Source: Saprospiraceae bacterium
Lineage (GTDB): Bacteria > Bacteroidota > Bacteroidia > Chitinophagales > Saprospiraceae
NCBI GenBank assembly: GCA_029262995.1
Contig: JAJCYH010000006.1
Location: forward strand, 1-64,000
DNA length: 64,000 bases
Direction of reading: 5' to 3'
Of this stretch, positions 1-64,000 are shown one piece after another. Numbering within the stretch: position 1 is the first letter of the stretch; each line of letters begins with the position of its first letter. The notes under the pieces are model-generated. The model saw only the letters and a list, made by a program, of their open reading frames with translations. It had not been told where the DNA came from and did no database searches. The position numbers were made by a program, and so were the translations under genes.

Positions 1-3000
1 AGTGTAAGTGCTTCAGGTGGCGTTGCGCCATACGGTTTTGATTGGGGTGGTGAGAATCCACTTGCCTTGAGTATGGGCACTTATGTGGTAACTGTAACTG
101 ATGATAATGGCTGTACGAGTTCGTGCAGTGTAACGATAAATGAACCACCACTTTTGATATGTAATATCACAAAGATTCAAGACGTAAGTTGTATTGGAGG
201 CACTGATGGACAAGCGAGTGTAAGTGCTTCAGGTGGTGTTACGCCATACAGTTTTGATTGGGGTGGTGAGAATCCACTAGCCTTGAGTATGGGCACTTAT
301 GTGGTAACTGTAACTGATGATAATGGCTGTACGAGTACGTGCAGTCTGACGATAAATGAACCACTACTTTTAATATGTAGTATCACAAAGATTCAAGAAG
401 TAAGTTGTATTGGTGGCACTGATGGACAAGCAAGTATAAGTGCTTCAGGAGGCGTTACGCCATATAGTTTTGATTGGGGTGGAGAGAATCCACTGGCCTT
501 GAGTAAGGGTACTTATGTCGTAACTGTAACAGATGATAATGGCTGTATGAATACGTGCAGTGTAACGATAAACGAACCACCACTTTTGATATGTAATATC
601 ACAAATATTCAAGATGTGAGTTGTTTTGATGGTAATGATGGCCAAGCGAGTGTAAGTGCTTCAGGTGGCGTTGCGCCATACGGTTTTGATTGGGGTGGTG
701 AGAATCCACTAGCATTAAGTATGGGTACATATGTGGTAACGGTAACAGATGATAATAGCTGTACAAGTACGTGCAGTGTATCGATTAATGAACCTCCAAT
801 ATTGACATGTAGTATCACTAAGATCCAAGATGTAAGTTGTTTTGGTGGTACTGATGGACAAGCGAGTGTAAGTGCTTCAGGAGGCGTTTCGCTATACGGT
901 TTTGATTGGGGTGGAGAGAACCCTCTGGCCTTGAGTATGGGCACTTATGTCGTAACCGTAACAGATGATAATGGCTGTACGAGTACGTGCAGTGTAACGT
1001 TAAATGAACCTCCATTGCTAACATGTAGTATTACAAAAATTCAAGACGTAAGTTGTTTTGGTGGCACTGATGGACAAGCAAGTATAGGTGCTTCAGGTGG
1101 TGTTGCACCATACGGTTTTGATTGGGGTGGAGAGAACCCTCTGGCCTTGAGTATGGGTACATATGTAGTAACAGTTACAGATGGAAATAATTGTACTAGT
1201 ACATGTAGTGTAACGATAAATGAACCTCCTCCATTGGATTGCGCTATGGCTATGATTCAAGATGTCAGCTGCTTTGGTGGCAATGATGGCCAAGCGAGTA
1301 TAAGTGCTTGGGGAGGAACTTTTCCATATGATTATGATTGGGGCGGAATGAATGCGTACGCTTTAAGAACAGGGATTTCTGAAGTCACAGTAACAGATAA
1401 TAACGAATGCACATGTATTTCTAGTGTGATGATTAACGAGCCATTACTACTGACTTGTAGTATCACTAAGCTCCAAGATGTAAGTTGTTTTGGTGGTACA
1501 GATGGACAAGCGAGTGTAAGTGCCTCTGGTGGTGTTGCACCATACGGATTTGATTGGGGAGCTGAGAATTCTATGGCATTGAGTGTTGGCAGCTATGTAG
1601 TAACGGTAACAGATGATAATGGCTGTATGAGCACTTGCGGTGTTTCTATAGATGAACCTCCATTATTAACTTGTAATATCACTAAGATTCAGGACGTAAG
1701 TTGTTTTAATGGAACTGATGGACAAGTGAGTGTAAGTGCTTCAGGAGGCGTTACGCCATACAATTATGACTGGGGTGGCGAAAATGCTTTGGCATTGAGT
1801 GTTGGCAGCTATGTAGTAACGGTAACAGATGATAATAGCTGTACTAGTACGTGCAGTGTAACGATAAACGAACCATCACTTTTGACATGTAATATCACTA
1901 AGATTCAAGATGTAAGTTGTTATGGTGGAATTGATGGACAAGCAAGTGCTAGTGCCTCCGGAGGGTCCCTTCCTTATAATTTTGACTGGGGAGGTGAAGA
2001 TCCTTTGGTATTAAGTATTGGAACATATGTAGTTACAGTTACAGACGGGAATAATTGTACAAGTACTTGTAGTGTGACGATAAATGAGCCACCTTCTATG
2101 ACTTGTAGTATTGTCAAGATCCAGGATGTAAGTTGTAATGGTGATAATGATGGCCAAGCTAGTGTAAGTGCTACTGGTGGTATATCACCATATGACTTTG
2201 ATTGGGGTGGCGAAGATTCACAAACTTTAAGTTCAGGTACATATATCGTAACTGTAACTGATGCTAACAATTGCATTAGTACATGCAATGTGACCATAAA
2301 TGAGCCACCTTCAATAGCTTGTAGCATTGTTAAGCTCCAAGATGTAAGTTGTTTTGGTGGTAATGATGGTCAAGCAAGTGTAAGTGCCTCAGGTGGTGTA
2401 TCACCATACGATTTTGATTGGGGCGGCGAAACCCCATTGGCTTTAAATTCAGGCTTATATGTCGTAACAGTAACAGATGATAATGGTTGTACAAGCACTT
2501 GTAGTGTGACAGTAAGCGAACCTTCATTATTAACATGTAATATTGAATTAGTACAAGAAATAAGTTGCTATGGTGGCTCCGATGGTAGGGCAGAAGTAAA
2601 TCCACAAGGTGGGGTTGAACCTTATCAAGTAGACTGGGGACCGGTAGATGCAGATGCTTTATCAGCTGGCATATATCAGGTGACCGTAACAGATGCAAAT
2701 AATTGCCTTAGCTATTGCAGTATAGAAGTAGATCAATATGAACCTCTTGAGTGTGATTTGATTTCTTTAAATCATGTGGATTGCTATGGTTATAATACTG
2801 GAAGTATCCAATTGTCTGCAATAGGTGGTAAAGCTCCTTATCAAATAGATTGGGGCGGAGTCAATCCTTCTGCACTATCATCAGGTACTTATGAACCTAC
2901 TATCACAGATCAAAATGGTTGTTTGATTACTTGTCGAATGATTATAGATGAACCTGATGAATTAATTTGCAGTACAATTATCACGGAAGAATCTTGTGTT

Positions 3001-5274
3001 CCTAATGATGGAACGATAACAGTATTCGTTGAGGGTGGTGTCTCTCCATTTTCTTATAGCATAGATGGAGGTAACAGTTATCAAAGTCAAAGTTTGTTTG
3101 AAGGATTAAGTCATGGAGATTATGAGGTCATTATTATGGATGCAAATGCATGTACTGTTATTTGTAATACTGAATTACTACCTGATTGCTATGATCTTTC
3201 CTTGACTATAAATTTGATGAGTATAGGTAATTTTGTTCCAGGAACACACCTAAGCTACAGTTTGCGTGTTGAAAATCAAGGAACACTTCCGGCTACTAAT
3301 ATAGAAATTGAAGATAATTTTGAAAATGGATTAGTCTATTTAAGCAATAATGCAAATGATAATGCTAACATTTCTGAAATAACAAATACTAGATACAGAA
3401 TAGGATTATTATTACCTGGGCAGGAAGTAATATTGCAATTAAACTTCGTGATCGATATCGACTATGAAGGTGAAACATTAATGAACAAAGCTCAGATCGT
3501 ACTTGATGATGGTGATGATTACGATAGTGATCCAAATACAGATGATACTATTGATGAAGATGGTGATGGAAATGGTGATGATGATGATGAATCCGAAATT
3601 TTAGTTGAAGTTTATAATAGAATGGAAATTGGGGATTATGTGTGGTTGGATAAAAATGGAAATGGAATTCAAGAATTGAATGAGTCAGGAATAAAAGATA
3701 TAGATGTTTGGCTATATAATTCTAGAGATTTATTAGTGCAAAAGGTAAAAACTAATGAAAACGGATATTATCTATTCTCAGATGTCATTCCAAGTACCTA
3801 TTATTTGAAATTCATCTATCCTGATGCTTATAAGCCAACCTTATCCAACAGAGGGAATTTGGATTCAGAAGATAGCGACTTAGATAATACGAATGGACCA
3901 AAGACTACTAAAAAATATAATATCAAAACCAATAATTATACAATCGATGTAGGTTTGATTAAATGTACTACAATATCAGGGACAATCTGGTATGATTATA
4001 ATGAAAATGACATAGAAGATTCTGCAGAAAATGGTATTAACGGTATGAAAGTAGAACTATATAAGTTTGAAAATAACGATTGGGTTTATTGGGATGTTAT
4101 CTATTCAGGTCTCAAACCTGGTACTCCTTCTGATGATGGATATTATGAATTTTGTGTAGATCCTGGAAGATATTATATTAAATTCAAAAATGCGCCTGCG
4201 GCCTTAGTATCTGTAATTCCTTTTGCAGGAAACGAACAGAATAGCAGTAAGGTTACCGGAAGAAACGGTCAAGGTACAACTGAAGTGATTGAGGTATTGT
4301 CAAGTGAAGAATACAATTATATAAATGCTGGATATTATCCTATGGGATCAATAGGAGATTTTATTTGGTTGGACTCAAATGACAATGGAATCAAAGATTC
4401 CAATGAGCCAGGTGTATCAAATATTACAATTAGAGCAATAAATTCAGAAGGAGAAATAGTATCTCAAGTTGAAAGTGATTCTGAAGGTCATTATATCGTT
4501 GATTACTTAGAAAAAGATGATTATTACCTAGAGGTTGACTTGCCTTATGGTATGCAATTTACTGAAGCTAATGTTGGAACAGATGAACTGTTAGATTCTG
4601 ATGTAGATGGATCAAATGGTGAAGGAACTACTCAAATGATGAGTATATTTCCAGGAACACATTTGCCAGATGTTAATATCGGTGTTTTGGAAAGTATTCT
4701 CCCTGTGGAATGGATAAGTTTTATTGGTAGGCAGCAAACAAATAAAAACTATTTAGAATGGACAGTCGGAGATGAAATAAACGTTAGTCACTACATGGTT
4801 GAAAAATCCTTGACTGGCGAATTTAATTTCGATGAAATTGGTCAAGTGGATTATCGTGAAACTTTAGAATATCCAAAAGTTTATAATTTCTCGGACTATA
4901 ATATTGGAAGTGCTGAAGTTAATTTTTATCGAATTAAACAGGAGGATTTTAATGGTAGCTTCAATTATAGCAAAATCATTTCAATTCAATCAGAAACTTT
5001 TGCATTTGATAATTTGCAAATAGGAATGTTCCCAAATCCTGCACAAGATAGGGTCATGTTAAAATTTGATCACTATACAAATATTGAAAATGGTGAAGTA
5101 CTATTCTTAAATGGAGCTGGGGAAGTTGTTAAGAAAGAATTTATTAAAAACGAAATTATTTCTCCTGATAGACCACTGTCTTTTGATATATCAGATTTAC
5201 CGGAAGGTATTTATAGTTGGGTATTATTAATTGACGATTTCAGTGCAGTTGATCGAATTGTTATTATAAAGTAA
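1..5274 (+). CDS. Giant SprB-repeat surface protein with T9SS sorting domain (5' end outside window)
   Basis: The frame is open from base 1, so the signal peptide and the first repeats lie outside the window. About 1,757 residues are visible. Residues 1 to about 1060 are some fifteen tandem SprB-type repeats (PF13573) of 72 residues, each with QDVSCFGG, DGQASVSASGG, FDWGG, GTYVVTVTD and CSVTINEPP; the last three have diverged. Next come a DUF11-like beta-sandwich (about 1065-1165), an Asp-rich linker (to about 1200), three SdrD-B/Cna-B-like domains opening with IGDYVWLD, ISGTIWYD and IGDFIWLD (to about 1560), a fibronectin-like domain, and a type A T9SS sorting domain (FPNPAQDRV at 1677, GIYSWVLL). 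SprB of Flavobacterium is a mobile gliding adhesin; here a cell-surface adhesin role is inferred. The DNA repeat (216 bp) is nearly identical between early units, so copy number may vary. Confidence 0.93.
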   Translation, partial: SVSASGGVAPYGFDWGGENPLALSMGTYVVTVTDDNGCTSSCSVTINEPPLLICNITKIQDVSCIGGTDGQASVSASGGVTPYSFDWGGENPLALSMGTYVVTVTDDNGCTSTCSLTINEPLLLICSITKIQEVSCIGGTDGQASISASGGVTPYSFDWGGENPLALSKGTYVVTVTDDNGCMNTCSVTINEPPLLICNITNIQDVSCFDGNDGQASVSASGGVAPYGFDWGGENPLALSMGTYVVTVTDDNSCTSTCSVSINEPPILTCSITKIQDVSCFGGTDGQASVSASGGVSLYGFDWGGENPLALSMGTYVVTVTDDNGCTSTCSVTLNEPPLLTCSITKIQDVSCFGGTDGQASIGASGGVAPYGFDWGGENPLALSMGTYVVTVTDGNNCTSTCSVTINEPPPLDCAMAMIQDVSCFGGNDGQASISAWGGTFPYDYDWGGMNAYALRTGISEVTVTDNNECTCISSVMINEPLLLTCSITKLQDVSCFGGTDGQASVSASGGVAPYGFDWGAENSMALSVGSYVVTVTDDNGCMSTCGVSIDEPPLLTCNITKIQDVSCFNGTDGQVSVSASGGVTPYNYDWGGENALALSVGSYVVTVTDDNSCTSTCSVTINEPSLLTCNITKIQDVSCYGGIDGQASASASGGSLPYNFDWGGEDPLVLSIGTYVVTVTDGNNCTSTCSVTINEPPSMTCSIVKIQDVSCNGDNDGQASVSATGGISPYDFDWGGEDSQTLSSGTYIVTVTDANNCISTCNVTINEPPSIACSIVKLQDVSCFGGNDGQASVSASGGVSPYDFDWGGETPLALNSGLYVVTVTDDNGCTSTCSVTVSEPSLLTCNIELVQEISCYGGSDGRAEVNPQGGVEPYQVDWGPVDADALSAGIYQVTVTDANNCLSYCSIEVDQYEPLECDLISLNHVDCYGYNTGSIQLSAIGGKAPYQIDWGGVNPSALSSGTYEPTITDQNGCLITCRMIIDEPDELICSTIITEESCVPNDGTITVFVEGGVSPFSYSIDGGNSYQSQSLFEGLSHGDYEVIIMDANACTVICNTELLPDCYDLSLTINLMSIGNFVPGTHLSYSLRVENQGTLPATNIEIEDNFENGLVYLSNNANDNANISEITNTRYRIGLLLPGQEVILQLNFVIDIDYEGETLMNKAQIVLDDGDDYDSDPNTDDTIDEDGDGNGDDDDESEILVEVYNRMEIGDYVWLDKNGNGIQELNESGIKDIDVWLYNSRDLLVQKVKTNENGYYLFSDVIPSTYYLKFIYPDAYKPTLSNRGNLDSEDSDLDNTNGPKTTKKYNIKTNNYTIDVGLIKCTTISGTIWYDYNENDIEDSAENGINGMKVELYKFENNDWVYWDVIYSGLKPGTPSDDGYYEFCVDPGRYYIKFKNAPAALVSVIPFAGNEQNSSKVTGRNGQGTTEVIEVLSSEEYNYINAGYYPMGSIGDFIWLDSNDNGIKDSNEPGVSNITIRAINSEGEIVSQVESDSEGHYIVDYLEKDDYYLEVDLPYGMQFTEANVGTDELLDSDVDGSNGEGTTQMMSIFPGTHLPDVNIGVLESILPVEWISFIGRQQTNKNYLEWTVGDEINVSHYMVEKSLTGEFNFDEIGQVDYRETLEYPKVYNFSDYNIGSAEVNFYRIKQEDFNGSFNYSKIISIQSETFAFDNLQIGMFPNPAQDRVMLKFDHYTNIENGEVLFLNGAGEVVKKEFIKNEIISPDRPLSFDISDLPEGIYSWVLLIDDFSAVDRIVIIK

Positions 5275-5441
5275 AAATCAGAATATTCTATATTCAATAA
5301 ATAATTTAATGATATGCCTTTGCAGTATTAATTATTATTGAATGCATACCTATATATAAAATTGAAGTGCTGCGTGTTTGTTTATCCTTAATCAGATAAG
5401 TGAATTAAATTGTAATTGAATAATATTAACACTCCCTTTTT

Positions 5442-5473
5442 GCCGGAGTAATAGTCCTTACTCCGGCTTTTTT
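5442..5473 (+). terminator. Rho-independent terminator of the SprB-repeat gene
   Basis: A perfect 10-bp stem, GCCGGAGTAA paired with TTACTCCGGC around a six-base loop, is followed by six T on the + strand. It lies 170 bases after the stop codon. The last codons of the decayed minus-strand DUF2130 gene overlap it. Confidence 0.85.
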
Positions 5474-6551
5474 AATGCTTCAATATAACTAATTGAATTT
5501 CCTGCTAGTCCTTGTATAGATCCATACATTGAAGAAGTGTTGAGAAGTACTATTGGAATTTGCTTTTCTCTTTGGTTCCAAATCTTCTGCATCGCATTTT
5601 TTACTTTTTCCAAATCATTTTGCATTTGAGTGGAGCCTTCGACTATTCCTTCTACTTGAAGTTTGAATTCATAACTGGTAAGATAGGCATAAAGCATTTA
5701 CATCTTGTCACCTTTATTAACTTCTGCCTCTTTAACTTTGTCAAGTCTTATTAGAGAATCTCTTAACACATATGAAAGGCTTTTGAATTGATCGAAGTAA
5801 CATATCTAATTAGCATTCAGCATTCCCATTCTTTCAAAACCCTTAGGATAGGACTGCGTGACTAGGACCCCAACATCATTGACGATCGATCTGATGTCTG
5901 CTTTGAATTTTTCTATCCAGCTAGGTTGGAAGTCTTTAGTTCTTTAACTTTCGTAGTAGATGAGGCCACAAGCCAATTTGATTCTTGTATTTATTACTTG
6001 TATACAACCTCCTCCTCTTGCCCTTTCTTAATTTCTTCAATTTTATCTAATGGAAAGTTTTGAGATAAAAAGTCAGTCCTCTATCACCAACTCATGGACT
6101 TGTCCCTGCAGCTGCGTAGAGCCTTGCTCAGACTTTCTCTTCATCTCTACTATCAGTGCCTTTTGTTGTTCAAGCATTTTGTCCTTCTCTAACAATTTCA
6201 TTTGAACTTCTTAATGCGACCTTTTCTGAATTTGTTCTTCTTTAACAATTGGTTCTTCTCTGAGCTAGCATTGGAATTTAAGTTGTAGATCTTTATCTAG
6301 TTCTTGAATTTGTATTATCAGTTTTTCAAGCTGTATCTATTTGTCTCTTCGAAACCCTTCATCTGTTCCTCGAGTAAGTTTTTGGATGTATTTAGGTCTT
6401 TGATCCACTCTTCTTTTTTCTTTTGAAATTCTTTTTTTATCCTAGCTTTTAGTTTGCTTGCTACATTTTCTTCAACATCAAAATTAAATTGACAATTAGG
6501 GCAAGTGATTTTTTCTATCGAATTAATAGTTTTCAGCTTATCGAATAACAA
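5458..6551 (-). pseudogene. Decayed DUF2130 gene
   Basis: Pieces of one DUF2130 protein (PF09903) follow in the right order on the minus strand but in different frames. The N-terminus (6551-6318) has the family zinc-type motif CPNCQFNFDVEE and a Lys/Glu-rich coiled coil. A middle piece near 5940-5815 reads WIEKFKADI, GVLVTQ and PKGFERMG. Near 5790-5700 it reads YVLRDSLIRLDKVKEAE. The end (5697-5458) reads YAYLTSYEF, MQKIWNQREKQI and MYGSIQGLAG. An in-frame TAA separates the last two pieces (DKM, stop, MLYAYLTS), and other stops and frame changes lie between 5820 and 6320. The total span would give about 365 residues, shorter than the usual 400 or more, so deletions are likely too. It cannot be translated as one protein. 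Confidence 0.85.
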
Positions 6552-6597
6552 ATATAAAGCATATAATACAGCATGATTTATCTAAAAGAAATATTCT

Positions 6598-6679
6598 GCG
6601 ATAGGGATAGTAGCGGGTTCTCCAAAGGAGATATGAGCGTATAGCCCGATACTGATCTGAATTATAAAGATCAGTAATC
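6598..6679. repeat. Intergenic palindromic element plus hairpin
   Basis: On the minus strand this reads ATCGGGCTATACGCTC, a small hairpin CTCC-TTT-GGAG (6620-6630), then CCGCTACTATCCCTATCGC. From memory this layout (GGGCTAT-CGCT, central hairpin, CTATCCCTATCGC) resembles short structured intergenic elements of Bacteroidota genomes; that match is recall, not a search. Beside it, GATACTGATCT (6648-6658) pairs with AGATCAGT-A-ATC (6668-6679). The unit sits just downstream of gpsA, so it may form the 3' end of that transcript. It has no U-tract. Confidence 0.45.
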
Positions 6680-6685
6680 GCCCAA

Positions 6686-7717
6686 TCAAATAAAATCTAC
6701 ATCGATTTCTAGAGGATTGTTCACCAACTCTAAAAGTGCTTTGGTTACACTATAATCTTCATAGACAACTTTGTATAGGGTAGTGGTGATTGGTGCTTTC
6801 AATTGGGCAGATGTTACGATACGGTAAGCAAATTTTATCGTTCTATAACCTTCAGCAACCTCATCCATTGTTGATAATATCTCTGACACCTTTTTACCTT
6901 CTGCGAGATGGCTCCCAAAAGTGTAATTACGACTTTGATTACTTGTTGCGGTTGCAATAAGGTCTCCTACACCAGCAGTACCTAAGAATGGTCTAATTTC
7001 GGCCCCTACGGCTTTTGCAATAATTATCATCTCTCTCAATCCTCTGGTTAAAAGCAAGGCTTCCATATTTTTTCCAAATCCAAGTTTGTTCATTATCCCC
7101 GAAGCTATAGCTATTATGTTTTTTAAGGCACCGGCAAGTTCTATTCCTTTCAGATTATACGAACCGTAGACGATAAACTCTTTGGATGAAAGCACTTCCC
7201 TCCCTATTTGTATGACTTCATCAAATTCTGAGGCTATTACAGTTGCAGCGGGTTGTCCTGCTAAAATTTCTTTTGCAAGGTTTGGTCCTGCCAAAGCCCC
7301 AGTTCTGATTACACTGGTTTCTTGACGAATGACCTCACTCATTGTGAATACAGTCTTTTTAATTGTTCGTATATCTACAGCACGTTCAAATTCTTCAGAA
7401 ACATCTAGACCCTTGGTACCGTGAATCATTAAATGCCCCGGGCCAACATGAGGAGCTAAACTTTTAATGGCGTCACGAAAATTTTCTGATGGCAGGACAG
7501 GAAAAATAAGAGAACACTCCTTGCCTATGTTTTCAATATGTGATGTTGCACTTATGCGAGTGCTAAGCTTAAAGTCTTTAATACAATTGTTATTATTGAT
7601 ATTATTGACAATTTCAGGTCTTCTGCTATACATTAACACATCATTGTTTTTGGAAAGCAATCGAGCGATTGCAGTACCAAATGAACCAGCACCCAAAACT
7701 CCTATACGTCGATTCAT
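6686..7717 (-). CDS. gpsA: Glycerol-3-phosphate dehydrogenase (NAD(P)+)
   Basis: Reduces dihydroxyacetone phosphate to sn-glycerol 3-phosphate for phospholipid synthesis, in the cytosol. The N-terminus has the Rossmann motif GVLGAGSFGTAIA, followed by MYSRRPE. The middle has TKGLD, GALAGPNLAKEI and the catalytic-lysine region GALKNIIAIASGI, and the C-terminal part has GTAGVGDLIATATS and SRNYTFG, all family signatures. Length is 343 residues, normal for GpsA. I chose the ATG at 7717 over the TTG two codons upstream because the conserved N-terminus starts directly after it. It stands alone between the decayed DUF2130 gene and yidC. Confidence 0.95.
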   Translation of the reverse strand: MNRRIGVLGAGSFGTAIARLLSKNNDVLMYSRRPEIVNNINNNNCIKDFKLSTRISATSHIENIGKECSLIFPVLPSENFRDAIKSLAPHVGPGHLMIHGTKGLDVSEEFERAVDIRTIKKTVFTMSEVIRQETSVIRTGALAGPNLAKEILAGQPAATVIASEFDEVIQIGREVLSSKEFIVYGSYNLKGIELAGALKNIIAIASGIMNKLGFGKNMEALLLTRGLREMIIIAKAVGAEIRPFLGTAGVGDLIATATSNQSRNYTFGSHLAEGKKVSEILSTMDEVAEGYRTIKFAYRIVTSAQLKAPITTTLYKVVYEDYSVTKALLELVNNPLEIDVDFI

Positions 7718-7811
7718 GATCAATATTAGATTAGCTGTATATAAATCTTAGCGATTAAATTACTTTAAAGAACTTAAATTAAAGTAAAGCAATCAAAGCT
7801 TGACTGAAATT

Positions 7812-9692
7812 TTATTTCTTTTTCTTTTTTTGTTGGGCTTGTTTTTTCTGAATTTCTTGTTGTTTTTGCATGGCTTGTTCCAGCTTTGTTTGAAAACCGC
7901 CTTTCTTTTTGGGTTTTGATTTTGCTACCATCAGCTGCTCTCGAATTTTACTTTCATCAAAAATAAAGTTTTTAGTGACGATGGTTTGACCCACATTAAA
8001 TAAGTTACTGAAAAACATATAACAGGTTAATCCAGAAGCATAACCATTAAAGAAAACAAGGAAGGTAACAGGCATTAGATACTGTATGTATTTCATGGCA
8101 GGGTTAGCTGACATATCCATATGCTTCATGTTATAAAATGAATACAAAACAGTAGAGATTGCCCATAGGATTGTAAACAAACTGATATGTGATCCGAATG
8201 CAGGAATTTCAAATGGCAAGTAAGCAATAACATCATAAGAAGATAAATCCGTAGCCCAAAGAAAAGATTCTTGTCTAAAAGTTATTGAGGCAGGGAAAAA
8301 TCGAAATAGGGCATACCAAATCGGCATCTGGGCGATCATAGGAAGACAACCTCCTAATGGACTGACACCATATTCTCGATAGATTTTCATAGTCTCCATC
8401 TGAGATTTTTGAGCGTCGTCTTTGTATTTTTCTTTCAATCCTGCTAACTCAGGTTTAAGAGCTCCCATCTTGGCTTGGGAATAGAGCATTTTATACATCA
8501 GAGGATACAAAAGCATTTTAATGATGAAAATCAATACAATGATTACAATGCCTTTGCTGCCGATGTATTTAGAAAGAAAATTAAAGGAAGGTCTCATAAT
8601 CCAACGATTGATCGTTCCAAAAATGGATCGTCCAAAAGGTATGATTTGTTCCAAGCCATTATCGTATTTCAATAAGTTTTCAAACTCATTAGGACCGATG
8701 AATATTTCAAATTCTAAAGTTTGATTTCTAGTGATAGCCACCGGAATATCTCCTTCGGATTTTAACAATTTAAGATCTTCATTGTCATCTTCTGACATGA
8801 CTGTTTCAAATTGAGCGTTTTCAAACTTTACATTTTCAGTGATCAATGAAGTATTGAAAAACTGATTAACATGCGATACCCACTCAATTCTTTCTGTATT
8901 CACTACCTCTTGATCATCAGAACGGCATGAGCAATAGTCTGAATCTTCATTTACTTTTTTGAAATATACCGTAGAATAGTATTTTTCGAAATTGGTGTTA
9001 AGCTCGATTCTGTCTAGGTAATTATGCCAAACGAATCGGATTGCATTTTTTTGGTTATCCAATAGAAGGTCCATCCCTTCCAATTCTATGTTAAAGTCTA
9101 ATTGATAACCATTGTCTGCCAGACTATAGACTTGAGTTATAGATTGTCCAGGTCCCAGATCCGCTTTCATCCTGATGGTTTTACCTTTGACGGAAGGAGT
9201 GAAATATAAATCAGCAGTATTAATCGTACCGTAGCTTTTGGTAGGAAGTAAGAAATCAAATCTATTTTTTTTGTCCTCAAGAAGTGAAAGGGGAGATTTA
9301 GTTCTGTTATGAAGTGAATCTTCTTCAACCTTCATATGGTTTTTAAGGACTGCTTCCGAAATCTTTGCCCCTTTTGAATCAAAGAAGATTTTAATGTCTT
9401 TGTTTTCAAGGCTGGTAATTTTAGACTCTCCAACCATGGCTTGAGCTATTGTGCCATAACTACCTTCAAGTTCAGTTCTACGTAAAGAGTCATTGACTGT
9501 AGGAACTTCTTCTTTTATTAATGGTTGCTTGGTAGAACTGTCGGTGCTTTTCTCCATTAACTTCACCTGAGTTATTGAATCTTGCATGGCTTCAGCTCGT
9601 GCTATTTCTGCAGTGGAAGGCTTGGTGTAGATGTAATAGCCTACGAAAACGATAAAAAGTAGAAGTACACCTATTCCCTGATTTCTGTCCAT
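7812..9692 (-). CDS. yidC: Membrane protein insertase YidC
   Basis: Inserts and folds inner-membrane proteins, alone or with SecYEG. The first membrane segment (GIGVLLLFIVFVGYYIYT) is followed by a large periplasmic beta-domain (to about 350). The conserved 60KD_IMP core then runs through INRWIMRPSFNFLS, GIVIIVLIFIIKMLLYP, SPLGGCLPMIAQMPIWYALF, a third hydrophobic hairpin, and a very Lys/Gln-rich tail ending in KKKKK, usual for Bacteroidota. With the ATG at 9692 the protein is 626 residues and begins MDRNQG. An upstream in-frame ATG (9773) adds 27 non-family residues, and the promoter -7 element at 9731-9738 lies between the two, so the shorter form is preferred. Confidence 0.95.
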   Translation of the reverse strand: MDRNQGIGVLLLFIVFVGYYIYTKPSTAEIARAEAMQDSITQVKLMEKSTDSSTKQPLIKEEVPTVNDSLRRTELEGSYGTIAQAMVGESKITSLENKDIKIFFDSKGAKISEAVLKNHMKVEEDSLHNRTKSPLSLLEDKKNRFDFLLPTKSYGTINTADLYFTPSVKGKTIRMKADLGPGQSITQVYSLADNGYQLDFNIELEGMDLLLDNQKNAIRFVWHNYLDRIELNTNFEKYYSTVYFKKVNEDSDYCSCRSDDQEVVNTERIEWVSHVNQFFNTSLITENVKFENAQFETVMSEDDNEDLKLLKSEGDIPVAITRNQTLEFEIFIGPNEFENLLKYDNGLEQIIPFGRSIFGTINRWIMRPSFNFLSKYIGSKGIVIIVLIFIIKMLLYPLMYKMLYSQAKMGALKPELAGLKEKYKDDAQKSQMETMKIYREYGVSPLGGCLPMIAQMPIWYALFRFFPASITFRQESFLWATDLSSYDVIAYLPFEIPAFGSHISLFTILWAISTVLYSFYNMKHMDMSANPAMKYIQYLMPVTFLVFFNGYASGLTCYMFFSNLFNVGQTIVTKNFIFDESKIREQLMVAKSKPKKKGGFQTKLEQAMQKQQEIQKKQAQQKKKKK

Positions 9693-9730
9693 GTGTGTTT
9701 CTCTTGTTGGTTGAATCTTAAAAAACGCTG

Positions 9731-9738
9731 CAAAGTTA
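9731..9738 (-). promoter_or_regulatory. Promoter -7 element (TAACTTTG) for yidC
   Basis: The minus strand reads TAACTTTG, a perfect match to the Bacteroidota -7 consensus TAnnTTTG, about 40 bases before the ATG at 9692. No convincing TTG -33 box was seen at the usual distance. It decides the yidC start in favour of the shorter protein. Confidence 0.55.
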
Positions 9739-9845
9739 CAATTTTGAGACTTTGAAGCGCAGATTAAACGCATTTTCTTAAGAATCAGGTTCAGATGATC
9801 TAGGAATCAACCTGAAATACAAAGAAGGCTTTGAATTACAACCCT

Positions 9846-10862
9846 TTAAGGGTTCAAAGATACATCGCCATCTCCAATCAGAATGCGAACTTGAGCTGTT
9901 GAATTAGAGGATGTTCTTAATATTTTGTGATGTTTTTCATTGGTTACATAGCTGAACTTATTGCTTTTGGCGTTTATATCAGCATCTTCAGAGTCAATTA
10001 CAATTTTGGCTTCTCCCTTTAATTGCAAGTTAATGTCTCCATCTTCTGAACTTATTTCATAATTGCCAAAATCCTGGGAATCCAAACTTAAATAGACATC
10101 ACCATCCTCAGTTTTAACCAATAACTTATTTGATATTATATGATTTAAGTGTATATCTCCATCTTCTGATACTACATAAAAATCTCCTTCACCTTCATCA
10201 ATCACAATGTCACCATCTGAGGTTCTAACTCTGATATTGGAGTTAGTCCCTCCTGATATTGAAATATCACCATCTTCAGTGATAATATCTGAATTGATAA
10301 GATTGCAAGCAGTACCAATCAGATTACCATCATCTAGTCTTATGTTTAAGCTAGTATTACATTCATTAATAAATAAATCTCCGTCTTCCAAATGAATAAG
10401 CATGTTTTTGGAATTACAATTTGATATCTTCACATTTCCGTCTTCACCATTTAATTGAATATCTCCATTTACACCGGTGATTTGGTAATCGTCATCATCT
10501 CCTTTCAACTTTAGGTTAATATCGATAGGAATAATAATATCGACTTTGTAGGTGATTATTTTTGTCCAACTAATATAATAATCCGATTTTTTGTGCTCTT
10601 TAATATATAGGTCCCCATTGTTGTTTTCAATTTCAAATTTAAAATCTACATTATCTTTCTTTCCTTCAATTTTTCTCTCCACTTTAAGTTGTACTACATC
10701 AGTATTCCCGGATTGAATATTAACAATTGCATCATTGGTTTGCAGATAAAGGGTCCCATTGGTTTTGATTGGATAACTGGAATCCAGAATATAAGAACTT
10801 TGTGCGTAGCTGATCAAATTGGAACATAGAATGATTACCAAAACTGAAGAAAAATGTCTCAT
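9846..10862 (-). CDS. Secreted DUF4097-type beta-repeat protein
   Basis: 338 residues with a signal peptide ending near ISYAQ. Most of the chain is a run of about a dozen short repeats of the form (S/T)-E-D-G-D-(I/V)-x-(I/L), for example TEDGDISISG, SEDGDIHLNH, TEDGDVYLSL and SEDGDINLQL, ending with GDGDVSLNP. This is the pattern of DUF4097/DUF4098 proteins, which are predicted to fold as a parallel beta-helix or stacked beta-sheet and are often linked to envelope stress or antisigma loci. The regularity of the Asp/Gly pairs suggests turns that could bind calcium (inference). No partner gene is adjacent, so the role is unknown. Confidence 0.75.
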   Translation of the reverse strand: MRHFSSVLVIILCSNLISYAQSSYILDSSYPIKTNGTLYLQTNDAIVNIQSGNTDVVQLKVERKIEGKKDNVDFKFEIENNNGDLYIKEHKKSDYYISWTKIITYKVDIIIPIDINLKLKGDDDDYQITGVNGDIQLNGEDGNVKISNCNSKNMLIHLEDGDLFINECNTSLNIRLDDGNLIGTACNLINSDIITEDGDISISGGTNSNIRVRTSDGDIVIDEGEGDFYVVSEDGDIHLNHIISNKLLVKTEDGDVYLSLDSQDFGNYEISSEDGDINLQLKGEAKIVIDSEDADINAKSNKFSYVTNEKHHKILRTSSNSTAQVRILIGDGDVSLNP

Positions 10863-10978
10863 ATGATTTCTTTTTTATTATAAAATATAAAATGACAGTT
10901 ATAAAGTCCAGAATTAAACGCAAGAAATAGATGAACAGTACACTTTACCGTATGAATATTTGTTTATTTTGATGCGAA

Positions 10979-12538
10979 ATGGTAAAAGAAGTAGAAATTA
11001 AAGTTAATCCGGAGTCTATAAATGACTCTGCACAAATTGAGACATTGGTCAGAAATGCTGTCAATTATTTTAAAAAAGATGGCCTTTCATTTAAGCTAGT
11101 TAAAAAATCTATTGACTCCAGACGAGCGAAACCTTTTTATCTTTTAAGATTTCTGGTAGGTGTCAATGAGCCTATTGAAACCGATGCTGAAAAAATAAAG
11201 CTTAATTATTCTACTTCTGCTTTACGCAAAAATGTAATTATTATTGGTGCTGGACCTGCTGGGTATTTTGCAGCTTTGGAGTGTCTTGAACATGGTCTTA
11301 AGCCTATTGTGCTTGAAAGGGGCAAAGATGTGCAATTGAGAAGAAGGGATCTTAAGGCTATTCAACAAGATGGCATTGTGAACCCTCATAGCAATTATTG
11401 TTTCGGAGAGGGTGGAGCAGGAACTTATTCTGATGGGAAACTCTATACCAGATCAAAGAAAAGAGGCAAAATTGTTAAGACACTAAAGATACTGGTTGAT
11501 CATGGCGCCAAGGCAGATATTCTTTATGACTCACATCCTCATATTGGATCAAATAAGCTACCGGGTATTATTACTGAAATTAGAAAAACAATAGAAGCTT
11601 ACGGAGGCGAGGTTAGATTTGATAGCCATGTAACGGATTTCGTATTTGATCAAAACTCTTGTAAAGGAGTTGTTATCAACGATAAAGAAGAATTGAGTGC
11701 AGATGCTTACGTTTTGGCTACAGGGCATTCTGCTCGTGATATTTTTGCATTGTTTGACAAACATGGTAAATCGATGGAAGCAAAGCCATTTGCCATGGGA
11801 ATACGAATTGAACATCCCCAGGAATTAATTGATGAGATTCAGTATGGACAAAAGCCTAGGGAAGGGAATCTTCCTGTAGCTAGTTACAGCCTTGTTAGTC
11901 AGATAAAGGGAGTTGGTGTTTTTTCATTCTGCATGTGCCCTGGTGGATTGATTGTTCCTTCAGCTACAGCTCCTGGTGAAATTGTCGTAAATGGAATGAG
12001 TTTGTCTAGACGGGATTCCGCTTTTGCTAATTCAGGGATAGTGACAGAATTGTCAACAGAAGAATTGCAGTCTAAAGGTTTTGATGGTGTTTTTGGCAAT
12101 GTAAATTTCCAGAAAGAAGTAGAGCAGAATATTTTTAAATATGGTGATGGTAGTCAGAAAGCACCAGCGCAAAATCTGATTGATTTTGTTAATGGTAAAA
12201 CCATGCTAGAGTTAAATGACTCTTCATATATTCCAGGTCTTTACAGGGCTCCATTACATGAGTTATTGCCTGATTTTATTTATGAACGTCTAAGGGATGG
12301 TTTGTTGAGTTTTGCATTGAAGATGAAACCCTATTATACCGATGCAGCGAATGTTGTTGCAGTAGAAAGTAGAACGAGCTCACCAATCAGAATTCCTAGA
12401 GACAATACAAACTGCAATCATCCAGAGATAGCAAATTTATTTCCTTGTGGAGAAGGTGCTGGATATGCGGGGGGTATATTATCTGCAGCTATGGATGGTC
12501 AGCGAGTGGTTAAAGCCATTGTTGGCGTATTGGCTTAA
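10979..12538 (+). CDS. FAD-dependent dehydrogenase of the COG2509 type
   Basis: 519 residues. The N-terminal 75 residues are a small alpha/beta domain with a Lys/Arg-rich strand (VKKSIDSRRAKPFYLLRF). The dinucleotide-binding motif VIIIGAGPAGYFAALE follows near residue 85-105, with VLERGKD for the FAD ribose. Then come the group's signature CFGEGGAGTYSDGKLYTR, an ATG-type motif YVLATGHSARD, and a C-terminal FAD contact PCGEGAGYAGGILSAAMDG. These are features of a widespread family annotated as an uncharacterised FAD-dependent dehydrogenase or flavoprotein oxidoreductase. Its substrate is not known and the neighbours do not suggest one. It is divergent from the DUF4097 gene. Confidence 0.85.
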   Translation: MVKEVEIKVNPESINDSAQIETLVRNAVNYFKKDGLSFKLVKKSIDSRRAKPFYLLRFLVGVNEPIETDAEKIKLNYSTSALRKNVIIIGAGPAGYFAALECLEHGLKPIVLERGKDVQLRRRDLKAIQQDGIVNPHSNYCFGEGGAGTYSDGKLYTRSKKRGKIVKTLKILVDHGAKADILYDSHPHIGSNKLPGIITEIRKTIEAYGGEVRFDSHVTDFVFDQNSCKGVVINDKEELSADAYVLATGHSARDIFALFDKHGKSMEAKPFAMGIRIEHPQELIDEIQYGQKPREGNLPVASYSLVSQIKGVGVFSFCMCPGGLIVPSATAPGEIVVNGMSLSRRDSAFANSGIVTELSTEELQSKGFDGVFGNVNFQKEVEQNIFKYGDGSQKAPAQNLIDFVNGKTMLELNDSSYIPGLYRAPLHELLPDFIYERLRDGLLSFALKMKPYYTDAANVVAVESRTSSPIRIPRDNTNCNHPEIANLFPCGEGAGYAGGILSAAMDGQRVVKAIVGVLA

Positions 12539-12654
12539 GGTATTCAACTTATACTTTGGGCAATGAATAAATAATACGAATAGGGTTAAGATTAGATTCA
12601 TAGGAAAGTATCTTAATTGGTTTATTATAACAAAAACACTTAAAAGTAAATATC

Positions 12655-12753
12655 ATGGGTAAAGGTAAAGACGCAAAGAAAAACGTTAAAAAAGAATCCA
12701 CTAAAACGCCAAAAGAAAAGAAAGCGGAAAAGAGATTAAAGAAAGCTAAATAG
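12655..12753 (+). CDS. 32-residue lysine-rich small protein
   Basis: An ATG-started frame begins MGKGKDAKKN and ends LKKAK before TAG. Over 40 percent of residues are lysine, with no Cys, aromatic or hydrophobic stretch. Short MGKG-type basic peptides of this size occur in many bacteria; ribosome-associated bTHX is one such, though this one lacks the RRGK motif of bTHX. It starts 116 bases after the FAD gene and could be cotranscribed with it. RNA or ribosome binding is inference from charge only. Confidence 0.5.
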   Translation: MGKGKDAKKNVKKESTKTPKEKKAEKRLKKAK

Positions 12754-12846
12754 GATTATTCTACTCTAAGAGAGCTATGTACCAAAAAGAGTATGGTTAA
12801 TGGATGTTTATCTTAAGATTAACGACCAATCATTCAATATTTATTA

Positions 12847-13704
12847 TTAAGACACCTGGTCTAGATAATTAAAGATGGCGTTTTTAACTTCTGTGCTTTT
12901 TAATCTATGCCCAAAGCCTTCTGTCTGAATGAAAGTGCCTTTGGGCCAATTCTCAGCAATTAGTAAGGAATCTGAAAAGGGGAGGGTATTATCATTAATG
13001 TCATGTATAAGCAAACCCTTTAGCTGAATGTTTTTAATAAGATTGTAGGAATTGAAATACTCAGGCTCTTCGAGGTATTCGGATTTCAAGTTTTTATAAT
13101 ATTGCTCTTTAATAGTATCCCTCAACCCTAATAGCTTAAAAAAGCGATCCATAAATTTTACCATGTTTCCAGTTGGAGCCATTAGCAATAAATGTTTTAG
13201 GCTGGAGGATCTTTCTTTAGAATGAGCATAGATTAATGCAGAATAAGCACCTACGGAATGTCCTAAAAGAATGGATATATTAAACTTCTCAACCAAATGT
13301 GCGATGGCATCTGCATACAACTGAGGTGTAAAATATTTTCCACTAGATAGTCCATGCGCAGGGGCATCCAATGCATATACATCAAACCCCTTGTCTATGA
13401 GTGTGGAGAGATAAGGCTTCCATCTGACAGAGCTGCTTTCCCAACCATGGATCAATAAAATTTTCTGTCCATTGGAAGGCCATCTGTAGTAGGCGATTTT
13501 ATCATTATTAACTTCAAAATACCCGTCTAATTCTTGGTGTAGATAGTCAGATTGAGATTTTTTTAGTTTGCCTCCTCTAGGTTTTTTAAAAACTTTGAAA
13601 GTAATCTTTGCAGCAATATTTGTACTAAAAAAGGAGATGAAGTTTATTCCAAAACCATAGATAAATACCAATATTTTATAAACGATACGCTTCAATACTT
13701 TCAT
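12847..13704 (-). CDS. Alpha/beta-fold hydrolase
   Basis: 285 residues. A membrane-type N-terminus (about 6-30) is followed by a basic stretch, then the hydrolase core. It has the oxyanion motif LLIHGWESS (about 83-91), DAPAHGLSSG, the nucleophile elbow GHSVGA with Ser150, a probable acid in HDINDNTLPF, and a His in GFGHRLKS near the end. The family includes esterases, lipases and thioesterases; the substrate cannot be told. It is transcribed away from the DoxX-yjjG pair. Confidence 0.8.
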   Translation of the reverse strand: MKVLKRIVYKILVFIYGFGINFISFFSTNIAAKITFKVFKKPRGGKLKKSQSDYLHQELDGYFEVNNDKIAYYRWPSNGQKILLIHGWESSSVRWKPYLSTLIDKGFDVYALDAPAHGLSSGKYFTPQLYADAIAHLVEKFNISILLGHSVGAYSALIYAHSKERSSSLKHLLLMAPTGNMVKFMDRFFKLLGLRDTIKEQYYKNLKSEYLEEPEYFNSYNLIKNIQLKGLLIHDINDNTLPFSDSLLIAENWPKGTFIQTEGFGHRLKSTEVKNAIFNYLDQVS

Positions 13705-13828
13705 TTTATAAGTAATTAAGAACTAAACTCTTTTATGCGCATGAAGGTTCGCTTATTAATACTGTATAAGTCCTTAGAAAACGTCAAAATTAGCTTTCTT
13801 TGTGCTTTTAGTAAACTAAGCAAGAGAA

Positions 13829-14245
13829 ATGAAAAACAGCGCTGACTTAATCGGTCGTATACTAATAGGTCTTTTCTTTTTTTATCAAGCCTTTGATACA
13901 ATGGTATTCTTTGATGATACTAGAGATACATTAACGAATTATGGGATCCATTTTGCTCAGGATTTCTTGATCGTTGGTTCAATTATCCTATTATTAGTCG
14001 GTGCTATTATGGTCATCATTGGGTATTACGCAAGCATTGGAGCTCTGCTCCTGTTCATTTACTGGTTTGTCTTTACCTTGGTTGTTTACTCCTTTTGGAA
14101 CGATCCTGTTGATGTAAAAAACCTTCATTTGATATCTTTTATGCGAAATATGGCCTTATGCGGAGGATTGCTGATTATGGTAGCCAATGGCTCTAAGTCC
14201 TTTAGTGTCAAGCGAATATTGCATGTAATGAGATTGCCAAAATAA
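13829..14245 (+). CDS. DoxX-like membrane protein
   Basis: 138 residues with four hydrophobic segments and the DoxX-type start LIGRILIGLFFFYQAFDTM. The second segment (FLIVGSIILLLVGAIMVIIGYYASIG, about 48-72) and the third (LLLFIYWFVFTLVVYSF) match the family pattern, and the end has HLISFMRNMALCGGLLIM. DoxX/DUF417-type proteins are small inner-membrane proteins, some linked to thiosulfate:quinone or thiol redox; no such function can be assigned here. Its stop overlaps the next ATG (TAATG), so it is translationally coupled to yjjG. Confidence 0.75.
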   Translation: MKNSADLIGRILIGLFFFYQAFDTMVFFDDTRDTLTNYGIHFAQDFLIVGSIILLLVGAIMVIIGYYASIGALLLFIYWFVFTLVVYSFWNDPVDVKNLHLISFMRNMALCGGLLIMVANGSKSFSVKRILHVMRLPK

Positions 14246-14943
14246 TGATTTCGAAGACGCAGTTTGAATGGATATTGTTTGATCTTGACAATACCTTATT
14301 AAGTTTTACGAAGAGTTCATATAAAGCTTTTGAAGGTTTAATTCATGAATTAACAATTGATGTGCCAGCTTCAGAGTTATATCCCGTTTACTATGAAATC
14401 AATCACAAACTATGGGCCGATAGGGAAGGTGGATTGATTGGTCATGAGGAACTTAAATTGAAAAGATGGACATTGTTTTTTGATATGATCAAATATAAGT
14501 TTCCGTCTGACAAAGCAAATAGTATATATTTTGAGCTCCTAACACACAGTGTTGACTTTGTTGACGGTGCAGAACAATTGCTGGAACTACTTTTCGGCAG
14601 ATACAAAATGATGATTGTGACCAATGGATTATCTGAAGTTCAAAATCCACGCTTGGAGTCTGCTGGAATGAATAAATACTTTGAATTTATTGTTATCTCT
14701 GATGAAATTGGATTTCCAAAACCGCAGATTGAATTTTTTGAAAAATGTCATGAGATGATGGCTTATCCAGAAAAGGAATCTATACTCGTTATTGGAGATA
14801 CTTTGAGCTCAGACATCAAGGGAGCTAATGACTTTGGCTACAAAAGTTGCTGGTTCAATCACGATGATATCAATAACGAAACTTCCATTATTCCAGACTT
14901 AGAAGTGAAGAAACTTACTGAGCTTTTCAGATTTTTATCTTAA
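14245..14943 (+). CDS. yjjG: HAD-family YjjG-type pyrimidine 5'-nucleotidase
   Basis: Predicted to hydrolyse nucleoside 5'-monophosphates, in the YjjG subfamily that clears non-canonical pyrimidine nucleotides. The 232 residues carry HAD motif I (LFDLDNTLLSF), motif II (IVTNGLSE), motif III with the conserved Lys (EIGFPKPQIEFF), and motif IV (LVIGDTLSSDIKGAND). Length fits YjjG (about 225-230). It overlaps the DoxX-like gene by one base and converges with the K+ channel gene, overlapping it by 9 bases. Confidence 0.85.
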   Translation: MISKTQFEWILFDLDNTLLSFTKSSYKAFEGLIHELTIDVPASELYPVYYEINHKLWADREGGLIGHEELKLKRWTLFFDMIKYKFPSDKANSIYFELLTHSVDFVDGAEQLLELLFGRYKMMIVTNGLSEVQNPRLESAGMNKYFEFIVISDEIGFPKPQIEFFEKCHEMMAYPEKESILVIGDTLSSDIKGANDFGYKSCWFNHDDINNETSIIPDLEVKKLTELFRFLS

Positions 14944-15804
14944 GGAATCTCTCAGATGAGTGCCGCATATTTTACAATATCTTGCATCGGAATCATGATC
15001 CTCATACAGACAAGTTGAACATACTTGGGTGGAAACGCCACGGCCAAGTTTACGGGTTTTATAAGCTCGTGTGAATTCTGAAGTAACAATACCTGTGGGA
15101 ACAGCAATTACCGCGTAACCCATGATCATAATCAATGCAGCAATAAATTGACCCAAAGGCGTAATTGGTGCGATATCGCCATACCCCACAGTAGTCAAAG
15201 TTACAACTGCCCAGTAAACACTTCGAGGTATAGAATCAAAAGAGTCATTACTGGCAGATCCTTCGATCAAATACATGATACTGCCAAAAATAGTGACCAT
15301 GATAATTATGAAAGTGAGGAAGACTGTTATTTTGTTTCTGGACTCCTTGAGAGACTTCATGATTACCTGACTCTCAAATAAAAAATTACCGAGCTTGAAG
15401 ATTCTAAATACCCTCAATAGTCGCAGTGCTCTAATTACCATAAGACTGTGACTTCCAGCAATTAATATTCCAATATAACTAGGTAATATTGACAATAAGT
15501 CAACGATGCCGTAAAAGGAAAAAATATACTTCTTAGGAGAAAAGACCGTATATATTCTAACGATATATTCTATTGTAAAAAAAAAGGTGAATATCCATTC
15601 AAGCGTATAAAACAGGGTGTAATAATTATCATGAATATGAGGAACCGTTTCCAACATGACCACTATGACACTGGTAAATATTGCAATCAGCAATACGACG
15701 TCAAATAACTTACCTTCTTTAGTATCGGCCTCAAAAATGATTTCATGAAGCCTTTCTCGAAAGTCGCTTAATTTAAACGGTGTATGTTTTTCCTGACTTG
15801 ACAT
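14935..15804 (-). CDS. Voltage-gated potassium channel with C-terminal zinc ribbon
   Basis: 289 residues. Six transmembrane segments are visible between about 30 and 250. S4 (IRALRLLRVFRIFKLGNF) has basic residues at every third or fourth place. The pore helix and selectivity filter are VTLTTVGYGDIAP at about 205-217. After S6 (LIMIMGYAVIAVPTGIV) comes a short cytoplasmic tail holding two CxxC knuckles (CSTC and CKIC), a probable zinc ribbon, in place of the RCK domain common in prokaryotic channels. The ribbon may control gating or assembly (inference). The gene converges with yjjG. Confidence 0.88.
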   Translation of the reverse strand: MSSQEKHTPFKLSDFRERLHEIIFEADTKEGKLFDVVLLIAIFTSVIVVMLETVPHIHDNYYTLFYTLEWIFTFFFTIEYIVRIYTVFSPKKYIFSFYGIVDLLSILPSYIGILIAGSHSLMVIRALRLLRVFRIFKLGNFLFESQVIMKSLKESRNKITVFLTFIIIMVTIFGSIMYLIEGSASNDSFDSIPRSVYWAVVTLTTVGYGDIAPITPLGQFIAALIMIMGYAVIAVPTGIVTSEFTRAYKTRKLGRGVSTQVCSTCLYEDHDSDARYCKICGTHLRDSLR

Positions 15805-16105
15805 ATGGTAATCGAAGACCTAAAGTAAAAAAAAGAAAACTATACAACTACCAGTTTCATGGGATTAAAGAGAAATTTTAATTTCTCGGTTTTTGGAATG
15901 ACCCTGGCTTATCCATTAATTTAGCTTACGATGTATAGTCTTCTTAAATATATGGACTCCGGTTGGGAATTAATAACTACTCGGCAAATGTAAGAAACCA
16001 ATTGATATATTAAAGAAATTGTTAATGGGTATTTTTTATATAAAAAATTTATAAATATAAGATAATCAAATATGTACACATTATAAAAAATTATAATATG
16101 TTTAA
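15805..16105. other. 301-base AT-rich gap, nothing recognised
   Basis: The gap separates the K+ channel start from the DUF547 stop. The only structure I see is a short inverted repeat AGAAATT-TT-AATTTCT near 15870-15885. No open frame of useful length or promoter consensus was found. Confidence 0.4.
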
Positions 16106-17605
16106 TTAGAACCTAAAGAATCGCAATCCGATATTGAATGTATGTGCTTGTCGTCCCTCTGTTCCATCATAGAAATAGCTATAGAGCAACTCTGTTTCCA
16201 GAAAATCTGTCAGGTAATATTTGAACCCTCCTCCCAATTGACCGTATCCTGTTAAATCCCAGCTTGAGCTTAAATCACTGTTTTTTGTGTAAACGGGTTT
16301 GGCTGATATATTGATCAAGGTATAAAATGTTGTTTTCGGGCTAGGGAAATATGAATATATTGCAGTCACTGGCAATTGTATTTGCATAAAATGTGCTTCT
16401 TCTCCAGTTGAAAAATCAATATTTTCAACCCATAATCCGATATCAAAGAATAATCTACGCTTGAAGCTCAATTCCTTTTCTATATAAATATTATTGAAAA
16501 CCTGAAGGTTCTGAAAATCTGAATAGCCATAATCTATATTTCCTTCTGCATCGTTTAAGGGCACAAGATAAATACTGTGTAAAAAATTAATATTTGGTTT
16601 GCTCTTAAATGGCTGGTATTTGATTCTAGGACCTATTCCAGAAATTCCCGTCCTAGAAAATCTAATAGAACCTGGCTGATCAAATGGTTTATTGTCTAAT
16701 TCCAATGCACTGAACAAGCCCACATCACCTTGATTGACAGATCTGAATTTTACATCAAAGCCCCAATTAAAATTCTTGTTTGTACCAAATTGGAACTGGA
16801 AGAAGCTTGAGAAGAAATTGCTTCTTAGGTCATTGTCTGTTTGCGTATAATAGTTGTTAAATATTTTCAATTCACCCCCGCCTTTTTTATACAACTTAGT
16901 GGGGTAGTAGATCAGATAATCATCAGAATTTAAATCATTCAATGACCAATCGAAATTCTTATAGTTAAATATTAAAGAATTTAAATTGACATCAGCAAAG
17001 TATTGTTGTATGCCAGCAATCATTTCTTTCTCATTGCCAAAATCTTTTTGATGCCAGTAGAAAATTTTGGACAGACTAAACGCTTTATTTTTTATGGATA
17101 AAATGTTTTCGTCTTTAAGTTTATCCGTTATATAATCATCCAGTGCAATGGAAGAATCTAGGTAACTTAAAATAGGGCAGGATTTAGCACCACAATTAAG
17201 CAACACATGACAAAAGGCATTGGCTGATTTGTTAACGATATAAGTTTCTAATTTATCAAGACTTATGGTTTTGTCTCCAATCTTATGTTTCTTATCAAAG
17301 AAGCTAGGGACATCTTTAACAGAGGAGATAGGGTACTCACTTTTGATCGTGTATATCACCAAAAAGTTATAGACATTAATGAGGTGATGTGGCTTTACCA
17401 AACTATTTTCATCTAGGCTATAGTCTTCTTGCAAGTAGGCATACAATTTATCCAAACCTTCTTGTGGAATCGAAGAATAGTCCATGCTATTTTGATAATT
17501 GTGCTGTTGCAAAAGGGATTTGTAGTCGATCTCGAAGAAGGCCTTTTGTGAGAAACAGGAAGAAAAAAATAACAAGCAACAAATAAATGATATTAGTTTT
17601 TTCAT
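16106..17605 (-). CDS. DUF547 protein with C-terminal outer-membrane-like region
   Basis: 499 residues with a signal peptide (MKKLISFICCLLFFSSCFS; a lipobox-type Cys17 is possible). The first half is a DUF547 domain with NVYNFLVIYTI, GDKTISLDKLE and the family's hallmark CHVLLNCGAKSCPIL. The second half (from about 220) is rich in alternating aromatic and polar residues (FNWGFDVKFRS, LYSYFYDG) and ends in phenylalanine after LRFFRF, as outer-membrane beta-barrels do. The fusion suggests a periplasmic or surface enzyme-like domain anchored in the outer membrane (inference). No function is known. Confidence 0.72.
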   Translation of the reverse strand: MKKLISFICCLLFFSSCFSQKAFFEIDYKSLLQQHNYQNSMDYSSIPQEGLDKLYAYLQEDYSLDENSLVKPHHLINVYNFLVIYTIKSEYPISSVKDVPSFFDKKHKIGDKTISLDKLETYIVNKSANAFCHVLLNCGAKSCPILSYLDSSIALDDYITDKLKDENILSIKNKAFSLSKIFYWHQKDFGNEKEMIAGIQQYFADVNLNSLIFNYKNFDWSLNDLNSDDYLIYYPTKLYKKGGGELKIFNNYYTQTDNDLRSNFFSSFFQFQFGTNKNFNWGFDVKFRSVNQGDVGLFSALELDNKPFDQPGSIRFSRTGISGIGPRIKYQPFKSKPNINFLHSIYLVPLNDAEGNIDYGYSDFQNLQVFNNIYIEKELSFKRRLFFDIGLWVENIDFSTGEEAHFMQIQLPVTAIYSYFPSPKTTFYTLINISAKPVYTKNSDLSSSWDLTGYGQLGGGFKYYLTDFLETELLYSYFYDGTEGRQAHTFNIGLRFFRF

Positions 17606-17680
17606 AATTAATTACAAGAATAAACCATCCATGAATATCGTGAAGTCCGCAAGACTACTTCTTTGGAATACACAATTTTA

Positions 17681-18442
17681 TTAGCGAACAAATAAGAAAT
17701 TGTCTTCCGTAGAATTTTCTTCGTCGAAATAATAGTTATCCAGATTAAAGCCCTTTATATCATCAACCTTTGTAATCTTGTTCTGTATGATATATCTGCT
17801 CATCAAGCCTCTTGCTTTTTTGGCATTGAAAGAAATAAAACTTAATGTGCCGTTTCTAAACTCCTTGAAGCTGATGTCCAATATTTTAGCTTTTATTTTT
17901 TTGGTGTGGATGGACTTGAAATATTCATTGGATGCTAAATTGACAAGCACTTTTTCTTCCTGACTGGCTAAATCCCTATTGATTGCTTTTGTGATCTGGT
18001 CTCCCCAAAAAATATAAAGGTTATTTCCTTTTTCATTAGCTAATGTTGTTCCCATTTCAAGACGATAAGGCTGCATTTTATCCAAAGGTTTGAGCAAGCC
18101 ATAAAGACCAGACAAAATCCTTAAATGCTTTTGCGCAAAAGTGATGTCTTCAATTTGTAGGGTTTCCGCCTCCAAACCCAGATATACGTCACCCTTGAAA
18201 GCCATAATAGAGGCTTTTGAATTATTGTCGGTATATCTGCTGGAGAATTTTTGAAACCTTCTATAATTTAATTCAGCGAGTTGGTCACTGATAGACATTA
18301 ATTTTTTTAAATCCTCTGGAGATTTGGTTTTTAGTATTTCTATCAACTGGTTAGCATGCTTTCTAAATTTAGGCGTATCTGTAGCCTGTAGAGTGCTCTT
18401 TGTATAATCAAGGGTTTTTGCAGGAGAGATTACAATAATCAT
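17681..18442 (-). CDS. yaaA: Peroxide stress protein YaaA (UPF0246)
   Basis: 253 residues starting MIIVISPAKTLDY, the YaaA signature. Other family motifs are LMSISDQLAELNYRRF, ALMAFKGDVY-like AFKGDVYLGL, HLRILSGLYGLLKPLD, PYRLEMG, NLASNEYFKSI and FNAKKARGLMSRY. In Escherichia coli YaaA lowers free iron under hydrogen peroxide stress and has a DNA-binding fold; the role here is by family. The gene has no partner. The minus-strand terminator for the DUF1573 gene lies just upstream of its start. Confidence 0.93.
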   Translation of the reverse strand: MIIVISPAKTLDYTKSTLQATDTPKFRKHANQLIEILKTKSPEDLKKLMSISDQLAELNYRRFQKFSSRYTDNNSKASIMAFKGDVYLGLEAETLQIEDITFAQKHLRILSGLYGLLKPLDKMQPYRLEMGTTLANEKGNNLYIFWGDQITKAINRDLASQEEKVLVNLASNEYFKSIHTKKIKAKILDISFKEFRNGTLSFISFNAKKARGLMSRYIIQNKITKVDDIKGFNLDNYYFDEENSTEDNFLFVR

Positions 18443-18475
18443 TTCGAAGTTTAATTTTTCTTAAATATACAATTC

Positions 18476-18516
18476 CAACAAAAAAAATACCCTTAGGTTC
18501 TGTCCCAAGGGTATTT
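18476..18516 (-). terminator. Rho-independent terminator of the DUF1573 gene
   Basis: AAATACCCTT (18485-18494) pairs perfectly with AAGGGTATTT (18507-18516). On the minus strand the stem runs into a long T tract, and it begins 24 bases after the DUF1573 stop. Confidence 0.85.
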
Positions 18517-18539
18517 CTAGTAAATCTTTTAAAAGAAAA

Positions 18540-19028
18540 CTATTCTCCTCCTTCTCCGCTTAGCATACTAGGCGTAGAAGATGGTAGTGATTCTTCTTCT
18601 GCTTTTTCAAGTACAGTTCCAACCACTTTAATGATGTGTGGGTTTGGTCCTTCGTTGGTAGTAATTTTGATGTTTTTATTGATTCTACCAAGCCTGTTAG
18701 TTGCGTATCTTACTTCAATTGTTGAAGTTTCACCAGGCATAATTGGCTCTTTAGGCCATGTAGGCACAGTACATCCACAAGATCCTTTTGCATTTTTAAT
18801 TACCAAAGGTTCTTTTCCAGTATTTGTAAACTTTAAGACTCTTAAAGGGTCTGCATCCTTTTCAATTGTTCCATAATCAACAGTCATCGATTCAAACTCC
18901 ATTACTGGTCCATTCTCATTGATTGGAGCCATATTCTCATCAGGATGAACAATTTTGGCAGGCGTTACTTGAGCTTGTACACTAGTATAAGCAAGTAAAA
19001 AGACGAAAAAAGCTAGATTTTTAAACAT
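18540..19028 (-). CDS. Secreted DUF1573 (Ig-like) protein
   Basis: 162 residues from the ATG at 19028; a TTG six codons earlier is less likely. A signal peptide ends near SVQAQ. A single DUF1573 domain spans about 45-145, with FGTI-like DYGTIEKDADPL, FTNTGKEPLVI, the signature GSCGCTVPTWPKEPI and VRYATNRLGRINKNI. DUF1573 domains are Ig-like, related to the ASPM-SPD2-Hydin group, and are common in Bacteroidota exported proteins with unknown role. The tail is Ser/Glu-rich. Confidence 0.85.
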   Translation of the reverse strand: MFKNLAFFVFLLAYTSVQAQVTPAKIVHPDENMAPINENGPVMEFESMTVDYGTIEKDADPLRVLKFTNTGKEPLVIKNAKGSCGCTVPTWPKEPIMPGETSTIEVRYATNRLGRINKNIKITTNEGPNPHIIKVVGTVLEKAEEESLPSSTPSMLSGEGGE

Positions 19029-19068
19029 TATATTGTATTTGTTCAATAATTAAGTAATCCAAGTCTTA

Positions 19069-19076
19069 CAAAGATA
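19069..19076 (-). promoter_or_regulatory. Promoter -7 element (TATCTTTG) for the DUF1573 gene
   Basis: The minus strand reads TATCTTTG, matching TAnnTTTG, 41 bases before the ATG at 19028. The -33 box is not clear. Confidence 0.5.
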
Positions 19077-19197
19077 ATATTAATAGATTCAAAAAGAAAC
19101 CAATAAAATGATAATAAGACGTTAATTAATGGGGTTTTTTAGGCTTGATATTCTAACTATATGCAAATATTAAACCGAACTGCTCCAAAAATATTTT

Positions 19198-19205
19198 TAC
19201 CTTTG
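19198..19205 (+). promoter_or_regulatory. Promoter -7 element (TACCTTTG) for the E1 gene
   Basis: The sequence TTTTTACCTTTGTAC contains a full TAnnTTTG match, 38 bases before the ATG at 19243. No TTG -33 box was found at the expected spacing. Confidence 0.55.
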
Positions 19206-19242
19206 TACAATCTTTTTCGTTCCAAACCTAATTTTTATTTTG

Positions 19243-21624
19243 ATGATAGATTATCCTGATTTTTTAGAAGGTGCTGTACAACAGGCTGATAAGCATTATG
19301 ATTACAAAGAACGCGTACTTAATGATTATTGGTTGGCTTGTGTTAGTAGAGAGTGCAGTGTACTGGGAAGGAGGGAAGTCATGACAGGTAAAGCTAAATT
19401 TGGTATTCTGGGTGATGGAAAGGAGATTCCCCAATTAACATTATCACATTTTTTTAATAAAGGAGACTTCAGGTCTGGGTACTATCGAGATCAAACGTGG
19501 ATGTTTGCTCTTGGTCTTTGTGATGTTCAACAATATTTTGCACAATTATATGCAGATCCAGAAAATGACCCTTTCAGTGCCGGTCGTCAGATGAATAATC
19601 ACTTCGCTACACCCTTTGTAGATGCAGATGATAATTGGTTAAGACATACAGATTCCTATAACGTCTCTTCAGATATTTCAAGTACTGGTGGACAAATGGC
19701 TAGAGCTTTAGGACTAGCTACGGCATCCAAAAAATTCAGAAAATTACCTAACCTTGATCCCGATCAAAAATTTTCCAGAAATGGCAATGAAATAGTATTC
19801 TGTTCCATTGGCGATGCCAGTACTTCTGAAGGTATTTTTTGGGAGACCCTAAATGCCGCTTCAGTAACTAAGGTGCCTTTACTTATTGTAGTTTGGGACG
19901 ATGGATATGGAATATCAGTACCCATTGAATTGCAGACGACTAAAGGAAGCATTTCAAAGGCAACGGAAGGTTTTCTCTTAGATGAAAATGGTGATGGCAT
20001 CCATATACATACTGCCAAAGCTTGGAATTATACTGAATTGGTAACCACATTTGACAAGGTGACCAAGCAAATGCGTAAAGAACATAGACCTGCCATTGTT
20101 CACATTCAAGAATGTACACAACCTCAAGGACATTCAACTTCTGGGTCTCATGAAAGATATAAATCCAAAGAAAGACTTGAATGGGAAATAGAGTTAGATG
20201 GCATCAAAAAGATGGCAGAATGGATGGCAGAAAGTGGAATCGCTGATGAGCCTACGCTAGAGAAAATTCGAACTGAAGCAAAAATTTACGTGAAACAAGA
20301 ATGTAAGCAGGCATGGGCAAAGTTTACAGAGAAAATTAAAAATAAAAAAAGTGAGTTGGCCAATATCATCCAATCTATTCCTAGCGATAGGGATATTCAT
20401 GATATTAAGGGAAAGCTGTCAAAGACTATTCAACCAACTCTAGGAGAGATAATAGGTATTGGCAGAGCATTAAGACAAAGGCTATTAGTTTTAGACGAAG
20501 ATGTTCCGACTGCTTTAGAAGCTTTTGTGAGTGAAGCGAAACAATACGGTAAAGATACATATAGCACAAACCTTTATAGTCATACTAAAAAGTCCGCGCT
20601 AAATGTTCCAGTAATTAACCCTTCATATTCAGAGGAATCACAAACAGTTAATGGATACCAGGTTGTTAACAAGTTTTTTGATCTTACATTTGAAAAGAAC
20701 CCAAATGCAATGGCCTTTGGAGAAGACGTAGGAAATATTGGTGATGTTAACCAAGGATTTGCAGGACTCCAGAAGAAATACGGTAGCGAAAGAATATTTG
20801 ACACAGGAATCCGTGAATGGAGTATAATGGGTCAAGCGATAGGACTGGCAATGAGAGGAATTCGACCAATAGCAGAAATTCAATATCTTGATTATCTAAT
20901 ATATGGTCTTGCCCCTTTATCCGATGACTTGGCAACACTCAGATATAGAACTAACGGATTGCAGATAGCTCCAGCGATAATTCGGACAAGAGGTCACAGA
21001 CTTGAAGGCATCTGGCATGCTGGTTCTCCTCTTGGAATGATGATTAATAGTTTGAGAGGTATCTACATATGTGTTCCTAGAAATTTTGTTCAAGCTGCAG
21101 GTATGTATAATACATTAATGCAATCTAGCGATCCCGCTATTGTTGTTGAAGTTCTTAATGCTTATCGTCATAAAGAAGTTATGCCTGATAACATAGGAGA
21201 ATATACAGTTCCTCTAGGTGTGCCGGAAGTTATTACCCAAGGAAGTGATTTAACAGTGGTTAGTTATGGCTGTAATATTAGATATATTTCTGAAGCTATT
21301 GAAAGGCTTGCTTATTTGCCACAAAGCATTGAACTCATAGACGTACAGACTCTAATTCCTTTTGATCTAGAACATGTAGTATTGAATTCATTAAAGAAGA
21401 CCAATAGAATCTTGTTTGTTGATGAAGATGTCCCAGGAAGTTCTTCTGCATTTATGATGCAAAAAGTGCTTGAAGAGCAAGGAGGCTATTATCATCTTGA
21501 TGCTAAGCCGAGAACACTCACTGGAAGTGAACATCGTACACCATTTGGTTCTGATGGTGACTATTTCGCCAAGCCGCAGGTGGAAGATATAGTCGATGCC
21601 ATATTGGAGTGTCTAGGAGAGTAA
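19243..21624 (+). CDS. 2-oxoacid dehydrogenase E1, fused alpha and beta subunits
   Basis: The thiamine-diphosphate-dependent E1 of a 2-oxoacid dehydrogenase complex decarboxylates its 2-oxoacid and acylates the lipoyl group of E2. The alpha half (to about 400) has HFFNKGDFRSGYYRDQ, STGGQMARALG and the ThDP motif GDASTSEGIFWETLNAAS (about 190-207). The beta half (from about 470) has AFGEDVGNIGDVNQGF, FDTGIREWSIMGQAIG, AEIQYLDYL and VDEDVPGSSSAFM. At 793 residues this is the single-chain arrangement common in Bacteroidota. Whether the substrate is pyruvate or branched-chain oxoacids cannot be settled. The ATG at 19243 is preferred over the adjoining TTG. Confidence 0.9.
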   Translation: MIDYPDFLEGAVQQADKHYDYKERVLNDYWLACVSRECSVLGRREVMTGKAKFGILGDGKEIPQLTLSHFFNKGDFRSGYYRDQTWMFALGLCDVQQYFAQLYADPENDPFSAGRQMNNHFATPFVDADDNWLRHTDSYNVSSDISSTGGQMARALGLATASKKFRKLPNLDPDQKFSRNGNEIVFCSIGDASTSEGIFWETLNAASVTKVPLLIVVWDDGYGISVPIELQTTKGSISKATEGFLLDENGDGIHIHTAKAWNYTELVTTFDKVTKQMRKEHRPAIVHIQECTQPQGHSTSGSHERYKSKERLEWEIELDGIKKMAEWMAESGIADEPTLEKIRTEAKIYVKQECKQAWAKFTEKIKNKKSELANIIQSIPSDRDIHDIKGKLSKTIQPTLGEIIGIGRALRQRLLVLDEDVPTALEAFVSEAKQYGKDTYSTNLYSHTKKSALNVPVINPSYSEESQTVNGYQVVNKFFDLTFEKNPNAMAFGEDVGNIGDVNQGFAGLQKKYGSERIFDTGIREWSIMGQAIGLAMRGIRPIAEIQYLDYLIYGLAPLSDDLATLRYRTNGLQIAPAIIRTRGHRLEGIWHAGSPLGMMINSLRGIYICVPRNFVQAAGMYNTLMQSSDPAIVVEVLNAYRHKEVMPDNIGEYTVPLGVPEVITQGSDLTVVSYGCNIRYISEAIERLAYLPQSIELIDVQTLIPFDLEHVVLNSLKKTNRILFVDEDVPGSSSAFMMQKVLEEQGGYYHLDAKPRTLTGSEHRTPFGSDGDYFAKPQVEDIVDAILECLGE

Positions 21625-21706
21625 GCTTTTTATATCAAAAGTCTGGAAGAATAATGTTTACCATTTGAGTTGATTCTCATAATCAGGAAATCAATCGATA
21701 TACCTG

Positions 21707-22855
21707 ATGCTATCTTTAATTTTCTTTTTTCTTTTACATTTCTCTTGCACTACAGAACTGCCTTACCATGGTATTTCTATAGATATTGATTCTTTTTTAG
21801 TAGATGCCTTTGAAGAGCGTGATATCTTATGTGCTAGGACTAAAAACGAATATTCTCTTTTATTGGATAGCTTAGTTCTTACAGAACAATATGTGATTGA
21901 TGATAAATTGTCTTTCGACAAAAGGTTTGACGCCTTAGTACAACAAAGGAGTCTTGAGAAAAGGATTAATGCGCTTAAGGTAGATAGTGACATAGAATTG
22001 GTTTGTTTTCGATATAGGAAGGGCATAGAAGTTCTCAAAATGATCTATGAGAAAGTGTTATCCCTAGATCATCATTTTTCAGGATTGAGGACATACCAAA
22101 ACATTTCAATGCTCAGCAATCCAAATTCTTTTCCAGAATTTGTAAAGGCTAAAGAATACCTTAAAGCCAATTCAAAATCAAAGAATAGAGTAAACCTACC
22201 ATCTCTTTTGGATAATAATCCATTGTTTTCGATGGGTTACACGCTCATGTATTCTTTTTTTGGATCTGAAAATAAAAGTAAGAAAGCGGAGCAAATTGAC
22301 AACATATCTTGTTTGCTAGACTTTACCTTAGCCATGCAAACAGATCTTAAAATTATCTTTTACGAAACAGAATACCTAAGGTTGCAAAATCTGGATTTGC
22401 AGAAACAATGTCTATCCTTATTTGACAATTACGTAAAGGTTGTAAAGTATAATTATGGTTTAGAATATTGTAGGGATAATGATGATTGGGAACAGATCTT
22501 CATATTCTTGGATTCTTACAAGGACAAACTGTTAGAATCAAACGAGGTTGATTTTTTGATTGTAGATAAGGAAAACCTACAACGTCTTGATCAACTTAGA
22601 TTTAGTATTGATTTGTTGATGGATTTTATTGAGAGTTATTCACAATTCGTATACATGGGAGAGATGTACTACGAGAAGTTTCTACAGATTGTAAAAAATT
22701 ACAAAAATAAAGACTTATGTATTGATTCACTACCTGAACAGTACATTGATATCGAAAACGAAATTATATATTCTATAGAAAAATTTGATTCTGCCTATGA
22801 TTTGGTTGAATTAAGAGGGAGTAAGTTAAGAGAGTTAATGTATGGGATGCCCTAG
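21707..22855 (+). CDS. Hypothetical lipoprotein
   Basis: 382 residues. The N-terminus MLSLIFFFLLHFSC is a short lipoprotein signal with Cys14 as the lipid site. The rest is alpha-helical and acidic, with many Tyr and Leu (DFTLAMQTDLKIIFYETEYLRLQ, LRFSIDLLMDFIESY), and no known domain is recognised. It starts 82 bases after the E1 stop and may be read through from it. Confidence 0.6.
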   Translation: MLSLIFFFLLHFSCTTELPYHGISIDIDSFLVDAFEERDILCARTKNEYSLLLDSLVLTEQYVIDDKLSFDKRFDALVQQRSLEKRINALKVDSDIELVCFRYRKGIEVLKMIYEKVLSLDHHFSGLRTYQNISMLSNPNSFPEFVKAKEYLKANSKSKNRVNLPSLLDNNPLFSMGYTLMYSFFGSENKSKKAEQIDNISCLLDFTLAMQTDLKIIFYETEYLRLQNLDLQKQCLSLFDNYVKVVKYNYGLEYCRDNDDWEQIFIFLDSYKDKLLESNEVDFLIVDKENLQRLDQLRFSIDLLMDFIESYSQFVYMGEMYYEKFLQIVKNYKNKDLCIDSLPEQYIDIENEIIYSIEKFDSAYDLVELRGSKLRELMYGMP

Positions 22856-23020
22856 GTCTGATATTGTATGCGCAACATTATATATTAAGAATGCTGATAA
22901 TTAATTAATTGAGGTGAAGCTTAATGCCTCGGTAGGTTTGTTTAAGAACAGACCAAAATAATTGGCAGGTCATTTTCTGAAACGCCTTAAAGGAGTAGGG
23001 TCATTTAAAATCATAGAACA

Positions 23021-23632
23021 ATGAAAACATTTTTATTTAGTCTCATTCTTAGTATGAGCATTACTATTTCCTTTGCACAGATTTCAGTGCAAAAAGATTA
23101 TCTACGAAAGGGTAGTAGAATTATTGAAATCGAGTATGACGGCACCGCTTACAGTCTGGTATTGGATGCCATTAATCAAGAAAGAGAAGCAAAGCTAATT
23201 TTTAAGAATTTGGTGAGAAACAAATCTTTGGAAGTAAAGCTGAATGAGAATTCTGCCAATGTATTTGAAATTTATTTAGGCAACAAACGCTTAGTAAGCT
23301 CTCAGAGAGTTAAAGACAGGATTACGTTTGTTAATCATGAAAATGAATATTCAAATGATGACATTAAAGATATTACAGCATTTTCCAAAGTTATGGAAAA
23401 AATTAACCCTGACTGGCCACTGGAGGGAGATGACACCGGGGATATACAAGGTCTGACATGGCGCATACTGAATATTAGTTTTGGCGGTACACGTTCGATT
23501 ACTGAAGCAAGGTGTAATAAAGTGTTCAATAACGAGATAACTGGTACAGGTTGCAGGGGTACTACTGACTGTGATTGTCTAAAGGGGAATTTTCTCTGTT
23601 GGTGTATTTGCGGAGAAATTTGTGAATTTTAA
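23021..23632 (+). CDS. Secreted protein with cysteine-rich C-terminus
   Basis: 203 residues with a clear signal peptide ending in SFAQ. The body (about 20-160) is a mixed alpha/beta domain of unknown family. The last 40 residues hold eight cysteines in the order ARC, TGC, DCDC, LCWCIC and EIC. Such a cluster in an exported protein suggests disulfide bonding or metal binding. A purine-rich AAGGAG occurs about 28 bases before the ATG, too far for a normal ribosome site. A 31-residue membrane peptide follows 52 bases later. Confidence 0.6.
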   Translation: MKTFLFSLILSMSITISFAQISVQKDYLRKGSRIIEIEYDGTAYSLVLDAINQEREAKLIFKNLVRNKSLEVKLNENSANVFEIYLGNKRLVSSQRVKDRITFVNHENEYSNDDIKDITAFSKVMEKINPDWPLEGDDTGDIQGLTWRILNISFGGTRSITEARCNKVFNNEITGTGCRGTTDCDCLKGNFLCWCICGEICEF

Positions 23633-23684
23633 ATATGAATGATATGGGGATTATATTAATTGCTCACCTTAAAATACTGAAATC

Positions 23685-23780
23685 ATGGGAGAAGGAGTTT
23701 TTGTTTTTATAGCTGCATCTGTATTCGTTGTAGTTGTTGGTTTGGTGTTGTTTCTGCTGAAAAAGTATTTAAAGCATTAA
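23685..23780 (+). CDS. 31-residue single-span membrane peptide
   Basis: The frame runs from ATG (MGEGVFVF) to TAA with one hydrophobic helix (FIAASVFVVVVGLVLFLL) and a basic end KKYLKH, the layout of a small inner-membrane protein with a cytoplasmic tail. It lies 52 bases behind the Cys-rich secreted gene and could belong to the same transcript. No family is recognised. Confidence 0.5.
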   Translation: MGEGVFVFIAASVFVVVVGLVLFLLKKYLKH

Positions 23781-23915
23781 AAAATATTAAACTGATTCCA
23801 GAGGGTTGTTCTATGTGGGGCAGCCCTTTCTTTGTTGAAGATTGTGTAATTGTGCTCAAATAGTAAGTGATTTTAACAAATAGAATTATTTTTGGGTTAT
23901 CATAATTTCATCTTC

Positions 23916-24638
23916 TTGACAAAGGTCTTAATTATTATACCTACTTATAATGAGATTGAAAATGTAGAAGCAATTTCTACAACAGTTCTCAATCTTTCTG
24001 ACAACTATCATCTATTGATTGTAGATGACGGTTCTCCTGATGGCACTGCTTCAAAGGTGCGACTGCTTAAAGAAAGTTTTGCAGGAAGAATGCATCTTAT
24101 TGAAAGGGAAGGCAAATTAGGACTCGGCACCGCTTACATTGAAGGCTTTAAGTTTGCTCTGAACCATGATTATGATTTTATAATGGAGATGGATGCTGAC
24201 TTCAGTCATGACCCTAATAAAATTGTCGATCTTTTAGAAGCCTGTAAGGCAGATGGAGTAGGAATGGCGGTTGGGTCTAGGTATGTAAAAGGCGGAGGAT
24301 TTAGAAACTGGAGTAGATATAGGCTATTGCTTTCTTATGGAGCTTCTATATATACTAGAATAATTACTTGGATGCCAGTTAAAGATGCCACTGCAGGATT
24401 TGTAATTTATAAAAGAGAAGTACTAGAAAAAATGGATTTGACCAAAATCAAATTTGTTGGATATGCATTTCAGATCGAAATGAAATATTATTGCTATTCT
24501 CTGGGCTATAAAATCGTTGAAGTTCCTATAATTTTTAAAGATAGGATACTTGGTGTTTCCAAAATGAACAGCAGTATTATCTCAGAAGCCATCTTTGGCG
24601 TTTTGCAAATGCGATTAAGAGATTACAGTTCTAAATAG
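23916..24638 (+). CDS. Polyprenol monophosphomannose synthase-like GT2 glycosyltransferase
   Basis: About 240 residues of a GT-A family 2 transferase: [39 protein letters not shown], the metal-binding DxD in [20 protein letters not shown], and the closing region [14 protein letters not shown] and [11 protein letters not shown]. This matches DPM1-type enzymes, which move mannose or a similar sugar from GDP-sugar to polyprenyl phosphate, without the C-terminal membrane part of some relatives. No ATG fits; TTG at 23916, just before KVLIIIP, or TTG at 23892 are the choices. Confidence 0.88.
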
Positions 24639-24870
24639 TCTTCATTGCTCCATATGTGATTTTACAGAAAGTCTTCCAATCAATTTTTATTATTATTTAA
24701 ATATTTAATATATTTGTTACTGATTTATAGCTTTTTATAAAAGTATAAATCAAGCCAACCTGAAATATCACGCAAATCGCGTGAATTGATCCATTTTGTA
24801 AGTAGAATTCAACAAAGCATAAGTCGTTTACTTATAGACACTTATAGATGTGTATTATTTTTCATATAAA
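24639..24870. other. Spacer upstream of the dcw cluster
   Basis: AT-rich. It holds a 6-bp hairpin TCACGC-AAATC-GCGTGA (24768-24784) with no T run, and a tandem pair ACTTATAGAC/ACTTATAGAT (24830-24849). No coding frame was recognised. Confidence 0.4.
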
Positions 24871-24910
24871 AGTGAAAATAAATGGAGATAAGTGGGAAAA
24901 AGTGGAAAAC
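24871..24910 (+). promoter_or_regulatory. MraZ operator: four 10-bp direct repeats
   Basis: Four contiguous 10-mers read AGTGAAAATA, AATGGAGATA, AGTGGGAAAA and AGTGGAAAAC. The core TGRRR starts at 24873, 24883, 24893 and 24903, exactly one helical turn apart. MraZ of other bacteria binds TGGGN boxes separated by five bases, three or four in a row. This array sits just upstream of the -7 element and mraZ, so MraZ probably represses its own operon here. Confidence 0.75.
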
Positions 24911-24915
24911 TGGTG

Positions 24916-24923
24916 TACTTTTG
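24916..24923 (+). promoter_or_regulatory. Promoter -7 element (TACTTTTG) of the dcw operon
   Basis: It matches TAnnTTTG, 28 bases before the mraZ ATG. The -33 region would fall inside the MraZ boxes, so bound MraZ would block the polymerase. Confidence 0.55.
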
Positions 24924-24951
24924 AAATGTTGACCGAAAGAAACAGAATGAT

Positions 24952-25419
24952 ATGTACCAGTTAACTGGGGAATACGAATGTAAGATTGATGCTAAAGGAC
25001 GCATCAAGATGCCAGCAAGTTTGTTGCGGCAACTCGGAGTTAATGGTGCGTATGATTTTATGGTCAACAGAGGATTTGAGAAACACTTGATGCTCTATCC
25101 GAAAGATGTTTGGGAGGAAAGGACGAATGAATTAAACCAACTCAACATCCACATTATTAAAAATAGACAGGCAGTAAGATATTTTTATCGAGGAGCTACA
25201 CAGTTAAATACTGATGCTTCAGATAGAATCTTAATTCCCAAAAGTCTGATTGAATACGCAGGTATCAACAAAGAGTTGGTGCTGTTTGCTTACTTAGATC
25301 AGATTGAAATTTGGGCAAAAAAGGCTTATGAGCAAATGATCAGCGACGAGCCAGATAACTTTTCAGAATTAGCAGAAGAGGTGTTTGGAGGAGGCAGACA
25401 AGGTTCTGATAATGGGTAA
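24952..25419 (+). CDS. mraZ: Transcriptional regulator MraZ
   Basis: 155 residues with two SpoVT-AbrB-like half-domains, each carrying the DxxxR motif: DAKGRIKMP (about 14-22) and DASDRILIP (about 88-96). MraZ forms a ring and binds TGGGN repeats in front of its own gene, controlling the dcw cluster. The boxes at 24871-24910 fit this. Its stop lies 8 bases inside rsmH. Confidence 0.95.
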   Translation: MYQLTGEYECKIDAKGRIKMPASLLRQLGVNGAYDFMVNRGFEKHLMLYPKDVWEERTNELNQLNIHIIKNRQAVRYFYRGATQLNTDASDRILIPKSLIEYAGINKELVLFAYLDQIEIWAKKAYEQMISDEPDNFSELAEEVFGGGRQGSDNG

Positions 25420-26317
25420 TTATCATAATCCGGTTCTACTGAAGGAGTCTGTTGATTATCTGAATATCAACCCTAACGGCACATATATAGATGTGACCTT
25501 TGGCGGTGGAGGGCACGCGAAAGAGATACTGTCTAGGTTAACTTCTAAAGGGAAGTTGATAGTTTTTGATCAGGATGGCGATGCTGTGCAAAATCTTCTT
25601 AAAGATGAACGGCTGATTTTTATCAAATCAAATTTCAGGTATTTATACAGATTTTGGAAATGGTTGGATATAGATCAGGTCGATGGAGTTCTAGCTGATT
25701 TGGGGGTTTCTTCTTATCAGTTTGATGAAAAAGAAAGAGGATTTTCTTATCGATTTGATGCAGAGCTTGATATGCGAATGAATCAAAATTCTTTATTGAC
25801 TGCTTCTCATATATTAAACAGTTATGATGAAGTACAGTTGCAGAGGATTTTTTCTGAGTACGGTGAATTGAGAAACTCAAAGACACTTGCTAGGGAAATT
25901 GTAAAAATGCGCAAATCAGGAAGATTGTTTGATGAAAGTTTTCAATTAAACGCTCTTTTGGAGCGCTTGAGAATCGGCGATAAGTTCAAGTATTTTGCGC
26001 AAGTTTACCAGGCTTTGAGGATGGAAGTAAATGATGAACTGAATGCTTTGATTGAAATGATTGATGCCTCAGTAAATATTGTGAAGCCAGGAGGAAGAAT
26101 TGTAGTTATTTCTTATCATTCCATAGAAGATAGAGTGGTAAAGAGGTTCTTTAAATCTGGAAACAAAGAGGGTAAAGTGCAAAAAGATGAGTACGGCAAA
26201 ATGTTGTCTAAGATAAAAATGATTAATAATATTATCCTTCCAGAAAAGGAAGAACAAAATAGAAATGCAAGGTCTAGAAGCGCTAAAATGAGAGTTGCTG
26301 AAAAGATCGAAAATTGA
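25412..26317 (+). CDS. rsmH: 16S rRNA (cytosine-1402 N4)-methyltransferase RsmH
   Basis: SAM-dependent methylation of C1402 in the ribosomal decoding centre. The ATG at 25412 opens MGNYHNPVLLKESVDYL. A TTG nine codons upstream is in frame but lies in mraZ and adds no conserved residues. Motifs are YIDVTFGGGGHAKEIL (SAM site), VDGVLADLGVSSYQFD, FRYDAELDMRM-like SYRFDAELDMRMN, FAQVYQALRMEVNDEL and GRIVVISYHSIEDRVVKRFF. 301 residues, normal length. It overlaps mraZ by 8 bases and ftsL by 4. Confidence 0.96.
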   Translation: MGNYHNPVLLKESVDYLNINPNGTYIDVTFGGGGHAKEILSRLTSKGKLIVFDQDGDAVQNLLKDERLIFIKSNFRYLYRFWKWLDIDQVDGVLADLGVSSYQFDEKERGFSYRFDAELDMRMNQNSLLTASHILNSYDEVQLQRIFSEYGELRNSKTLAREIVKMRKSGRLFDESFQLNALLERLRIGDKFKYFAQVYQALRMEVNDELNALIEMIDASVNIVKPGGRIVVISYHSIEDRVVKRFFKSGNKEGKVQKDEYGKMLSKIKMINNIILPEKEEQNRNARSRSAKMRVAEKIEN

Positions 26318-26595
26318 TAGATGTTTTGAAAATTTTTTCTAAAAATATTGGATTTATCGTGTTAATGACCTTGATGGGCTTGGTGTATATAGCTAATTCT
26401 CACCAAGGAGAAAGAAAGTTAAGAAAAATATCAAAATTAAAAAAAGAAGTTAACGACGCAAAGGCTAGTTATCAAGAAGTGAAAAGTGAAAACACATACA
26501 ATACAACAGAATCCCAATTGATAAAGAAATTGGAAGCAAAAGGTTTAAAATTAAATACTGATGCTCCCATAATGATTGACCCAAAAACTGAATGA
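26314..26595 (+). CDS. ftsL: FtsL-like cell division protein
   Basis: 93 residues: a short cytoplasmic start, one membrane segment (IGFIVLMTLMGLVYIANS), then a Lys/Glu-rich coiled coil (about 36-70) and a short periplasmic end. Sequence is too divergent to prove by eye, but size, topology and place between rsmH and ftsI are those of FtsL, the divisome linker that works with DivIC/FtsB. The start is TTG, overlapping the rsmH TGA. Confidence 0.78.
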   Translation: MIDVLKIFSKNIGFIVLMTLMGLVYIANSHQGERKLRKISKLKKEVNDAKASYQEVKSENTYNTTESQLIKKLEAKGLKLNTDAPIMIDPKTE

Positions 26596-26601
26596 GTTTA
26601 G

Positions 26602-28698
26602 ATGACAATGGACAGAAAAAGCGAATTACTAGTAAGAGTTTACATAGTCTTCTTTGTATTCGTCTTGTTTGCTGCTGTCATCTTAAGCAAAGTGATAACG
26701 ATTTCTTTGTTTGAAGGTGAAAAGTGGAGAGAGCGTGGTGGCCGAAATGTGAAATGGATAGAAGTTGAAGGCGAACGTGGAAACATTTATGATGAAAAAG
26801 GCAACTTGCTAGCTACTTCATTACCTCATTTTGACATATATGTAGATGTAATGACCATTTCGGAGTCTTTGTATAAAAGCGAACTGATTGCTCTCTGTCA
26901 TAAATTATCAAATTTTCTAGGGTATACGCCTGAATATTGGCATAGTAAGTTTAATAAAGCCAGAGCTAATAAAAGCAGATATACTCCAGTCGTAAAGCAT
27001 ATTACAAAGGAGCAACTTCGAAAACTGCAAAGCTTTCCCATTTTTAAGGAAGGGCGTTTTAAGGGAGGCTTGATGTATGAAGTGTTGAGTTCCCGCGAAA
27101 AGCCTTACAAGCAATTGGCATCGCGAACCATAGGTTTGGATAGAGAAAATGCGACTCAGGTAGGATTGGAGATGAGTTATAATAAATTACTCCAAGGTGA
27201 AACGCAGAAAAAATTAATGCAACGATACCCAGGAGATCAATGGCTACCGATTTATAATCCAGCAGAATCAGATCAAGAAAGAGGAGCGGATATTGTAACG
27301 ACATTGAATATGACTCATCAGGATATCGTTCATCATGAATTGCTTCATGTAATGGATAAATACAAAGCTAATGCAGGAACAGCGATTTTGATGGAAGTAG
27401 AGACAGGTGCTATTAAGGCCATCTCTAATCTTGGAAGAACACCTGAGGGTTCGTATATAGAAGATTACAATTATGCAGTAGGAAGATTAAGCGAGCCAGG
27501 TTCAACATTTAAGCTGATTTCAGCGCTTGCGATGTTAAGCAGTGGAAAAATTGATTTGGATACTAAGATTGCTTTGGATGGTGGAAAGAAAAAGTTCTAC
27601 GACCGTACAATGTATGATTCGGATAGACATGGATTATCAGTAGCAAGTTTTAAAGAAGTTTTTGAGCTTTCATCTAATGTAGGTATGGCTAATGCAGCTT
27701 ACTCGATTTATGGAAAATCACGCGATGGATGGATTGAATTTTATGAAGCTCTAAAAAGCTTAAGTGTAATGCAGGAATCAGGAATTGAAATACCTGGTGA
27801 ACCATTACCGTTCTTTAAAAATCCATCTTTGGAATCTATACCTGCGAATAAAAGATGGTCAGGAACTACAGTACCATGGATGGCACATGGGTATGAAATG
27901 CAAATGACACCTTTACAGATATTGTCGATATATAATGCTGTCGCAAATGATGGAATGTTGATGAAACCTTATATAGTTAAGGAAATCATTGAACCAGGAG
28001 AAAAACCGAAAAAAATAAATCCAAAGATCCTGAATGCTCAAATTGCCAAAAAAGAAGTGATTGAAAAAGCTCAGGAGTTACTTGTAGGCGTGTCCGAAAG
28101 AGGAACCGCCAAAAAATTTGAAATTACGAATACTACTTTTGCAGGTAAAACTGGAACGACCAGAATTAACTACTGGAAATCAACCAGTACTAAAGAGTAT
28201 AATGCTTCTTTTGTTGGATATTTTCCAGCAGAAAATCCTAAATACTCTCTGATGGTTGTAATCTATAACCCAAAAGGAGCTTATTACGGATCCCAGGTCG
28301 CTGGTCCTGTTTTTAGCGAAATTGTGCAAAGAATTTCAGGAATGGAGGAACGAAAAGTTCCAGAATATGTTAAGGGACGAGAAGTTGTAAAAGCACATTC
28401 AGGTTATAAAACAGATTATACCAAACTGCTGGAATTCATTGGACTGGATTATAATAATCAATCCAAGTCTAATTGGGTGGACATGAATGGGGAACATAGT
28501 GATCTAGCCATCAAAGCAAAAAAAATAAGTACAAAAAAAGTTCCTAACTTAATTGGAATGGGTTTAAGAGATGCAGTATATGTTTTGGAAAGCCTCGGGT
28601 TGAAAGTAGAGCAGCAAGGAATGGGTAGAGTTTACATGCAATCCATAAAACCAGGCACAACAATTCGTAATCAAACGGTTAAATTATTTTTAAAATAA
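26602..28698 (+). CDS. ftsI: Division transpeptidase FtsI (class B PBP) with PASTA domain
   Basis: Cross-links septal peptidoglycan. 698 residues: one N-terminal membrane segment, the dimerisation region opening with GERGNIYDEKGNLLATS, and a transpeptidase domain with Ser301 in STFK, SSN at 357-359 and KTG at 516-518. A single PASTA domain (VPNLIGMGLRDAVYVLE) closes the protein. The PASTA end is usual in Bacteroidota FtsI and may bind muropeptides or beta-lactams. The ATG at 26602 lies 6 bases after the ftsL stop. Confidence 0.95.
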   Translation: MTMDRKSELLVRVYIVFFVFVLFAAVILSKVITISLFEGEKWRERGGRNVKWIEVEGERGNIYDEKGNLLATSLPHFDIYVDVMTISESLYKSELIALCHKLSNFLGYTPEYWHSKFNKARANKSRYTPVVKHITKEQLRKLQSFPIFKEGRFKGGLMYEVLSSREKPYKQLASRTIGLDRENATQVGLEMSYNKLLQGETQKKLMQRYPGDQWLPIYNPAESDQERGADIVTTLNMTHQDIVHHELLHVMDKYKANAGTAILMEVETGAIKAISNLGRTPEGSYIEDYNYAVGRLSEPGSTFKLISALAMLSSGKIDLDTKIALDGGKKKFYDRTMYDSDRHGLSVASFKEVFELSSNVGMANAAYSIYGKSRDGWIEFYEALKSLSVMQESGIEIPGEPLPFFKNPSLESIPANKRWSGTTVPWMAHGYEMQMTPLQILSIYNAVANDGMLMKPYIVKEIIEPGEKPKKINPKILNAQIAKKEVIEKAQELLVGVSERGTAKKFEITNTTFAGKTGTTRINYWKSTSTKEYNASFVGYFPAENPKYSLMVVIYNPKGAYYGSQVAGPVFSEIVQRISGMEERKVPEYVKGREVVKAHSGYKTDYTKLLEFIGLDYNNQSKSNWVDMNGEHSDLAIKAKKISTKKVPNLIGMGLRDAVYVLESLGLKVEQQGMGRVYMQSIKPGTTIRNQTVKLFLK

Positions 28699-28726
28699 GA
28701 TTTATCAAATGTGATAAAACTATAAT

Positions 28727-30196
28727 TTGAAAAGACTGGAAGACATATTAGAATCCGTCAAAATTCTTAACAGAGCAGACTTGAGTGATATCCCAATTGT
28801 GGGTATTTCTACTGACTCCCGTAAAGTTGAAAAAAACTTTCTCTTTATCGCATATAAGGGGGTAGTACAGGATGGACATGACTATATCAATCAGGCTATT
28901 TCTAACGGAGCTACTGCGGTGGTTTTCGAAGACAGAGATAAAATAGTCGATAGTAATGATGTAGTTTTTATTCAACTTAAAGATGTTCAGCAATGTGTTG
29001 GTAAAATAGCCTCTAGCTATTATGATGAGCCTACAAAGAATTTAAAAGTGATTGGTGTAACAGGAACCAATGGTAAAACAACTGTTAGCAGTTTGCTCTA
29101 TAATTTATACGAAAAACTGGGATATAAAGTTGGATTGATTTCTACCATTGAAAACAAATACAATGATGTTTTAATTCCTGCCAAACTAACAACACCTGAC
29201 CCTGTGAGTTTGCAAATGCTTTTTAAAGAAATGCTTGACGCAAATGTAACTCATGTATGTATGGAAGTTAGTTCACATGCATTACATCAAGGAAGAGTTA
29301 ATGGAGTTGATTTTGATTTAGCGGTTTTTACAAACATAAGCCGTGATCATCTGGATTATCATGGAACATTTTCAGAGTACATCAAAGCGAAGAAATTATT
29401 GTTTGATAATCTATCTGTATCATCTATTGCTTTGACGAATATTGACGATCCAAATGGAAAGACTGTAGTGCAAAATTGTCCTGCAAGAATATTTGAATAT
29501 GCTTTGAAGCGGCCAGTTGAGTTTAAAGGAAAGATAATTGCCAACTCTGTGACCGGCCTTCAACTTGAAATTAATAAAAAAGAGATTTTTTTGCGATTAG
29601 TAGGAGAGTTCAATGCATATAACGCTTTAGCAGTATTTGCTTCAGCAACACTGATGGGTGAGGATGAAACTGATGTACTTGTGGCATTGAGTAATTTGTC
29701 AGCAGCTGAAGGAAGGCTAGACATAATGAGTAATTCGCATAAAGGATATACAGCAGTAGTTGACTATGCTCATACTCCCGATGCATTGGAAAAAGTATTA
29801 AAAACGCTTAAAGCAATTCTTGGGAAGGGTGAACGATTAATTAGTGTAGTTGGATGTGGTGGTAATCGTGATAAAGGGAAAAGACCAATAATGGCGAAGC
29901 TTGCCTACAAATACTCTGATGTATCTATTTTTACATCAGATAATCCGAGGGATGAGAATCCCGAAGATATTATTGATGAGATGATAGCGGGTCTGGATGA
30001 GGATCAAAATGATAAATGTCTACGGTTAACGGATAGAAGAGAGGCTATAAAAATGGCAGCTGATTTAGCAAGAAAAAATGATATTATTTTATTGGCAGGT
30101 AAAGGTCATGAAAAATATCAAGAAATAAAGGGACAAAGGTTTCCTTTTGATGATAAAGAAATAATTCGCGCTTTAATGCGTCGAGAAGATATGTAA
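28727..30196 (+). CDS. murE: UDP-MurNAc-L-Ala-D-Glu:meso-diaminopimelate ligase
   Basis: Adds the third residue of the peptidoglycan stem peptide, using ATP. 489 residues with the UDP-binding start, P-loop GVTGTNGKTTVSS (Lys117), MEVSSHALHQGRV, NISRDHLDYHGT, VDYAHTPDALEK and GCGGNRDKGKRP. The motif DNPR at 405-408 is the mark of meso-diaminopimelate-specific MurE, so the wall is of the meso-DAP type. No ATG is available; TTG at 28727 is the start. Confidence 0.95.
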   Translation: MKRLEDILESVKILNRADLSDIPIVGISTDSRKVEKNFLFIAYKGVVQDGHDYINQAISNGATAVVFEDRDKIVDSNDVVFIQLKDVQQCVGKIASSYYDEPTKNLKVIGVTGTNGKTTVSSLLYNLYEKLGYKVGLISTIENKYNDVLIPAKLTTPDPVSLQMLFKEMLDANVTHVCMEVSSHALHQGRVNGVDFDLAVFTNISRDHLDYHGTFSEYIKAKKLLFDNLSVSSIALTNIDDPNGKTVVQNCPARIFEYALKRPVEFKGKIIANSVTGLQLEINKKEIFLRLVGEFNAYNALAVFASATLMGEDETDVLVALSNLSAAEGRLDIMSNSHKGYTAVVDYAHTPDALEKVLKTLKAILGKGERLISVVGCGGNRDKGKRPIMAKLAYKYSDVSIFTSDNPRDENPEDIIDEMIAGLDEDQNDKCLRLTDRREAIKMAADLARKNDIILLAGKGHEKYQEIKGQRFPFDDKEIIRALMRREDM

Positions 30197-30230
30197 GAAT
30201 AGGTTCTATTATCATTCTCAGGTTGGTTTT

Positions 30231-30292
30231 AACAGTTGCAGTAGGGAAATCCAAATAAAGATTTGGATCCTACTGCAATCTGTTATTTTTTT
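30231..30292 (+). terminator. Strong terminator-like hairpin inside the dcw operon
   Basis: The arms pair as AACAG/CTGTT (5), TTGCAGTAGG/CCTACTGCAA (10) and ATCCAAAT/ATTTGGAT (8), with a GAA bulge on one side and a T bulge on the other. The stem is 23 bp, the loop AAAG, and seven T follow. It lies between murE and mraY, with the T run ending 11 bases before the mraY ATG. It could end most transcripts, or act as an attenuator or processing site; which is open. Confidence 0.8.
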
Positions 30293-30303
30293 AGAAAAAA
30301 ATT

Positions 30304-31554
30304 ATGCTATACTATATTTTTGAATATTTAGAGAAACAAGATTGGATAGGTGCAGGACTGTTTCAATATATAAGTTTTAGGTCGGGATTAGGGATTATTA
30401 TTTCATTGACAATCTCTATTCTCTTTGGCAAAAGACTAATACGCTCTTTGAAAAAAATGCAAGTAGGTGAATCCGTTAGGGATTTAGGTTTGGAAGGACA
30501 GTTGGAAAAAACAGGAACTCCTACCATGGGTGGACTATTAATAGTAATATCAATATTAGTGCCAACTCTTTTGCTTTGTCGTTTGGATAATATCTATATA
30601 ATTATGATGATTGTCACAACGCTATGGATATCGGGGATTGGGTTTATTGATGATTATATTAAAGTGTTTAAGAAAGACAAGAAAGGTCTTAATGCTAGAT
30701 TCAAAATTATTGGTCAAGTTGGATTGGGTTTGTTTATCGCTTTGGTAATGCTATTTCACTCCGATGTTGTGGTTAGAGTTCCAGTTGAATTAGCACAAAA
30801 GAATGGTTGGGAAATACAAGAACAGTTTGAGTTGTCTATCCCTAGATTGAATCAAGCTCCAATTGAAAAGGTTGTTGCTTATGTTAAAGCTCCAATTACC
30901 AATATGCCATTCTTGAAGAATAACGAATTGGATTATTCAATATTCGTGGGAAATAACTTGAATCTCGTTTGGATCATTTTTATCCCTCTGTTAATTTTTA
31001 TTATTACTGCAGTTTCTAACGGTGCTAATTTAACTGATGGATTAGATGGTTTGCTGACAGGTGTAGCTGCAATCATTGGATCGGCTTTAGGAATCTTGGC
31101 TTATGTCTCAGGTAATGCAATTTTTGCTGAATATTTAAATATCCTTTATATACCTCATACAGAAGAACTCGTAATATTTTTAGCCTGTTTTATTGGTGCG
31201 TGTATTGGATTTTTGTGGTATAATTCTTATCCAGCTAACGTATTCATGGGTGATACAGGAAGTTTAGCAATAGGCGCAATTATCGCTGTTATTTCCATTA
31301 TCTTAAGAAAAGAATTATTAATTCCAATTTTATGTGGAATAATACTTATGGAAACACTTTCGGTTACTTTACAGGTTTCTTATTTTAAATATACCAGAAA
31401 GAAGTCCGGTGAAGGCAAAAGACTTTTTTTAATGTCTCCACTTCATCATCACTACCAAAAGAAAGGTTGGCATGAAACCAAGATTGTTGTTCGATTCTGG
31501 ATCATTACCATATTACTTGCAGTTATGACGATAATAACACTTAAACTAAGATAA
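30304..31554 (+). CDS. mraY: Phospho-MurNAc-pentapeptide transferase MraY
   Basis: Makes lipid I from UDP-MurNAc-pentapeptide and undecaprenyl phosphate at the inner membrane. 416 residues and about ten membrane segments. Signatures are [26 protein letters not shown], the active-site region [31 protein letters not shown], and [14 protein letters not shown] near the end. It carries the longer periplasmic insert (about 155-215) of Bacteroidota MraY. It starts right after the hairpin at 30231-30292. Confidence 0.96.
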
Positions 31555-31557
31555 TGT

Positions 31558-32865
31558 ATGGACTCTATAGCTATTATCGGAGGAGGAGAAAGTGGAATTG
31601 GTGCAGCTATTTTAGCCAAGCATAAAGGCTTAGAAGTATTTGTTTCAGACTTTGGAGAAATACCCAAAAACTACAAAGAAGAATTATTACAACATAAAAT
31701 CCCTTTTGAAGAAAAGGGACATTCATTTGACAAAATAGAAAACGTAGATGTAATCGTAAAAAGTCCAGGTATTCCTGAGACTTCTGAAGTGATGCGATAT
31801 TTTCGACTAAGGCAGAAAATTATCATTTCAGAGATTGAATTTGCTGGCAGGTATTATGATGGTAAAATTATTGGCATTACAGGAAGTAATGGGAAGACTA
31901 CAACAACAAAATTATGTCATCATATACTGTCAAATTCTGATTTTAAAGTTGGCATAGGAGGCAATATAGGGGTTTCCTTTGCCAGATTAATAAGTGATGA
32001 ATCAGGATATGATTTGGTGGTTTTGGAATTAAGCAGTTTTCAATTAGAAGACATTAATTCTTTCAAGGTTGATTTATCAGTAATACTGAATATTACACCT
32101 GATCACCTGGACCGTTACGATTATAATATTAAAAAATATGCTGAGGCAAAATGGAATTTGGCTTTAGCAACAAAGGGTACAGGTTCAATAATACTGAACT
32201 TAGATACCGAAATTTGTAAGGATTTACTTAAATCAAATCCTCCAGAAGCGAAAGTGATCTGGTTGGAAAATGATCTTAAATCTTTGCCGGTTTCAAAGGA
32301 AACTGGTTATGCTTTTGAAATGATTTTGAAAGGAAGACACAATATTTTTAATGCGACAGCATCTATAATAATCGCTAGAATGTTTGGAATGTCAGACAAT
32401 AAAATTGGCGATGCATTAAAGAGCTTTAAGGCTGTTGAACATAGACTTGAACCTGTCGCAAAAATCGGAAATGTTGAGTTTATAAACGATAGTAAGTCTA
32501 CCAATGTGGATTCTTGTTTTGTTGCTTTGGCATCAATGGAAAAGCCTTTGGTTTGGATTGCTGGCGGCACTGATAAGGGTAATGATTATTCAGTAATCAA
32601 AGACCTGGTTAATGAAAAAGTGTCGGCGATAATTTGTTTAACAAAGGATGACGCAAAATTGAAATCTTTCTTTCGAGATTTTGGAGATAAAATAATTTCA
32701 ACAACTGATGTTGAAGCTGCAGTAAGCAAGTCATTGGATTTTATAGAAGATGGTGTTGTTTTATTATCGCCAGCATGTGCAAGTTTTGATTTATTTATCG
32801 ATTATGAAGATAGGGGTAGAAAATTTAAGGAAGCTGTTTTTAAAATTTTAAATGAACGCAATTAA
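31558..32865 (+). CDS. murD: UDP-MurNAc-L-alanine:D-glutamate ligase
   Basis: Adds D-glutamate to UDP-MurNAc-L-Ala with ATP. 435 residues. The N-terminus (IAIIGGGESGIGAAILA) is the UDP-binding domain. The central ATPase has GITGSNGKTTTTKL, VLELSSFQLE and NITPDHLDRYD, and the C-terminal domain has FINDSKSTNVDS and VWIAGGTDKG. It starts 3 bases after the mraY stop and overlaps ftsW by 14 bases. Confidence 0.96.
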   Translation: MDSIAIIGGGESGIGAAILAKHKGLEVFVSDFGEIPKNYKEELLQHKIPFEEKGHSFDKIENVDVIVKSPGIPETSEVMRYFRLRQKIIISEIEFAGRYYDGKIIGITGSNGKTTTTKLCHHILSNSDFKVGIGGNIGVSFARLISDESGYDLVVLELSSFQLEDINSFKVDLSVILNITPDHLDRYDYNIKKYAEAKWNLALATKGTGSIILNLDTEICKDLLKSNPPEAKVIWLENDLKSLPVSKETGYAFEMILKGRHNIFNATASIIIARMFGMSDNKIGDALKSFKAVEHRLEPVAKIGNVEFINDSKSTNVDSCFVALASMEKPLVWIAGGTDKGNDYSVIKDLVNEKVSAIICLTKDDAKLKSFFRDFGDKIISTTDVEAAVSKSLDFIEDGVVLLSPACASFDLFIDYEDRGRKFKEAVFKILNERN

Positions 32866-34081
32866 TAACATATATGACAATTTAAGAGGAGACAAGACAA
32901 TTTGGTTTATTATTACTTTATTGATGTTTTGTTCCGTTCTTGCCGTCTACAGTGCAGTTGGTCATGAGGCTGCTATGAAGCGAAGTGGCAATACTGAGTA
33001 TTACTTGGTAAAGCACTCCTTGTTATTGATTATTGGACTTGCAGCAATGTTTTTTTCCTACCGTTTTAACTATATGTTTTATTCGAAAATTGCTCCTATA
33101 TTATTGGCAATTTCAATTCCTTTATTGATATACACTATCTTTTTTGGTCCTGAAATAAACGATGCAAGAAGATGGTTGGAAATTCCCCTTATTGATCAGA
33201 AATTTCAGACATCAGATTTAGCGCGACTCGCCCTTGTAATGTTTATAGCACGATCTATTTCTAATAAACAAAATATTATCAAAGATTTTAAATCAGCCTT
33301 CGTACCTCTGATCGTTCCTGTAGTTGGCGTATGCATGTTGATTGCTCCTTCGGATTTGAGTACCGCAGCATTATTGTTCATAACTTGTATGACAATGATG
33401 ATTATAGGCAGGGTTTCATTGAAGTATATAGGAATGTTAGGGTTATTGGGCATTGCTGGATTATCCTTGCTTATAGTAATTGGAATCGCTTTTCCTGAAT
33501 GGGTGAGATTGGATACTTGGATTTCTAGAATTAATGAATTCATATTGGGACAAGAAGGAGGATATCAAATTGTACAATCTAAGATAGCTATTGCTTCAGG
33601 TGAAATATTTGGTGTTGGTCCAGGAAACAGTCTTCAAAGAAATTACCTTCCATATGCTTATGCAGATTTTATTTTTGCAATCATATGTGAAGAATATGGA
33701 CTTATTGGCGCATTTGTTTTAATTGCTCTTTACCTAGGCTTGCTTTTTAGATGCACCAATATGGTTACAAGATGCCCTAAGACATTTGGTTCTATACTCG
33801 CAATAGGTTTGTGTTTGAATGTAGTTGTCCAGGCCTTTGCTAATATGGCTGTATCTGTGCAATTGGTACCGGTTACAGGACTTACCTTGCCAATAATAAG
33901 TATGGGTGGTACATCAATATTGTTTACTTGTATTTCATTGGGAATAATATTGAGTGTAAGTAAGTATGTGGAAGAATACAGTGCTTTTGAAATAAGAGAA
34001 GAAGAACAATCTATTTCTGAAGAGAAATTGGATAAGAATATCATTGGGAGGAATCGCTTGAAGTATGAGAATTATTATTAG
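32852..34081 (+). CDS. ftsW: Septal peptidoglycan polymerase FtsW (SEDS)
   Basis: SEDS-family glycosyltransferase that polymerises lipid II at the septum with FtsI. 409 residues, about ten membrane segments. Signatures are ARRWLEIPLI (about 108-117), LIAPSDLSTAALL, SKIAIASGEIFGVGPGNS, YLPYAYADFIFAIICEEYG and ITGLTLPIISMGGTS-like VTGLTLPIISMGGTS. It overlaps murD (14 bases) and murG (17 bases). Confidence 0.95.
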   Translation: MNAINNIYDNLRGDKTIWFIITLLMFCSVLAVYSAVGHEAAMKRSGNTEYYLVKHSLLLIIGLAAMFFSYRFNYMFYSKIAPILLAISIPLLIYTIFFGPEINDARRWLEIPLIDQKFQTSDLARLALVMFIARSISNKQNIIKDFKSAFVPLIVPVVGVCMLIAPSDLSTAALLFITCMTMMIIGRVSLKYIGMLGLLGIAGLSLLIVIGIAFPEWVRLDTWISRINEFILGQEGGYQIVQSKIAIASGEIFGVGPGNSLQRNYLPYAYADFIFAIICEEYGLIGAFVLIALYLGLLFRCTNMVTRCPKTFGSILAIGLCLNVVVQAFANMAVSVQLVPVTGLTLPIISMGGTSILFTCISLGIILSVSKYVEEYSAFEIREEEQSISEEKLDKNIIGRNRLKYENYY

Positions 34082-35153
34082 TGGAGGAGGATCAGGTGGT
34101 CATGTGTTTCCTGCAATAGCGATTGCAAATGCTTTAAAGGGAAAGGGAATAAACGATATTCTTTTCATTGGAGCAAGTGATAAGATTGAAATGTTGAAAG
34201 TACCAGCCGCTGGTTTTAAGATCGAAGGATTGTGGATTAGCGGTTTGCATAGAAAAAAGTTTTTTAGGAATTTATTATTTCCTCTGAAGCTTGTTGTTAG
34301 CCTTTTAAAGGCAAAAAAGATCATTGAAAAGTTTAACCCTGATGTAGTAGTTGGAGTTGGAGGTTTTGCCAGCGGTCCTGTATTAAAAATGGCCCAATGG
34401 AAAAACATACCTACTCTGATTCAGGAACAAAATTCGTTTCCTGGCATTACCAACAAATTGTTAGCTAAAAATGCACATAAGATTTGTGTAGCTTATCCGT
34501 CGATGTCAAGATTTTTTGACAAACAAAAAATCAGACTTACCGGCAATCCCGTAAGAAAGGATTTGATGAGCTTGGAAAATCTTCGTGATGAAGCTATCCG
34601 CTATTTCGGCTTAGATCAAAGTAAGAAAACTGTTCTAATATTTGGAGGTAGTCTGGGCGCAATGAGTATTAATCAAGCCTTGTATTATAATAGGTCCATG
34701 ATGCAAGCAATGGATAATGTTCAATTTTTATGGCAAGTAGGATCAGCATACTATGAGAATTATAAGGATTCTGATATAGCATCATGCGATCATGTTAAAA
34801 TTTTGGCTTTTATAGACAGAATGGACTTGGCTTACAGTGTGGCAGATACAATTATCTGTAGAGCTGGAGCTTTGACAATCTCGGAAATTAGTCTGATTGG
34901 AAAGCCAGCAGTTTTTGTTCCTTCTCCTAATGTTGCAGAAGATCATCAAACCAAAAATGCACAGACATTGGTTGATCATAAAGCTGCCATAATGGTGTCC
35001 GATAAGGAAGCAAAAGAGAATTTACTTAACAGGGCATTGGAACTTTTAAATGATACTGAAACTCAAAAACGTTTGAGTGCAAACATTCGAACTTTGGCAA
35101 TGCCAAAAGCGAGTGATGAAATTGCAGATGAGATTATTAAACTAATAAAATAG
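34065..35153 (+). CDS. murG: Lipid II synthase MurG
   Basis: Transfers GlcNAc from UDP-GlcNAc to lipid I on the inner face of the membrane. 362 residues with two Rossmann-like domains: ISGGGSGGHVFPAIAIA at the start, VGVGGFASGPVL, IQEQNSFPGITN, then IFGGSLGAMSINQAL and CRAGALTISEIS in the UDP-GlcNAc site, and EDHQTKNAQTLV. The stop is directly followed by the murC ATG. Confidence 0.96.
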   Translation: MRIIISGGGSGGHVFPAIAIANALKGKGINDILFIGASDKIEMLKVPAAGFKIEGLWISGLHRKKFFRNLLFPLKLVVSLLKAKKIIEKFNPDVVVGVGGFASGPVLKMAQWKNIPTLIQEQNSFPGITNKLLAKNAHKICVAYPSMSRFFDKQKIRLTGNPVRKDLMSLENLRDEAIRYFGLDQSKKTVLIFGGSLGAMSINQALYYNRSMMQAMDNVQFLWQVGSAYYENYKDSDIASCDHVKILAFIDRMDLAYSVADTIICRAGALTISEISLIGKPAVFVPSPNVAEDHQTKNAQTLVDHKAAIMVSDKEAKENLLNRALELLNDTETQKRLSANIRTLAMPKASDEIADEIIKLIK

Positions 35154-36518
35154 ATGCATCTAGACGCTCTGAAACGAATATATTTTCTAGGAATAGGAGG
35201 TATTGGAATGAGTGCCTTAGCAAGATACTTTCTTAATAAGGGCATTGAAATTTTTGGTTATGATCTTACGCAAAGCAGCCTTACCAAAAAGTTGGAGGCT
35301 GAGGGTATGATGATTCATTATTCTGAAGATCTGGATAAAATTCCAAAGGATATTGACTTGGTGGTTTATACGCCAGCAATTCCTCAAAGCAATAGAGAAT
35401 TTGTTTGGTTGAATGAGAATAATTATATCATTAAAAAGAGAGCAGAAGTTCTTGGATTAATCAGTAAGCAACATAGCACTATTGCAGTTGCTGGCACACA
35501 TGGTAAGACAAGTACAAGTTCTTTGATCGCCCACATTTTGACATATTGCGGATTAGATATTTCTGCATTTCTTGGGGGAATTTTGAAACAGCAAAACTCA
35601 AATTACATTCAAGGTAATTCTGATATTGTAGTTTTAGAAGCAGATGAGTATGATAGATCATTTTTACAAATTTATCCTGATATTCTCATCATAACCTCTT
35701 TAGATGCTGATCATTTGGATATCTACAAAAGTCATCGAAGTATGATTGATGCTTATGAACAATTTATCAGTCAGATTTCCATTGGAGGTACTTTAATTCT
35801 AATGGATGATTTTTCAAATAGCTTTTCATTTAGATGGAAGGATTCCATTGAAAGAAATGGCATTAATGTTCTTCAGTTAAATGATGATTTTGGCTTTGAA
35901 AATGTTAGGATTTCAGATACACGTTATGTTTTTGATTTTAAATCAAAAGAGAGTAGCCTGAATGAACTGATATCTATTATGCCTGGTTTGCACAATATTT
36001 CTAATGTTTGTGCATCGGTAATGGTTGCCATTCTGAACTCCTGTAGTTCTGAAAATATCAAGGAGGCATTACATTCCTTCAAAGGCATAAAAAGAAGGTT
36101 TGAGGTCGTCTACGAAGATAAAAAGGTATTACTTGATGATTATGCACATCATCCGACTGAATTAAAAAATGCAGTTGAAACAGTGAACCGACTTTATGCA
36201 GGAAGAAGTATAATTGGAATATTTCAACCCCATTTATACAGCAGGACTGCAGATTTTTATCAAGGTTTTGCTAGGGAGCTTGAAGCTTTGGATGAGATAT
36301 GGATATTAGACATTTACCCGGCTAGAGAAGAACCTATAGAAGGTATAAAATCTGAAATGATTTTTAATCTGATACGCAATGATAATAAAAGACTTCTCCA
36401 TACAAGTGAATTGGTGGAAGCGCTGAGAAAAGAAAAAGAAAATTTGGATGTTGTGATAACATTAGGAGCATCCGATATTGATAAATATCATAATGAAATA
36501 GTAGAAATACTTAAATAA
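35154..36518 (+). CDS. murC: UDP-MurNAc:L-alanine ligase
   Basis: First amino-acid ligase of the stem peptide. 454 residues: FLGIGGIGMSALARYF at the start, VYTPAIPQ, P-loop VAGTHGKTSTSSL, LEADEYDRSFLQI, LDADHLDIY, the C-terminal DDYAHHPTELKN and FQPHLYSRT. The ATG touches the murG TAG with no spacer. An ATG-coupled gene order murG-murC-ftsQ is usual in this phylum. Confidence 0.95.
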   Translation: MHLDALKRIYFLGIGGIGMSALARYFLNKGIEIFGYDLTQSSLTKKLEAEGMMIHYSEDLDKIPKDIDLVVYTPAIPQSNREFVWLNENNYIIKKRAEVLGLISKQHSTIAVAGTHGKTSTSSLIAHILTYCGLDISAFLGGILKQQNSNYIQGNSDIVVLEADEYDRSFLQIYPDILIITSLDADHLDIYKSHRSMIDAYEQFISQISIGGTLILMDDFSNSFSFRWKDSIERNGINVLQLNDDFGFENVRISDTRYVFDFKSKESSLNELISIMPGLHNISNVCASVMVAILNSCSSENIKEALHSFKGIKRRFEVVYEDKKVLLDDYAHHPTELKNAVETVNRLYAGRSIIGIFQPHLYSRTADFYQGFARELEALDEIWILDIYPAREEPIEGIKSEMIFNLIRNDNKRLLHTSELVEALRKEKENLDVVITLGASDIDKYHNEIVEILK

Positions 36519-36520
36519 AT

Positions 36521-37306
36521 TTGGCAGGAAAGAAGACATATGTGAGTATAGATTTTTGGAAGATCATGAGACTGATTTTGTCAGTGCTATTAACATGTTT
36601 TTTGGTTTTTAGTATTTCTGTAAAATTAAATACGCCGATAGACGGGTTGATCGTACAAATAGAGGAAAGTGCTGAAGGTAAAAAGCTAATTGAAGAGAAA
36701 GAAATTAAAGCTATCATTAAACATGATTTGGGATATGATATAAACATTGCAGAAGTAGAGCAACTGAATATTTATCGATTGGAATCAATATTAAAGCTTA
36801 ATGAACGTATTGATAATGTAGAGATTTACTTAGACAAAAGGAATATCCTGCATGTCAAAGTAGAGCAGAAATTGCCAATTGTTAGAATTGAAATGGCTAA
36901 TGGAGCAGATTATTATCTTGATTACCAAGGAGACAAAGTTCCAGTAACAGATATATATAGAGTTCCTGTGGTTACTGGAAATGTAGATAATTACACAATT
37001 CTGTTTCGCAATGACAAAAAAAATAACTTGAATTCTGTTTTGGAATTAGCAAAGAAAGTACATGATGATGAATTTTTATCTGCTTTAATTGAACAGATTA
37101 ATATTGATAGTAATAATGAAATTACACTCATACCTAAAATTGGGCGCGATAAAATACTAATTGGACAGATAGAAAATCTGGATGAGAAATTTTACAAACT
37201 GAAAACTTATTATGAGCGAGGTATTAAGAATATTGGATTGGAAAAATTCGATGAGCTTGACCTCAAAATTAAAGGTCAAATAATAGGCCGACAAAAAGAT
37301 ACCTAA
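36521..37306 (+). CDS. ftsQ: FtsQ-like division protein
   Basis: 261 residues: a short cytoplasmic end, one membrane segment (LILSVLLTCFLVFSISV, about 21-37), then a POTRA-type region (INIAEVEQLNIYRLESILK) and the FtsQ beta domain (VEIYLDKRNILHVKVEQKLPIVRI). FtsQ links FtsL/FtsB to the divisome in the periplasm. Similarity is weak, as usual for Bacteroidota FtsQ, but position between murC and ftsA supports it. The start is TTG 2 bases after murC. Confidence 0.85.
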   Translation: MAGKKTYVSIDFWKIMRLILSVLLTCFLVFSISVKLNTPIDGLIVQIEESAEGKKLIEEKEIKAIIKHDLGYDINIAEVEQLNIYRLESILKLNERIDNVEIYLDKRNILHVKVEQKLPIVRIEMANGADYYLDYQGDKVPVTDIYRVPVVTGNVDNYTILFRNDKKNNLNSVLELAKKVHDDEFLSALIEQINIDSNNEITLIPKIGRDKILIGQIENLDEKFYKLKTYYERGIKNIGLEKFDELDLKIKGQIIGRQKDT

Positions 37307-37341
37307 AACAACCGATTTAAGAAATTTTAAAACACAGTCGT

Positions 37342-38658
37342 ATGAACGATATTAATAAGAATGATCGCCAAATTGCCATAGCTCTAGACATTGGGACAAC
37401 CAAAATATGTGCTATTGCAGGATTTAAAAACGAGTACGGAAAAATCGAAGTTCTCGGTGTTGGAACCGTTCCTTCTGAAGGTGTTTCACGGGGTGTTGTT
37501 TCTAATATCGATAAGACAGTGAAAGCGATTAATGAGGCCGTGCAGATTGCACAAAAAAATGCTAAGACAAAATTCGGAAGAGTGCATGTTGGTATCGCTG
37601 GACAGCATATAAAAAGTATTCATCATCACGGTCTATTGGTTAGGCATGATCCTGAGTCTGAAATTAATGAAGCTGATGTCAGTAAGTTGATAAGTGATAT
37701 GCATAAATTGGTATTACCTCCTGGTGATAAAATATTACATGTATTTCCTCAAGAGTTTACCGTAGATGACGAAAATAATATTGTTGATCCAATAGGCATG
37801 TCTGGAGTCCGACTAGAAGCAAATTTTCATATTATAACTGGACAGATTTCTGCTTCACGTAATATTATGAGATGTGTTGAAAAGGTTGGTCTAGAAGTAG
37901 CCGATATCACTCTTGAACCTATAGCTTCATCTAAAGCAGTTCTTACACCACAGGAAAAAGAAGCAGGTGTAGCCCTTGTTGATATTGGAGGTGGAACAAC
38001 AGATATTACAATATTTAAAGATGGTATTATAAGACATACATCAGTAATTCCTTTTGGTGGAAATGTAGTGACTAATGATATTAAAGAAGGATGTACGGTA
38101 ATGAAGGATCAGGCGGAGAAACTTAAAGTTAAATTTGGTTCTGCTTTATCTGATGAAATCGTTGACAATAGAATAATTACTATACCAGGATTCAGAGGTA
38201 GAGACTTCAAAGAAATCTCTGAAAAGAATTTATCAAAAATAATTGAAGCCCGTGTACGTGAAATATTTGACTATGTATTGTGGGAAATAAAGAGATCCGG
38301 ATATGAATCCAAATTGATTGCTGGAGTAGTTTTAACAGGAGGTGGATCTTTGTTGAATGATATAGATCTGTTATCTGAATTCCATACAGGATTATCAACA
38401 AGAATTGGTCAACCAATTGAACATTTGGCCCATGGCTATTCTAGTGTTCTTGCAAGCCCAATTTATTCTACAGCAGTCGGTTTGTTAAGCATTGCAATAG
38501 ATAATCTACAATACTCTAATATACCATCACAGATTTCAGATGATGATATTGAAGATGGCGATGATGAATATTCAGGATATCCTAGAAATAAGTGGTATAA
38601 AAAGATATTTACATATACTAAAGAATTTTTTGAATCTAGTCCTGATACTGAATTATAA
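37342..38658 (+). CDS. ftsA: Cell division protein FtsA
   Basis: Actin-like membrane tether of the Z ring. 438 residues: AIALDIGTTKICAIAG (phosphate 1), the 1C subdomain, ALVDIGGGTTDITIFKDG (phosphate 2), and VVLTGGGSLLNDID (adenosine). The end WYKKIFTYTKEFFE forms an amphipathic helix for membrane binding. It starts 35 bases after ftsQ. Confidence 0.96.
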   Translation: MNDINKNDRQIAIALDIGTTKICAIAGFKNEYGKIEVLGVGTVPSEGVSRGVVSNIDKTVKAINEAVQIAQKNAKTKFGRVHVGIAGQHIKSIHHHGLLVRHDPESEINEADVSKLISDMHKLVLPPGDKILHVFPQEFTVDDENNIVDPIGMSGVRLEANFHIITGQISASRNIMRCVEKVGLEVADITLEPIASSKAVLTPQEKEAGVALVDIGGGTTDITIFKDGIIRHTSVIPFGGNVVTNDIKEGCTVMKDQAEKLKVKFGSALSDEIVDNRIITIPGFRGRDFKEISEKNLSKIIEARVREIFDYVLWEIKRSGYESKLIAGVVLTGGGSLLNDIDLLSEFHTGLSTRIGQPIEHLAHGYSSVLASPIYSTAVGLLSIAIDNLQYSNIPSQISDDDIEDGDDEYSGYPRNKWYKKIFTYTKEFFESSPDTEL

Positions 38659-38681
38659 TTAATAAAGCAAAACTCAATATT

Positions 38682-40097
38682 ATGTTATTTGAAGAAAGAC
38701 ATAACTCGATAATAAAAGTCATTGGAGTTGGTGGCGGAGGTGGAAATGCAGTGGCTTACATGTATAAGCAAGGCATCATTGGTGTTGACTTTGCAATATG
38801 TAATACCGACAACCAAGCTTTGGATTCCAGTCCTGTACCTATTAAACTACAGTTGGGCCCTAACCTTACTGAGGGAATGGGGGCTGGTTCTGTGCCTGAA
38901 ATAGGTAAACAATCTTGTATCGAATCTATAGATGATATAAGAAAATTCCTAGAGCAAGATACCAAAATGTTGTTTATCACTGCCGGAATGGGTGGTGGAA
39001 CAGGGACTGGTGCTGCACCAATCATTGCGAAAGCGGCAAAGGAGATGGGTATTTTAACTGTGGCAATCGTCACGCTACCATTTAAATTCGAAGGTCTTAG
39101 AAGGCACAATCAGGCTTTAGAAGGCTTGGAAACACTGAAAAAGAGTGTAGATTCTATTCTTGTGATTTCGAATGATCGTGTTAGGCAAATGTATGGAAAT
39201 CTAAGTCTTAAGCATGCCTTCGCAAAAGCAGATGATATTTTGACGACGGCAGCAAGAGGCATCGCTGAAATTATAACGGTACCAGGATATATAAATGTAG
39301 ATTTTAAAGATGTCAATACAGTTATGAAAAACTCTGGCGTATCCATTATGGGCTATGCAGAAGCAGAAGGGGAGTATAGAGCTAAGGAAGCTGTAGAAAA
39401 TGCTATTAATTCTCCGCTACTTGAAGATAATGACATACGAGGTGCACAGCATATATTATTAAATATTTCATCAGGATCTAATGAGGTGACAATGGATGAA
39501 GTAACTGAAATTACAGATTACATACAAGAAGAAGCAGGTTACGGTACGCATATGATATGGGGTAATTGTCAAGATGAACTCCTTGGAGAAAAAATTAGTG
39601 TAACCATAATTGCAACAGGTTTTGATGAAGGTAAAAAAAGGTTGGAAGAAATGACATCTGAAACCATCAAAGTTCACCTTGATGAGCCTTTTGATCTCAA
39701 AGATGATGAAGTGATTAATAAACCAGTATTTGATCCAAACAGGAAGAGTGTAATAGAGTTTGAGACAATAGATGAAATTACAGATAGTAATAATCTAAAT
39801 GCCAATAGTGAACCTTTTATTGCTAAGAAAGAATCTCAAAGTAGACGTCCAACTAGAACCGTAGAAGATCAAAACTATTGGGAGGAAATTAGAAAAAAGA
39901 CAGCTAAACCCTTGGACAGTCCAAGGACCATAGCTGAACTTGAAGATGTTCCTGCATATAAGCGTAGGGAAATTGAACTGGAAGAAATCAATAAAAAGGC
40001 GGAAGCTGGTAATTCCAAATTAAGTATCAATATTGACGATAGTGATGCTCCTTTTATTGAAAGAAACAATTCTTTTTTTCACGATAATGTAGATTGA
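38682..40097 (+). CDS. ftsZ: Cell division GTPase FtsZ
   Basis: Tubulin-like GTPase that forms the Z ring. 471 residues. GTP-site motifs are IKVIGVGGGGGNAVAYM near the start, the tubulin signature GMGGGTGTGAAP at about 104-115, and the T7-loop region NVDFKDVNTVM. The C-terminal tail is long and charged and ends NSFFHDNVD, a Bacteroidota-type end that replaces the usual FtsA-binding peptide. It is the last gene of the dcw operon. Confidence 0.97.
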   Translation: MLFEERHNSIIKVIGVGGGGGNAVAYMYKQGIIGVDFAICNTDNQALDSSPVPIKLQLGPNLTEGMGAGSVPEIGKQSCIESIDDIRKFLEQDTKMLFITAGMGGGTGTGAAPIIAKAAKEMGILTVAIVTLPFKFEGLRRHNQALEGLETLKKSVDSILVISNDRVRQMYGNLSLKHAFAKADDILTTAARGIAEIITVPGYINVDFKDVNTVMKNSGVSIMGYAEAEGEYRAKEAVENAINSPLLEDNDIRGAQHILLNISSGSNEVTMDEVTEITDYIQEEAGYGTHMIWGNCQDELLGEKISVTIIATGFDEGKKRLEEMTSETIKVHLDEPFDLKDDEVINKPVFDPNRKSVIEFETIDEITDSNNLNANSEPFIAKKESQSRRPTRTVEDQNYWEEIRKKTAKPLDSPRTIAELEDVPAYKRREIELEEINKKAEAGNSKLSINIDDSDAPFIERNNSFFHDNVD

Positions 40098-40110
40098 CAA
40101 TTCAAATTAT

Positions 40111-40134
40111 TTATTTTCCAAAAGTGGAAAATAA
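40111..40134. repeat. Perfect inverted repeat after ftsZ
   Basis: TTATTTTCCA (40111-40120) and TGGAAAATAA (40125-40134) pair over 10 bp around AAAG. No T run follows, so it is not a classic terminator; it could stabilise the ftsZ mRNA end. Confidence 0.5.
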
Positions 40135-40330
40135 AAGACAATCACCCCAACTCATGGAATTCAATAGATGACATGAAGTAAACAAGAATCTGATAATCGA
40201 GCCGAATCACGTTTATTCGTGATGAATTATCAAGGATTTCGTCTTTTTCTAATATCAGTGGTTCAAAAGTGAATCTGCTGGATATTATATATTAACTTTT
40301 CTTTTATGAGATTGGTTTATTGATTGAGTT

Positions 40331-40357
40331 GCCCTGCCTCTCCGGTAGGGCATTTTT
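40331..40357 (+). terminator. Terminator of the dcw operon
   Basis: GCCCTGCC (40331-40338) pairs with GGTAGGGC (40344-40351) with one G-T wobble and a five-base loop; five T follow. It is about 235 bases after the ftsZ stop. Confidence 0.75.
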
Positions 40358-40370
40358 CATTTTAAACCTC

Positions 40371-40403
40371 AAAAAAGAAATGACCGGTCAAGACCGATCA
40401 TTT
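40371..40403 (-). terminator. Terminator facing the dcw operon, for the LytTR regulator
   Basis: AAATGACCGGTC (40378-40389) pairs with GACCGATCATTT (40392-40403) with one mismatch. On the minus strand six T follow after a C. It lies 120 bases beyond the regulator stop. Confidence 0.7.
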
Positions 40404-40522
40404 CATATAGAAGTTAAAATTAGAATTGTAATCTAATCTAAGACTAGCTAGTGTTCAGTGTAAATGTACGTTAGATATTACTTGCCTAATTAAGATTATT
40501 CACATAAGTATGTGAACGTGTA

Positions 40523-41254
40523 TTAATACTTGATAATCGTGTCATGATTAGGTATATAAGTTTTTAATCTATCAATAAAATCCTTCTTTCTTCTGCTTGC
40601 AATACTAAGTTCCACACCTGATTTTAGTTTTAATCTGCCTGTTCTTGATATCTTAACTTCAGAAATTTCTCTAAAATTTACGATAAAACTTTTATGAATC
40701 CTGATAAACATACTTTTAGGTAGTATACTATCAAAATGGCTTAGATTTTTACTAGACAGAATAGCTTTCTTTGTTTTTTTATAGATCGTTGTATAGTTGC
40801 TATTAACGGTAAGGTATTCTATTTTATCATATTCAATAACAATAATTTTACCTGACTCATTCAACATCATTTGATCTTGAATTTTAGATTTATTTAAAAT
40901 AATTTCTTTTGCTTTTGCAATAACAGTTTTAAGTTCTTGAATATTTAGAGGCTTAAGTAAATAATCAAATGCACCATACTTAATTGCCTTAATTGCATAT
41001 AACTCATATCCTGTCACAAAACAGATTAAGCACTTACCTTTATCAAAAGAATCTAATAAATCGAATCCTGTACCTCCTGCCATTTCAATATCAAGAAATA
41101 TTAAATCACAGTTGGTATTGTTTAATAGTTCTAAGCCATTTTGTACTGAACTTGCTTCTCCGACTATATTAACTTCATCACAGTATTTTCCTACAAAAGT
41201 TCTTAATATTTCCCTACTGTTTTTTTCATCGTCAATGATAATTATATCTAACAT
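40523..41254 (-). CDS. LytTR-family response regulator
   Basis: 243 residues. The receiver domain (1-120) has the acidic pair IIDDE at 8-10, phospho-acceptor Asp55 in LIFLDIEM, Thr/Val TGYE at 81-84 and Lys101 in LLKP. The LytTR DNA-binding domain (about 140-235) has IEYLTVNSNYTTIYKK, MFIRIHKSFIVNFREI and KLKSGVELSIASRRKKDF. It starts 2 bases after the sensor gene's stop and is its partner. Targets are unknown. Confidence 0.92.
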   Translation of the reverse strand: MLDIIIIDDEKNSREILRTFVGKYCDEVNIVGEASSVQNGLELLNNTNCDLIFLDIEMAGGTGFDLLDSFDKGKCLICFVTGYELYAIKAIKYGAFDYLLKPLNIQELKTVIAKAKEIILNKSKIQDQMMLNESGKIIVIEYDKIEYLTVNSNYTTIYKKTKKAILSSKNLSHFDSILPKSMFIRIHKSFIVNFREISEVKISRTGRLKLKSGVELSIASRRKKDFIDRLKTYIPNHDTIIKY

Positions 41255-41256
41255 GA

Positions 41257-44223
41257 TTAGGATTTTATTAGTGATAAGTCAATAACAACGCTTGTTCCCT
41301 TGTGTATGGATGACTCATTTTGTTTTGATTTAATAATTATATTTGCTCTAAAATTAGGATTTTGAGCGTTCGTAATTTGTAACCTCTCCTTAATAATCTG
41401 AATACTTAATGAATTATGATCATCTTTATTATTCAGTGAAAGATTATTCTTATTTATTCCATTACCATTATCGGTGACGGCAATAATTATTCTATTGTCT
41501 GATTTAGTGAATGATATATCTATAGTACCTTGGTATTCTATATTCTTGAATCCATGTTTTATTGCGTTTTCAACAAGAGGTTGAAGCAGAAGTGGAGGGA
41601 TTCTTGTAGACTTATCAAGCATTGGATCTATAGTAATTTTGTATTTAAATTAATTATTGAATCTCATTTTCTCTAAATCTAAATAATTGGTAAGAAAGTT
41701 AATTTCTTCTTCTATAGTGATACGCTCAAGTTTGGACATCTCCAAACTGCTTCGCATAAGCTTTGAAAATTTTGTGATGTAATAATTTGCCTGTTCTTCA
41801 TTGCCTTTGTAGAAATAATTTTGAATTGAATTCAGTGCATTGAAAATGAAGTGTGGATTCATTTGTCCACGCAAAACATCAAGTTCTGCTTTTTGCGCTC
41901 TCATTTCTGTTGCTTGTAGTTTTCTTTTTTGAAATTCTGAATGGATAAGCTGCCTAATTCTATACCAATAAATGATATAACTAAATATCATAATGGAAAT
42001 AATTAATAACAGCCTAAAAAAGATGGTTTGAGTGAAATGAGGATTGATTGTAAATTTAAATTTGGCTGGTACTTCACTCCAGTTGTTTAGTTGATTTCTT
42101 GACTGTACGATGAACTCATAGCTTGCAGGTGAAATATTTGTGTACTGTACCGTTCGATTGTTTGTATATTTCCATATTGTATCTCCTTCAGATTTTATCA
42201 AAGAATATTTGTAAAAAGGGTAGCCTTGCTTGTTTTTAAACGAATTTGAGCTGAAGTTAAAATGAAGGTTTTTATCTTCATTGCTAAGTGTTGCATTACT
42301 TTTGAAATCTAGAAGTTTGTTGTTGCAAGAAATACTATCGAAATAGATAATTGGAGCTTTAATATTTTCAGGAATATCTTCGGTGTGGAATATGTTCAAG
42401 CCTTTTTCGCTAACGAGCCATATTTTATCCATCCATTTTAATACATCATAAACAAAATTTGAAGAGAGACCTGATTGAATCGTAAACTGATTGGTGAGAT
42501 TCAAATTAAGAAGATCATTTTCGTACTTAATATTATATTGAAATAAACCAATGTTAGATCCCAACCATAATGTTGTGTCATTTTCTTCATAAAGGCAATT
42601 AATTATACTGGCATTATTTTCTCCTTCAAGTGACACTTCTCTAACTGTACTGTCTTTCTTGGAAAAGTAATGCAAACCTTGTCCAATTGTTCCAATATAA
42701 AGGATTGGTAGTAGAGATTCACTGATTGTACTTATTCTGCCGAGATGATCAAATTCTTTTATCTTCTCACAGTAACTTAAATCTTGTTTATAGTCTGGAA
42801 TCCAATAGATTCCATCTAGAGTACCGATCCATATTTTATTGTTTTCTGATTTATAGATACAAGTGACCTTTGTATCTGTATATATACTTGAAATTGGGTT
42901 TAAGCTATTGTCGGATTTAATTTCGTTCCAAGACAAACTATGATAAGTTTTAAGAAAATATTCTTCATCCAGTTTCAAGAATACCTTGGAATACCAATCG
43001 TTATCAATATTAATATTGTCGGTGACTACTCTTTTATTTTTCTCATAAATTTTGTCATTATTACAGGTATATATATAATCATCAAATTTTTCTATTTCAA
43101 GAAATCTATCTTTAAGTGATACTATTTTATCAATATCCATATCTGGACTTATGGAAAAGACATCTCCATTAAAATTACTTGTTACAATATGATTGTCTAG
43201 AGTCTTTAATGACATAACTCTTGAGTTATTGAAATGACTATTATCATAGTGTTTAATGTAAATGGCAGGAATTAATACTACGCCTTTGTCAATAGTTGTT
43301 ATCCAGATATTATTTTCTGAATCTTCAATCATACTCGAACAGGAGTAATCTTGGAAATAATATTTAATATCTATATTTGATCCAAAATCATTAAGTTGTA
43401 AAAGACCTTTGTTGGTGATTAACCAAACCTTATCAAATTCATCTTTGTACATCTTAACCAATTCAAGTTCCTGATCAAATATGACTTTCTTTTGATCATT
43501 TCTATAAAGCAATACATTTGAATTGAATTGATGTCTACCTAGATCTTTTTCCTCCGACATTTTCCGAGACATATAGTTATTTTCTGGTGTTAGACCCAGA
43601 AGTAATTGATCTTCAACTTTAATACTTAGATGAGTGTAATAATTGTGCTCATTAATATAATAAAAAGGAGTCGTTTCGTTATCTCCAATCTTTAGAATTT
43701 CATTTTTGGTCTCTGGCTGAATGCAGTATAAGGAGTCATTGCTAAAATCATATTTGAAATAGCAACTGTTGTTATCATAACTAGTTGTTTTTCCAATGAA
43801 AAAATAACAATTTCCCTTGTCATCAAAATTTATTTGCCTAAGCCAATTTCTTATTATATAAGGTTTGAGTTTATCATTAAACGGTGCTTTCTTAAATGAT
43901 TCATAATCGTAATAACAGACTGATCCATCGTAACAGCTAAACCACAAATTATCATCATTGTCTTTTATGATTTCAAAAATAGTATTGTCGGTTAAGCCGT
44001 CCTCCGTTGTGAAGTTTTCAAATTCATAGCCGTTGTATCTTGAAATTCCACGGTCCGTGCTAAACCAAAGGTTATTATATTTATCTAATTCTACATCATA
44101 AACTTCAGAACTTGGAAGACCATCATTTACATCGTAGATGATATGAAAAGGATCCTGCCCAAAGCAATTATAACCAGTTGCCAAAAGTAGAAAATGTATA
44201 ATAATTTGTATTCTGAATTTCAA
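41257..44223 (-). pseudogene. Two-component sensor kinase (propeller-YYY-LytS type) split by one in-frame TAA
   Basis: The full frame would encode 988 residues. The signal peptide ends at NCFGQ. A two-component-regulator beta-propeller covers about 25-630 (PSSEVYDVELDKYNNLWFSTDRG, given here in part as GLPSSEVYDV and NLWFSTDRGI). A Y_Y_Y domain follows (about 640-735), one membrane segment, a coiled coil and the phospho-acceptor motif MNPHFIFNALNSIQNYF near 790. At codon 858 the frame reads RFNN, TAA, FKYKITIDP, then the ATP-binding domain continues in the same frame (PPLLLQPLVENAIKHG, VTDNGNG). A K codon (AAA) would restore the family consensus RFNNKF. An ATG at 41622 could restart the ATP-binding part alone. 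The start codon is TTG. It is coupled to the LytTR regulator. Confidence 0.85.
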
Positions 44224-44294
44224 TTGAATTTATTTCTTCTGGAATTCGAACTCATGCCTATTGGCTCTTTGGCCAAAATTTACCTGGATTTATA

Positions 44295-46166
44295 TTATTT
44301 AATAATAGGAAGCCTTATTACCGATGGATACTGCTGCGAATGATGTATAGTATTGTGTGCTACTATTGGTTCAGTTTCATTATAGTTGTCTCCTCCCGTA
44401 TTTAAGTTTCTTGTGAATCGAGGAAAATTACTACTTGAAATTTCTACTCGGATACGATGACCTTCCGCAAAATAATTACTGGTTGCCATTGGTGTAAAAT
44501 TAATCTTATACACTTGAGCTCTTTCCATAAAGACTGCTTTATCGTAAGATTCACGGTAACGTGCCCGCTGGATTGTTTCATCTAAATTATAGGCTTTTCC
44601 ATCTGGATGCACATCAATTAACTTAATGGTAAAATCTGTGTCCTTGGCGTCAGAGGAAACATAAATCGTACTTTCAATAAATCCAGTCACTTCAAGACCA
44701 GCTTTGAGAGGTTCTGAAGTATAAACCAAAATATCCTGCCTTGTCTCCATTTGTTGTTGATCATAAGATCCCCCTTCAATCGCATTTCCTGTACAGCATA
44801 CATTTCCGCCATAAGACATTACTGGATTTAGCGGGTTATAGTCGTATTCATCTTTATTGCTTTTGGACGTGACTTCTGTGATTAACCGACCATCGCCAAA
44901 GAGTGAATTTGCTTTTCCATCACTATCTAGGTAATAATTTGTCATTACTGCATTCTCTGGAGGCCATTCATCACTGCTTTGCCATTTGTTTGACCCCATT
45001 GTAAAATACTGTACGTGAGGTGTTGTAGATTCAAAATCATTGCTTTCTTCTTTTAACCATTTGTCATACCAATTGAAAATCTGTTCCGTATAGTTTAATC
45101 TTGCGTCACCAACTGAACGCTCTCCAACTATCGTATTTTTAGTTGCCCTCGTATAACGGCAATGTAGGGTAGGAGCAATTACTAAAAATTGATTATCCGC
45201 AATTTGTTTATTCTCTAAACTACGTACATGATTAAAGAGTGCTAAGTTTGGACTTATCGACACGTCATACCATGAACAAAACCAAAAGCTAGGAACACCA
45301 AAACCCATATTGTCATGGTACAATCCTCCTTTATACCATTCCTGGTCATTAGGTTTGCGTTTAATCATCTTACTGTAAATCTCATCCTTACCGTTTATGT
45401 TTTTTATTATATCACTAACGGGCAAATGAGATAATGCCTCTTTCATATCTATTGCTGGATTCTCTGGTGCCAGATCATAAAATCTACTGATTCTTTTTAA
45501 ATCCTCTGAGCTTGCTCCTGATGGTATTCTAGGTTTGAACTTATCATGTTCAACACCATATAGCCATGCCGTAAAAAGCATTTGTTGTGCACCACCTCTA
45601 TACCAGTTGCCCTGTTCCATATAATCTCCTACTTTTCCGACACCTGCACCAAATCCTTGAGCGACCATACAAGCATGTGCTGGATGATCTAGGGCTGCTA
45701 CTGCCATTTGCCACTCAGCAGTCGATGAACAACCATAACTTGCTATTTTTCCATTGCACCATTCTTGTTTTTCCATCCAAGAAAACGCATCATAACCATC
45801 GGTTAATGGTACTCCAAGAATATCCCATTCACCCTCAGAAAAATACCTTCCTCTTTCATTTTGCACTACATATGCATAACCTCTTTTAACAGCCTCATAA
45901 GCACGTTGAGCGGTTCTTGTATTTTCTTTTCCATCTCCCCATCTGTTGAAATTATAGGGCGTTCTTGAAAAAATGATGGGGACTTTATAATTTGTTTTGG
46001 GTCTAAAAATATCGGTACACAGTCGGATTCCATCTCTCATTGGCATCATGACTTTTTCATCAATAATAGCAATTGAATCTAGTTTTTGCCAAATGTCTTC
46101 AGTTTGTGCTTCTATCTTAAAACTTAAGATGATGAATATCAGACAGTAAAAGAATTTAGTTTTCAT
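44295..46166 (-). CDS. CocE/NonD family hydrolase (S15-type)
   Basis: 623 residues with a signal peptide ending near KIEAQ. The core hydrolase has VMMPMRDGIRL, QNERGRYFSEGEW, WMEKQEWCNGKIASYGCSS (nucleophile Ser in YGCSS), VAQGFGAGVG and WYDVSISPNL, with TLHCRY as a possible catalytic His. A C-terminal jelly-roll domain (GLEVTGFIESTIYVSSD, DFTIKLIDVHPDG, HRIRVEISSSNFPRF) closes it. Relatives include cocaine esterase and Xaa-Pro dipeptidyl peptidases; the substrate is not known. It is likely exported to the periplasm. Confidence 0.85.
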   Translation of the reverse strand: MKTKFFYCLIFIILSFKIEAQTEDIWQKLDSIAIIDEKVMMPMRDGIRLCTDIFRPKTNYKVPIIFSRTPYNFNRWGDGKENTRTAQRAYEAVKRGYAYVVQNERGRYFSEGEWDILGVPLTDGYDAFSWMEKQEWCNGKIASYGCSSTAEWQMAVAALDHPAHACMVAQGFGAGVGKVGDYMEQGNWYRGGAQQMLFTAWLYGVEHDKFKPRIPSGASSEDLKRISRFYDLAPENPAIDMKEALSHLPVSDIIKNINGKDEIYSKMIKRKPNDQEWYKGGLYHDNMGFGVPSFWFCSWYDVSISPNLALFNHVRSLENKQIADNQFLVIAPTLHCRYTRATKNTIVGERSVGDARLNYTEQIFNWYDKWLKEESNDFESTTPHVQYFTMGSNKWQSSDEWPPENAVMTNYYLDSDGKANSLFGDGRLITEVTSKSNKDEYDYNPLNPVMSYGGNVCCTGNAIEGGSYDQQQMETRQDILVYTSEPLKAGLEVTGFIESTIYVSSDAKDTDFTIKLIDVHPDGKAYNLDETIQRARYRESYDKAVFMERAQVYKINFTPMATSNYFAEGHRIRVEISSSNFPRFTRNLNTGGDNYNETEPIVAHNTIHHSQQYPSVIRLPIIK

Positions 46167-46263
46167 CTTGTTGATTATGTGAAATGTAAAATAAGCATTC
46201 TGTGTAATCTAACAGGACTAATATTAGCAATTTTAAAAGGCAGATAGTATATTTCTTCATTTT

Positions 46264-46282
46264 TTTTGCGTCAAGCGCAAAA
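46264..46282. repeat. Small inverted repeat between the hydrolase and the ars-type cluster
   Basis: TTTTGCG pairs with CGCAAAA around TCAAG. The T run lies on the wrong side for the minus-strand transcript, so it is not a terminator for it. Confidence 0.35.
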
Positions 46283-46314
46283 TCGAAACTTATCTTTAGT
46301 ATTTCGTTTATGAG

Positions 46315-46941
46315 TTATTTGGTCAAATATTTTGCAAGTAAGAGCATTTCCCTTCCAATCTCCATGACTTTTGAATCATAAGCAAAGCTTTCTTTTTCAG
46401 TATCATCATATTTTTTAGGATCTTCGTATCGTAAAGGGTATCGAAGAATGCTTTGCGTGATGACGGGACAATTTTCGTCTGCATGTGAGCACACCATTAT
46501 ACAAATCAGCTTATCTAATTGTAGTGATGGGTGATCTATCGTTTTTGAATAGAATAATTTGGAATTGTCTTTAGCGTTTAAAAAATCAGGCTTATGCCAC
46601 TCATAAACTGTGTTAGATTTATCTTCTTTTATTGTCAATTCAAACCCAAACCGGGAGAGGGCCTTTACCATTCTAATATTAAAGTTGCTGACTTCTGTTC
46701 CTGCTGAATGTGTTTTTATATAACTGATATTATTGAATTCACATGCTGCACTTAGCCATATTTCTGCCAGTTGGCTTCTTCGGGAATTATGCGTGCATAC
46801 AAATACCAAATTCAATGTATCATTTGCCTCTTTGAATAGCTTAATCTTTTCGGCAAGTATGATGAGTTGTTCCTTGCGATCTTTGCTTATGTTTGAAAAT
46901 TCCTTTACTAGAGAATTTATATTGTTTAATAATCTATTCAT
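46315..46941 (-). CDS. Low-molecular-weight phosphatase family protein (arsenate reductase-like)
   Basis: 208 residues. A helical start (1-43) precedes the LMW tyrosine phosphatase fold with the P-loop CTHNSRR (Cys49, Arg55) in FVCTHNSRRSQLAE, HSAGTEV, and a second Cys pair in MVCSHADENCP. The last two features are typical of ArsC-like and phosphatase members found in arsenic clusters of Bacteroidota. It probably reduces arsenate or removes phosphate from a small substrate. It is the last gene of an ArsR-led minus-strand cluster. Confidence 0.8.
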   Translation of the reverse strand: MNRLLNNINSLVKEFSNISKDRKEQLIILAEKIKLFKEANDTLNLVFVCTHNSRRSQLAEIWLSAACEFNNISYIKTHSAGTEVSNFNIRMVKALSRFGFELTIKEDKSNTVYEWHKPDFLNAKDNSKLFYSKTIDHPSLQLDKLICIMVCSHADENCPVITQSILRYPLRYEDPKKYDDTEKESFAYDSKVMEIGREMLLLAKYLTK

Positions 46942-46955
46942 TGTTCTGTCCTTAA

Positions 46956-47444
46956 TTAAATGCCCACCTTATTGCTTCGTCTTTCTAGCAAAATGTTATC
47001 GTACCAAATGCCATTAAGCAGTCCAATCTTTTCTTTATATCCTATCTGCCTGAATCCACATTTTAAGTGTAGATGTAAACTCGCAATGTTTTGTCTGAAA
47101 ATACTTGATTGTAATGTCCAAATATGATTGTCTTCACTTTCCTTAATAAGTGCTATCAATAACCTTTTGCCAATATTCTTTCCTCTTGAATTTTCAGACA
47201 CATATATACTTACTTCGGCTACACCTCCATACACACACCGACTTGAAACAGGGATTAAAGCTGCCCATCCTAACATTTGATTATTTTCAAAGGTGGCGAT
47301 TCTTCCAAAAGCAAAGTGTGATTGATTCCAATCATCCCATTGTGGGCTAGACGTTTCAAAGGTGGCAATTCCTGTTTTTATTCCTTGCAAGTAAATTTCT
47401 ATGAGTTCAGTAAAATGCTTTTTTCTTATAGGCAGAATATCCAC
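46956..47444 (-). CDS. GNAT acetyltransferase (ArsN-like)
   Basis: 162 residues of the phosphinothricin-acetyltransferase-like GNAT group. It has IRKKHFTELIEIYLQGI at the start, IATFETSSPQWDDW, the acetyl-CoA loop VSENSRGKNIGKRLL, and LHLKCGFRQIGY near the end. ArsN relatives in arsenic operons acetylate arsinothricin and similar compounds; here that role is inferred from place. It lies 14 bases upstream of the phosphatase and starts 1 base from DUF6428. Confidence 0.8.
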   Translation of the reverse strand: MDILPIRKKHFTELIEIYLQGIKTGIATFETSSPQWDDWNQSHFAFGRIATFENNQMLGWAALIPVSSRCVYGGVAEVSIYVSENSRGKNIGKRLLIALIKESEDNHIWTLQSSIFRQNIASLHLHLKCGFRQIGYKEKIGLLNGIWYDNILLERRSNKVGI

Positions 47445-47445
47445 T

Positions 47446-47913
47446 CTAGCAGCATGTACCTCCTGGAGTACAAAAAGAAGGGTTCAACGAGGAAAGAGGT
47501 TTTTTTATCTTTTCACTAGGGATGCCACAATTATCTTTTGCCAAGCAATCTGTTTGCATATTTACCAATTGGAAGCCATTAGCAGCTTCTTCCAATCCAA
47601 AAATATTTATTGTTTCTCCTTGATACTGAACTTCTATTTCCACATCAGGTAAATCAATTTTATCCTCAGCCATAGTAACTATATTAAGCAGTTTCTCGCT
47701 CTCAAGTCTATGATCAATATCAACACTAACCCAGAGTTGTAGACTGACTTTTGTTTCCTCGCGGTATTTTCCGCCACAGTCAACAAATGATTTTTTATTA
47801 ACACCTATTTCTGTCAAGTGATAATGGGCAGGAACCATTGTTCCATTAGGTAAATAGAAGTTAAGAGTTTTATTGTTTTGTAATAAGCTATTTTTTAATT
47901 CTGATATTTTCAT
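47446..47913 (-). CDS. DUF6428 family protein
   Basis: 155 residues of a family found beside arsR in Bacteroidota. It has LPNGTMVPAHYHLTEIG, FVDCGGKYREETKVSLQLW and VDIDHRLESEKLL. The tail is Cys-rich (TDCLAKDNC, FCTPGGTCC), suggesting metal or metalloid binding (inference). It is the second gene after arsR, 25 bases away. Confidence 0.72.
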   Translation of the reverse strand: MKISELKNSLLQNNKTLNFYLPNGTMVPAHYHLTEIGVNKKSFVDCGGKYREETKVSLQLWVSVDIDHRLESEKLLNIVTMAEDKIDLPDVEIEVQYQGETINIFGLEEAANGFQLVNMQTDCLAKDNCGIPSEKIKKPLSSLNPSFCTPGGTCC

Positions 47914-47938
47914 GATGAATTTAATTTATACTTTGAAA

Positions 47939-48265
47939 TTAGCAGCAATTGCTGATTTTTCGTGATCTAAGTAAAGTTTCTAGTGAATTTAGTAATTCAT
48001 TAATGGTCTCTTTGTTTAAGCAATAGCATACTTTTGGACCATCGATCGTTCCTTGGATTAAACCGTTTTGTTTCAATTCTTTGAGATGTTGGGATATGGT
48101 TGATTGTGACAATCCAATCTCCGTAACCAGGTCGCCACAGATACAATTTCCTGTTTGTGTCAATTGCTGGAGTATTGCAACTCTTGCAGGATGACCTACT
48201 GCTTTTGCCAGTTGTGCTATGCGATTTTGACCCTCTGAAAAAATATCACTTTTTGTTATTCCCAT
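47939..48265 (-). CDS. arsR: ArsR-family metalloregulator
   Basis: 108 residues. The winged helix (QLAKAVGHPARVAILQQL, LSQSTISQHLKELKQNGLI, VCYCLN) and the Cys pair in NCICGDLV, at the alpha-3 position of the As(III)-binding motif, are clear. It ends in a further CC (SNCC). It likely represses this cluster and releases DNA on arsenite or antimonite. It is the promoter-proximal gene of the cluster. Confidence 0.88.
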   Translation of the reverse strand: MGITKSDIFSEGQNRIAQLAKAVGHPARVAILQQLTQTGNCICGDLVTEIGLSQSTISQHLKELKQNGLIQGTIDGPKVCYCLNKETINELLNSLETLLRSRKISNCC

Positions 48266-48281
48266 TGCTTAATCATTATAA

Positions 48282-48293
48282 CGCAATATTACG
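48282..48293. promoter_or_regulatory. Possible ArsR operator
   Basis: CGCAATATTACG is an imperfect 12-bp palindrome (one mismatched pair) 17 bases upstream of the arsR start. The site is a guess from position and symmetry. Confidence 0.3.
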
Positions 48294-48391
48294 ATAAAGT
48301 TTAGTTCAAATCAATAGCTTGTCAAAATTATTTTAAAAATTAACTTACTGTATATGACTAGTTATGTGGATAAGCACGGAATTTATCAAGT

Positions 48392-48424
48392 AAAAAACCG
48401 AATAGAAAATCCACGAGGATTTTC
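48392..48424 (-). terminator. Terminator-like hairpin after the RES gene
   Basis: GAAAATCC (48405-48412) pairs perfectly with GGATTTTC (48417-48424) around ACGA. On the minus strand six T follow after a seven-base gap. It is 48 bases past the RES stop. Confidence 0.45.
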
Positions 48425-48471
48425 GTAAGTATACAAGCCAAGCAATTAATTATAAAAGTTATTGGCAATAG

Positions 48472-49512
48472 TCATTTTATTTTTTCGTGCGTTAATTTAA
48501 TATCTTTAATTTCATAAACATTGGTTTTAAAACATTCCAATTTTTCAGGATTAAAGATGGCTATGTTGTAACCTTCCGAATTTAAAGAACTTTGATATTC
48601 CACACCGTCAAATCCCAAGGATTTTATAAATTCAGATATATATTGTGTTGGAATATAATCTAGTAATTGGTCTCTTTTTCTAATTGGCAAAGACAATTCT
48701 TTTTGCAGTGTTTGTATGAAAGGAATATAAATTAAATAATTTTCTATTTCTTCAATTTCAGACCAGTAAATTGGATCGTCTTTCGGATTTCGAAGGTTCA
48801 ATATTTTAATATCTTCTTTAAGCTTAAATTCACCAACACTTACATAATCAAAAAGTGATGCTCTGGTTTCATACAATGACGTTTCAAGACTATCGGCAAC
48901 ATATAAATAAGAAATTCCTTTAGGGTTTGCTCTACCACTTAAAGCTAATTCGATTGGTGGATTCCCCATCTTTTCGCAAGGGAAACCGCTTTTATCCGAA
49001 ACTCGACATCTAAAAAAAAATCTTCCTTTTTTAATATTTCTATAAAAACTCTCGTGAAGAAAAAATGTTTGTAGTTTTTTTAGGTCAATTGTATTTTGAA
49101 TATGGTAACGATTGACAAACTTTATTTCTTCTTTAAACTCATTCCATACATTATGAACATCATTGGCTTGTGTTTCTAGAAAAGGCTTTAGTTTCAAGGA
49201 AACATTAATGTTAAAAATTGATTCGAAAGCTTCAAGTTCATCAGCAAAAATAGCTTTCAATAAATCAGTTGGATTTAACACAATTTCGCTAATCACATTA
49301 AAATCTTCCTTTAAAGATTCGGATATTTGAGAACTGGAATGCTCGTCAGGAACATAAAGGGATAATATGTTTCTAAAAAATGGCGATAATTCTCGTGCTG
49401 AATAAATTGAGGTATTTTTAGTTTTGCAGAAATCACATTTTCCTGTTCTATCATCACCATTAATAATACTAATTAGATATGAACTAGTAAAACAATTAAC
49501 ACAACAGTTCAT
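48472..49512 (-). CDS. RES-domain protein with N-terminal zinc ribbon
   Basis: 346 residues. The N-terminus has Cys3, Cys4, Cys7 and a later CDFC, a likely zinc ribbon. A helical middle (about 60-150) resembles the HEPN-like region of RES-associated proteins. The RES domain (about 165-335) has FFRCRVSD, the MGNPP motif, GRANPKGISYLYVADS, SLYETRA, and TQYISEFIKSLGFDGVEY and YNIAIF at the end. RES toxins degrade NAD+ by phosphorolysis. It ends the operon with sce7726 and sce7725 and starts 2 bases after the latter's stop. The operon position suggests it is the effector. Confidence 0.85.
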   Translation of the reverse strand: MNCCVNCFTSSYLISIINGDDRTGKCDFCKTKNTSIYSARELSPFFRNILSLYVPDEHSSSQISESLKEDFNVISEIVLNPTDLLKAIFADELEAFESIFNINVSLKLKPFLETQANDVHNVWNEFKEEIKFVNRYHIQNTIDLKKLQTFFLHESFYRNIKKGRFFFRCRVSDKSGFPCEKMGNPPIELALSGRANPKGISYLYVADSLETSLYETRASLFDYVSVGEFKLKEDIKILNLRNPKDDPIYWSEIEEIENYLIYIPFIQTLQKELSLPIRKRDQLLDYIPTQYISEFIKSLGFDGVEYQSSLNSEGYNIAIFNPEKLECFKTNVYEIKDIKLTHEKIK

Positions 49513-49514
49513 AA

Positions 49515-50450
49515 TTAAATGTTATTAATCATTAACTCAATGTGATTCATTATTGATAGTTTTTTTAAAGTTCCGAGTCCTGGGAAATGTCCTCTTTCTT
49601 GCAAATCTCTAAATTCATTAATAGCAGCAGTATTTAGATTGTTTTCGTTGCACCAAATGACCAATTTATTTATTGCTTCTGAAAATTTGCCACCAATATC
49701 TGCAACATCCTCATTAGAGTCAGAAACGAAATGTTTTACTTTAATTTGTCTATTGTCCAAATAACTCAAATGAATTGCTACTGCTCTTGGTAAAAACCCA
49801 GATTCTGAATAATTATCACCTATGGTTAAGAAATCAGAAAACCCAACAAAACCGTCTTGAATATAAAACCTGTATTCTTTTGAAAAATCACTTTCATGGT
49901 CTAAATAGTCTGCATTCCTAGATTGTTCCTCGAAATAATCATCTAGACTTACAAGAGTGTTAGCCTCAAATTCACGATAATATCTACGACTAGTTTTTTT
50001 GAAATATATTACGTTATAAACAATGTTTAATTGATTATTTAGTAACTCAATGTTTTGACTGTTTATTTCTGTTTTGTGTATTAATGTAATTCCGTTATAA
50101 TTTAAATCTAAAACATTTATAAAATCAATTAATGCTGCAATGTTCCTTTCAGTTTTATAGTCGATTATAACTGCTAGTTGGTAGTTGATATAATTTGCTG
50201 GAATTGAAGAATTAATTATTTCAATAATTCTTTCATACTGTCTTTCTAAATCACCGACTCTTGGATTTATTATTATGTTAAAATTTGCGTTGCAATTTGT
50301 TAATTGAGCTAAAGTGGAAATTAAAGTGCTTGAAGCTTTGACTGGCTCAATAACTGGGGAAATTTTATTTAATTCCTGTGGGAATAGTGCACATAATTCT
50401 CTTAAGGCAATTAATTCAAATTGTTTGCCTCTTAAATATGGGAAATACAT
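49515..50450 (-). CDS. sce7725 family protein
   Basis: 311 residues beginning MYFPYLRGKQFELIALREL, the start shared by sce7725 family and phage Beta-type (PF14350) proteins. It has VIEPVKASSTLISTLAQL, FNIIINPRVGDLE, and a later FVGFSDFLTIGDNYSE. The middle has alternating beta strands and helices and no known catalytic motif. The family is known from pairs with sce7726; function is not established. Its start overlaps the sce7726 end by 19 bases, so translation is coupled. Confidence 0.8.
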   Translation of the reverse strand: MYFPYLRGKQFELIALRELCALFPQELNKISPVIEPVKASSTLISTLAQLTNCNANFNIIINPRVGDLERQYERIIEIINSSIPANYINYQLAVIIDYKTERNIAALIDFINVLDLNYNGITLIHKTEINSQNIELLNNQLNIVYNVIYFKKTSRRYYREFEANTLVSLDDYFEEQSRNADYLDHESDFSKEYRFYIQDGFVGFSDFLTIGDNYSESGFLPRAVAIHLSYLDNRQIKVKHFVSDSNEDVADIGGKFSEAINKLVIWCNENNLNTAAINEFRDLQERGHFPGLGTLKKLSIMNHIELMINNI

Positions 50451-51316
50451 ATTTTGCTGTTTTTATTAAGAAATGAGTTTAATTTTTCATACTCATTTTT
50501 TGAAAAATCCAATGTATAACAAATATGTTTTAGACTCTCTGGAATAACTTTTTCATGGATTTTTTTTGGATTAGAAATATTTCGAGATTTGAGTTTGTTA
50601 ACCACCAATTTTTGAAACAATGAAACTTCAATATTTTTCGCTAGGGCTAAACACTCTTTGAAAATTCTTGTATTAGAAACTTCTGGCACAAAGTGGAAGT
50701 ATTCGTCAATTATTTCTAAATATTCCTGCTTTCTTAAGGTTTTAAACAGTTTTTCATAACTAAAAGTAGCGACATTACTAGTTGCTTCTTTTAATGTTTT
50801 CAAAGCGTTTCTTGATGTTAATTCAATTATTCCAATTGTTGAATTATTATAAAGTTTAATTAATTTATTTACGTGTTTTGAACTAGTTACAATATAAACT
50901 TTGTCTCCAAATTGACAATAATCTACAATTTGCTTATCTAATTTTTCAAGATTATCAAGTTCAGTTTTTATTTCATAAACTATAGCTTCTCCATTTAACA
51001 AAACAAAATCTGCAATAGATTTTCCTATATTAAATTCATTTAAAGCAATTGTATTTTTTAAACTATATTTTTTTAGTAATAATTTATTAGTAAGTATATT
51101 TTTATATACATATTCATTTTTATAATTTTTTAATAGCGAATTATATATAAGATTGATTGCATCAAGATTTGTTGTAGAATTTGAAACTGTTGTATACTTT
51201 TTTAACTTGTAAAAGGTAGAGCGATAGTCATCTTCTCGCACAATCTTTTTGAAGTTAGAAGGCGAAATAATTTGAGATAAACTTCGTATTTTATTTAAGT
51301 CAATTACATTTTCCAT
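50432..51316 (-). CDS. sce7726 family protein, PD-(D/E)XK-like nuclease fold
   Basis: 294 residues of the sce7726 family. A likely PD-(D/E)XK core is LNEFNIGKSIADFVLLNG, with Glu94 and Asp103, followed by VYEIKTELD, with Glu115 and Lys117. A helical C-terminal part (about 190-294) is Lys-rich. Nuclease function is inferred from this motif. It is the first gene of the three-gene operon, and its ATG is close behind a -7 element, so the mRNA has almost no leader. Confidence 0.8.
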   Translation of the reverse strand: MENVIDLNKIRSLSQIISPSNFKKIVREDDYRSTFYKLKKYTTVSNSTTNLDAINLIYNSLLKNYKNEYVYKNILTNKLLLKKYSLKNTIALNEFNIGKSIADFVLLNGEAIVYEIKTELDNLEKLDKQIVDYCQFGDKVYIVTSSKHVNKLIKLYNNSTIGIIELTSRNALKTLKEATSNVATFSYEKLFKTLRKQEYLEIIDEYFHFVPEVSNTRIFKECLALAKNIEVSLFQKLVVNKLKSRNISNPKKIHEKVIPESLKHICYTLDFSKNEYEKLNSFLNKNSKICISHI

Positions 51317-51322
51317 TTAAAA

Positions 51323-51330
51323 CAAAGTTA
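51323..51330 (-). promoter_or_regulatory. Promoter -7 element (TAACTTTG) of the sce7726 operon
   Basis: The minus strand reads TAACTTTG, a full TAnnTTTG match, only 6 bases before the ATG. The transcript would be nearly leaderless. A TTTG lies directly next to it rather than at the usual -33 spacing. Confidence 0.5.
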
Positions 51331-51403
51331 CAAATTTAAAATTATGATTTTTAACTTACTATTGTTGCTTTCGAGTAAATTGTAATTATTACCAACAGAA
51401 TTA

Positions 51404-52090
51404 TTACACAATTCCCGTGCCGATGATTTTGCCATCTTCCATTTCGATAACGCGATCGGTTTTAGCAGCAAAGTCTTTATCATGGGTAACTACCAATAAA
51501 GATAGGCCTTGAGTATCGCTTAAATCTCTAAGTATATTGAATACGTTTTCAGAATTTTTAGTGTCAAGATTGCCAGTTGGTTCATCGCCCATAATAATAT
51601 TTGGGTTATTGATTAGAGCACGAGCAATAGCCACTCTTTGTTTTTGACCACCTGATATTCTTGAAGCTTTTTTATAAGCTTGCTCTTCAATATCCAGAAG
51701 AGCTAATTTAGCCAATGCATCTTTCTTGATTTGGGCATATGGTTTTAATCCTAACTTCCTTGCGGGCATCATAACATTATCTAGTACTGTAAATTCAGGA
51801 AGCAAATAGTGAAATTGAAACACAAATCCAATATCTTCATTTCTTAATTGTGTTAATTCATTATGAGATTTACCTGTTATTTTATTCTCGTTGAAAAACA
51901 ATTCTCCTTCATAGTCAGTATCCATAGTGGAAAGAATATAGAGTAGGGTAGACTTGCCACATCCTGACTTACCCATGATGCTAACAAACTCTCCTTTGTT
52001 AATAGAAAAATCAATATCCCTTAAGGCATGAAACAGTACTGGTTTGCGGAAATATTTATTAAGTGATTTTACTTCAAGAATCTTTGACAT
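51404..52090 (-). CDS. ABC exporter ATPase (LolD/MacB-type)
   Basis: 228 residues with Walker A GKSGCGKS, Q-loop FVFQFHYLLPE, signature ISGGQKQR, Walker B IIMGDEPTGNLD and H-loop VVTHDKDFA. The LolD/MacB group powers tripartite or lipoprotein-release exporters. It is the third gene of a minus-strand operon (adaptor, permease, ATPase), 5 bases after the permease stop. Confidence 0.92.
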   Translation of the reverse strand: MSKILEVKSLNKYFRKPVLFHALRDIDFSINKGEFVSIMGKSGCGKSTLLYILSTMDTDYEGELFFNENKITGKSHNELTQLRNEDIGFVFQFHYLLPEFTVLDNVMMPARKLGLKPYAQIKKDALAKLALLDIEEQAYKKASRISGGQKQRVAIARALINNPNIIMGDEPTGNLDTKNSENVFNILRDLSDTQGLSLLVVTHDKDFAAKTDRVIEMEDGKIIGTGIV

Positions 52091-52095
52091 GGCAT

Positions 52096-53358
52096 TTACT
52101 GTTTACGAATTATTTCAACAGGGTCAATGTTTTTTGCCCGTAAAGAGGGCAGGAATCCTGCAAGAAAGGTGGATATCAAAGCAAAGCATATCCCAATGAT
52201 ATAGAACTTAGGATTAAAATTAACTGGGAAGGTATCTACCGTTGGTAATGCTTCCGTTTTAAATGGAATATTGGAAATAACAATTGAAATCATATGTCCT
52301 AGAATTAATCCTAGTACGCCTCCAACTAAACCAATAACCATAGCCTGGCTTATAAAAATGTATTGAACATCCTTTCCAGAAAATCCGGTTGCCTTTAGTA
52401 TTGCAATGTCATTCATCTTTTCATATATCAACATATTCAGAATATTATATATTCCAAATCCCGCAACGATTAAAAGGGTAATAGAAACTGCATAGGTAAT
52501 CATATTTCGTATGCTGGTTCCAGTTTCAAACTGAGCATTTGCCGTTTTGATGTCTATTGCGGTTAAGTTGTATTTGTCTGAAATAAATTTAGACATCGGT
52601 TCTGCATTTTCAATTTCATATAACTTGACGTTGATGTCTGTTATATAATTGCTACCTTCACCAAGTAATTGCTGTGCCATAGCTAGATTGACATAGCTTT
52701 GAACATTATCGAATTCTGCAAGTCCACTTTGATAAATGCCTACTACCTTCAATGGGAAAGTTTGCCCTTGTGGTGTAACCAATTGAACCTTGTTTCCAAT
52801 ATTTATAGATAGTTTATTTGCAACACCAGCTCCTAAAAGTATTCCTTGTGGTGTTCGTATCAATTCTTCAGCCGAACCTTTAATTATATAATCACCAAAA
52901 TTGAATAGTCTATCTTCTTCATATGGATCTATACCTGTTACATTGCCATTTAACTCTACAGAACTTGCTGTATAAAAGACTTTTGTAACTACTTCTGCAC
53001 AAACACCCATTACACGATCGTCTTTTTTTAAATGATCCATTAATGTCTTACCGTTATGAATTCTTGACTGATTCTGTTTTGGCTTGATAGACTTGATTAC
53101 ATTAAAGGTTTCTGCAAAGGAAGCCGATTTATCTATTGCCTGTATTTTTGAAGGTTTAATTTCATTATATATATGTATATGTGGTGTCCTGTTCAGGATC
53201 AACCCATCTAATAGTCCATTTAAACCAGTCATGAAACTAACGAGGATTATGAAAGTGCCAATGCCGAATGTAACGCCAAGAGCAGCGATACTGCTTTGTT
53301 TGATTCTAGAGAGAAGATGCGTTTTAGTAATGTCGAATATTAATTTCGTGTTTTTCAT
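52096..53358 (-). CDS. ABC exporter permease (FtsX/MacB-like)
   Basis: 420 residues: one N-terminal membrane segment (IKQSSIAALGVTFGIGTFIILV), a large periplasmic domain (about 50-270) and three further C-terminal spans, with the FtsX motif LIYEKMNDIAILKATGFSG and the end LPSLRAKNIDPVEIIRK. This is the MacB/LolC topology. It begins 3 bases after the adaptor stop and is fed by the ATPase next door. The substrate is unknown. Confidence 0.9.
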   Translation of the reverse strand: MKNTKLIFDITKTHLLSRIKQSSIAALGVTFGIGTFIILVSFMTGLNGLLDGLILNRTPHIHIYNEIKPSKIQAIDKSASFAETFNVIKSIKPKQNQSRIHNGKTLMDHLKKDDRVMGVCAEVVTKVFYTASSVELNGNVTGIDPYEEDRLFNFGDYIIKGSAEELIRTPQGILLGAGVANKLSINIGNKVQLVTPQGQTFPLKVVGIYQSGLAEFDNVQSYVNLAMAQQLLGEGSNYITDINVKLYEIENAEPMSKFISDKYNLTAIDIKTANAQFETGTSIRNMITYAVSITLLIVAGFGIYNILNMLIYEKMNDIAILKATGFSGKDVQYIFISQAMVIGLVGGVLGLILGHMISIVISNIPFKTEALPTVDTFPVNFNPKFYIIGICFALISTFLAGFLPSLRAKNIDPVEIIRKQ

Positions 53359-53361
53359 CCT

Positions 53362-54468
53362 CTAGGGTTTGATCAGTTGTGTACTGCTGTCAATACCTGA
53401 AATAATTTCGACAAGTTCAATGTTTTTCTGACCAACTTGGACAACATGCTTCTTGTTGTTAATATCTGTTACCTTGTTTTCGTTGTCAAGATATTCTAAT
53501 GGGATCGTTAATACATTGGTCTTTTGTTCGATAATAATATTTGCCTCACCCGATAATCCTGCGTATAATTTTTCTGGTCTTGTAAGAAATTGAGCTTCAA
53601 CTTGGAAACTTAAGTTTCTTAAATTTTTACTAGGATAGACCTTTATTATATTAGCCTTATAGGTTTGATTCGGATAAGCGTCAAGGCTTACTATTGTTTT
53701 TTGTCCTAACTCTATCTTTGCGATGTCTATTTCATCGATTTGCATTTCAACGATAAACTCGCTTTTATGGCCTAATTCTGCTAAGGCTTCTTGCCTAGAA
53801 ATCATCTCACCTTCTTCCTTGTTAAGTTTATAAACTTTAGAATCACCTTTTACTTTTACGATATAGTCCTGAAGCAAGGATTGTGAGCGTTGAACATTTA
53901 TCTGCGTTTGTTTTAATTGATTTTTAAGCTCAATTTCGAGTTGCTTCTTTCTCTCCCCAGATGAAAGTAGATTTTCAATGCATATTTCATATTTCAGTTT
54001 GGTATTGTCCAATTCTGCTTTAGAGCCAATGTTTTTCTCCCATAGATTTTTAAGTCTGGAATAGTTTATTGAATCTGTGATACATTGCGCTTTTAGGTTT
54101 TTAATCTCACTTTCAATTAAGCTTAGTTGGTTACTCTCTCCTTTTAATTTTGATTCTGCAAGTTGTCTCTGTAACTCAAAAGATTTGACATCATAATTTT
54201 CACGCAGTGGCTTGATATAAGCAATAATATCGTTCTCAATGAGGGTATCTCCTTCTGTAACTTCGAGCTTGTTAATAATGCCGTTAACTTCTGGAAAAAG
54301 CAAATAGTGATTTTTGGGTTGGACAATTGCTGATGCATAAACAGAAATGGTCATATCTCTCAATGTTGGATTGATAGAAAGCTTTTCTTCATTGCAAGCA
54401 CCGAGGAATAATATCCCTATGAAGAAACTTAAAAGAAAGACTTGGTTATGCATATTTCTATTTTGCAT
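53362..54468 (-). CDS. Periplasmic adaptor lipoprotein (HlyD/MacA-like)
   Basis: 368 residues with a lipoprotein signal (LSFFIGILFLGAC). It has barrel-sandwich halves (IINKLEVTEGDTLIENDIIAYI; YIVKVKGDSKVYKLNKEEGEMI) around a long coiled-coil hairpin (about 90-190), then a beta-barrel region (VEMQIDEIDIAKIELGQKTIV). This is the MacA/RND-type adaptor layout. An ATG five codons inside (MHNQ) could also start it. First gene of the exporter operon; an outer-membrane TolC partner is not here. Confidence 0.88.
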   Translation of the reverse strand: MQNRNMHNQVFLLSFFIGILFLGACNEEKLSINPTLRDMTISVYASAIVQPKNHYLLFPEVNGIINKLEVTEGDTLIENDIIAYIKPLRENYDVKSFELQRQLAESKLKGESNQLSLIESEIKNLKAQCITDSINYSRLKNLWEKNIGSKAELDNTKLKYEICIENLLSSGERKKQLEIELKNQLKQTQINVQRSQSLLQDYIVKVKGDSKVYKLNKEEGEMISRQEALAELGHKSEFIVEMQIDEIDIAKIELGQKTIVSLDAYPNQTYKANIIKVYPSKNLRNLSFQVEAQFLTRPEKLYAGLSGEANIIIEQKTNVLTIPLEYLDNENKVTDINNKKHVVQVGQKNIELVEIISGIDSSTQLIKP

Positions 54469-54708
54469 TATTTTATTAAATTAGCAATTAGCTTAAAACT
54501 GTATAAATTCCAAATGACTTGCATCATCTTCGTAACTGAGTTTGGTGCGATATTCTATTAATGATCATTCAATAATTTCTTTATTGTTGAAGATGGCCTT
54601 AGTCTTCAATAATGTATAATTAGTTATGTTTTTATAAATTACCCATCTTTATGGAAACAAATATTGAAGATACGTGGTTTAGATTACATTAAATAACTAA
54701 TAAAAAAG

Positions 54709-55539
54709 ATGAAAAACAGTTTAAATTTATTTGCATTTACATTTTTATTATCTATTGCAGCTTGTAATAATGCTCAAAAAAGCAATGATGCAGAAGATGT
54801 AAAGGATATTGAAAAATCTATAAGAGGTGAGGAGTTAAGTTATTCTACTGATTCCACCAATATGAATGGATATATTTCCTATGATGCTAATCAAGAAGGA
54901 AAGCGTCCAGGCGTTCTGGTTGTTCACGAGTGGTGGGGTCATAATGAATATGTACGGCAAAGAGCTGATATGTTGGCGGATCTGGGTTATGTTGCACTTG
55001 CCGTGGACATGTATGGAGATGGCAAACAGGCCAATCACCCTGATGATGCAGGCAAGTTTGTTCAAGAAGTTGTTTCTAATATCGATGAAGCAAAGGCGAG
55101 GTTTGAATCAGCTATGACGGCATTAAAATCTAATGAAAATGTAGATCCCGAAAGAATTGCTGCAATTGGCTATTGTTTTGGTGGATCCGTAGTTTTGTCT
55201 ATGGCAAATGCAGGATATGATTTGGATGCCGTTGCAGCCTTTCACGCAGGAGTAGCACTACCCATTCCTCCTTCAGAAGATATTATGGCAAAAATTCTTG
55301 TTGCTAATGGTGCTGATGACCCATTTATTCCTAAGGAATCCATTGTGGCTTATAAAGCACAAATGGATAAGGTAGGCGCTAATTATGAGTATGTCACTTA
55401 TGAGGGAGCCGTTCATGGGTTTACAAGTCCTATGGCTGATTCATTGGGAGTTAAATTCGAATTACCACTCGCCTATAATGAAAAAGCAGATACAGATTCC
55501 TGGAACAAGCTGAAAGAATTGCTTTCAAGTGTATTTTAG
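54709..55539 (+). CDS. Dienelactone hydrolase family lipoprotein
   Basis: 276 residues. A lipoprotein signal ends in SIAAC (Cys19). The hydrolase has VLVVHEWWGHNEYV, the nucleophile elbow GYCFGG with Cys156 in place of Ser, as in dienelactone hydrolase, FHAG, ANGADDPFIP (Asp) and YEGAVHGFTSP (His). It would act in the periplasm or at the outer membrane on an ester or lactone not known. A terminator follows. Confidence 0.88.
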   Translation: MKNSLNLFAFTFLLSIAACNNAQKSNDAEDVKDIEKSIRGEELSYSTDSTNMNGYISYDANQEGKRPGVLVVHEWWGHNEYVRQRADMLADLGYVALAVDMYGDGKQANHPDDAGKFVQEVVSNIDEAKARFESAMTALKSNENVDPERIAAIGYCFGGSVVLSMANAGYDLDAVAAFHAGVALPIPPSEDIMAKILVANGADDPFIPKESIVAYKAQMDKVGANYEYVTYEGAVHGFTSPMADSLGVKFELPLAYNEKADTDSWNKLKELLSSVF

Positions 55540-55565
55540 TTTCAAGAGGATATAATAATTTTAAG

Positions 55566-55596
55566 AGGCGTTCATTTTTATGGACGCCTTTTTTTT
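55566..55596 (+). terminator. Terminator of the dienelactone hydrolase gene
   Basis: AGGCGTTCAT (55566-55575) pairs with ATGGACGCCT (55580-55589) with one wobble around TTTT, and eight T follow. It overlaps the 3' end of the interrupted antitoxin gene on the other strand. Confidence 0.85.
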
Positions 55597-55970
55597 GAAC
55601 ATATTTTGTACTTATTTATATTTCGTTCATAATTTGCATTGAATGAATTACTTATTTTTTTGAGTTCTGTATCCCCCAATATAGATTCTCTAATTTTATA
55701 GATTAATAAATTTTTGATAGAAGCTTGTAGTTTATGAGTTTTCTTAATATCAAAGCAATCTTGGAGAAGCATAAATTAGTCTTCTTCAATATTAAAGTAG
55801 TTTCCATGTTTTATAAATAGCTTAGGGTTAATTCTTCTTTTATCTTTTGTTATAGCATTTATTGTTTGTGGATATTCTTGAATTGACTTGGTTAAATCGA
55901 TAGCTTTGATGTTTCTCTTATCAAGTTCTCTTTTTAATATTGCACCTGGGTGAATTCCGTTGACGAGCAC
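55578..55970 (-). pseudogene. HigA-like XRE antitoxin, split by one in-frame TAA
   Basis: The helix-turn-helix half reads IHPGAILKRELDKRNIKA and EYPQTINAITKDKRRIN, as in a Bacteroidota XRE antitoxin family. After HGNYFNIEED comes TAA, then FMLLQDCFDIKKTHKLQAS and YKIRESILGDTELKKIS continue in the same frame. Family members read on through EE(G/D)(F/Y)FM-LQ at this point, so a Tyr or Phe codon was probably lost. The C-terminal half has also drifted. No ATG fits; GTG at 55970 or 56003 could start it. No toxin gene is next to it, so this is an orphan remnant. Confidence 0.7.
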
Positions 55971-56058
55971 TAGTTTGTAATTAATATAATTAAAAAGCCT
56001 CACAATTATTCACGGGGCTTTTGTTTTGTTGTAAGTATTGTTTTGCTTTAAGCAAAAA

Positions 56059-57153
56059 TTAATTTTCGCTATTAGGGTAATCAGTATAACCCTTTGGACC
56101 TGGTGTATAAAAGGTACTTTGGTCATATTCAGCCAATTCAATATTATTTTTCATCCTGTTAACAAGGTCAGGATTTGAAATAAATGGCTTTCCAAATGCA
56201 ACCAGTTCCCCTAAATCGTTTTCCAAGGCTGCTTCAGCTTTTGATTTGTCTAAGCCTCCACTGATGACCATGGTGCCGCCAAAAGCTTTTTTCATTTTTT
56301 GCTTTAACGAATTAGGTACTTCCGGAGCTCCCATTGAGGAGTGATCAACAATATGCAGATAAGCTAGACCCAGCTTTCCCAATTCCTCTGCCAAATAGAC
56401 AAAGCATTCATCAATACCTTCAAATATTTCCATATCGTTGAAAACACCGTAAGGAGACAAACGGATTCCTGTTTTATCTGCACCAATGGCATCGCTTACT
56501 TTTTTTGCCACCTCAATGGCAAAGCGTACTCTATTTTCGATCGGTCCACCATATTCATCATCACGTTTGTTTGATGCGGCATTGATAAATTGGTCAATCA
56601 AATAGCCATTTGCGCCATGCAACTCAACACCATGCATTCCAGCATAAATTGCATTTTTAGAGGCTTGAACATATTCTTCAATAGCTTCGTGAATTTGCTT
56701 TTGTGTCATAGCTTGAGCTAAAGGGTAGTCAAGCATTCCTTTTCCATCTACATACATCTGTCCAGACATTCCTACGGAGGATGGTGCAAGATGCTGTCCA
56801 CCTTGTGGCAAATTGCCTGGATGTGTCACTCTGCCGGTATGCATAAGTTGCATGAATATTTTTCCTTCTTTTTCATTTACAGCTTCAGTGACCTTTTTCC
56901 ATGCCTCTGTTTGTTTTTTTGAATACGCACCAGGAATTCTAGGATATCCTAATCCATTTGGAGATGGTGAAACACCTTCTGTGATGATTAATCCCGCATC
57001 ATCCCGCTGACCATAATAAATAGCCATTAGATCATTTGGCATATTGTCAATGGCTCTTGATCTTGTCATTGGTGCCATTACAATTCTGTTCTTCAATTCT
57101 ATTTCTCCTAATTTGTACTTTGAAAAGATCATGTTTTTATTATTGTTACTCAT
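56059..57153 (-). CDS. Old Yellow Enzyme family alkene reductase
   Basis: 364 residues of an FMN-dependent TIM barrel that reduces activated C=C bonds with NAD(P)H. Features are LKNRIVMAPMTRSRA at the start, FMQLMHTGRVTHPGNLP, the substrate-binding His/Asn pair in ELHGANGYLIDQF, DEYGGPIENRVRF with the conserved Tyr, RLSPYGVFND, and the phosphate-binding end VAFGKPFISNPDLV. The class is the NemA/OPR-like group. The in vivo substrate is unknown. It has no operon partner. Confidence 0.93.
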   Translation of the reverse strand: MSNNNKNMIFSKYKLGEIELKNRIVMAPMTRSRAIDNMPNDLMAIYYGQRDDAGLIITEGVSPSPNGLGYPRIPGAYSKKQTEAWKKVTEAVNEKEGKIFMQLMHTGRVTHPGNLPQGGQHLAPSSVGMSGQMYVDGKGMLDYPLAQAMTQKQIHEAIEEYVQASKNAIYAGMHGVELHGANGYLIDQFINAASNKRDDEYGGPIENRVRFAIEVAKKVSDAIGADKTGIRLSPYGVFNDMEIFEGIDECFVYLAEELGKLGLAYLHIVDHSSMGAPEVPNSLKQKMKKAFGGTMVISGGLDKSKAEAALENDLGELVAFGKPFISNPDLVNRMKNNIELAEYDQSTFYTPGPKGYTDYPNSEN

Positions 57154-57238
57154 TATTAACTAGGATTGCACTTCTTAGTTCACTGAGAATAATAAAAGCT
57201 TAATTTGTCTGTATCTTTAGATCAATAATTGATCTCCT

Positions 57239-57745
57239 ATGAAATTTATTTTTTTAACTGCTTTAATATTAACTACTTATTTTGGAATAGTTGCTCAATC
57301 TTCAGATTCTATGAACCGTTCTCGCAAATGGTTGTCCTCCATTAATGTCATTGATGCTTACAGATTTCAGGATAGAACTGAATTTAGCAGACTAGGATTT
57401 GAATACCAACTAAACCATACTGGATCATCCAAAATTGGGTTCCAGCTTAGTTTTTCATATTTTTATTTTAATAGAATGGACTTTACCAGTATTCCTTTGA
57501 TGATTGGTGCACATTATCATTTGAATGATTCCGATAAATATGCGTTTCGTGTTTTGTTTAAGGTGGGGCCATCTGCAGGTATAGGTAATGATTATGCAAG
57601 TATTTTTATAGCAACTGAAACTGGATTGCAGATCAGTACTTTGAATCATAAGGGCTTGATTGCAAATATCAGTTGGGCCAATACTTTAGCTTTTCATCCT
57701 AGTCACTTTGCTTTTATTAAGGCAGGTATTGGTTATGTGTTTTAA
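57239..57745 (+). CDS. Small outer-membrane beta-barrel-like protein
   Basis: 168 residues with a signal peptide ending in GIVAQ. The rest alternates polar and hydrophobic residues in eight or so strands (LGFEYQLNHTG, KIGFQLSFSYFYF, RVLFKVGPSAGIGND, ETGLQIS) and ends in Phe (AGIGYVF), the outer-membrane insertion signal. Most likely an 8-strand barrel of unknown role. Confidence 0.65.
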   Translation: MKFIFLTALILTTYFGIVAQSSDSMNRSRKWLSSINVIDAYRFQDRTEFSRLGFEYQLNHTGSSKIGFQLSFSYFYFNRMDFTSIPLMIGAHYHLNDSDKYAFRVLFKVGPSAGIGNDYASIFIATETGLQISTLNHKGLIANISWANTLAFHPSHFAFIKAGIGYVF

Positions 57746-57771
57746 TATTACTTTTCGGTAACATCTTATAG

Positions 57772-57789
57772 TGTAAATTCTAATTTACA
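57772..57789. repeat. Perfect 18-bp palindrome
   Basis: TGTAAATT, CT, AATTTACA. The two-base centre prevents a good hairpin, so a protein-binding site is more likely than a terminator. It lies 27 bases after the beta-barrel gene. Confidence 0.35.
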
Positions 57790-57847
57790 ATTTATCAAGT
57801 TACTATAATTCAGGGTTCACCTTCAAACTGAAAACTGAAATATTTCT

Positions 57848-58039
57848 TCATCTCTTAGGAATAATTCTTTCTGAATATTCTTTCCAAAACTTTAGTATGT
57901 CAAAAGCACATCTCTCAATGTATTGAATATCAGCCACTTTGATGTCTGCTAGGATTGACTTTAAGACAATAGCGCAATATGTGTTTTTAGTATTATTCTG
58001 ATTTTCTGCTTGGTTGGTATGAAATAATTGTTTGTTCGT
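57848..58039 (-). pseudogene. Coding-like remnant (63 codons, no start)
   Basis: Within the 373-base gap between genes, the minus strand reads open from a TAG at 58040 to a TGA, without any start codon. The text has protein-like composition: AIVLKSILADIKVADIQYIE, then CAFDILKFWKEYSERIIPK. It looks like the C-terminus of a lost gene. No family is recognised. Confidence 0.35.
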
Positions 58040-58118
58040 CTATGTGAAGTAACTTCCTATAATAAACTATCGTTTTATATGTAATTACTTTGATATCTAA
58101 CAAAAAAAAATAAATAAG

Positions 58119-58466
58119 ATGAAAACAATTAAGTCTTTACTCGTGGCCTTTATTATTTTATTCTGTTTTGTAAATTCTACATTTGCAGAATCAAAAAAAC
58201 CAATATCAGTTAAAGATGTTGAGAAAGTGGTGAAGGAGTATGTGAATCATTCATTTATTGATTCTCACGATGGCAATGCGGTTGTCATTACCAATTTTAT
58301 TATAAAGGAGAATGGAGAAAACTTTGCCATTGATTTTATGGTAGATGAAAATGATCAGGTTTTTATCTTATCAATTCAAAGTGAAGAAGAATACTATAGA
58401 GTTGATGACCACTATAATGCTAAGTTTATTAAAAGCTATAGTGTACCGGTCTCAACTATTCTATAA
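58119..58466 (+). CDS. Small secreted hypothetical protein
   Basis: 115 residues. A signal peptide ends in STFAE; the mature part is short, mixed alpha/beta and rich in Asp, Glu and Lys (VEKVVKEYVNHSFIDSHDG, FAIDFMVDENDQVFIL). No family is recognised. A shared terminator-like hairpin follows. Confidence 0.55.
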   Translation: MKTIKSLLVAFIILFCFVNSTFAESKKPISVKDVEKVVKEYVNHSFIDSHDGNAVVITNFIIKENGENFAIDFMVDENDQVFILSIQSEEEYYRVDDHYNAKFIKSYSVPVSTIL

Positions 58467-58496
58467 AATAAATAACACATAGTAGATTTTGAATTC

Positions 58497-58527
58497 ATAG
58501 CTGAAGTAGTGAGATTGCTTCAGCTAT
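58497..58527. terminator. Hairpin between converging genes
   Basis: ATAGCTGAAG (58497-58506) pairs perfectly with CTTCAGCTAT (58518-58527). A T-rich stretch TTATTTA follows on the + strand. It could serve the genes on both sides. Confidence 0.5.
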
Positions 58528-58531
58528 TTAT

Positions 58532-59547
58532 TTAGGATAGCAAAGAATAATTAACTAGCAAGGAAGTTCCATCTGTCCACTTTACCCACCCTGTATTGAG
58601 CATATTGAATCCTTCATCATACAAATGAACTTTTAGCCAATGGTTTTTAAATGCCACATGCTTCAGAAGCTTGTAAGGTGTAATTACATTGGCAGCATTA
58701 TCAAGTGGATTTATTTTGCAATTTAATACTTCACTTTTTTAGCTTCGATGCTATAAACATTAAGAAGGAATTCAGGCCAATAAATAATTTTTCCCTGATC
58801 AGAGGGAACACAAAAGGAAGCAGAATTTTGTTTGTTGACTTCATTTTCTACATAAGCTCCATAGTTAGTTATTATTTTAAACAAAAGAATTTCATAATCC
58901 AATTTTAGGTGTGAAGGGTATAGCCATGGAGGTGCCTCTTGAATATCAAGCTGACCAACAGAATTTTTGTAACAAACAATGCTATCTATAATTTGTGATT
59001 CAGTGTCATTGCAATTGTTTACAAACTGAAGTATAGATGAATAGGAGAGATGGGGTGCAAAATAGCTTAGTCCCATTTCATTTTGGTTACTATTTCTTTT
59101 TTCACATACTATTTCTTGTTTACAGGTTTTTTGCATTATGCTTGTAGTCGGAAAAAGAGATAATATGTTTAGGCTTCCAGATCCAAATGGTTGCGTGGTT
59201 TGTTTTTTGGGTTCAGGAGAATGTAAATTTTCTTTTTTAGCCTTTTCTTGCTGCCTTTTATCAAATAGATATTTGGTCATGCCTACTAAGGCGATAACAC
59301 CGATCAGCAATACGATGTTTAGCCTTACAATTAATTTCTTGTTTGTGAAATAGCTTAGTGCCAATGAGCTGCATAGGCCAATAAAGCTTCCAACGAGACC
59401 ATAGAAAAATACAATAGCGCCTCCTGCCAGCATTTGACCTTTCCCTGCACCAGTTAATTTGGCGATATAAAGACCAGCGATAAAACTAAATATCATTGCC
59501 AGTGGATATAATATCAAACTGTATGGTTTTAGCATTCTATGTGTCAT
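58532..59547 (-). pseudogene. Membrane protein with SH3-like C-terminus, frameshifted in an A6 run
   Basis: From the ATG at 59547 (a TTG is ten codons upstream) the main frame gives 274 residues: three membrane segments (to about 100), a Lys/Glu-rich linker, a periplasmic or cytoplasmic domain of unknown family, and the end SIEAKKVKY, stop at 58723. Adding one base in the six-A run at 58735-58740 opens a continuation of about 60 codons, SEVLNCKINPLDNAANVI, then LLKHVAFKNHWLKVHLYD and GWVKWTDG, to a stop at 58532. This extension has an SH3-like pattern and looks clearly coding. Either a real frameshift, a sequence error in the A run, or slippage would explain it. The extended protein is likely the ancestral one. 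Confidence 0.65.
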
Positions 59548-59677
59548 AATGAGTTTCTTTACATCTAAGTTAATCAACTTACCCTTTTGTATAATCCCTT
59601 AAAGTCGGATAATCATATCTAGCGTCTCTATGAGGAGCGAACAGATATGCTGTGATCATCAATGTTATACGCTGGCT

Positions 59678-60394
59678 TTATAGTATACTTTTCACTTTTA
59701 AATATAAGTTCCCAATCATTATCGCAATTCCAAAACTCAATAGTGTACCGATCAATATATACTCTGTTAATTTTCTGTCTACAGAGTCTTTTAAGTCACC
59801 AAATCTAAATACAGATTTAGCTACTAACAGAAATCCTATTCCTTGTAAATTTCCGCTCATAATAAACCCAGATACAAACAATCTTTCTAAAACTCCAATA
59901 TAGCTTCCTGCGTTAGATAGAGAGTCGTCATCTCCATCTTCATTTTCTGGATGCCATTTTGATATTATCACTTTTATAAAATGTGAACTCACTGTTGTAA
60001 TTAATAGTATTGCCAAAACGAATAGCATTATTTGATTATGGCTTATTCCTTGAACAGTTTTCGCAATCCATGGAGAATAATAGTCAGTAATTGTTACGAT
60101 CACTCTGATGTGCATTAATTGATCAATTATAAATACAACTCTTTTGTTTTTGTTGTCTTGATTATAGAGCTTCCATGCATCAATGATTTAATGTGACCCT
60201 ACTAATAAACAGATACTCTTCCAGTATTCTGTTGACATTGTTATTGCAAATGTTAATATTCCATGTGTCAGTACATGGAAGTATAGCTGTTTTGAGTTTA
60301 ATTTCTTCTCTTGTTTATTCTTTAGTGTTTTTTTCGTTTGCAGTAAAAAATCACCAATGAAATGTGCAATTAAAAATTTTATAAATAATATCAT
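59678..60394 (-). pseudogene. DUF3307 membrane protein, split by one in-frame TAA
   Basis: Full span 238 codons. The N-terminal part reads FLIAHFIGDFLLQTKK, LNSKQLYFHVLTHGIL, as in DUF3307 (PF11750). After LLVGSH comes TAA, then IIDAWKLYNQDNKNKRVVFI and DQLMHIRV follow in the same frame and the C-terminal part SYIGVLERLFVSGFI, GFLLVAKSVFRFGDL, EYILIGTLLSFGIAI is intact. The family reads THY-IDLWKL here, so a Tyr codon was probably lost to TAA. The ATG overlaps the satD stop (ATGA), so the two are one operon. Confidence 0.85.
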
Positions 60395-61026
60395 TGTTGA
60401 TTTATCTTAATATTTAATTGTTCTATAAAATAGAATTGCAATATTTTAATTTCATCATAACCTGCCCTATTCAAACTCTCGCTTATTGTACTTTGAGATC
60501 TATTTAATTTTTTTGCAAGTTCAGTCTGAATCAAGTCGGAATGTTTTATCGCTTCAGTTATAATTTTTGCTGATGTAGATGTCCAATTATCTATTGTTAA
60601 TGAGAGTAGTCGTAAACTCAAATTCCACTGTTTGTCAAAATCTTCCCAAGGTGTTTTAATTGCTAACCGCCTTTTTTTTAATTTCTCAAAACAGATTCCA
60701 GAATTGGTATATGCTTCTCCATTTGATTCTGATATTCTACCTGTCCTAAACTGTTGCTTCCCTATGCCAATTGCAATCCTAACATCTAAATTTTTATTTC
60801 GCTTTATACTTGCTTTTATTTCTATTGCCGTTTGGAGTGCTTCATGAGGTTTAACCTCTAATTGAAACATGTCTCCTCTAAAGATTTCGCAGTTATTTGG
60901 AGATTTGCCCTTTTCATTAAGAATTAACTTTAGGTTTTTCAACCATTTTGTTGCATCACTTTTCCTTGATCCAATTATATCTCCTGTTATTATGGCTATC
61001 GTTTGATTTCTCATTGTTTGATTCAT
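60391..61026 (-). CDS. SatD family protein (cyclase-like domain plus HTH)
   Basis: 211 residues from the ATG at 61026 (a second ATG at 61014 is also possible). A longer frame to 61188 adds a non-family leader and runs through the operator array, so it is rejected. The N-terminal domain has AIITGDIIGSRK, FRGDMFQLEV, VRIAIGIG and NGEAYTNSGICFEKLK. The C-terminal third has a helix-turn-helix (LAKKLNRSQSTISESLNRAG, 170-189). SatD (PF16264) is a poorly known regulator family. It overlaps the DUF3307 gene by 4 bases. The operator array directly in front suggests that it controls its own operon. Confidence 0.82.
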   Translation of the reverse strand: MNQTMRNQTIAIITGDIIGSRKSDATKWLKNLKLILNEKGKSPNNCEIFRGDMFQLEVKPHEALQTAIEIKASIKRNKNLDVRIAIGIGKQQFRTGRISESNGEAYTNSGICFEKLKKRRLAIKTPWEDFDKQWNLSLRLLSLTIDNWTSTSAKIITEAIKHSDLIQTELAKKLNRSQSTISESLNRAGYDEIKILQFYFIEQLNIKINQQ

Positions 61027-61125
61027 TGTTTTGAACCGATAAGCAAATATATCGACTTTTAAACCGATGATCAAGAATATCGTCTTTAGAGGCGATAATT
61101 GAATTAATCGTAATTTAAGCCGATA
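61022..61125 (-). promoter_or_regulatory. Four TATCG-N10-CGATA sites at exactly 28-bp spacing before satD
   Basis: Sites of 20 bp, as read on the + strand, start at 61022 (TTCAT-N10-CGATA, a half-site), 61050 (TATCG-N10-CGATG), 61078 (TATCG-N10-CGATA, perfect) and 61106 (AATCG-N10-CGATA). Every start is 28 bases from the next, with 8-base spacers AGCAAATA, ATCAAGAA, ATTGAATT and ATTTAATT. The first site covers the ATG at 61026. The array is a strong operator candidate for SatD or another dimeric regulator; this is inference. Confidence 0.7.
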
Positions 61126-61374
61126 ATTTAATTTAGAGGCAAGATTGCTTGCCTGCTGATAGCTAAGTATATAACAAGAAAGCAGCATATTAAAAAAAGC
61201 TTTAGTTTTGCGGCTGCATTTTTCAAAAAGAAGCTAAAGAATGATAGTAGAGGCAATGGTGCGATGAAGAATACTTATTGGTACTCACCCCAACGAATAA
61301 AGTAGAACCACAAATTATATTTTAAGATTAAAAAACAAAGCTGGAGAACGGCTTTAAGTATATAATATATATAA

Positions 61375-62949
61375 ATGAACAAGTATTTAAACCTATTTGA
61401 TTTTAAGCAAAAAGTAGATTACAGGATCGAAATATTATCAGGACTTACCGTTGCATTGGCTTTGGTTCCTGAGGCGATTGCTTTTGCTTTGATACCTGGA
61501 TTTTCTCCATTAACAGGACTTTATGCTGCCTTTGTTTTGGCGCTTGTTACCGCTATTTTGGGAGGTCGTCCTGGGATGATTTCTGGTGCTACAGGTGCTG
61601 TTGCTGTAATTTTTGTTGGTTTAATTCTTGAATTGAAGAGACACTTTCCAGGCATAAACCCTCAAGAGATATTGCATTATGTATTTGCCACGGTAATTAT
61701 TGCAGGATCTATTCAGATTCTTGCTGGGGTATTACGATTGGGTAAATTTATAAGACTGGTTCCACATCCAGTCATGTTTGGATTTGTAAACGGATTGGCT
61801 ATAATAATATTCATGGCTCAGTTTCCAAACTTTTATGTCAAAGGCACCAATGATTTATTAAGTGGAATGTCTATGTTTTCTATGTTAGGGCTCACGATGT
61901 TGACTATGGTGATTATCTGGGGCTTCCCTAAAATTTCAAAGGCAATTCCTTCATCATTATTGGCTATAGTTGTTGTTTCTGCAATTGTGTTGGGATTTGG
62001 TATAGAAACTTTAACGGTAGCAGACACCATGAATGCAGGGGAAAGTATCAAGGGTGGATTTCCTCCTATCAGTATCCCACAAATTCCATTTACATTAAAG
62101 ACACTACAGATTATACTTCCATATGCGGGTATTGTAGCTGGTGTTGGTTTGATTGAAAGTTTGTTGACTTTAAATATTATTGATGAAATTACTGAAACAA
62201 GAGGAAGAGGGAATAAAGAATGTGTAGCGCAGGGAGCAGCTAATATATTATCGGGGTTTTTATCAGGGATGGGGGGTTGTGCAATGATAGGTCAGAGTCT
62301 GATCAACATCTCATCTGGCGCACGAGCGCGATTATCTGGCATAACTGCCGCTATTATGCTATTGGTCTTTATTATGTTTGGTTCAGGACTAATCGAGCAA
62401 TTGCCGATGGCTGCTTTAGTAGGGTTAATGTTCATGGTTGCCATAGGTACTTTCGAATGGGCTAGCTTCAAGACTTTTAAGAATATGCCTACTTCGGATG
62501 TCGTTGTAATGGTGTTAGTGACTTTAATTACAGCGATCACCCATAACTTAGCAATAGCAGTTTTACTAGGTGTAATAATTTCAGCTTTGGCTTATTCATG
62601 GGAAAATGCCAAGAGGATACGTGCTAGAAAACATATCGATGAAAATGGAGTAAAGCATTATGAAATTTATGGTCCTTTATTTTTTGGATCGACAGCTTTG
62701 TTTGCTGAGAAATTCGATCTTCAGAATGATCCTGATGAAGTTATTATAGACTTTCAGGAAAGCAGGGTAGCGGATATGTCAGGTATTGAAGCTTTGAATA
62801 AGTTAACAGAAAGATATGCAAAGCTTGGTAAAAAAATACATTTAAAGCATCTTAGCAAGGATTGTCGCAGACTGTTAATAAATGCAGATGATATTATAGA
62901 AGTTAATGTTATGGAAGATCCTACCTATAAGGTTGTAGTTGATAAGTAA
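61375..62949 (+). CDS. SulP family anion transporter with STAS domain
   Basis: 524 residues with about 12-14 membrane segments. The SulP signatures are ILSGLTVALALVPEAIAFAL and GLYAAFVLALVTAILGG, then GATGAVAVIFVGLI, GFVNGLAIIIFMAQFP and AGVGLIESLLTLNIIDEIT. The cytosolic STAS domain (about 420-520) has FFGSTALFAEKFD and VIIDFQESRVADMSGIEAL. The family carries sulfate, bicarbonate or other anions; the substrate is not fixed by sequence. It stands alone. Confidence 0.92.
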   Translation: MNKYLNLFDFKQKVDYRIEILSGLTVALALVPEAIAFALIPGFSPLTGLYAAFVLALVTAILGGRPGMISGATGAVAVIFVGLILELKRHFPGINPQEILHYVFATVIIAGSIQILAGVLRLGKFIRLVPHPVMFGFVNGLAIIIFMAQFPNFYVKGTNDLLSGMSMFSMLGLTMLTMVIIWGFPKISKAIPSSLLAIVVVSAIVLGFGIETLTVADTMNAGESIKGGFPPISIPQIPFTLKTLQIILPYAGIVAGVGLIESLLTLNIIDEITETRGRGNKECVAQGAANILSGFLSGMGGCAMIGQSLINISSGARARLSGITAAIMLLVFIMFGSGLIEQLPMAALVGLMFMVAIGTFEWASFKTFKNMPTSDVVVMVLVTLITAITHNLAIAVLLGVIISALAYSWENAKRIRARKHIDENGVKHYEIYGPLFFGSTALFAEKFDLQNDPDEVIIDFQESRVADMSGIEALNKLTERYAKLGKKIHLKHLSKDCRRLLINADDIIEVNVMEDPTYKVVVDK

Positions 62950-62950
62950 A

Positions 62951-63844
62951 TTATTTAGCTATTTTATTGGTGACGACATTGCGTTCACAATAATTGATGA
63001 TCTTTGATGCGAGATCAATCCCTGTAGCTTTTTCAATACCTTCAAGGCCAGGAGATGAGTTTACTTCCAAAACCAATGGACCGGAAGTAGCTTGAAGCAT
63101 ATCAACGCCTGCAATACCTAAACCCATAGTCTTTGCTGCAGTCAAGGCTGTTTCTCTTTCATCATCTGTTAACTTGATGATACTTGCTGATCCTCCACGA
63201 TGTAAATTGGATCGAAATTCACCTTTTTTACCTTGTCTCTTCATTGCGCCTACGACTTCACCGTCTACGATGAATACTCTGATATCTGACCCCTTAGATT
63301 CTTCGATAAATTCTTGTACAATTATTCGGGCTTTCAATCCATTAAACGCTTCCATTACGGAACTTGCGGCGTTCAAAGAATCTGCCAATACAACCCCAAG
63401 GCCTTGAGTTCCTTCGAGAAGTTTCATAATTACGGGGGCTCCACCTACAGTTTCTACAACGTGTTCAACATTTTTAGAAAAGTTGGTAAATATAGTCTTG
63501 GGTAAGCCCACACCTGCTCTTGCCAAAAGCTGTAAGCTTCGCAGTTTGTCTCTCGACCTTACCAAAGCCTGAGATTCAATTGCACTGAATACGTGCATCA
63601 TTTCAAATTGCCTAACGACAGCAGTTCCATAAAATGTTACTGAGGCACCTATTCTTGGAATGATAGCATCAATATTATTAATGTAATGTCCCTCATAATA
63701 TATTTTTGGATTCTTTTTTTCGATCTCAATATTACACTTCAGATGATCCAATACGCGAATATTGTGTCCTAGATTTTTGCCAGCTTCTACTAATCTTCTT
63801 GTGGAGTAAATGTGAGGTTCTCGGGATAATATAACGATATTCAT
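62951..63844 (-). CDS. rimK: RimK-type ATP-grasp ligase
   Basis: 297 residues. RimK adds glutamate residues to the C-terminus of ribosomal protein S6. Features are the start [52 protein letters not shown], the ATP-grasp loop [31 protein letters not shown], and [19 protein letters not shown] near the end. Its ATG follows the stop of the Zn-protease-like gene by one base. Confidence 0.9.
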
Positions 63845-63845
63845 G

Positions 63846-64000
63846 TTATGGGTTTATTTTTTTTTGGTATGACAAATCTGTTTTGGATGGATCAACAATA
63901 AACTTTCCTACAAGGAATTTACGTCCTATTAATATTGGAAATCTCATTTCTCCTCTTTCACTTAATGAAAGATTAATGACATAAGTTTTATCAAAGATTG
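63846..64000 (-). CDS. RimK-associated zinc protease-like protein (5' end outside window)
   Basis: Only the C-terminal 51 codons are inside the window. They read [38 protein letters not shown], and end KKINP. This matches the end of the ATP-dependent zinc protease/retropepsin-like family (PF05618) often paired with rimK. A run of nine A codes KK near the stop. The gene lies just upstream of rimK on the same strand. Confidence 0.75.

Follow-up and report, generated by a model that had tools for sequence, protein, structure and literature searches.

The analysed window, a stretch of 64,000 nucleotides, carries on its minus strand a satD homologue followed by a gene of the DUF3307 family, the operon partner expected of a SatD family member (Table 1). 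The DUF3307 stretch matches PF11750 (E 2.9e-14) and runs into a TAA in its own frame, which may mark a pseudogene or an assembly error. One relative (G775) is likewise reported with one TAA. On the other side of satD lies the array of palindromes that is the subject of this analysis, and beyond it a divergent gene for a SulP-type permease.

Table 1. Features of the satD locus, in coordinates of the window
Feature	Position	Strand	Remarks
Open frame past TAA	59678..60115	-	PF11750 match continues in the same frame beyond the TAA; the ORF alone has no Pfam match
DUF3307 gene (PF11750)	60188..60394	-	start overlaps satD stop; in-frame TAA at 60188-60190
satD homologue	60391..61026	-	211 aa, or 207 aa with the ATG at 61014 as start; domain of predicted nucleotide-cyclase fold, then C-terminal HTH
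Degenerate operator 4	61022..61041	-	arm TATCGG retained, other arm lost
Putative Bacteroidota -7 box	61044..61051	-	TATATTTG (TAnnTTTG), +8.5 from operator 3 dyad, the dominant family register
Operator 3	61050..61069	-	CATCGGTTTAAAAGTCGATA; final two bases open the putative -7 box
Putative -33 element TTG	61072..61074	-	20 bases before the -7 box
Operator 2	61078..61097	-	TATCGCCTCTAAAGACGATA; sole strict TATCG-N10-CGATA among the four units
Operator 1 (distal)	61106..61125	-	TATCGGCTTAAATTACGATT on the satD sense strand
SulP-type permease gene	61375-62949		diverges from satD; promoter about 250 bp from the array

Upstream of satD, the window holds an array with a period of 28 bp. Its four units at 61029-61140, which read TTATCGGCTTAAATTACGATTAATTCAA, TTATCGCCTCTAAAGACGATATTCTTGA, TCATCGGTTTAAAAGTCGATATATTTGC and TTATCGGTTCAAAACAATGAATCAAACA on the satD sense (minus) strand, follow one another at start-to-start steps of 28, 28 and 28, and spacers of 8 bp separate neighbouring 20-bp palindromes. 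The preliminary description of this DNA had judged such regularity to be beyond chance, and this is borne out: the top self-similarity lag is 28, with a score of 19.5 that none of 30 dinucleotide shuffles reached at any lag from 12 to 60. It had also listed four TATCG-N10-CGATA sites, one of them over the start codon. The number of units, their step and their spacers hold, but the strict motif fits only one unit in four, the shorter ATCG-N10-CGAT fitting three. The last site does span the ATG (61026-61024), together with the inferred transcription start (about 61039), but as a single arm.

We collected satD loci from genomes of relatives (20 of 198 genomes), of the class (55 of 395) and of the phylum (104 of 395, in a sample that overlaps that of the class), and added the 80 top-ranked of at least 558 matches in named genomes. 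For part of the sampled genomes, the phylum was inferred from named relatives. The collection comprises 217 loci, the window's own locus being counted several times, and 210 distinct proteins. Self-similarity was scored from -260 to +10 at lags 12-60, with 30 shuffles per locus. Across the 210 homologues its mean was 19.1 for lag 28 and 7.7 for lag 29, as against 4.6 in shuffles; a control region downstream of satD gave 4.2 for either lag. Elsewhere between 12 and 60, a clear rise was seen only at lags 56 (11.1) and 58 (5.9). All 30 shuffles were beaten by 166 of the 210, and the top lag was 28, 29, 56, 57 or 58 in 160 of these, which form our array set. This rate of 76% is a rate within the sample, because 4 weak rows of the class sample and 14 rows of the phylum sample (7 of these 14 from family f104) were left out, and because the named genomes contributed the best 80 of at least 558. 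The preliminary description had named a lack of such sites before other satD genes as counting against it, and on this point it stands for the spacing, and not for the motif: TATCG-N10-CGATA is not general, and the core of the site varies between genomes.

The fitted period is 28 bp in 133 of the 160 arrays and 29 bp in the remaining 27, whose proteins are longer (median 210 vs 201 aa). By a lenient count, three sites are present in 101 arrays, four in 38, two in 7 and at least five in 14. Between the end of the last site and the start, the median distance is 22.5 bases; in 10 of the 160 arrays the two overlap. The strict test was failed by 50 of the 210 homologues, some of which show a weak lag 28, and no array was found among the seven fetched members of family f104. 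We also tested eight plasmid records for periodicity. Those from Vibrio, Salinivibrio and Pseudoalteromonas have a lag of 28 and that from Enterobacter a lag of 29 (0 of 30 shuffles in each case), the Segatella record has a lag of 28 (1 of 30 shuffles), and the records from Pseudomonas fragi, E. coli (pEC34A) and Klebsiella have no significant lag of 28 or 29.

The site of the family is a 20-bp palindrome, mostly with an outer TAT, and with a variable core at positions h4-h6: CGG in 35 of the 160 loci, CGT in 23, CTG in 17, TAG in 16, TAC in 12, AAG in 9, ATG in 7, and others. Agreement across the dyad is 0.82, against 0.57 after a column permutation that keeps the period, and in 123 of the 160 loci none of 50 permutations reached the observed value. 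The core covaries with the protein. When mutual information was computed over 199 protein columns, the highest values were those of residue 179 for h4 (0.81) and h6 (0.87), and that of residue 176 for h5 (0.80), with column means of 0.24-0.28. Residue 179 scored 2.31, compared with at most 1.26 in 500 within-cluster permutations, a control that is mostly global because one cluster holds 132 of the 160 loci. A tree of the N-domain with 318 branches requires at least 65 changes of the core, and co-change with it is most frequent, out of 189 columns, at 176 (26 co-changes, 7.6 expected), 175 (22, 7.2 expected) and 179 (25, 9.2 expected); part of this excess reflects branch length, since the median z over columns is 1.51 for the core. 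Pairs of proteins were also compared by N-domain identity. At 45-60% identity, 29% of pairs with the same core (n = 709) and 83% of pairs with different cores (n = 5153) differ at residue 179; at 60-75%, the values are 11% (n = 171) and 69% (n = 727); and at 75-97%, they are 1% (n = 115) and 38%, the latter from only 13 pairs, with residue 156 ranking first in this range, above residue 179.

Several of these pairings can be written as rules. Residue 179 goes with h4 and h6: loci with E179 have C at h4 in 58 of 59 cases, those with K or R179 have C at h6 in 27 of 36, those with Q179 have G at h6 in 26 of 28, and those with G179 have the core CGT in 7 of 7. Residue 176 goes with h5, which is A in 22 of 25 loci with A176 and G in 66 of 79 with S or T176. 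For N176 (48 loci) there is no clear rule, h5 being T in 25, A in 14 and G in 9. When the exact three-base core was predicted leave-one-out, the helix stretch was right in 57 of 160 loci, the whole N-domain in 48, and other 10-residue stretches outside the helix in 11-30, a yield that speaks against a full code. With numbering from MRNQ, the window protein has T176 and E179, residues for which the rules predict CG at h4-h5; each of the six arms in its three full sites does carry CG there, and h6 varies among them. The pairing also changes in place. The same left neighbour of satD, an MscL-like protein (named by eye), recurs in 20 of 77 loci of the named genomes, and at this shared locus Q179/TATTAG (11), E179/TATCT(G or T) (6) and K179/TATTAC (2) interchange. 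One locus, L149 (Q179, TATTAT, mixed arms), does not fit the code cleanly; it is, like L111 and L112 at the same place, below the array threshold. Right neighbours form more clusters than left ones, and given the left neighbour shared by these 20 loci, mobility of satD is not general. Because the core covaries and co-changes with the predicted recognition helix, SatD very probably reads its own array, and the proposal in the preliminary description that the SatD HTH is the reader gains support from this covariation.

In flavobacteria, the sigma-A -7 box is TAnnTTTG, located at -12 to -5 according to a published study (PMC9723704). An exact TAnnTTTG is present in the upstream stretch of 99 of the 160 array loci, compared with 27 expected after shuffling, and 83 of 145 boxes, in 60 of the 160 loci, start exactly 8.5 or 6.5 bases past a palindrome centre. 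In 78 of these 83, the in-register box is carried by the last or last-but-one site. This overlap of palindrome and -7 box in a fixed register suggests autorepression. Repression is also the simplest reading for the window, because SatD on operator 3 would cover the -7 box, and we consider it likely. The strict spacing makes cooperativity plausible, and likewise the "tight" switch of the preliminary description. SatD could instead be an activator, or activate at low concentration and repress at high concentration, with the distal sites serving activation. The presence of at least three sites in 153 of the 160 arrays agrees with such a role, and the controller proteins of restriction-modification (R-M) systems act in this dual way, according to one account (PMC3115060). 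However, the position of the in-register box on the last or last-but-one site fits occlusion, and we regard activation as unlikely.

The 28-bp period could also serve promoter geometry in part. In the fuller form of this idea, which we hold to be improbable, tandem promoters (TTTG-N20-TAnnTTTG every 28 bp) would set the period with no protein lattice involved. Of the 83 family boxes, 37 do have a TTG at a distance of 20 or 21 bases upstream, so that two units together can make up a complete promoter. Yet the spacing is also significant in the three gammaproteobacterial records from Vibrio, Salinivibrio and Pseudoalteromonas, and the left arm and the core have no known promoter role. Gammaproteobacterial promoters differ from those of Bacteroidota.

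Two-site patterns of three operator types are found almost only at satD. In the window's own genome (3.77 Mb), ATCG-N10-CGAT-N10-ATCG-N10-CGAT does not occur outside the satD array, and the reversed control gives 0. The preliminary description had envisaged a regulon to be listed by counting sites genome-wide, and there the count was against it: relaxed single sites number 38 in this genome, compared with 44 in the reversed control, and thus give no sign of a single-site regulon. Among 296 phylum genomes, 7 contain the ATCG-class two-site pattern, which adjoins satD in 6 of the 7; the extra places are a second array in G275 and one in G634, away from known satD. The TTAC-class pattern, in a looser form, is present in all 11 chosen genomes of one genus and only at satD, these genomes having been chosen because their satD arrays are of the TTAC or a near class. 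For the TATAAG class, 9 of 11 chosen genomes have the pattern at satD, and G667 has one additional array. Together with the promoter-box overlap, this near-absence of two-site arrays elsewhere in genomes of the same code argues for autoregulation, as the preliminary description had suggested. Five genomes of the phylum sample have two satD rows, and in the three for which both rows were fetched (G269, G714 and G750) the sites differ between the two genes; among the loci of two-row genomes, L064 is below the array threshold and L207 lies outside the 28/29 set.

The individual extra places differ in character. The one in G634 (L239, G634:C101:12780-12825) looks like a run of ATCG-like repeats and is possibly due to chance. 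The one in G275 (L243, G275:C1, 418039-418084) is a two-site array in the code of the host SatD; it precedes a small lipoprotein-like frame (read by eye) in a prophage-like region, where 8 of 10 proteins scanned match PHROGs, and may be a second target, a decoy or a trigger. In G667 (L253, about 5217-16390), a 133-bp stretch with the satD operators and leader is present twice at 91% identity, and the copies flank about 11 kb containing a type I R-M system, whose methyltransferase is matched by two adjacent frames, and AbiEi/AbiEii.

The N-terminal domain of SatD is predicted to have a nucleotide-cyclase fold. The model of the 207-aa protein (pLDDT 96.3) places residues 174-183 in one helix and has a cyclase/palm fold in its N-terminal part. 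D12 and D48 are invariant and, by the strand order of the model rather than by superposition on a template, are predicted to lie at the end of strand 1 and in the turn between strands 2 and 3, where class III nucleotidyl cyclases carry their two metal-binding aspartates. The model is similar in fold to the bacterial cUMP synthase 7r65 (E 3.2e-3), a Pycsar enzyme, and a SatD profile over the cyclase-fold part matched no PDB chain at E 1. Membership of PF16264 is uneven: the window protein has no match at E 0.01 and L100, 71% identical to it, none at E 1, whereas L012, which aligns with the window protein at 45% identity almost from end to end, reaches 40.1 bits and L025 33.3 bits, above the Pfam cut-off of 29 bits. 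In the open-access literature, we found no paper on the operator or function of the SatD/DUF3307 pair.

A DUF3307-like motif is present in the ORF after satD in 199 of the 210 loci, and both motifs in 177. The DUF3307 protein is predicted to be all-helical and is probably a membrane protein. Its best Foldseek match to PDB folds is not significant, with an E of 3.1, and since one library and one model were used we make no claim of a new fold. A PADLOC scan of three SatD and two DUF3307 proteins at E 1 gave no Pycsar match and only weak matches to models of other systems, and the Pfam, NCBIfam and PADLOC scans included a weak HTH match to HipB (E 0.018). We favour signalling, perhaps in defence, as the role of the operon; one satD relative adjoins a defence island, and a defence role is at this stage only an idea. 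No SatD relative was found in phage records or in two scans of viral contigs, and E. coli genomes had no DNA match to the Enterobacter satD copy. A satD-like gene is one of five annotated genes on the 3.77-kb E. coli plasmid pEC34A (L225, NC_019077.1), alongside a hypothetical protein, a Rop family protein, mobA and DUF3307.

We propose, with good confidence in the model as a whole, that the array is the operator of SatD as an autoregulator. SatD, probably as a dimer, would dock on each 20-bp palindrome through its C-terminal HTH, with residue 176 reading h5 and residue 179, together with 175, reading h4 and h6, and adjacent dimers would sit at a fixed step of 28 bp, or 29 bp in some lineages. 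In the common arrangement, the outer TA of a palindrome doubles as the TA of the -7 box, so that SatD sitting there would keep RNA polymerase off and thereby repress transcription of satD and DUF3307. With this operon as almost the only target, operator and helix would be free to drift together, which would let the core change as often as the tree indicates while the spacing stayed nearly fixed. A ligand of the cyclase-fold domain, a nucleotide or another molecule, may control binding and thereby release the operon and DUF3307.

A more elaborate picture, which we rate a long shot, makes SatD a nucleotide-signal enzyme parked on DNA. The promoter array would be a docking lattice on which several cyclase-fold dimers take up set angles: with 10.5 bp to a turn, a step of 28 bp corresponds to 2.67 turns and three sites, covering 84 bp, to eight whole ones. 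A trigger, for instance phage DNA or a change in a nucleotide, would then free or activate this lattice, turning the operon on and producing a signal for DUF3307. Fast re-coding of helix and operator would keep modules orthogonal and hard for phages to mimic, and the prophage-like region of G275 with its two operators in the host code could act as a decoy or trigger.

As an alternative to the simpler proposal, in which SatD represses its own operon, another DNA-binding protein, such as a global regulator, could bind the array, with SatD only a target. Some columns outside the HTH do covary with the core, residue 139 for example; on the tree, so do residue 115 with the core as a whole and residue 22 with h6. 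Nevertheless, the predicted recognition helix of SatD contains the top-ranking column for each of the three core bases and also the three leading co-change columns; at the shared locus described above, a change of helix goes with a change of operator; and significant 28-bp arrays precede satD on the Vibrio, Salinivibrio and Pseudoalteromonas records. We consider another binder very improbable. Neutral tandem duplication or an assembly artefact can practically be dismissed, for although slippage can expand tandem arrays and one locus (L022) has many near-identical repeat copies, the step between units holds across genomes whose sites differ in sequence, the palindromes retain their dyad symmetry, covariation ties the core to the protein, and arrays occur in many separate genome records.

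If SatD is an autoregulator of this kind, the closest working parallel, by analogy, is the controller (C) proteins of R-M systems. C proteins are small stand-alone HTH proteins; SatD has in addition a domain predicted to fold like a cyclase, and its partner is probably a membrane protein. C proteins are described as HTH dimers on palindromic half-sites that form a cooperative, concentration-dependent switch with both activation and repression (PMC3115060) and as acting through an autogenous C-box circuit (work cited in PMC3874152). The covariation and promoter overlap seen for SatD lend support to a comparable role as a putative HTH autoregulator with palindromes at its own promoter. In contrast to C-boxes, SatD sites usually number three and are arrayed at 28 bp, and in the window no restriction endonuclease or methyltransferase is adjacent, the neighbours being DUF3307 and the SulP permease, whereas in the relative G667 a type I system adjoins. 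Autorepression through paired palindromes by antitoxins such as YefM-YoeB, the subject of a work cited in PMC3874152, offers a second likeness, with neighbouring palindromes at the module's own promoter, the module being one of two genes, but neither SatD nor DUF3307 received a toxin or antitoxin assignment above cut-off in Pfam, NCBIfam or PADLOC. From class III cyclases, GGDEF domains, the Cas10 Palm and the cUMP synthase 7r65, SatD differs by its fusion to an HTH.

Overall, the regulatory anatomy of a widespread gene pair is now defined, and its protein-DNA code can be read in part. The 160 natural operator-helix pairs share one nearly fixed geometry and include helix exchanges in place at one locus, so that the prediction and swapping of HTH specificity become directly testable. 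If SatD binds as predicted, a cyclase-fold protein would also be a DNA-binding autoregulator, which would narrow the possible roles of the operon.
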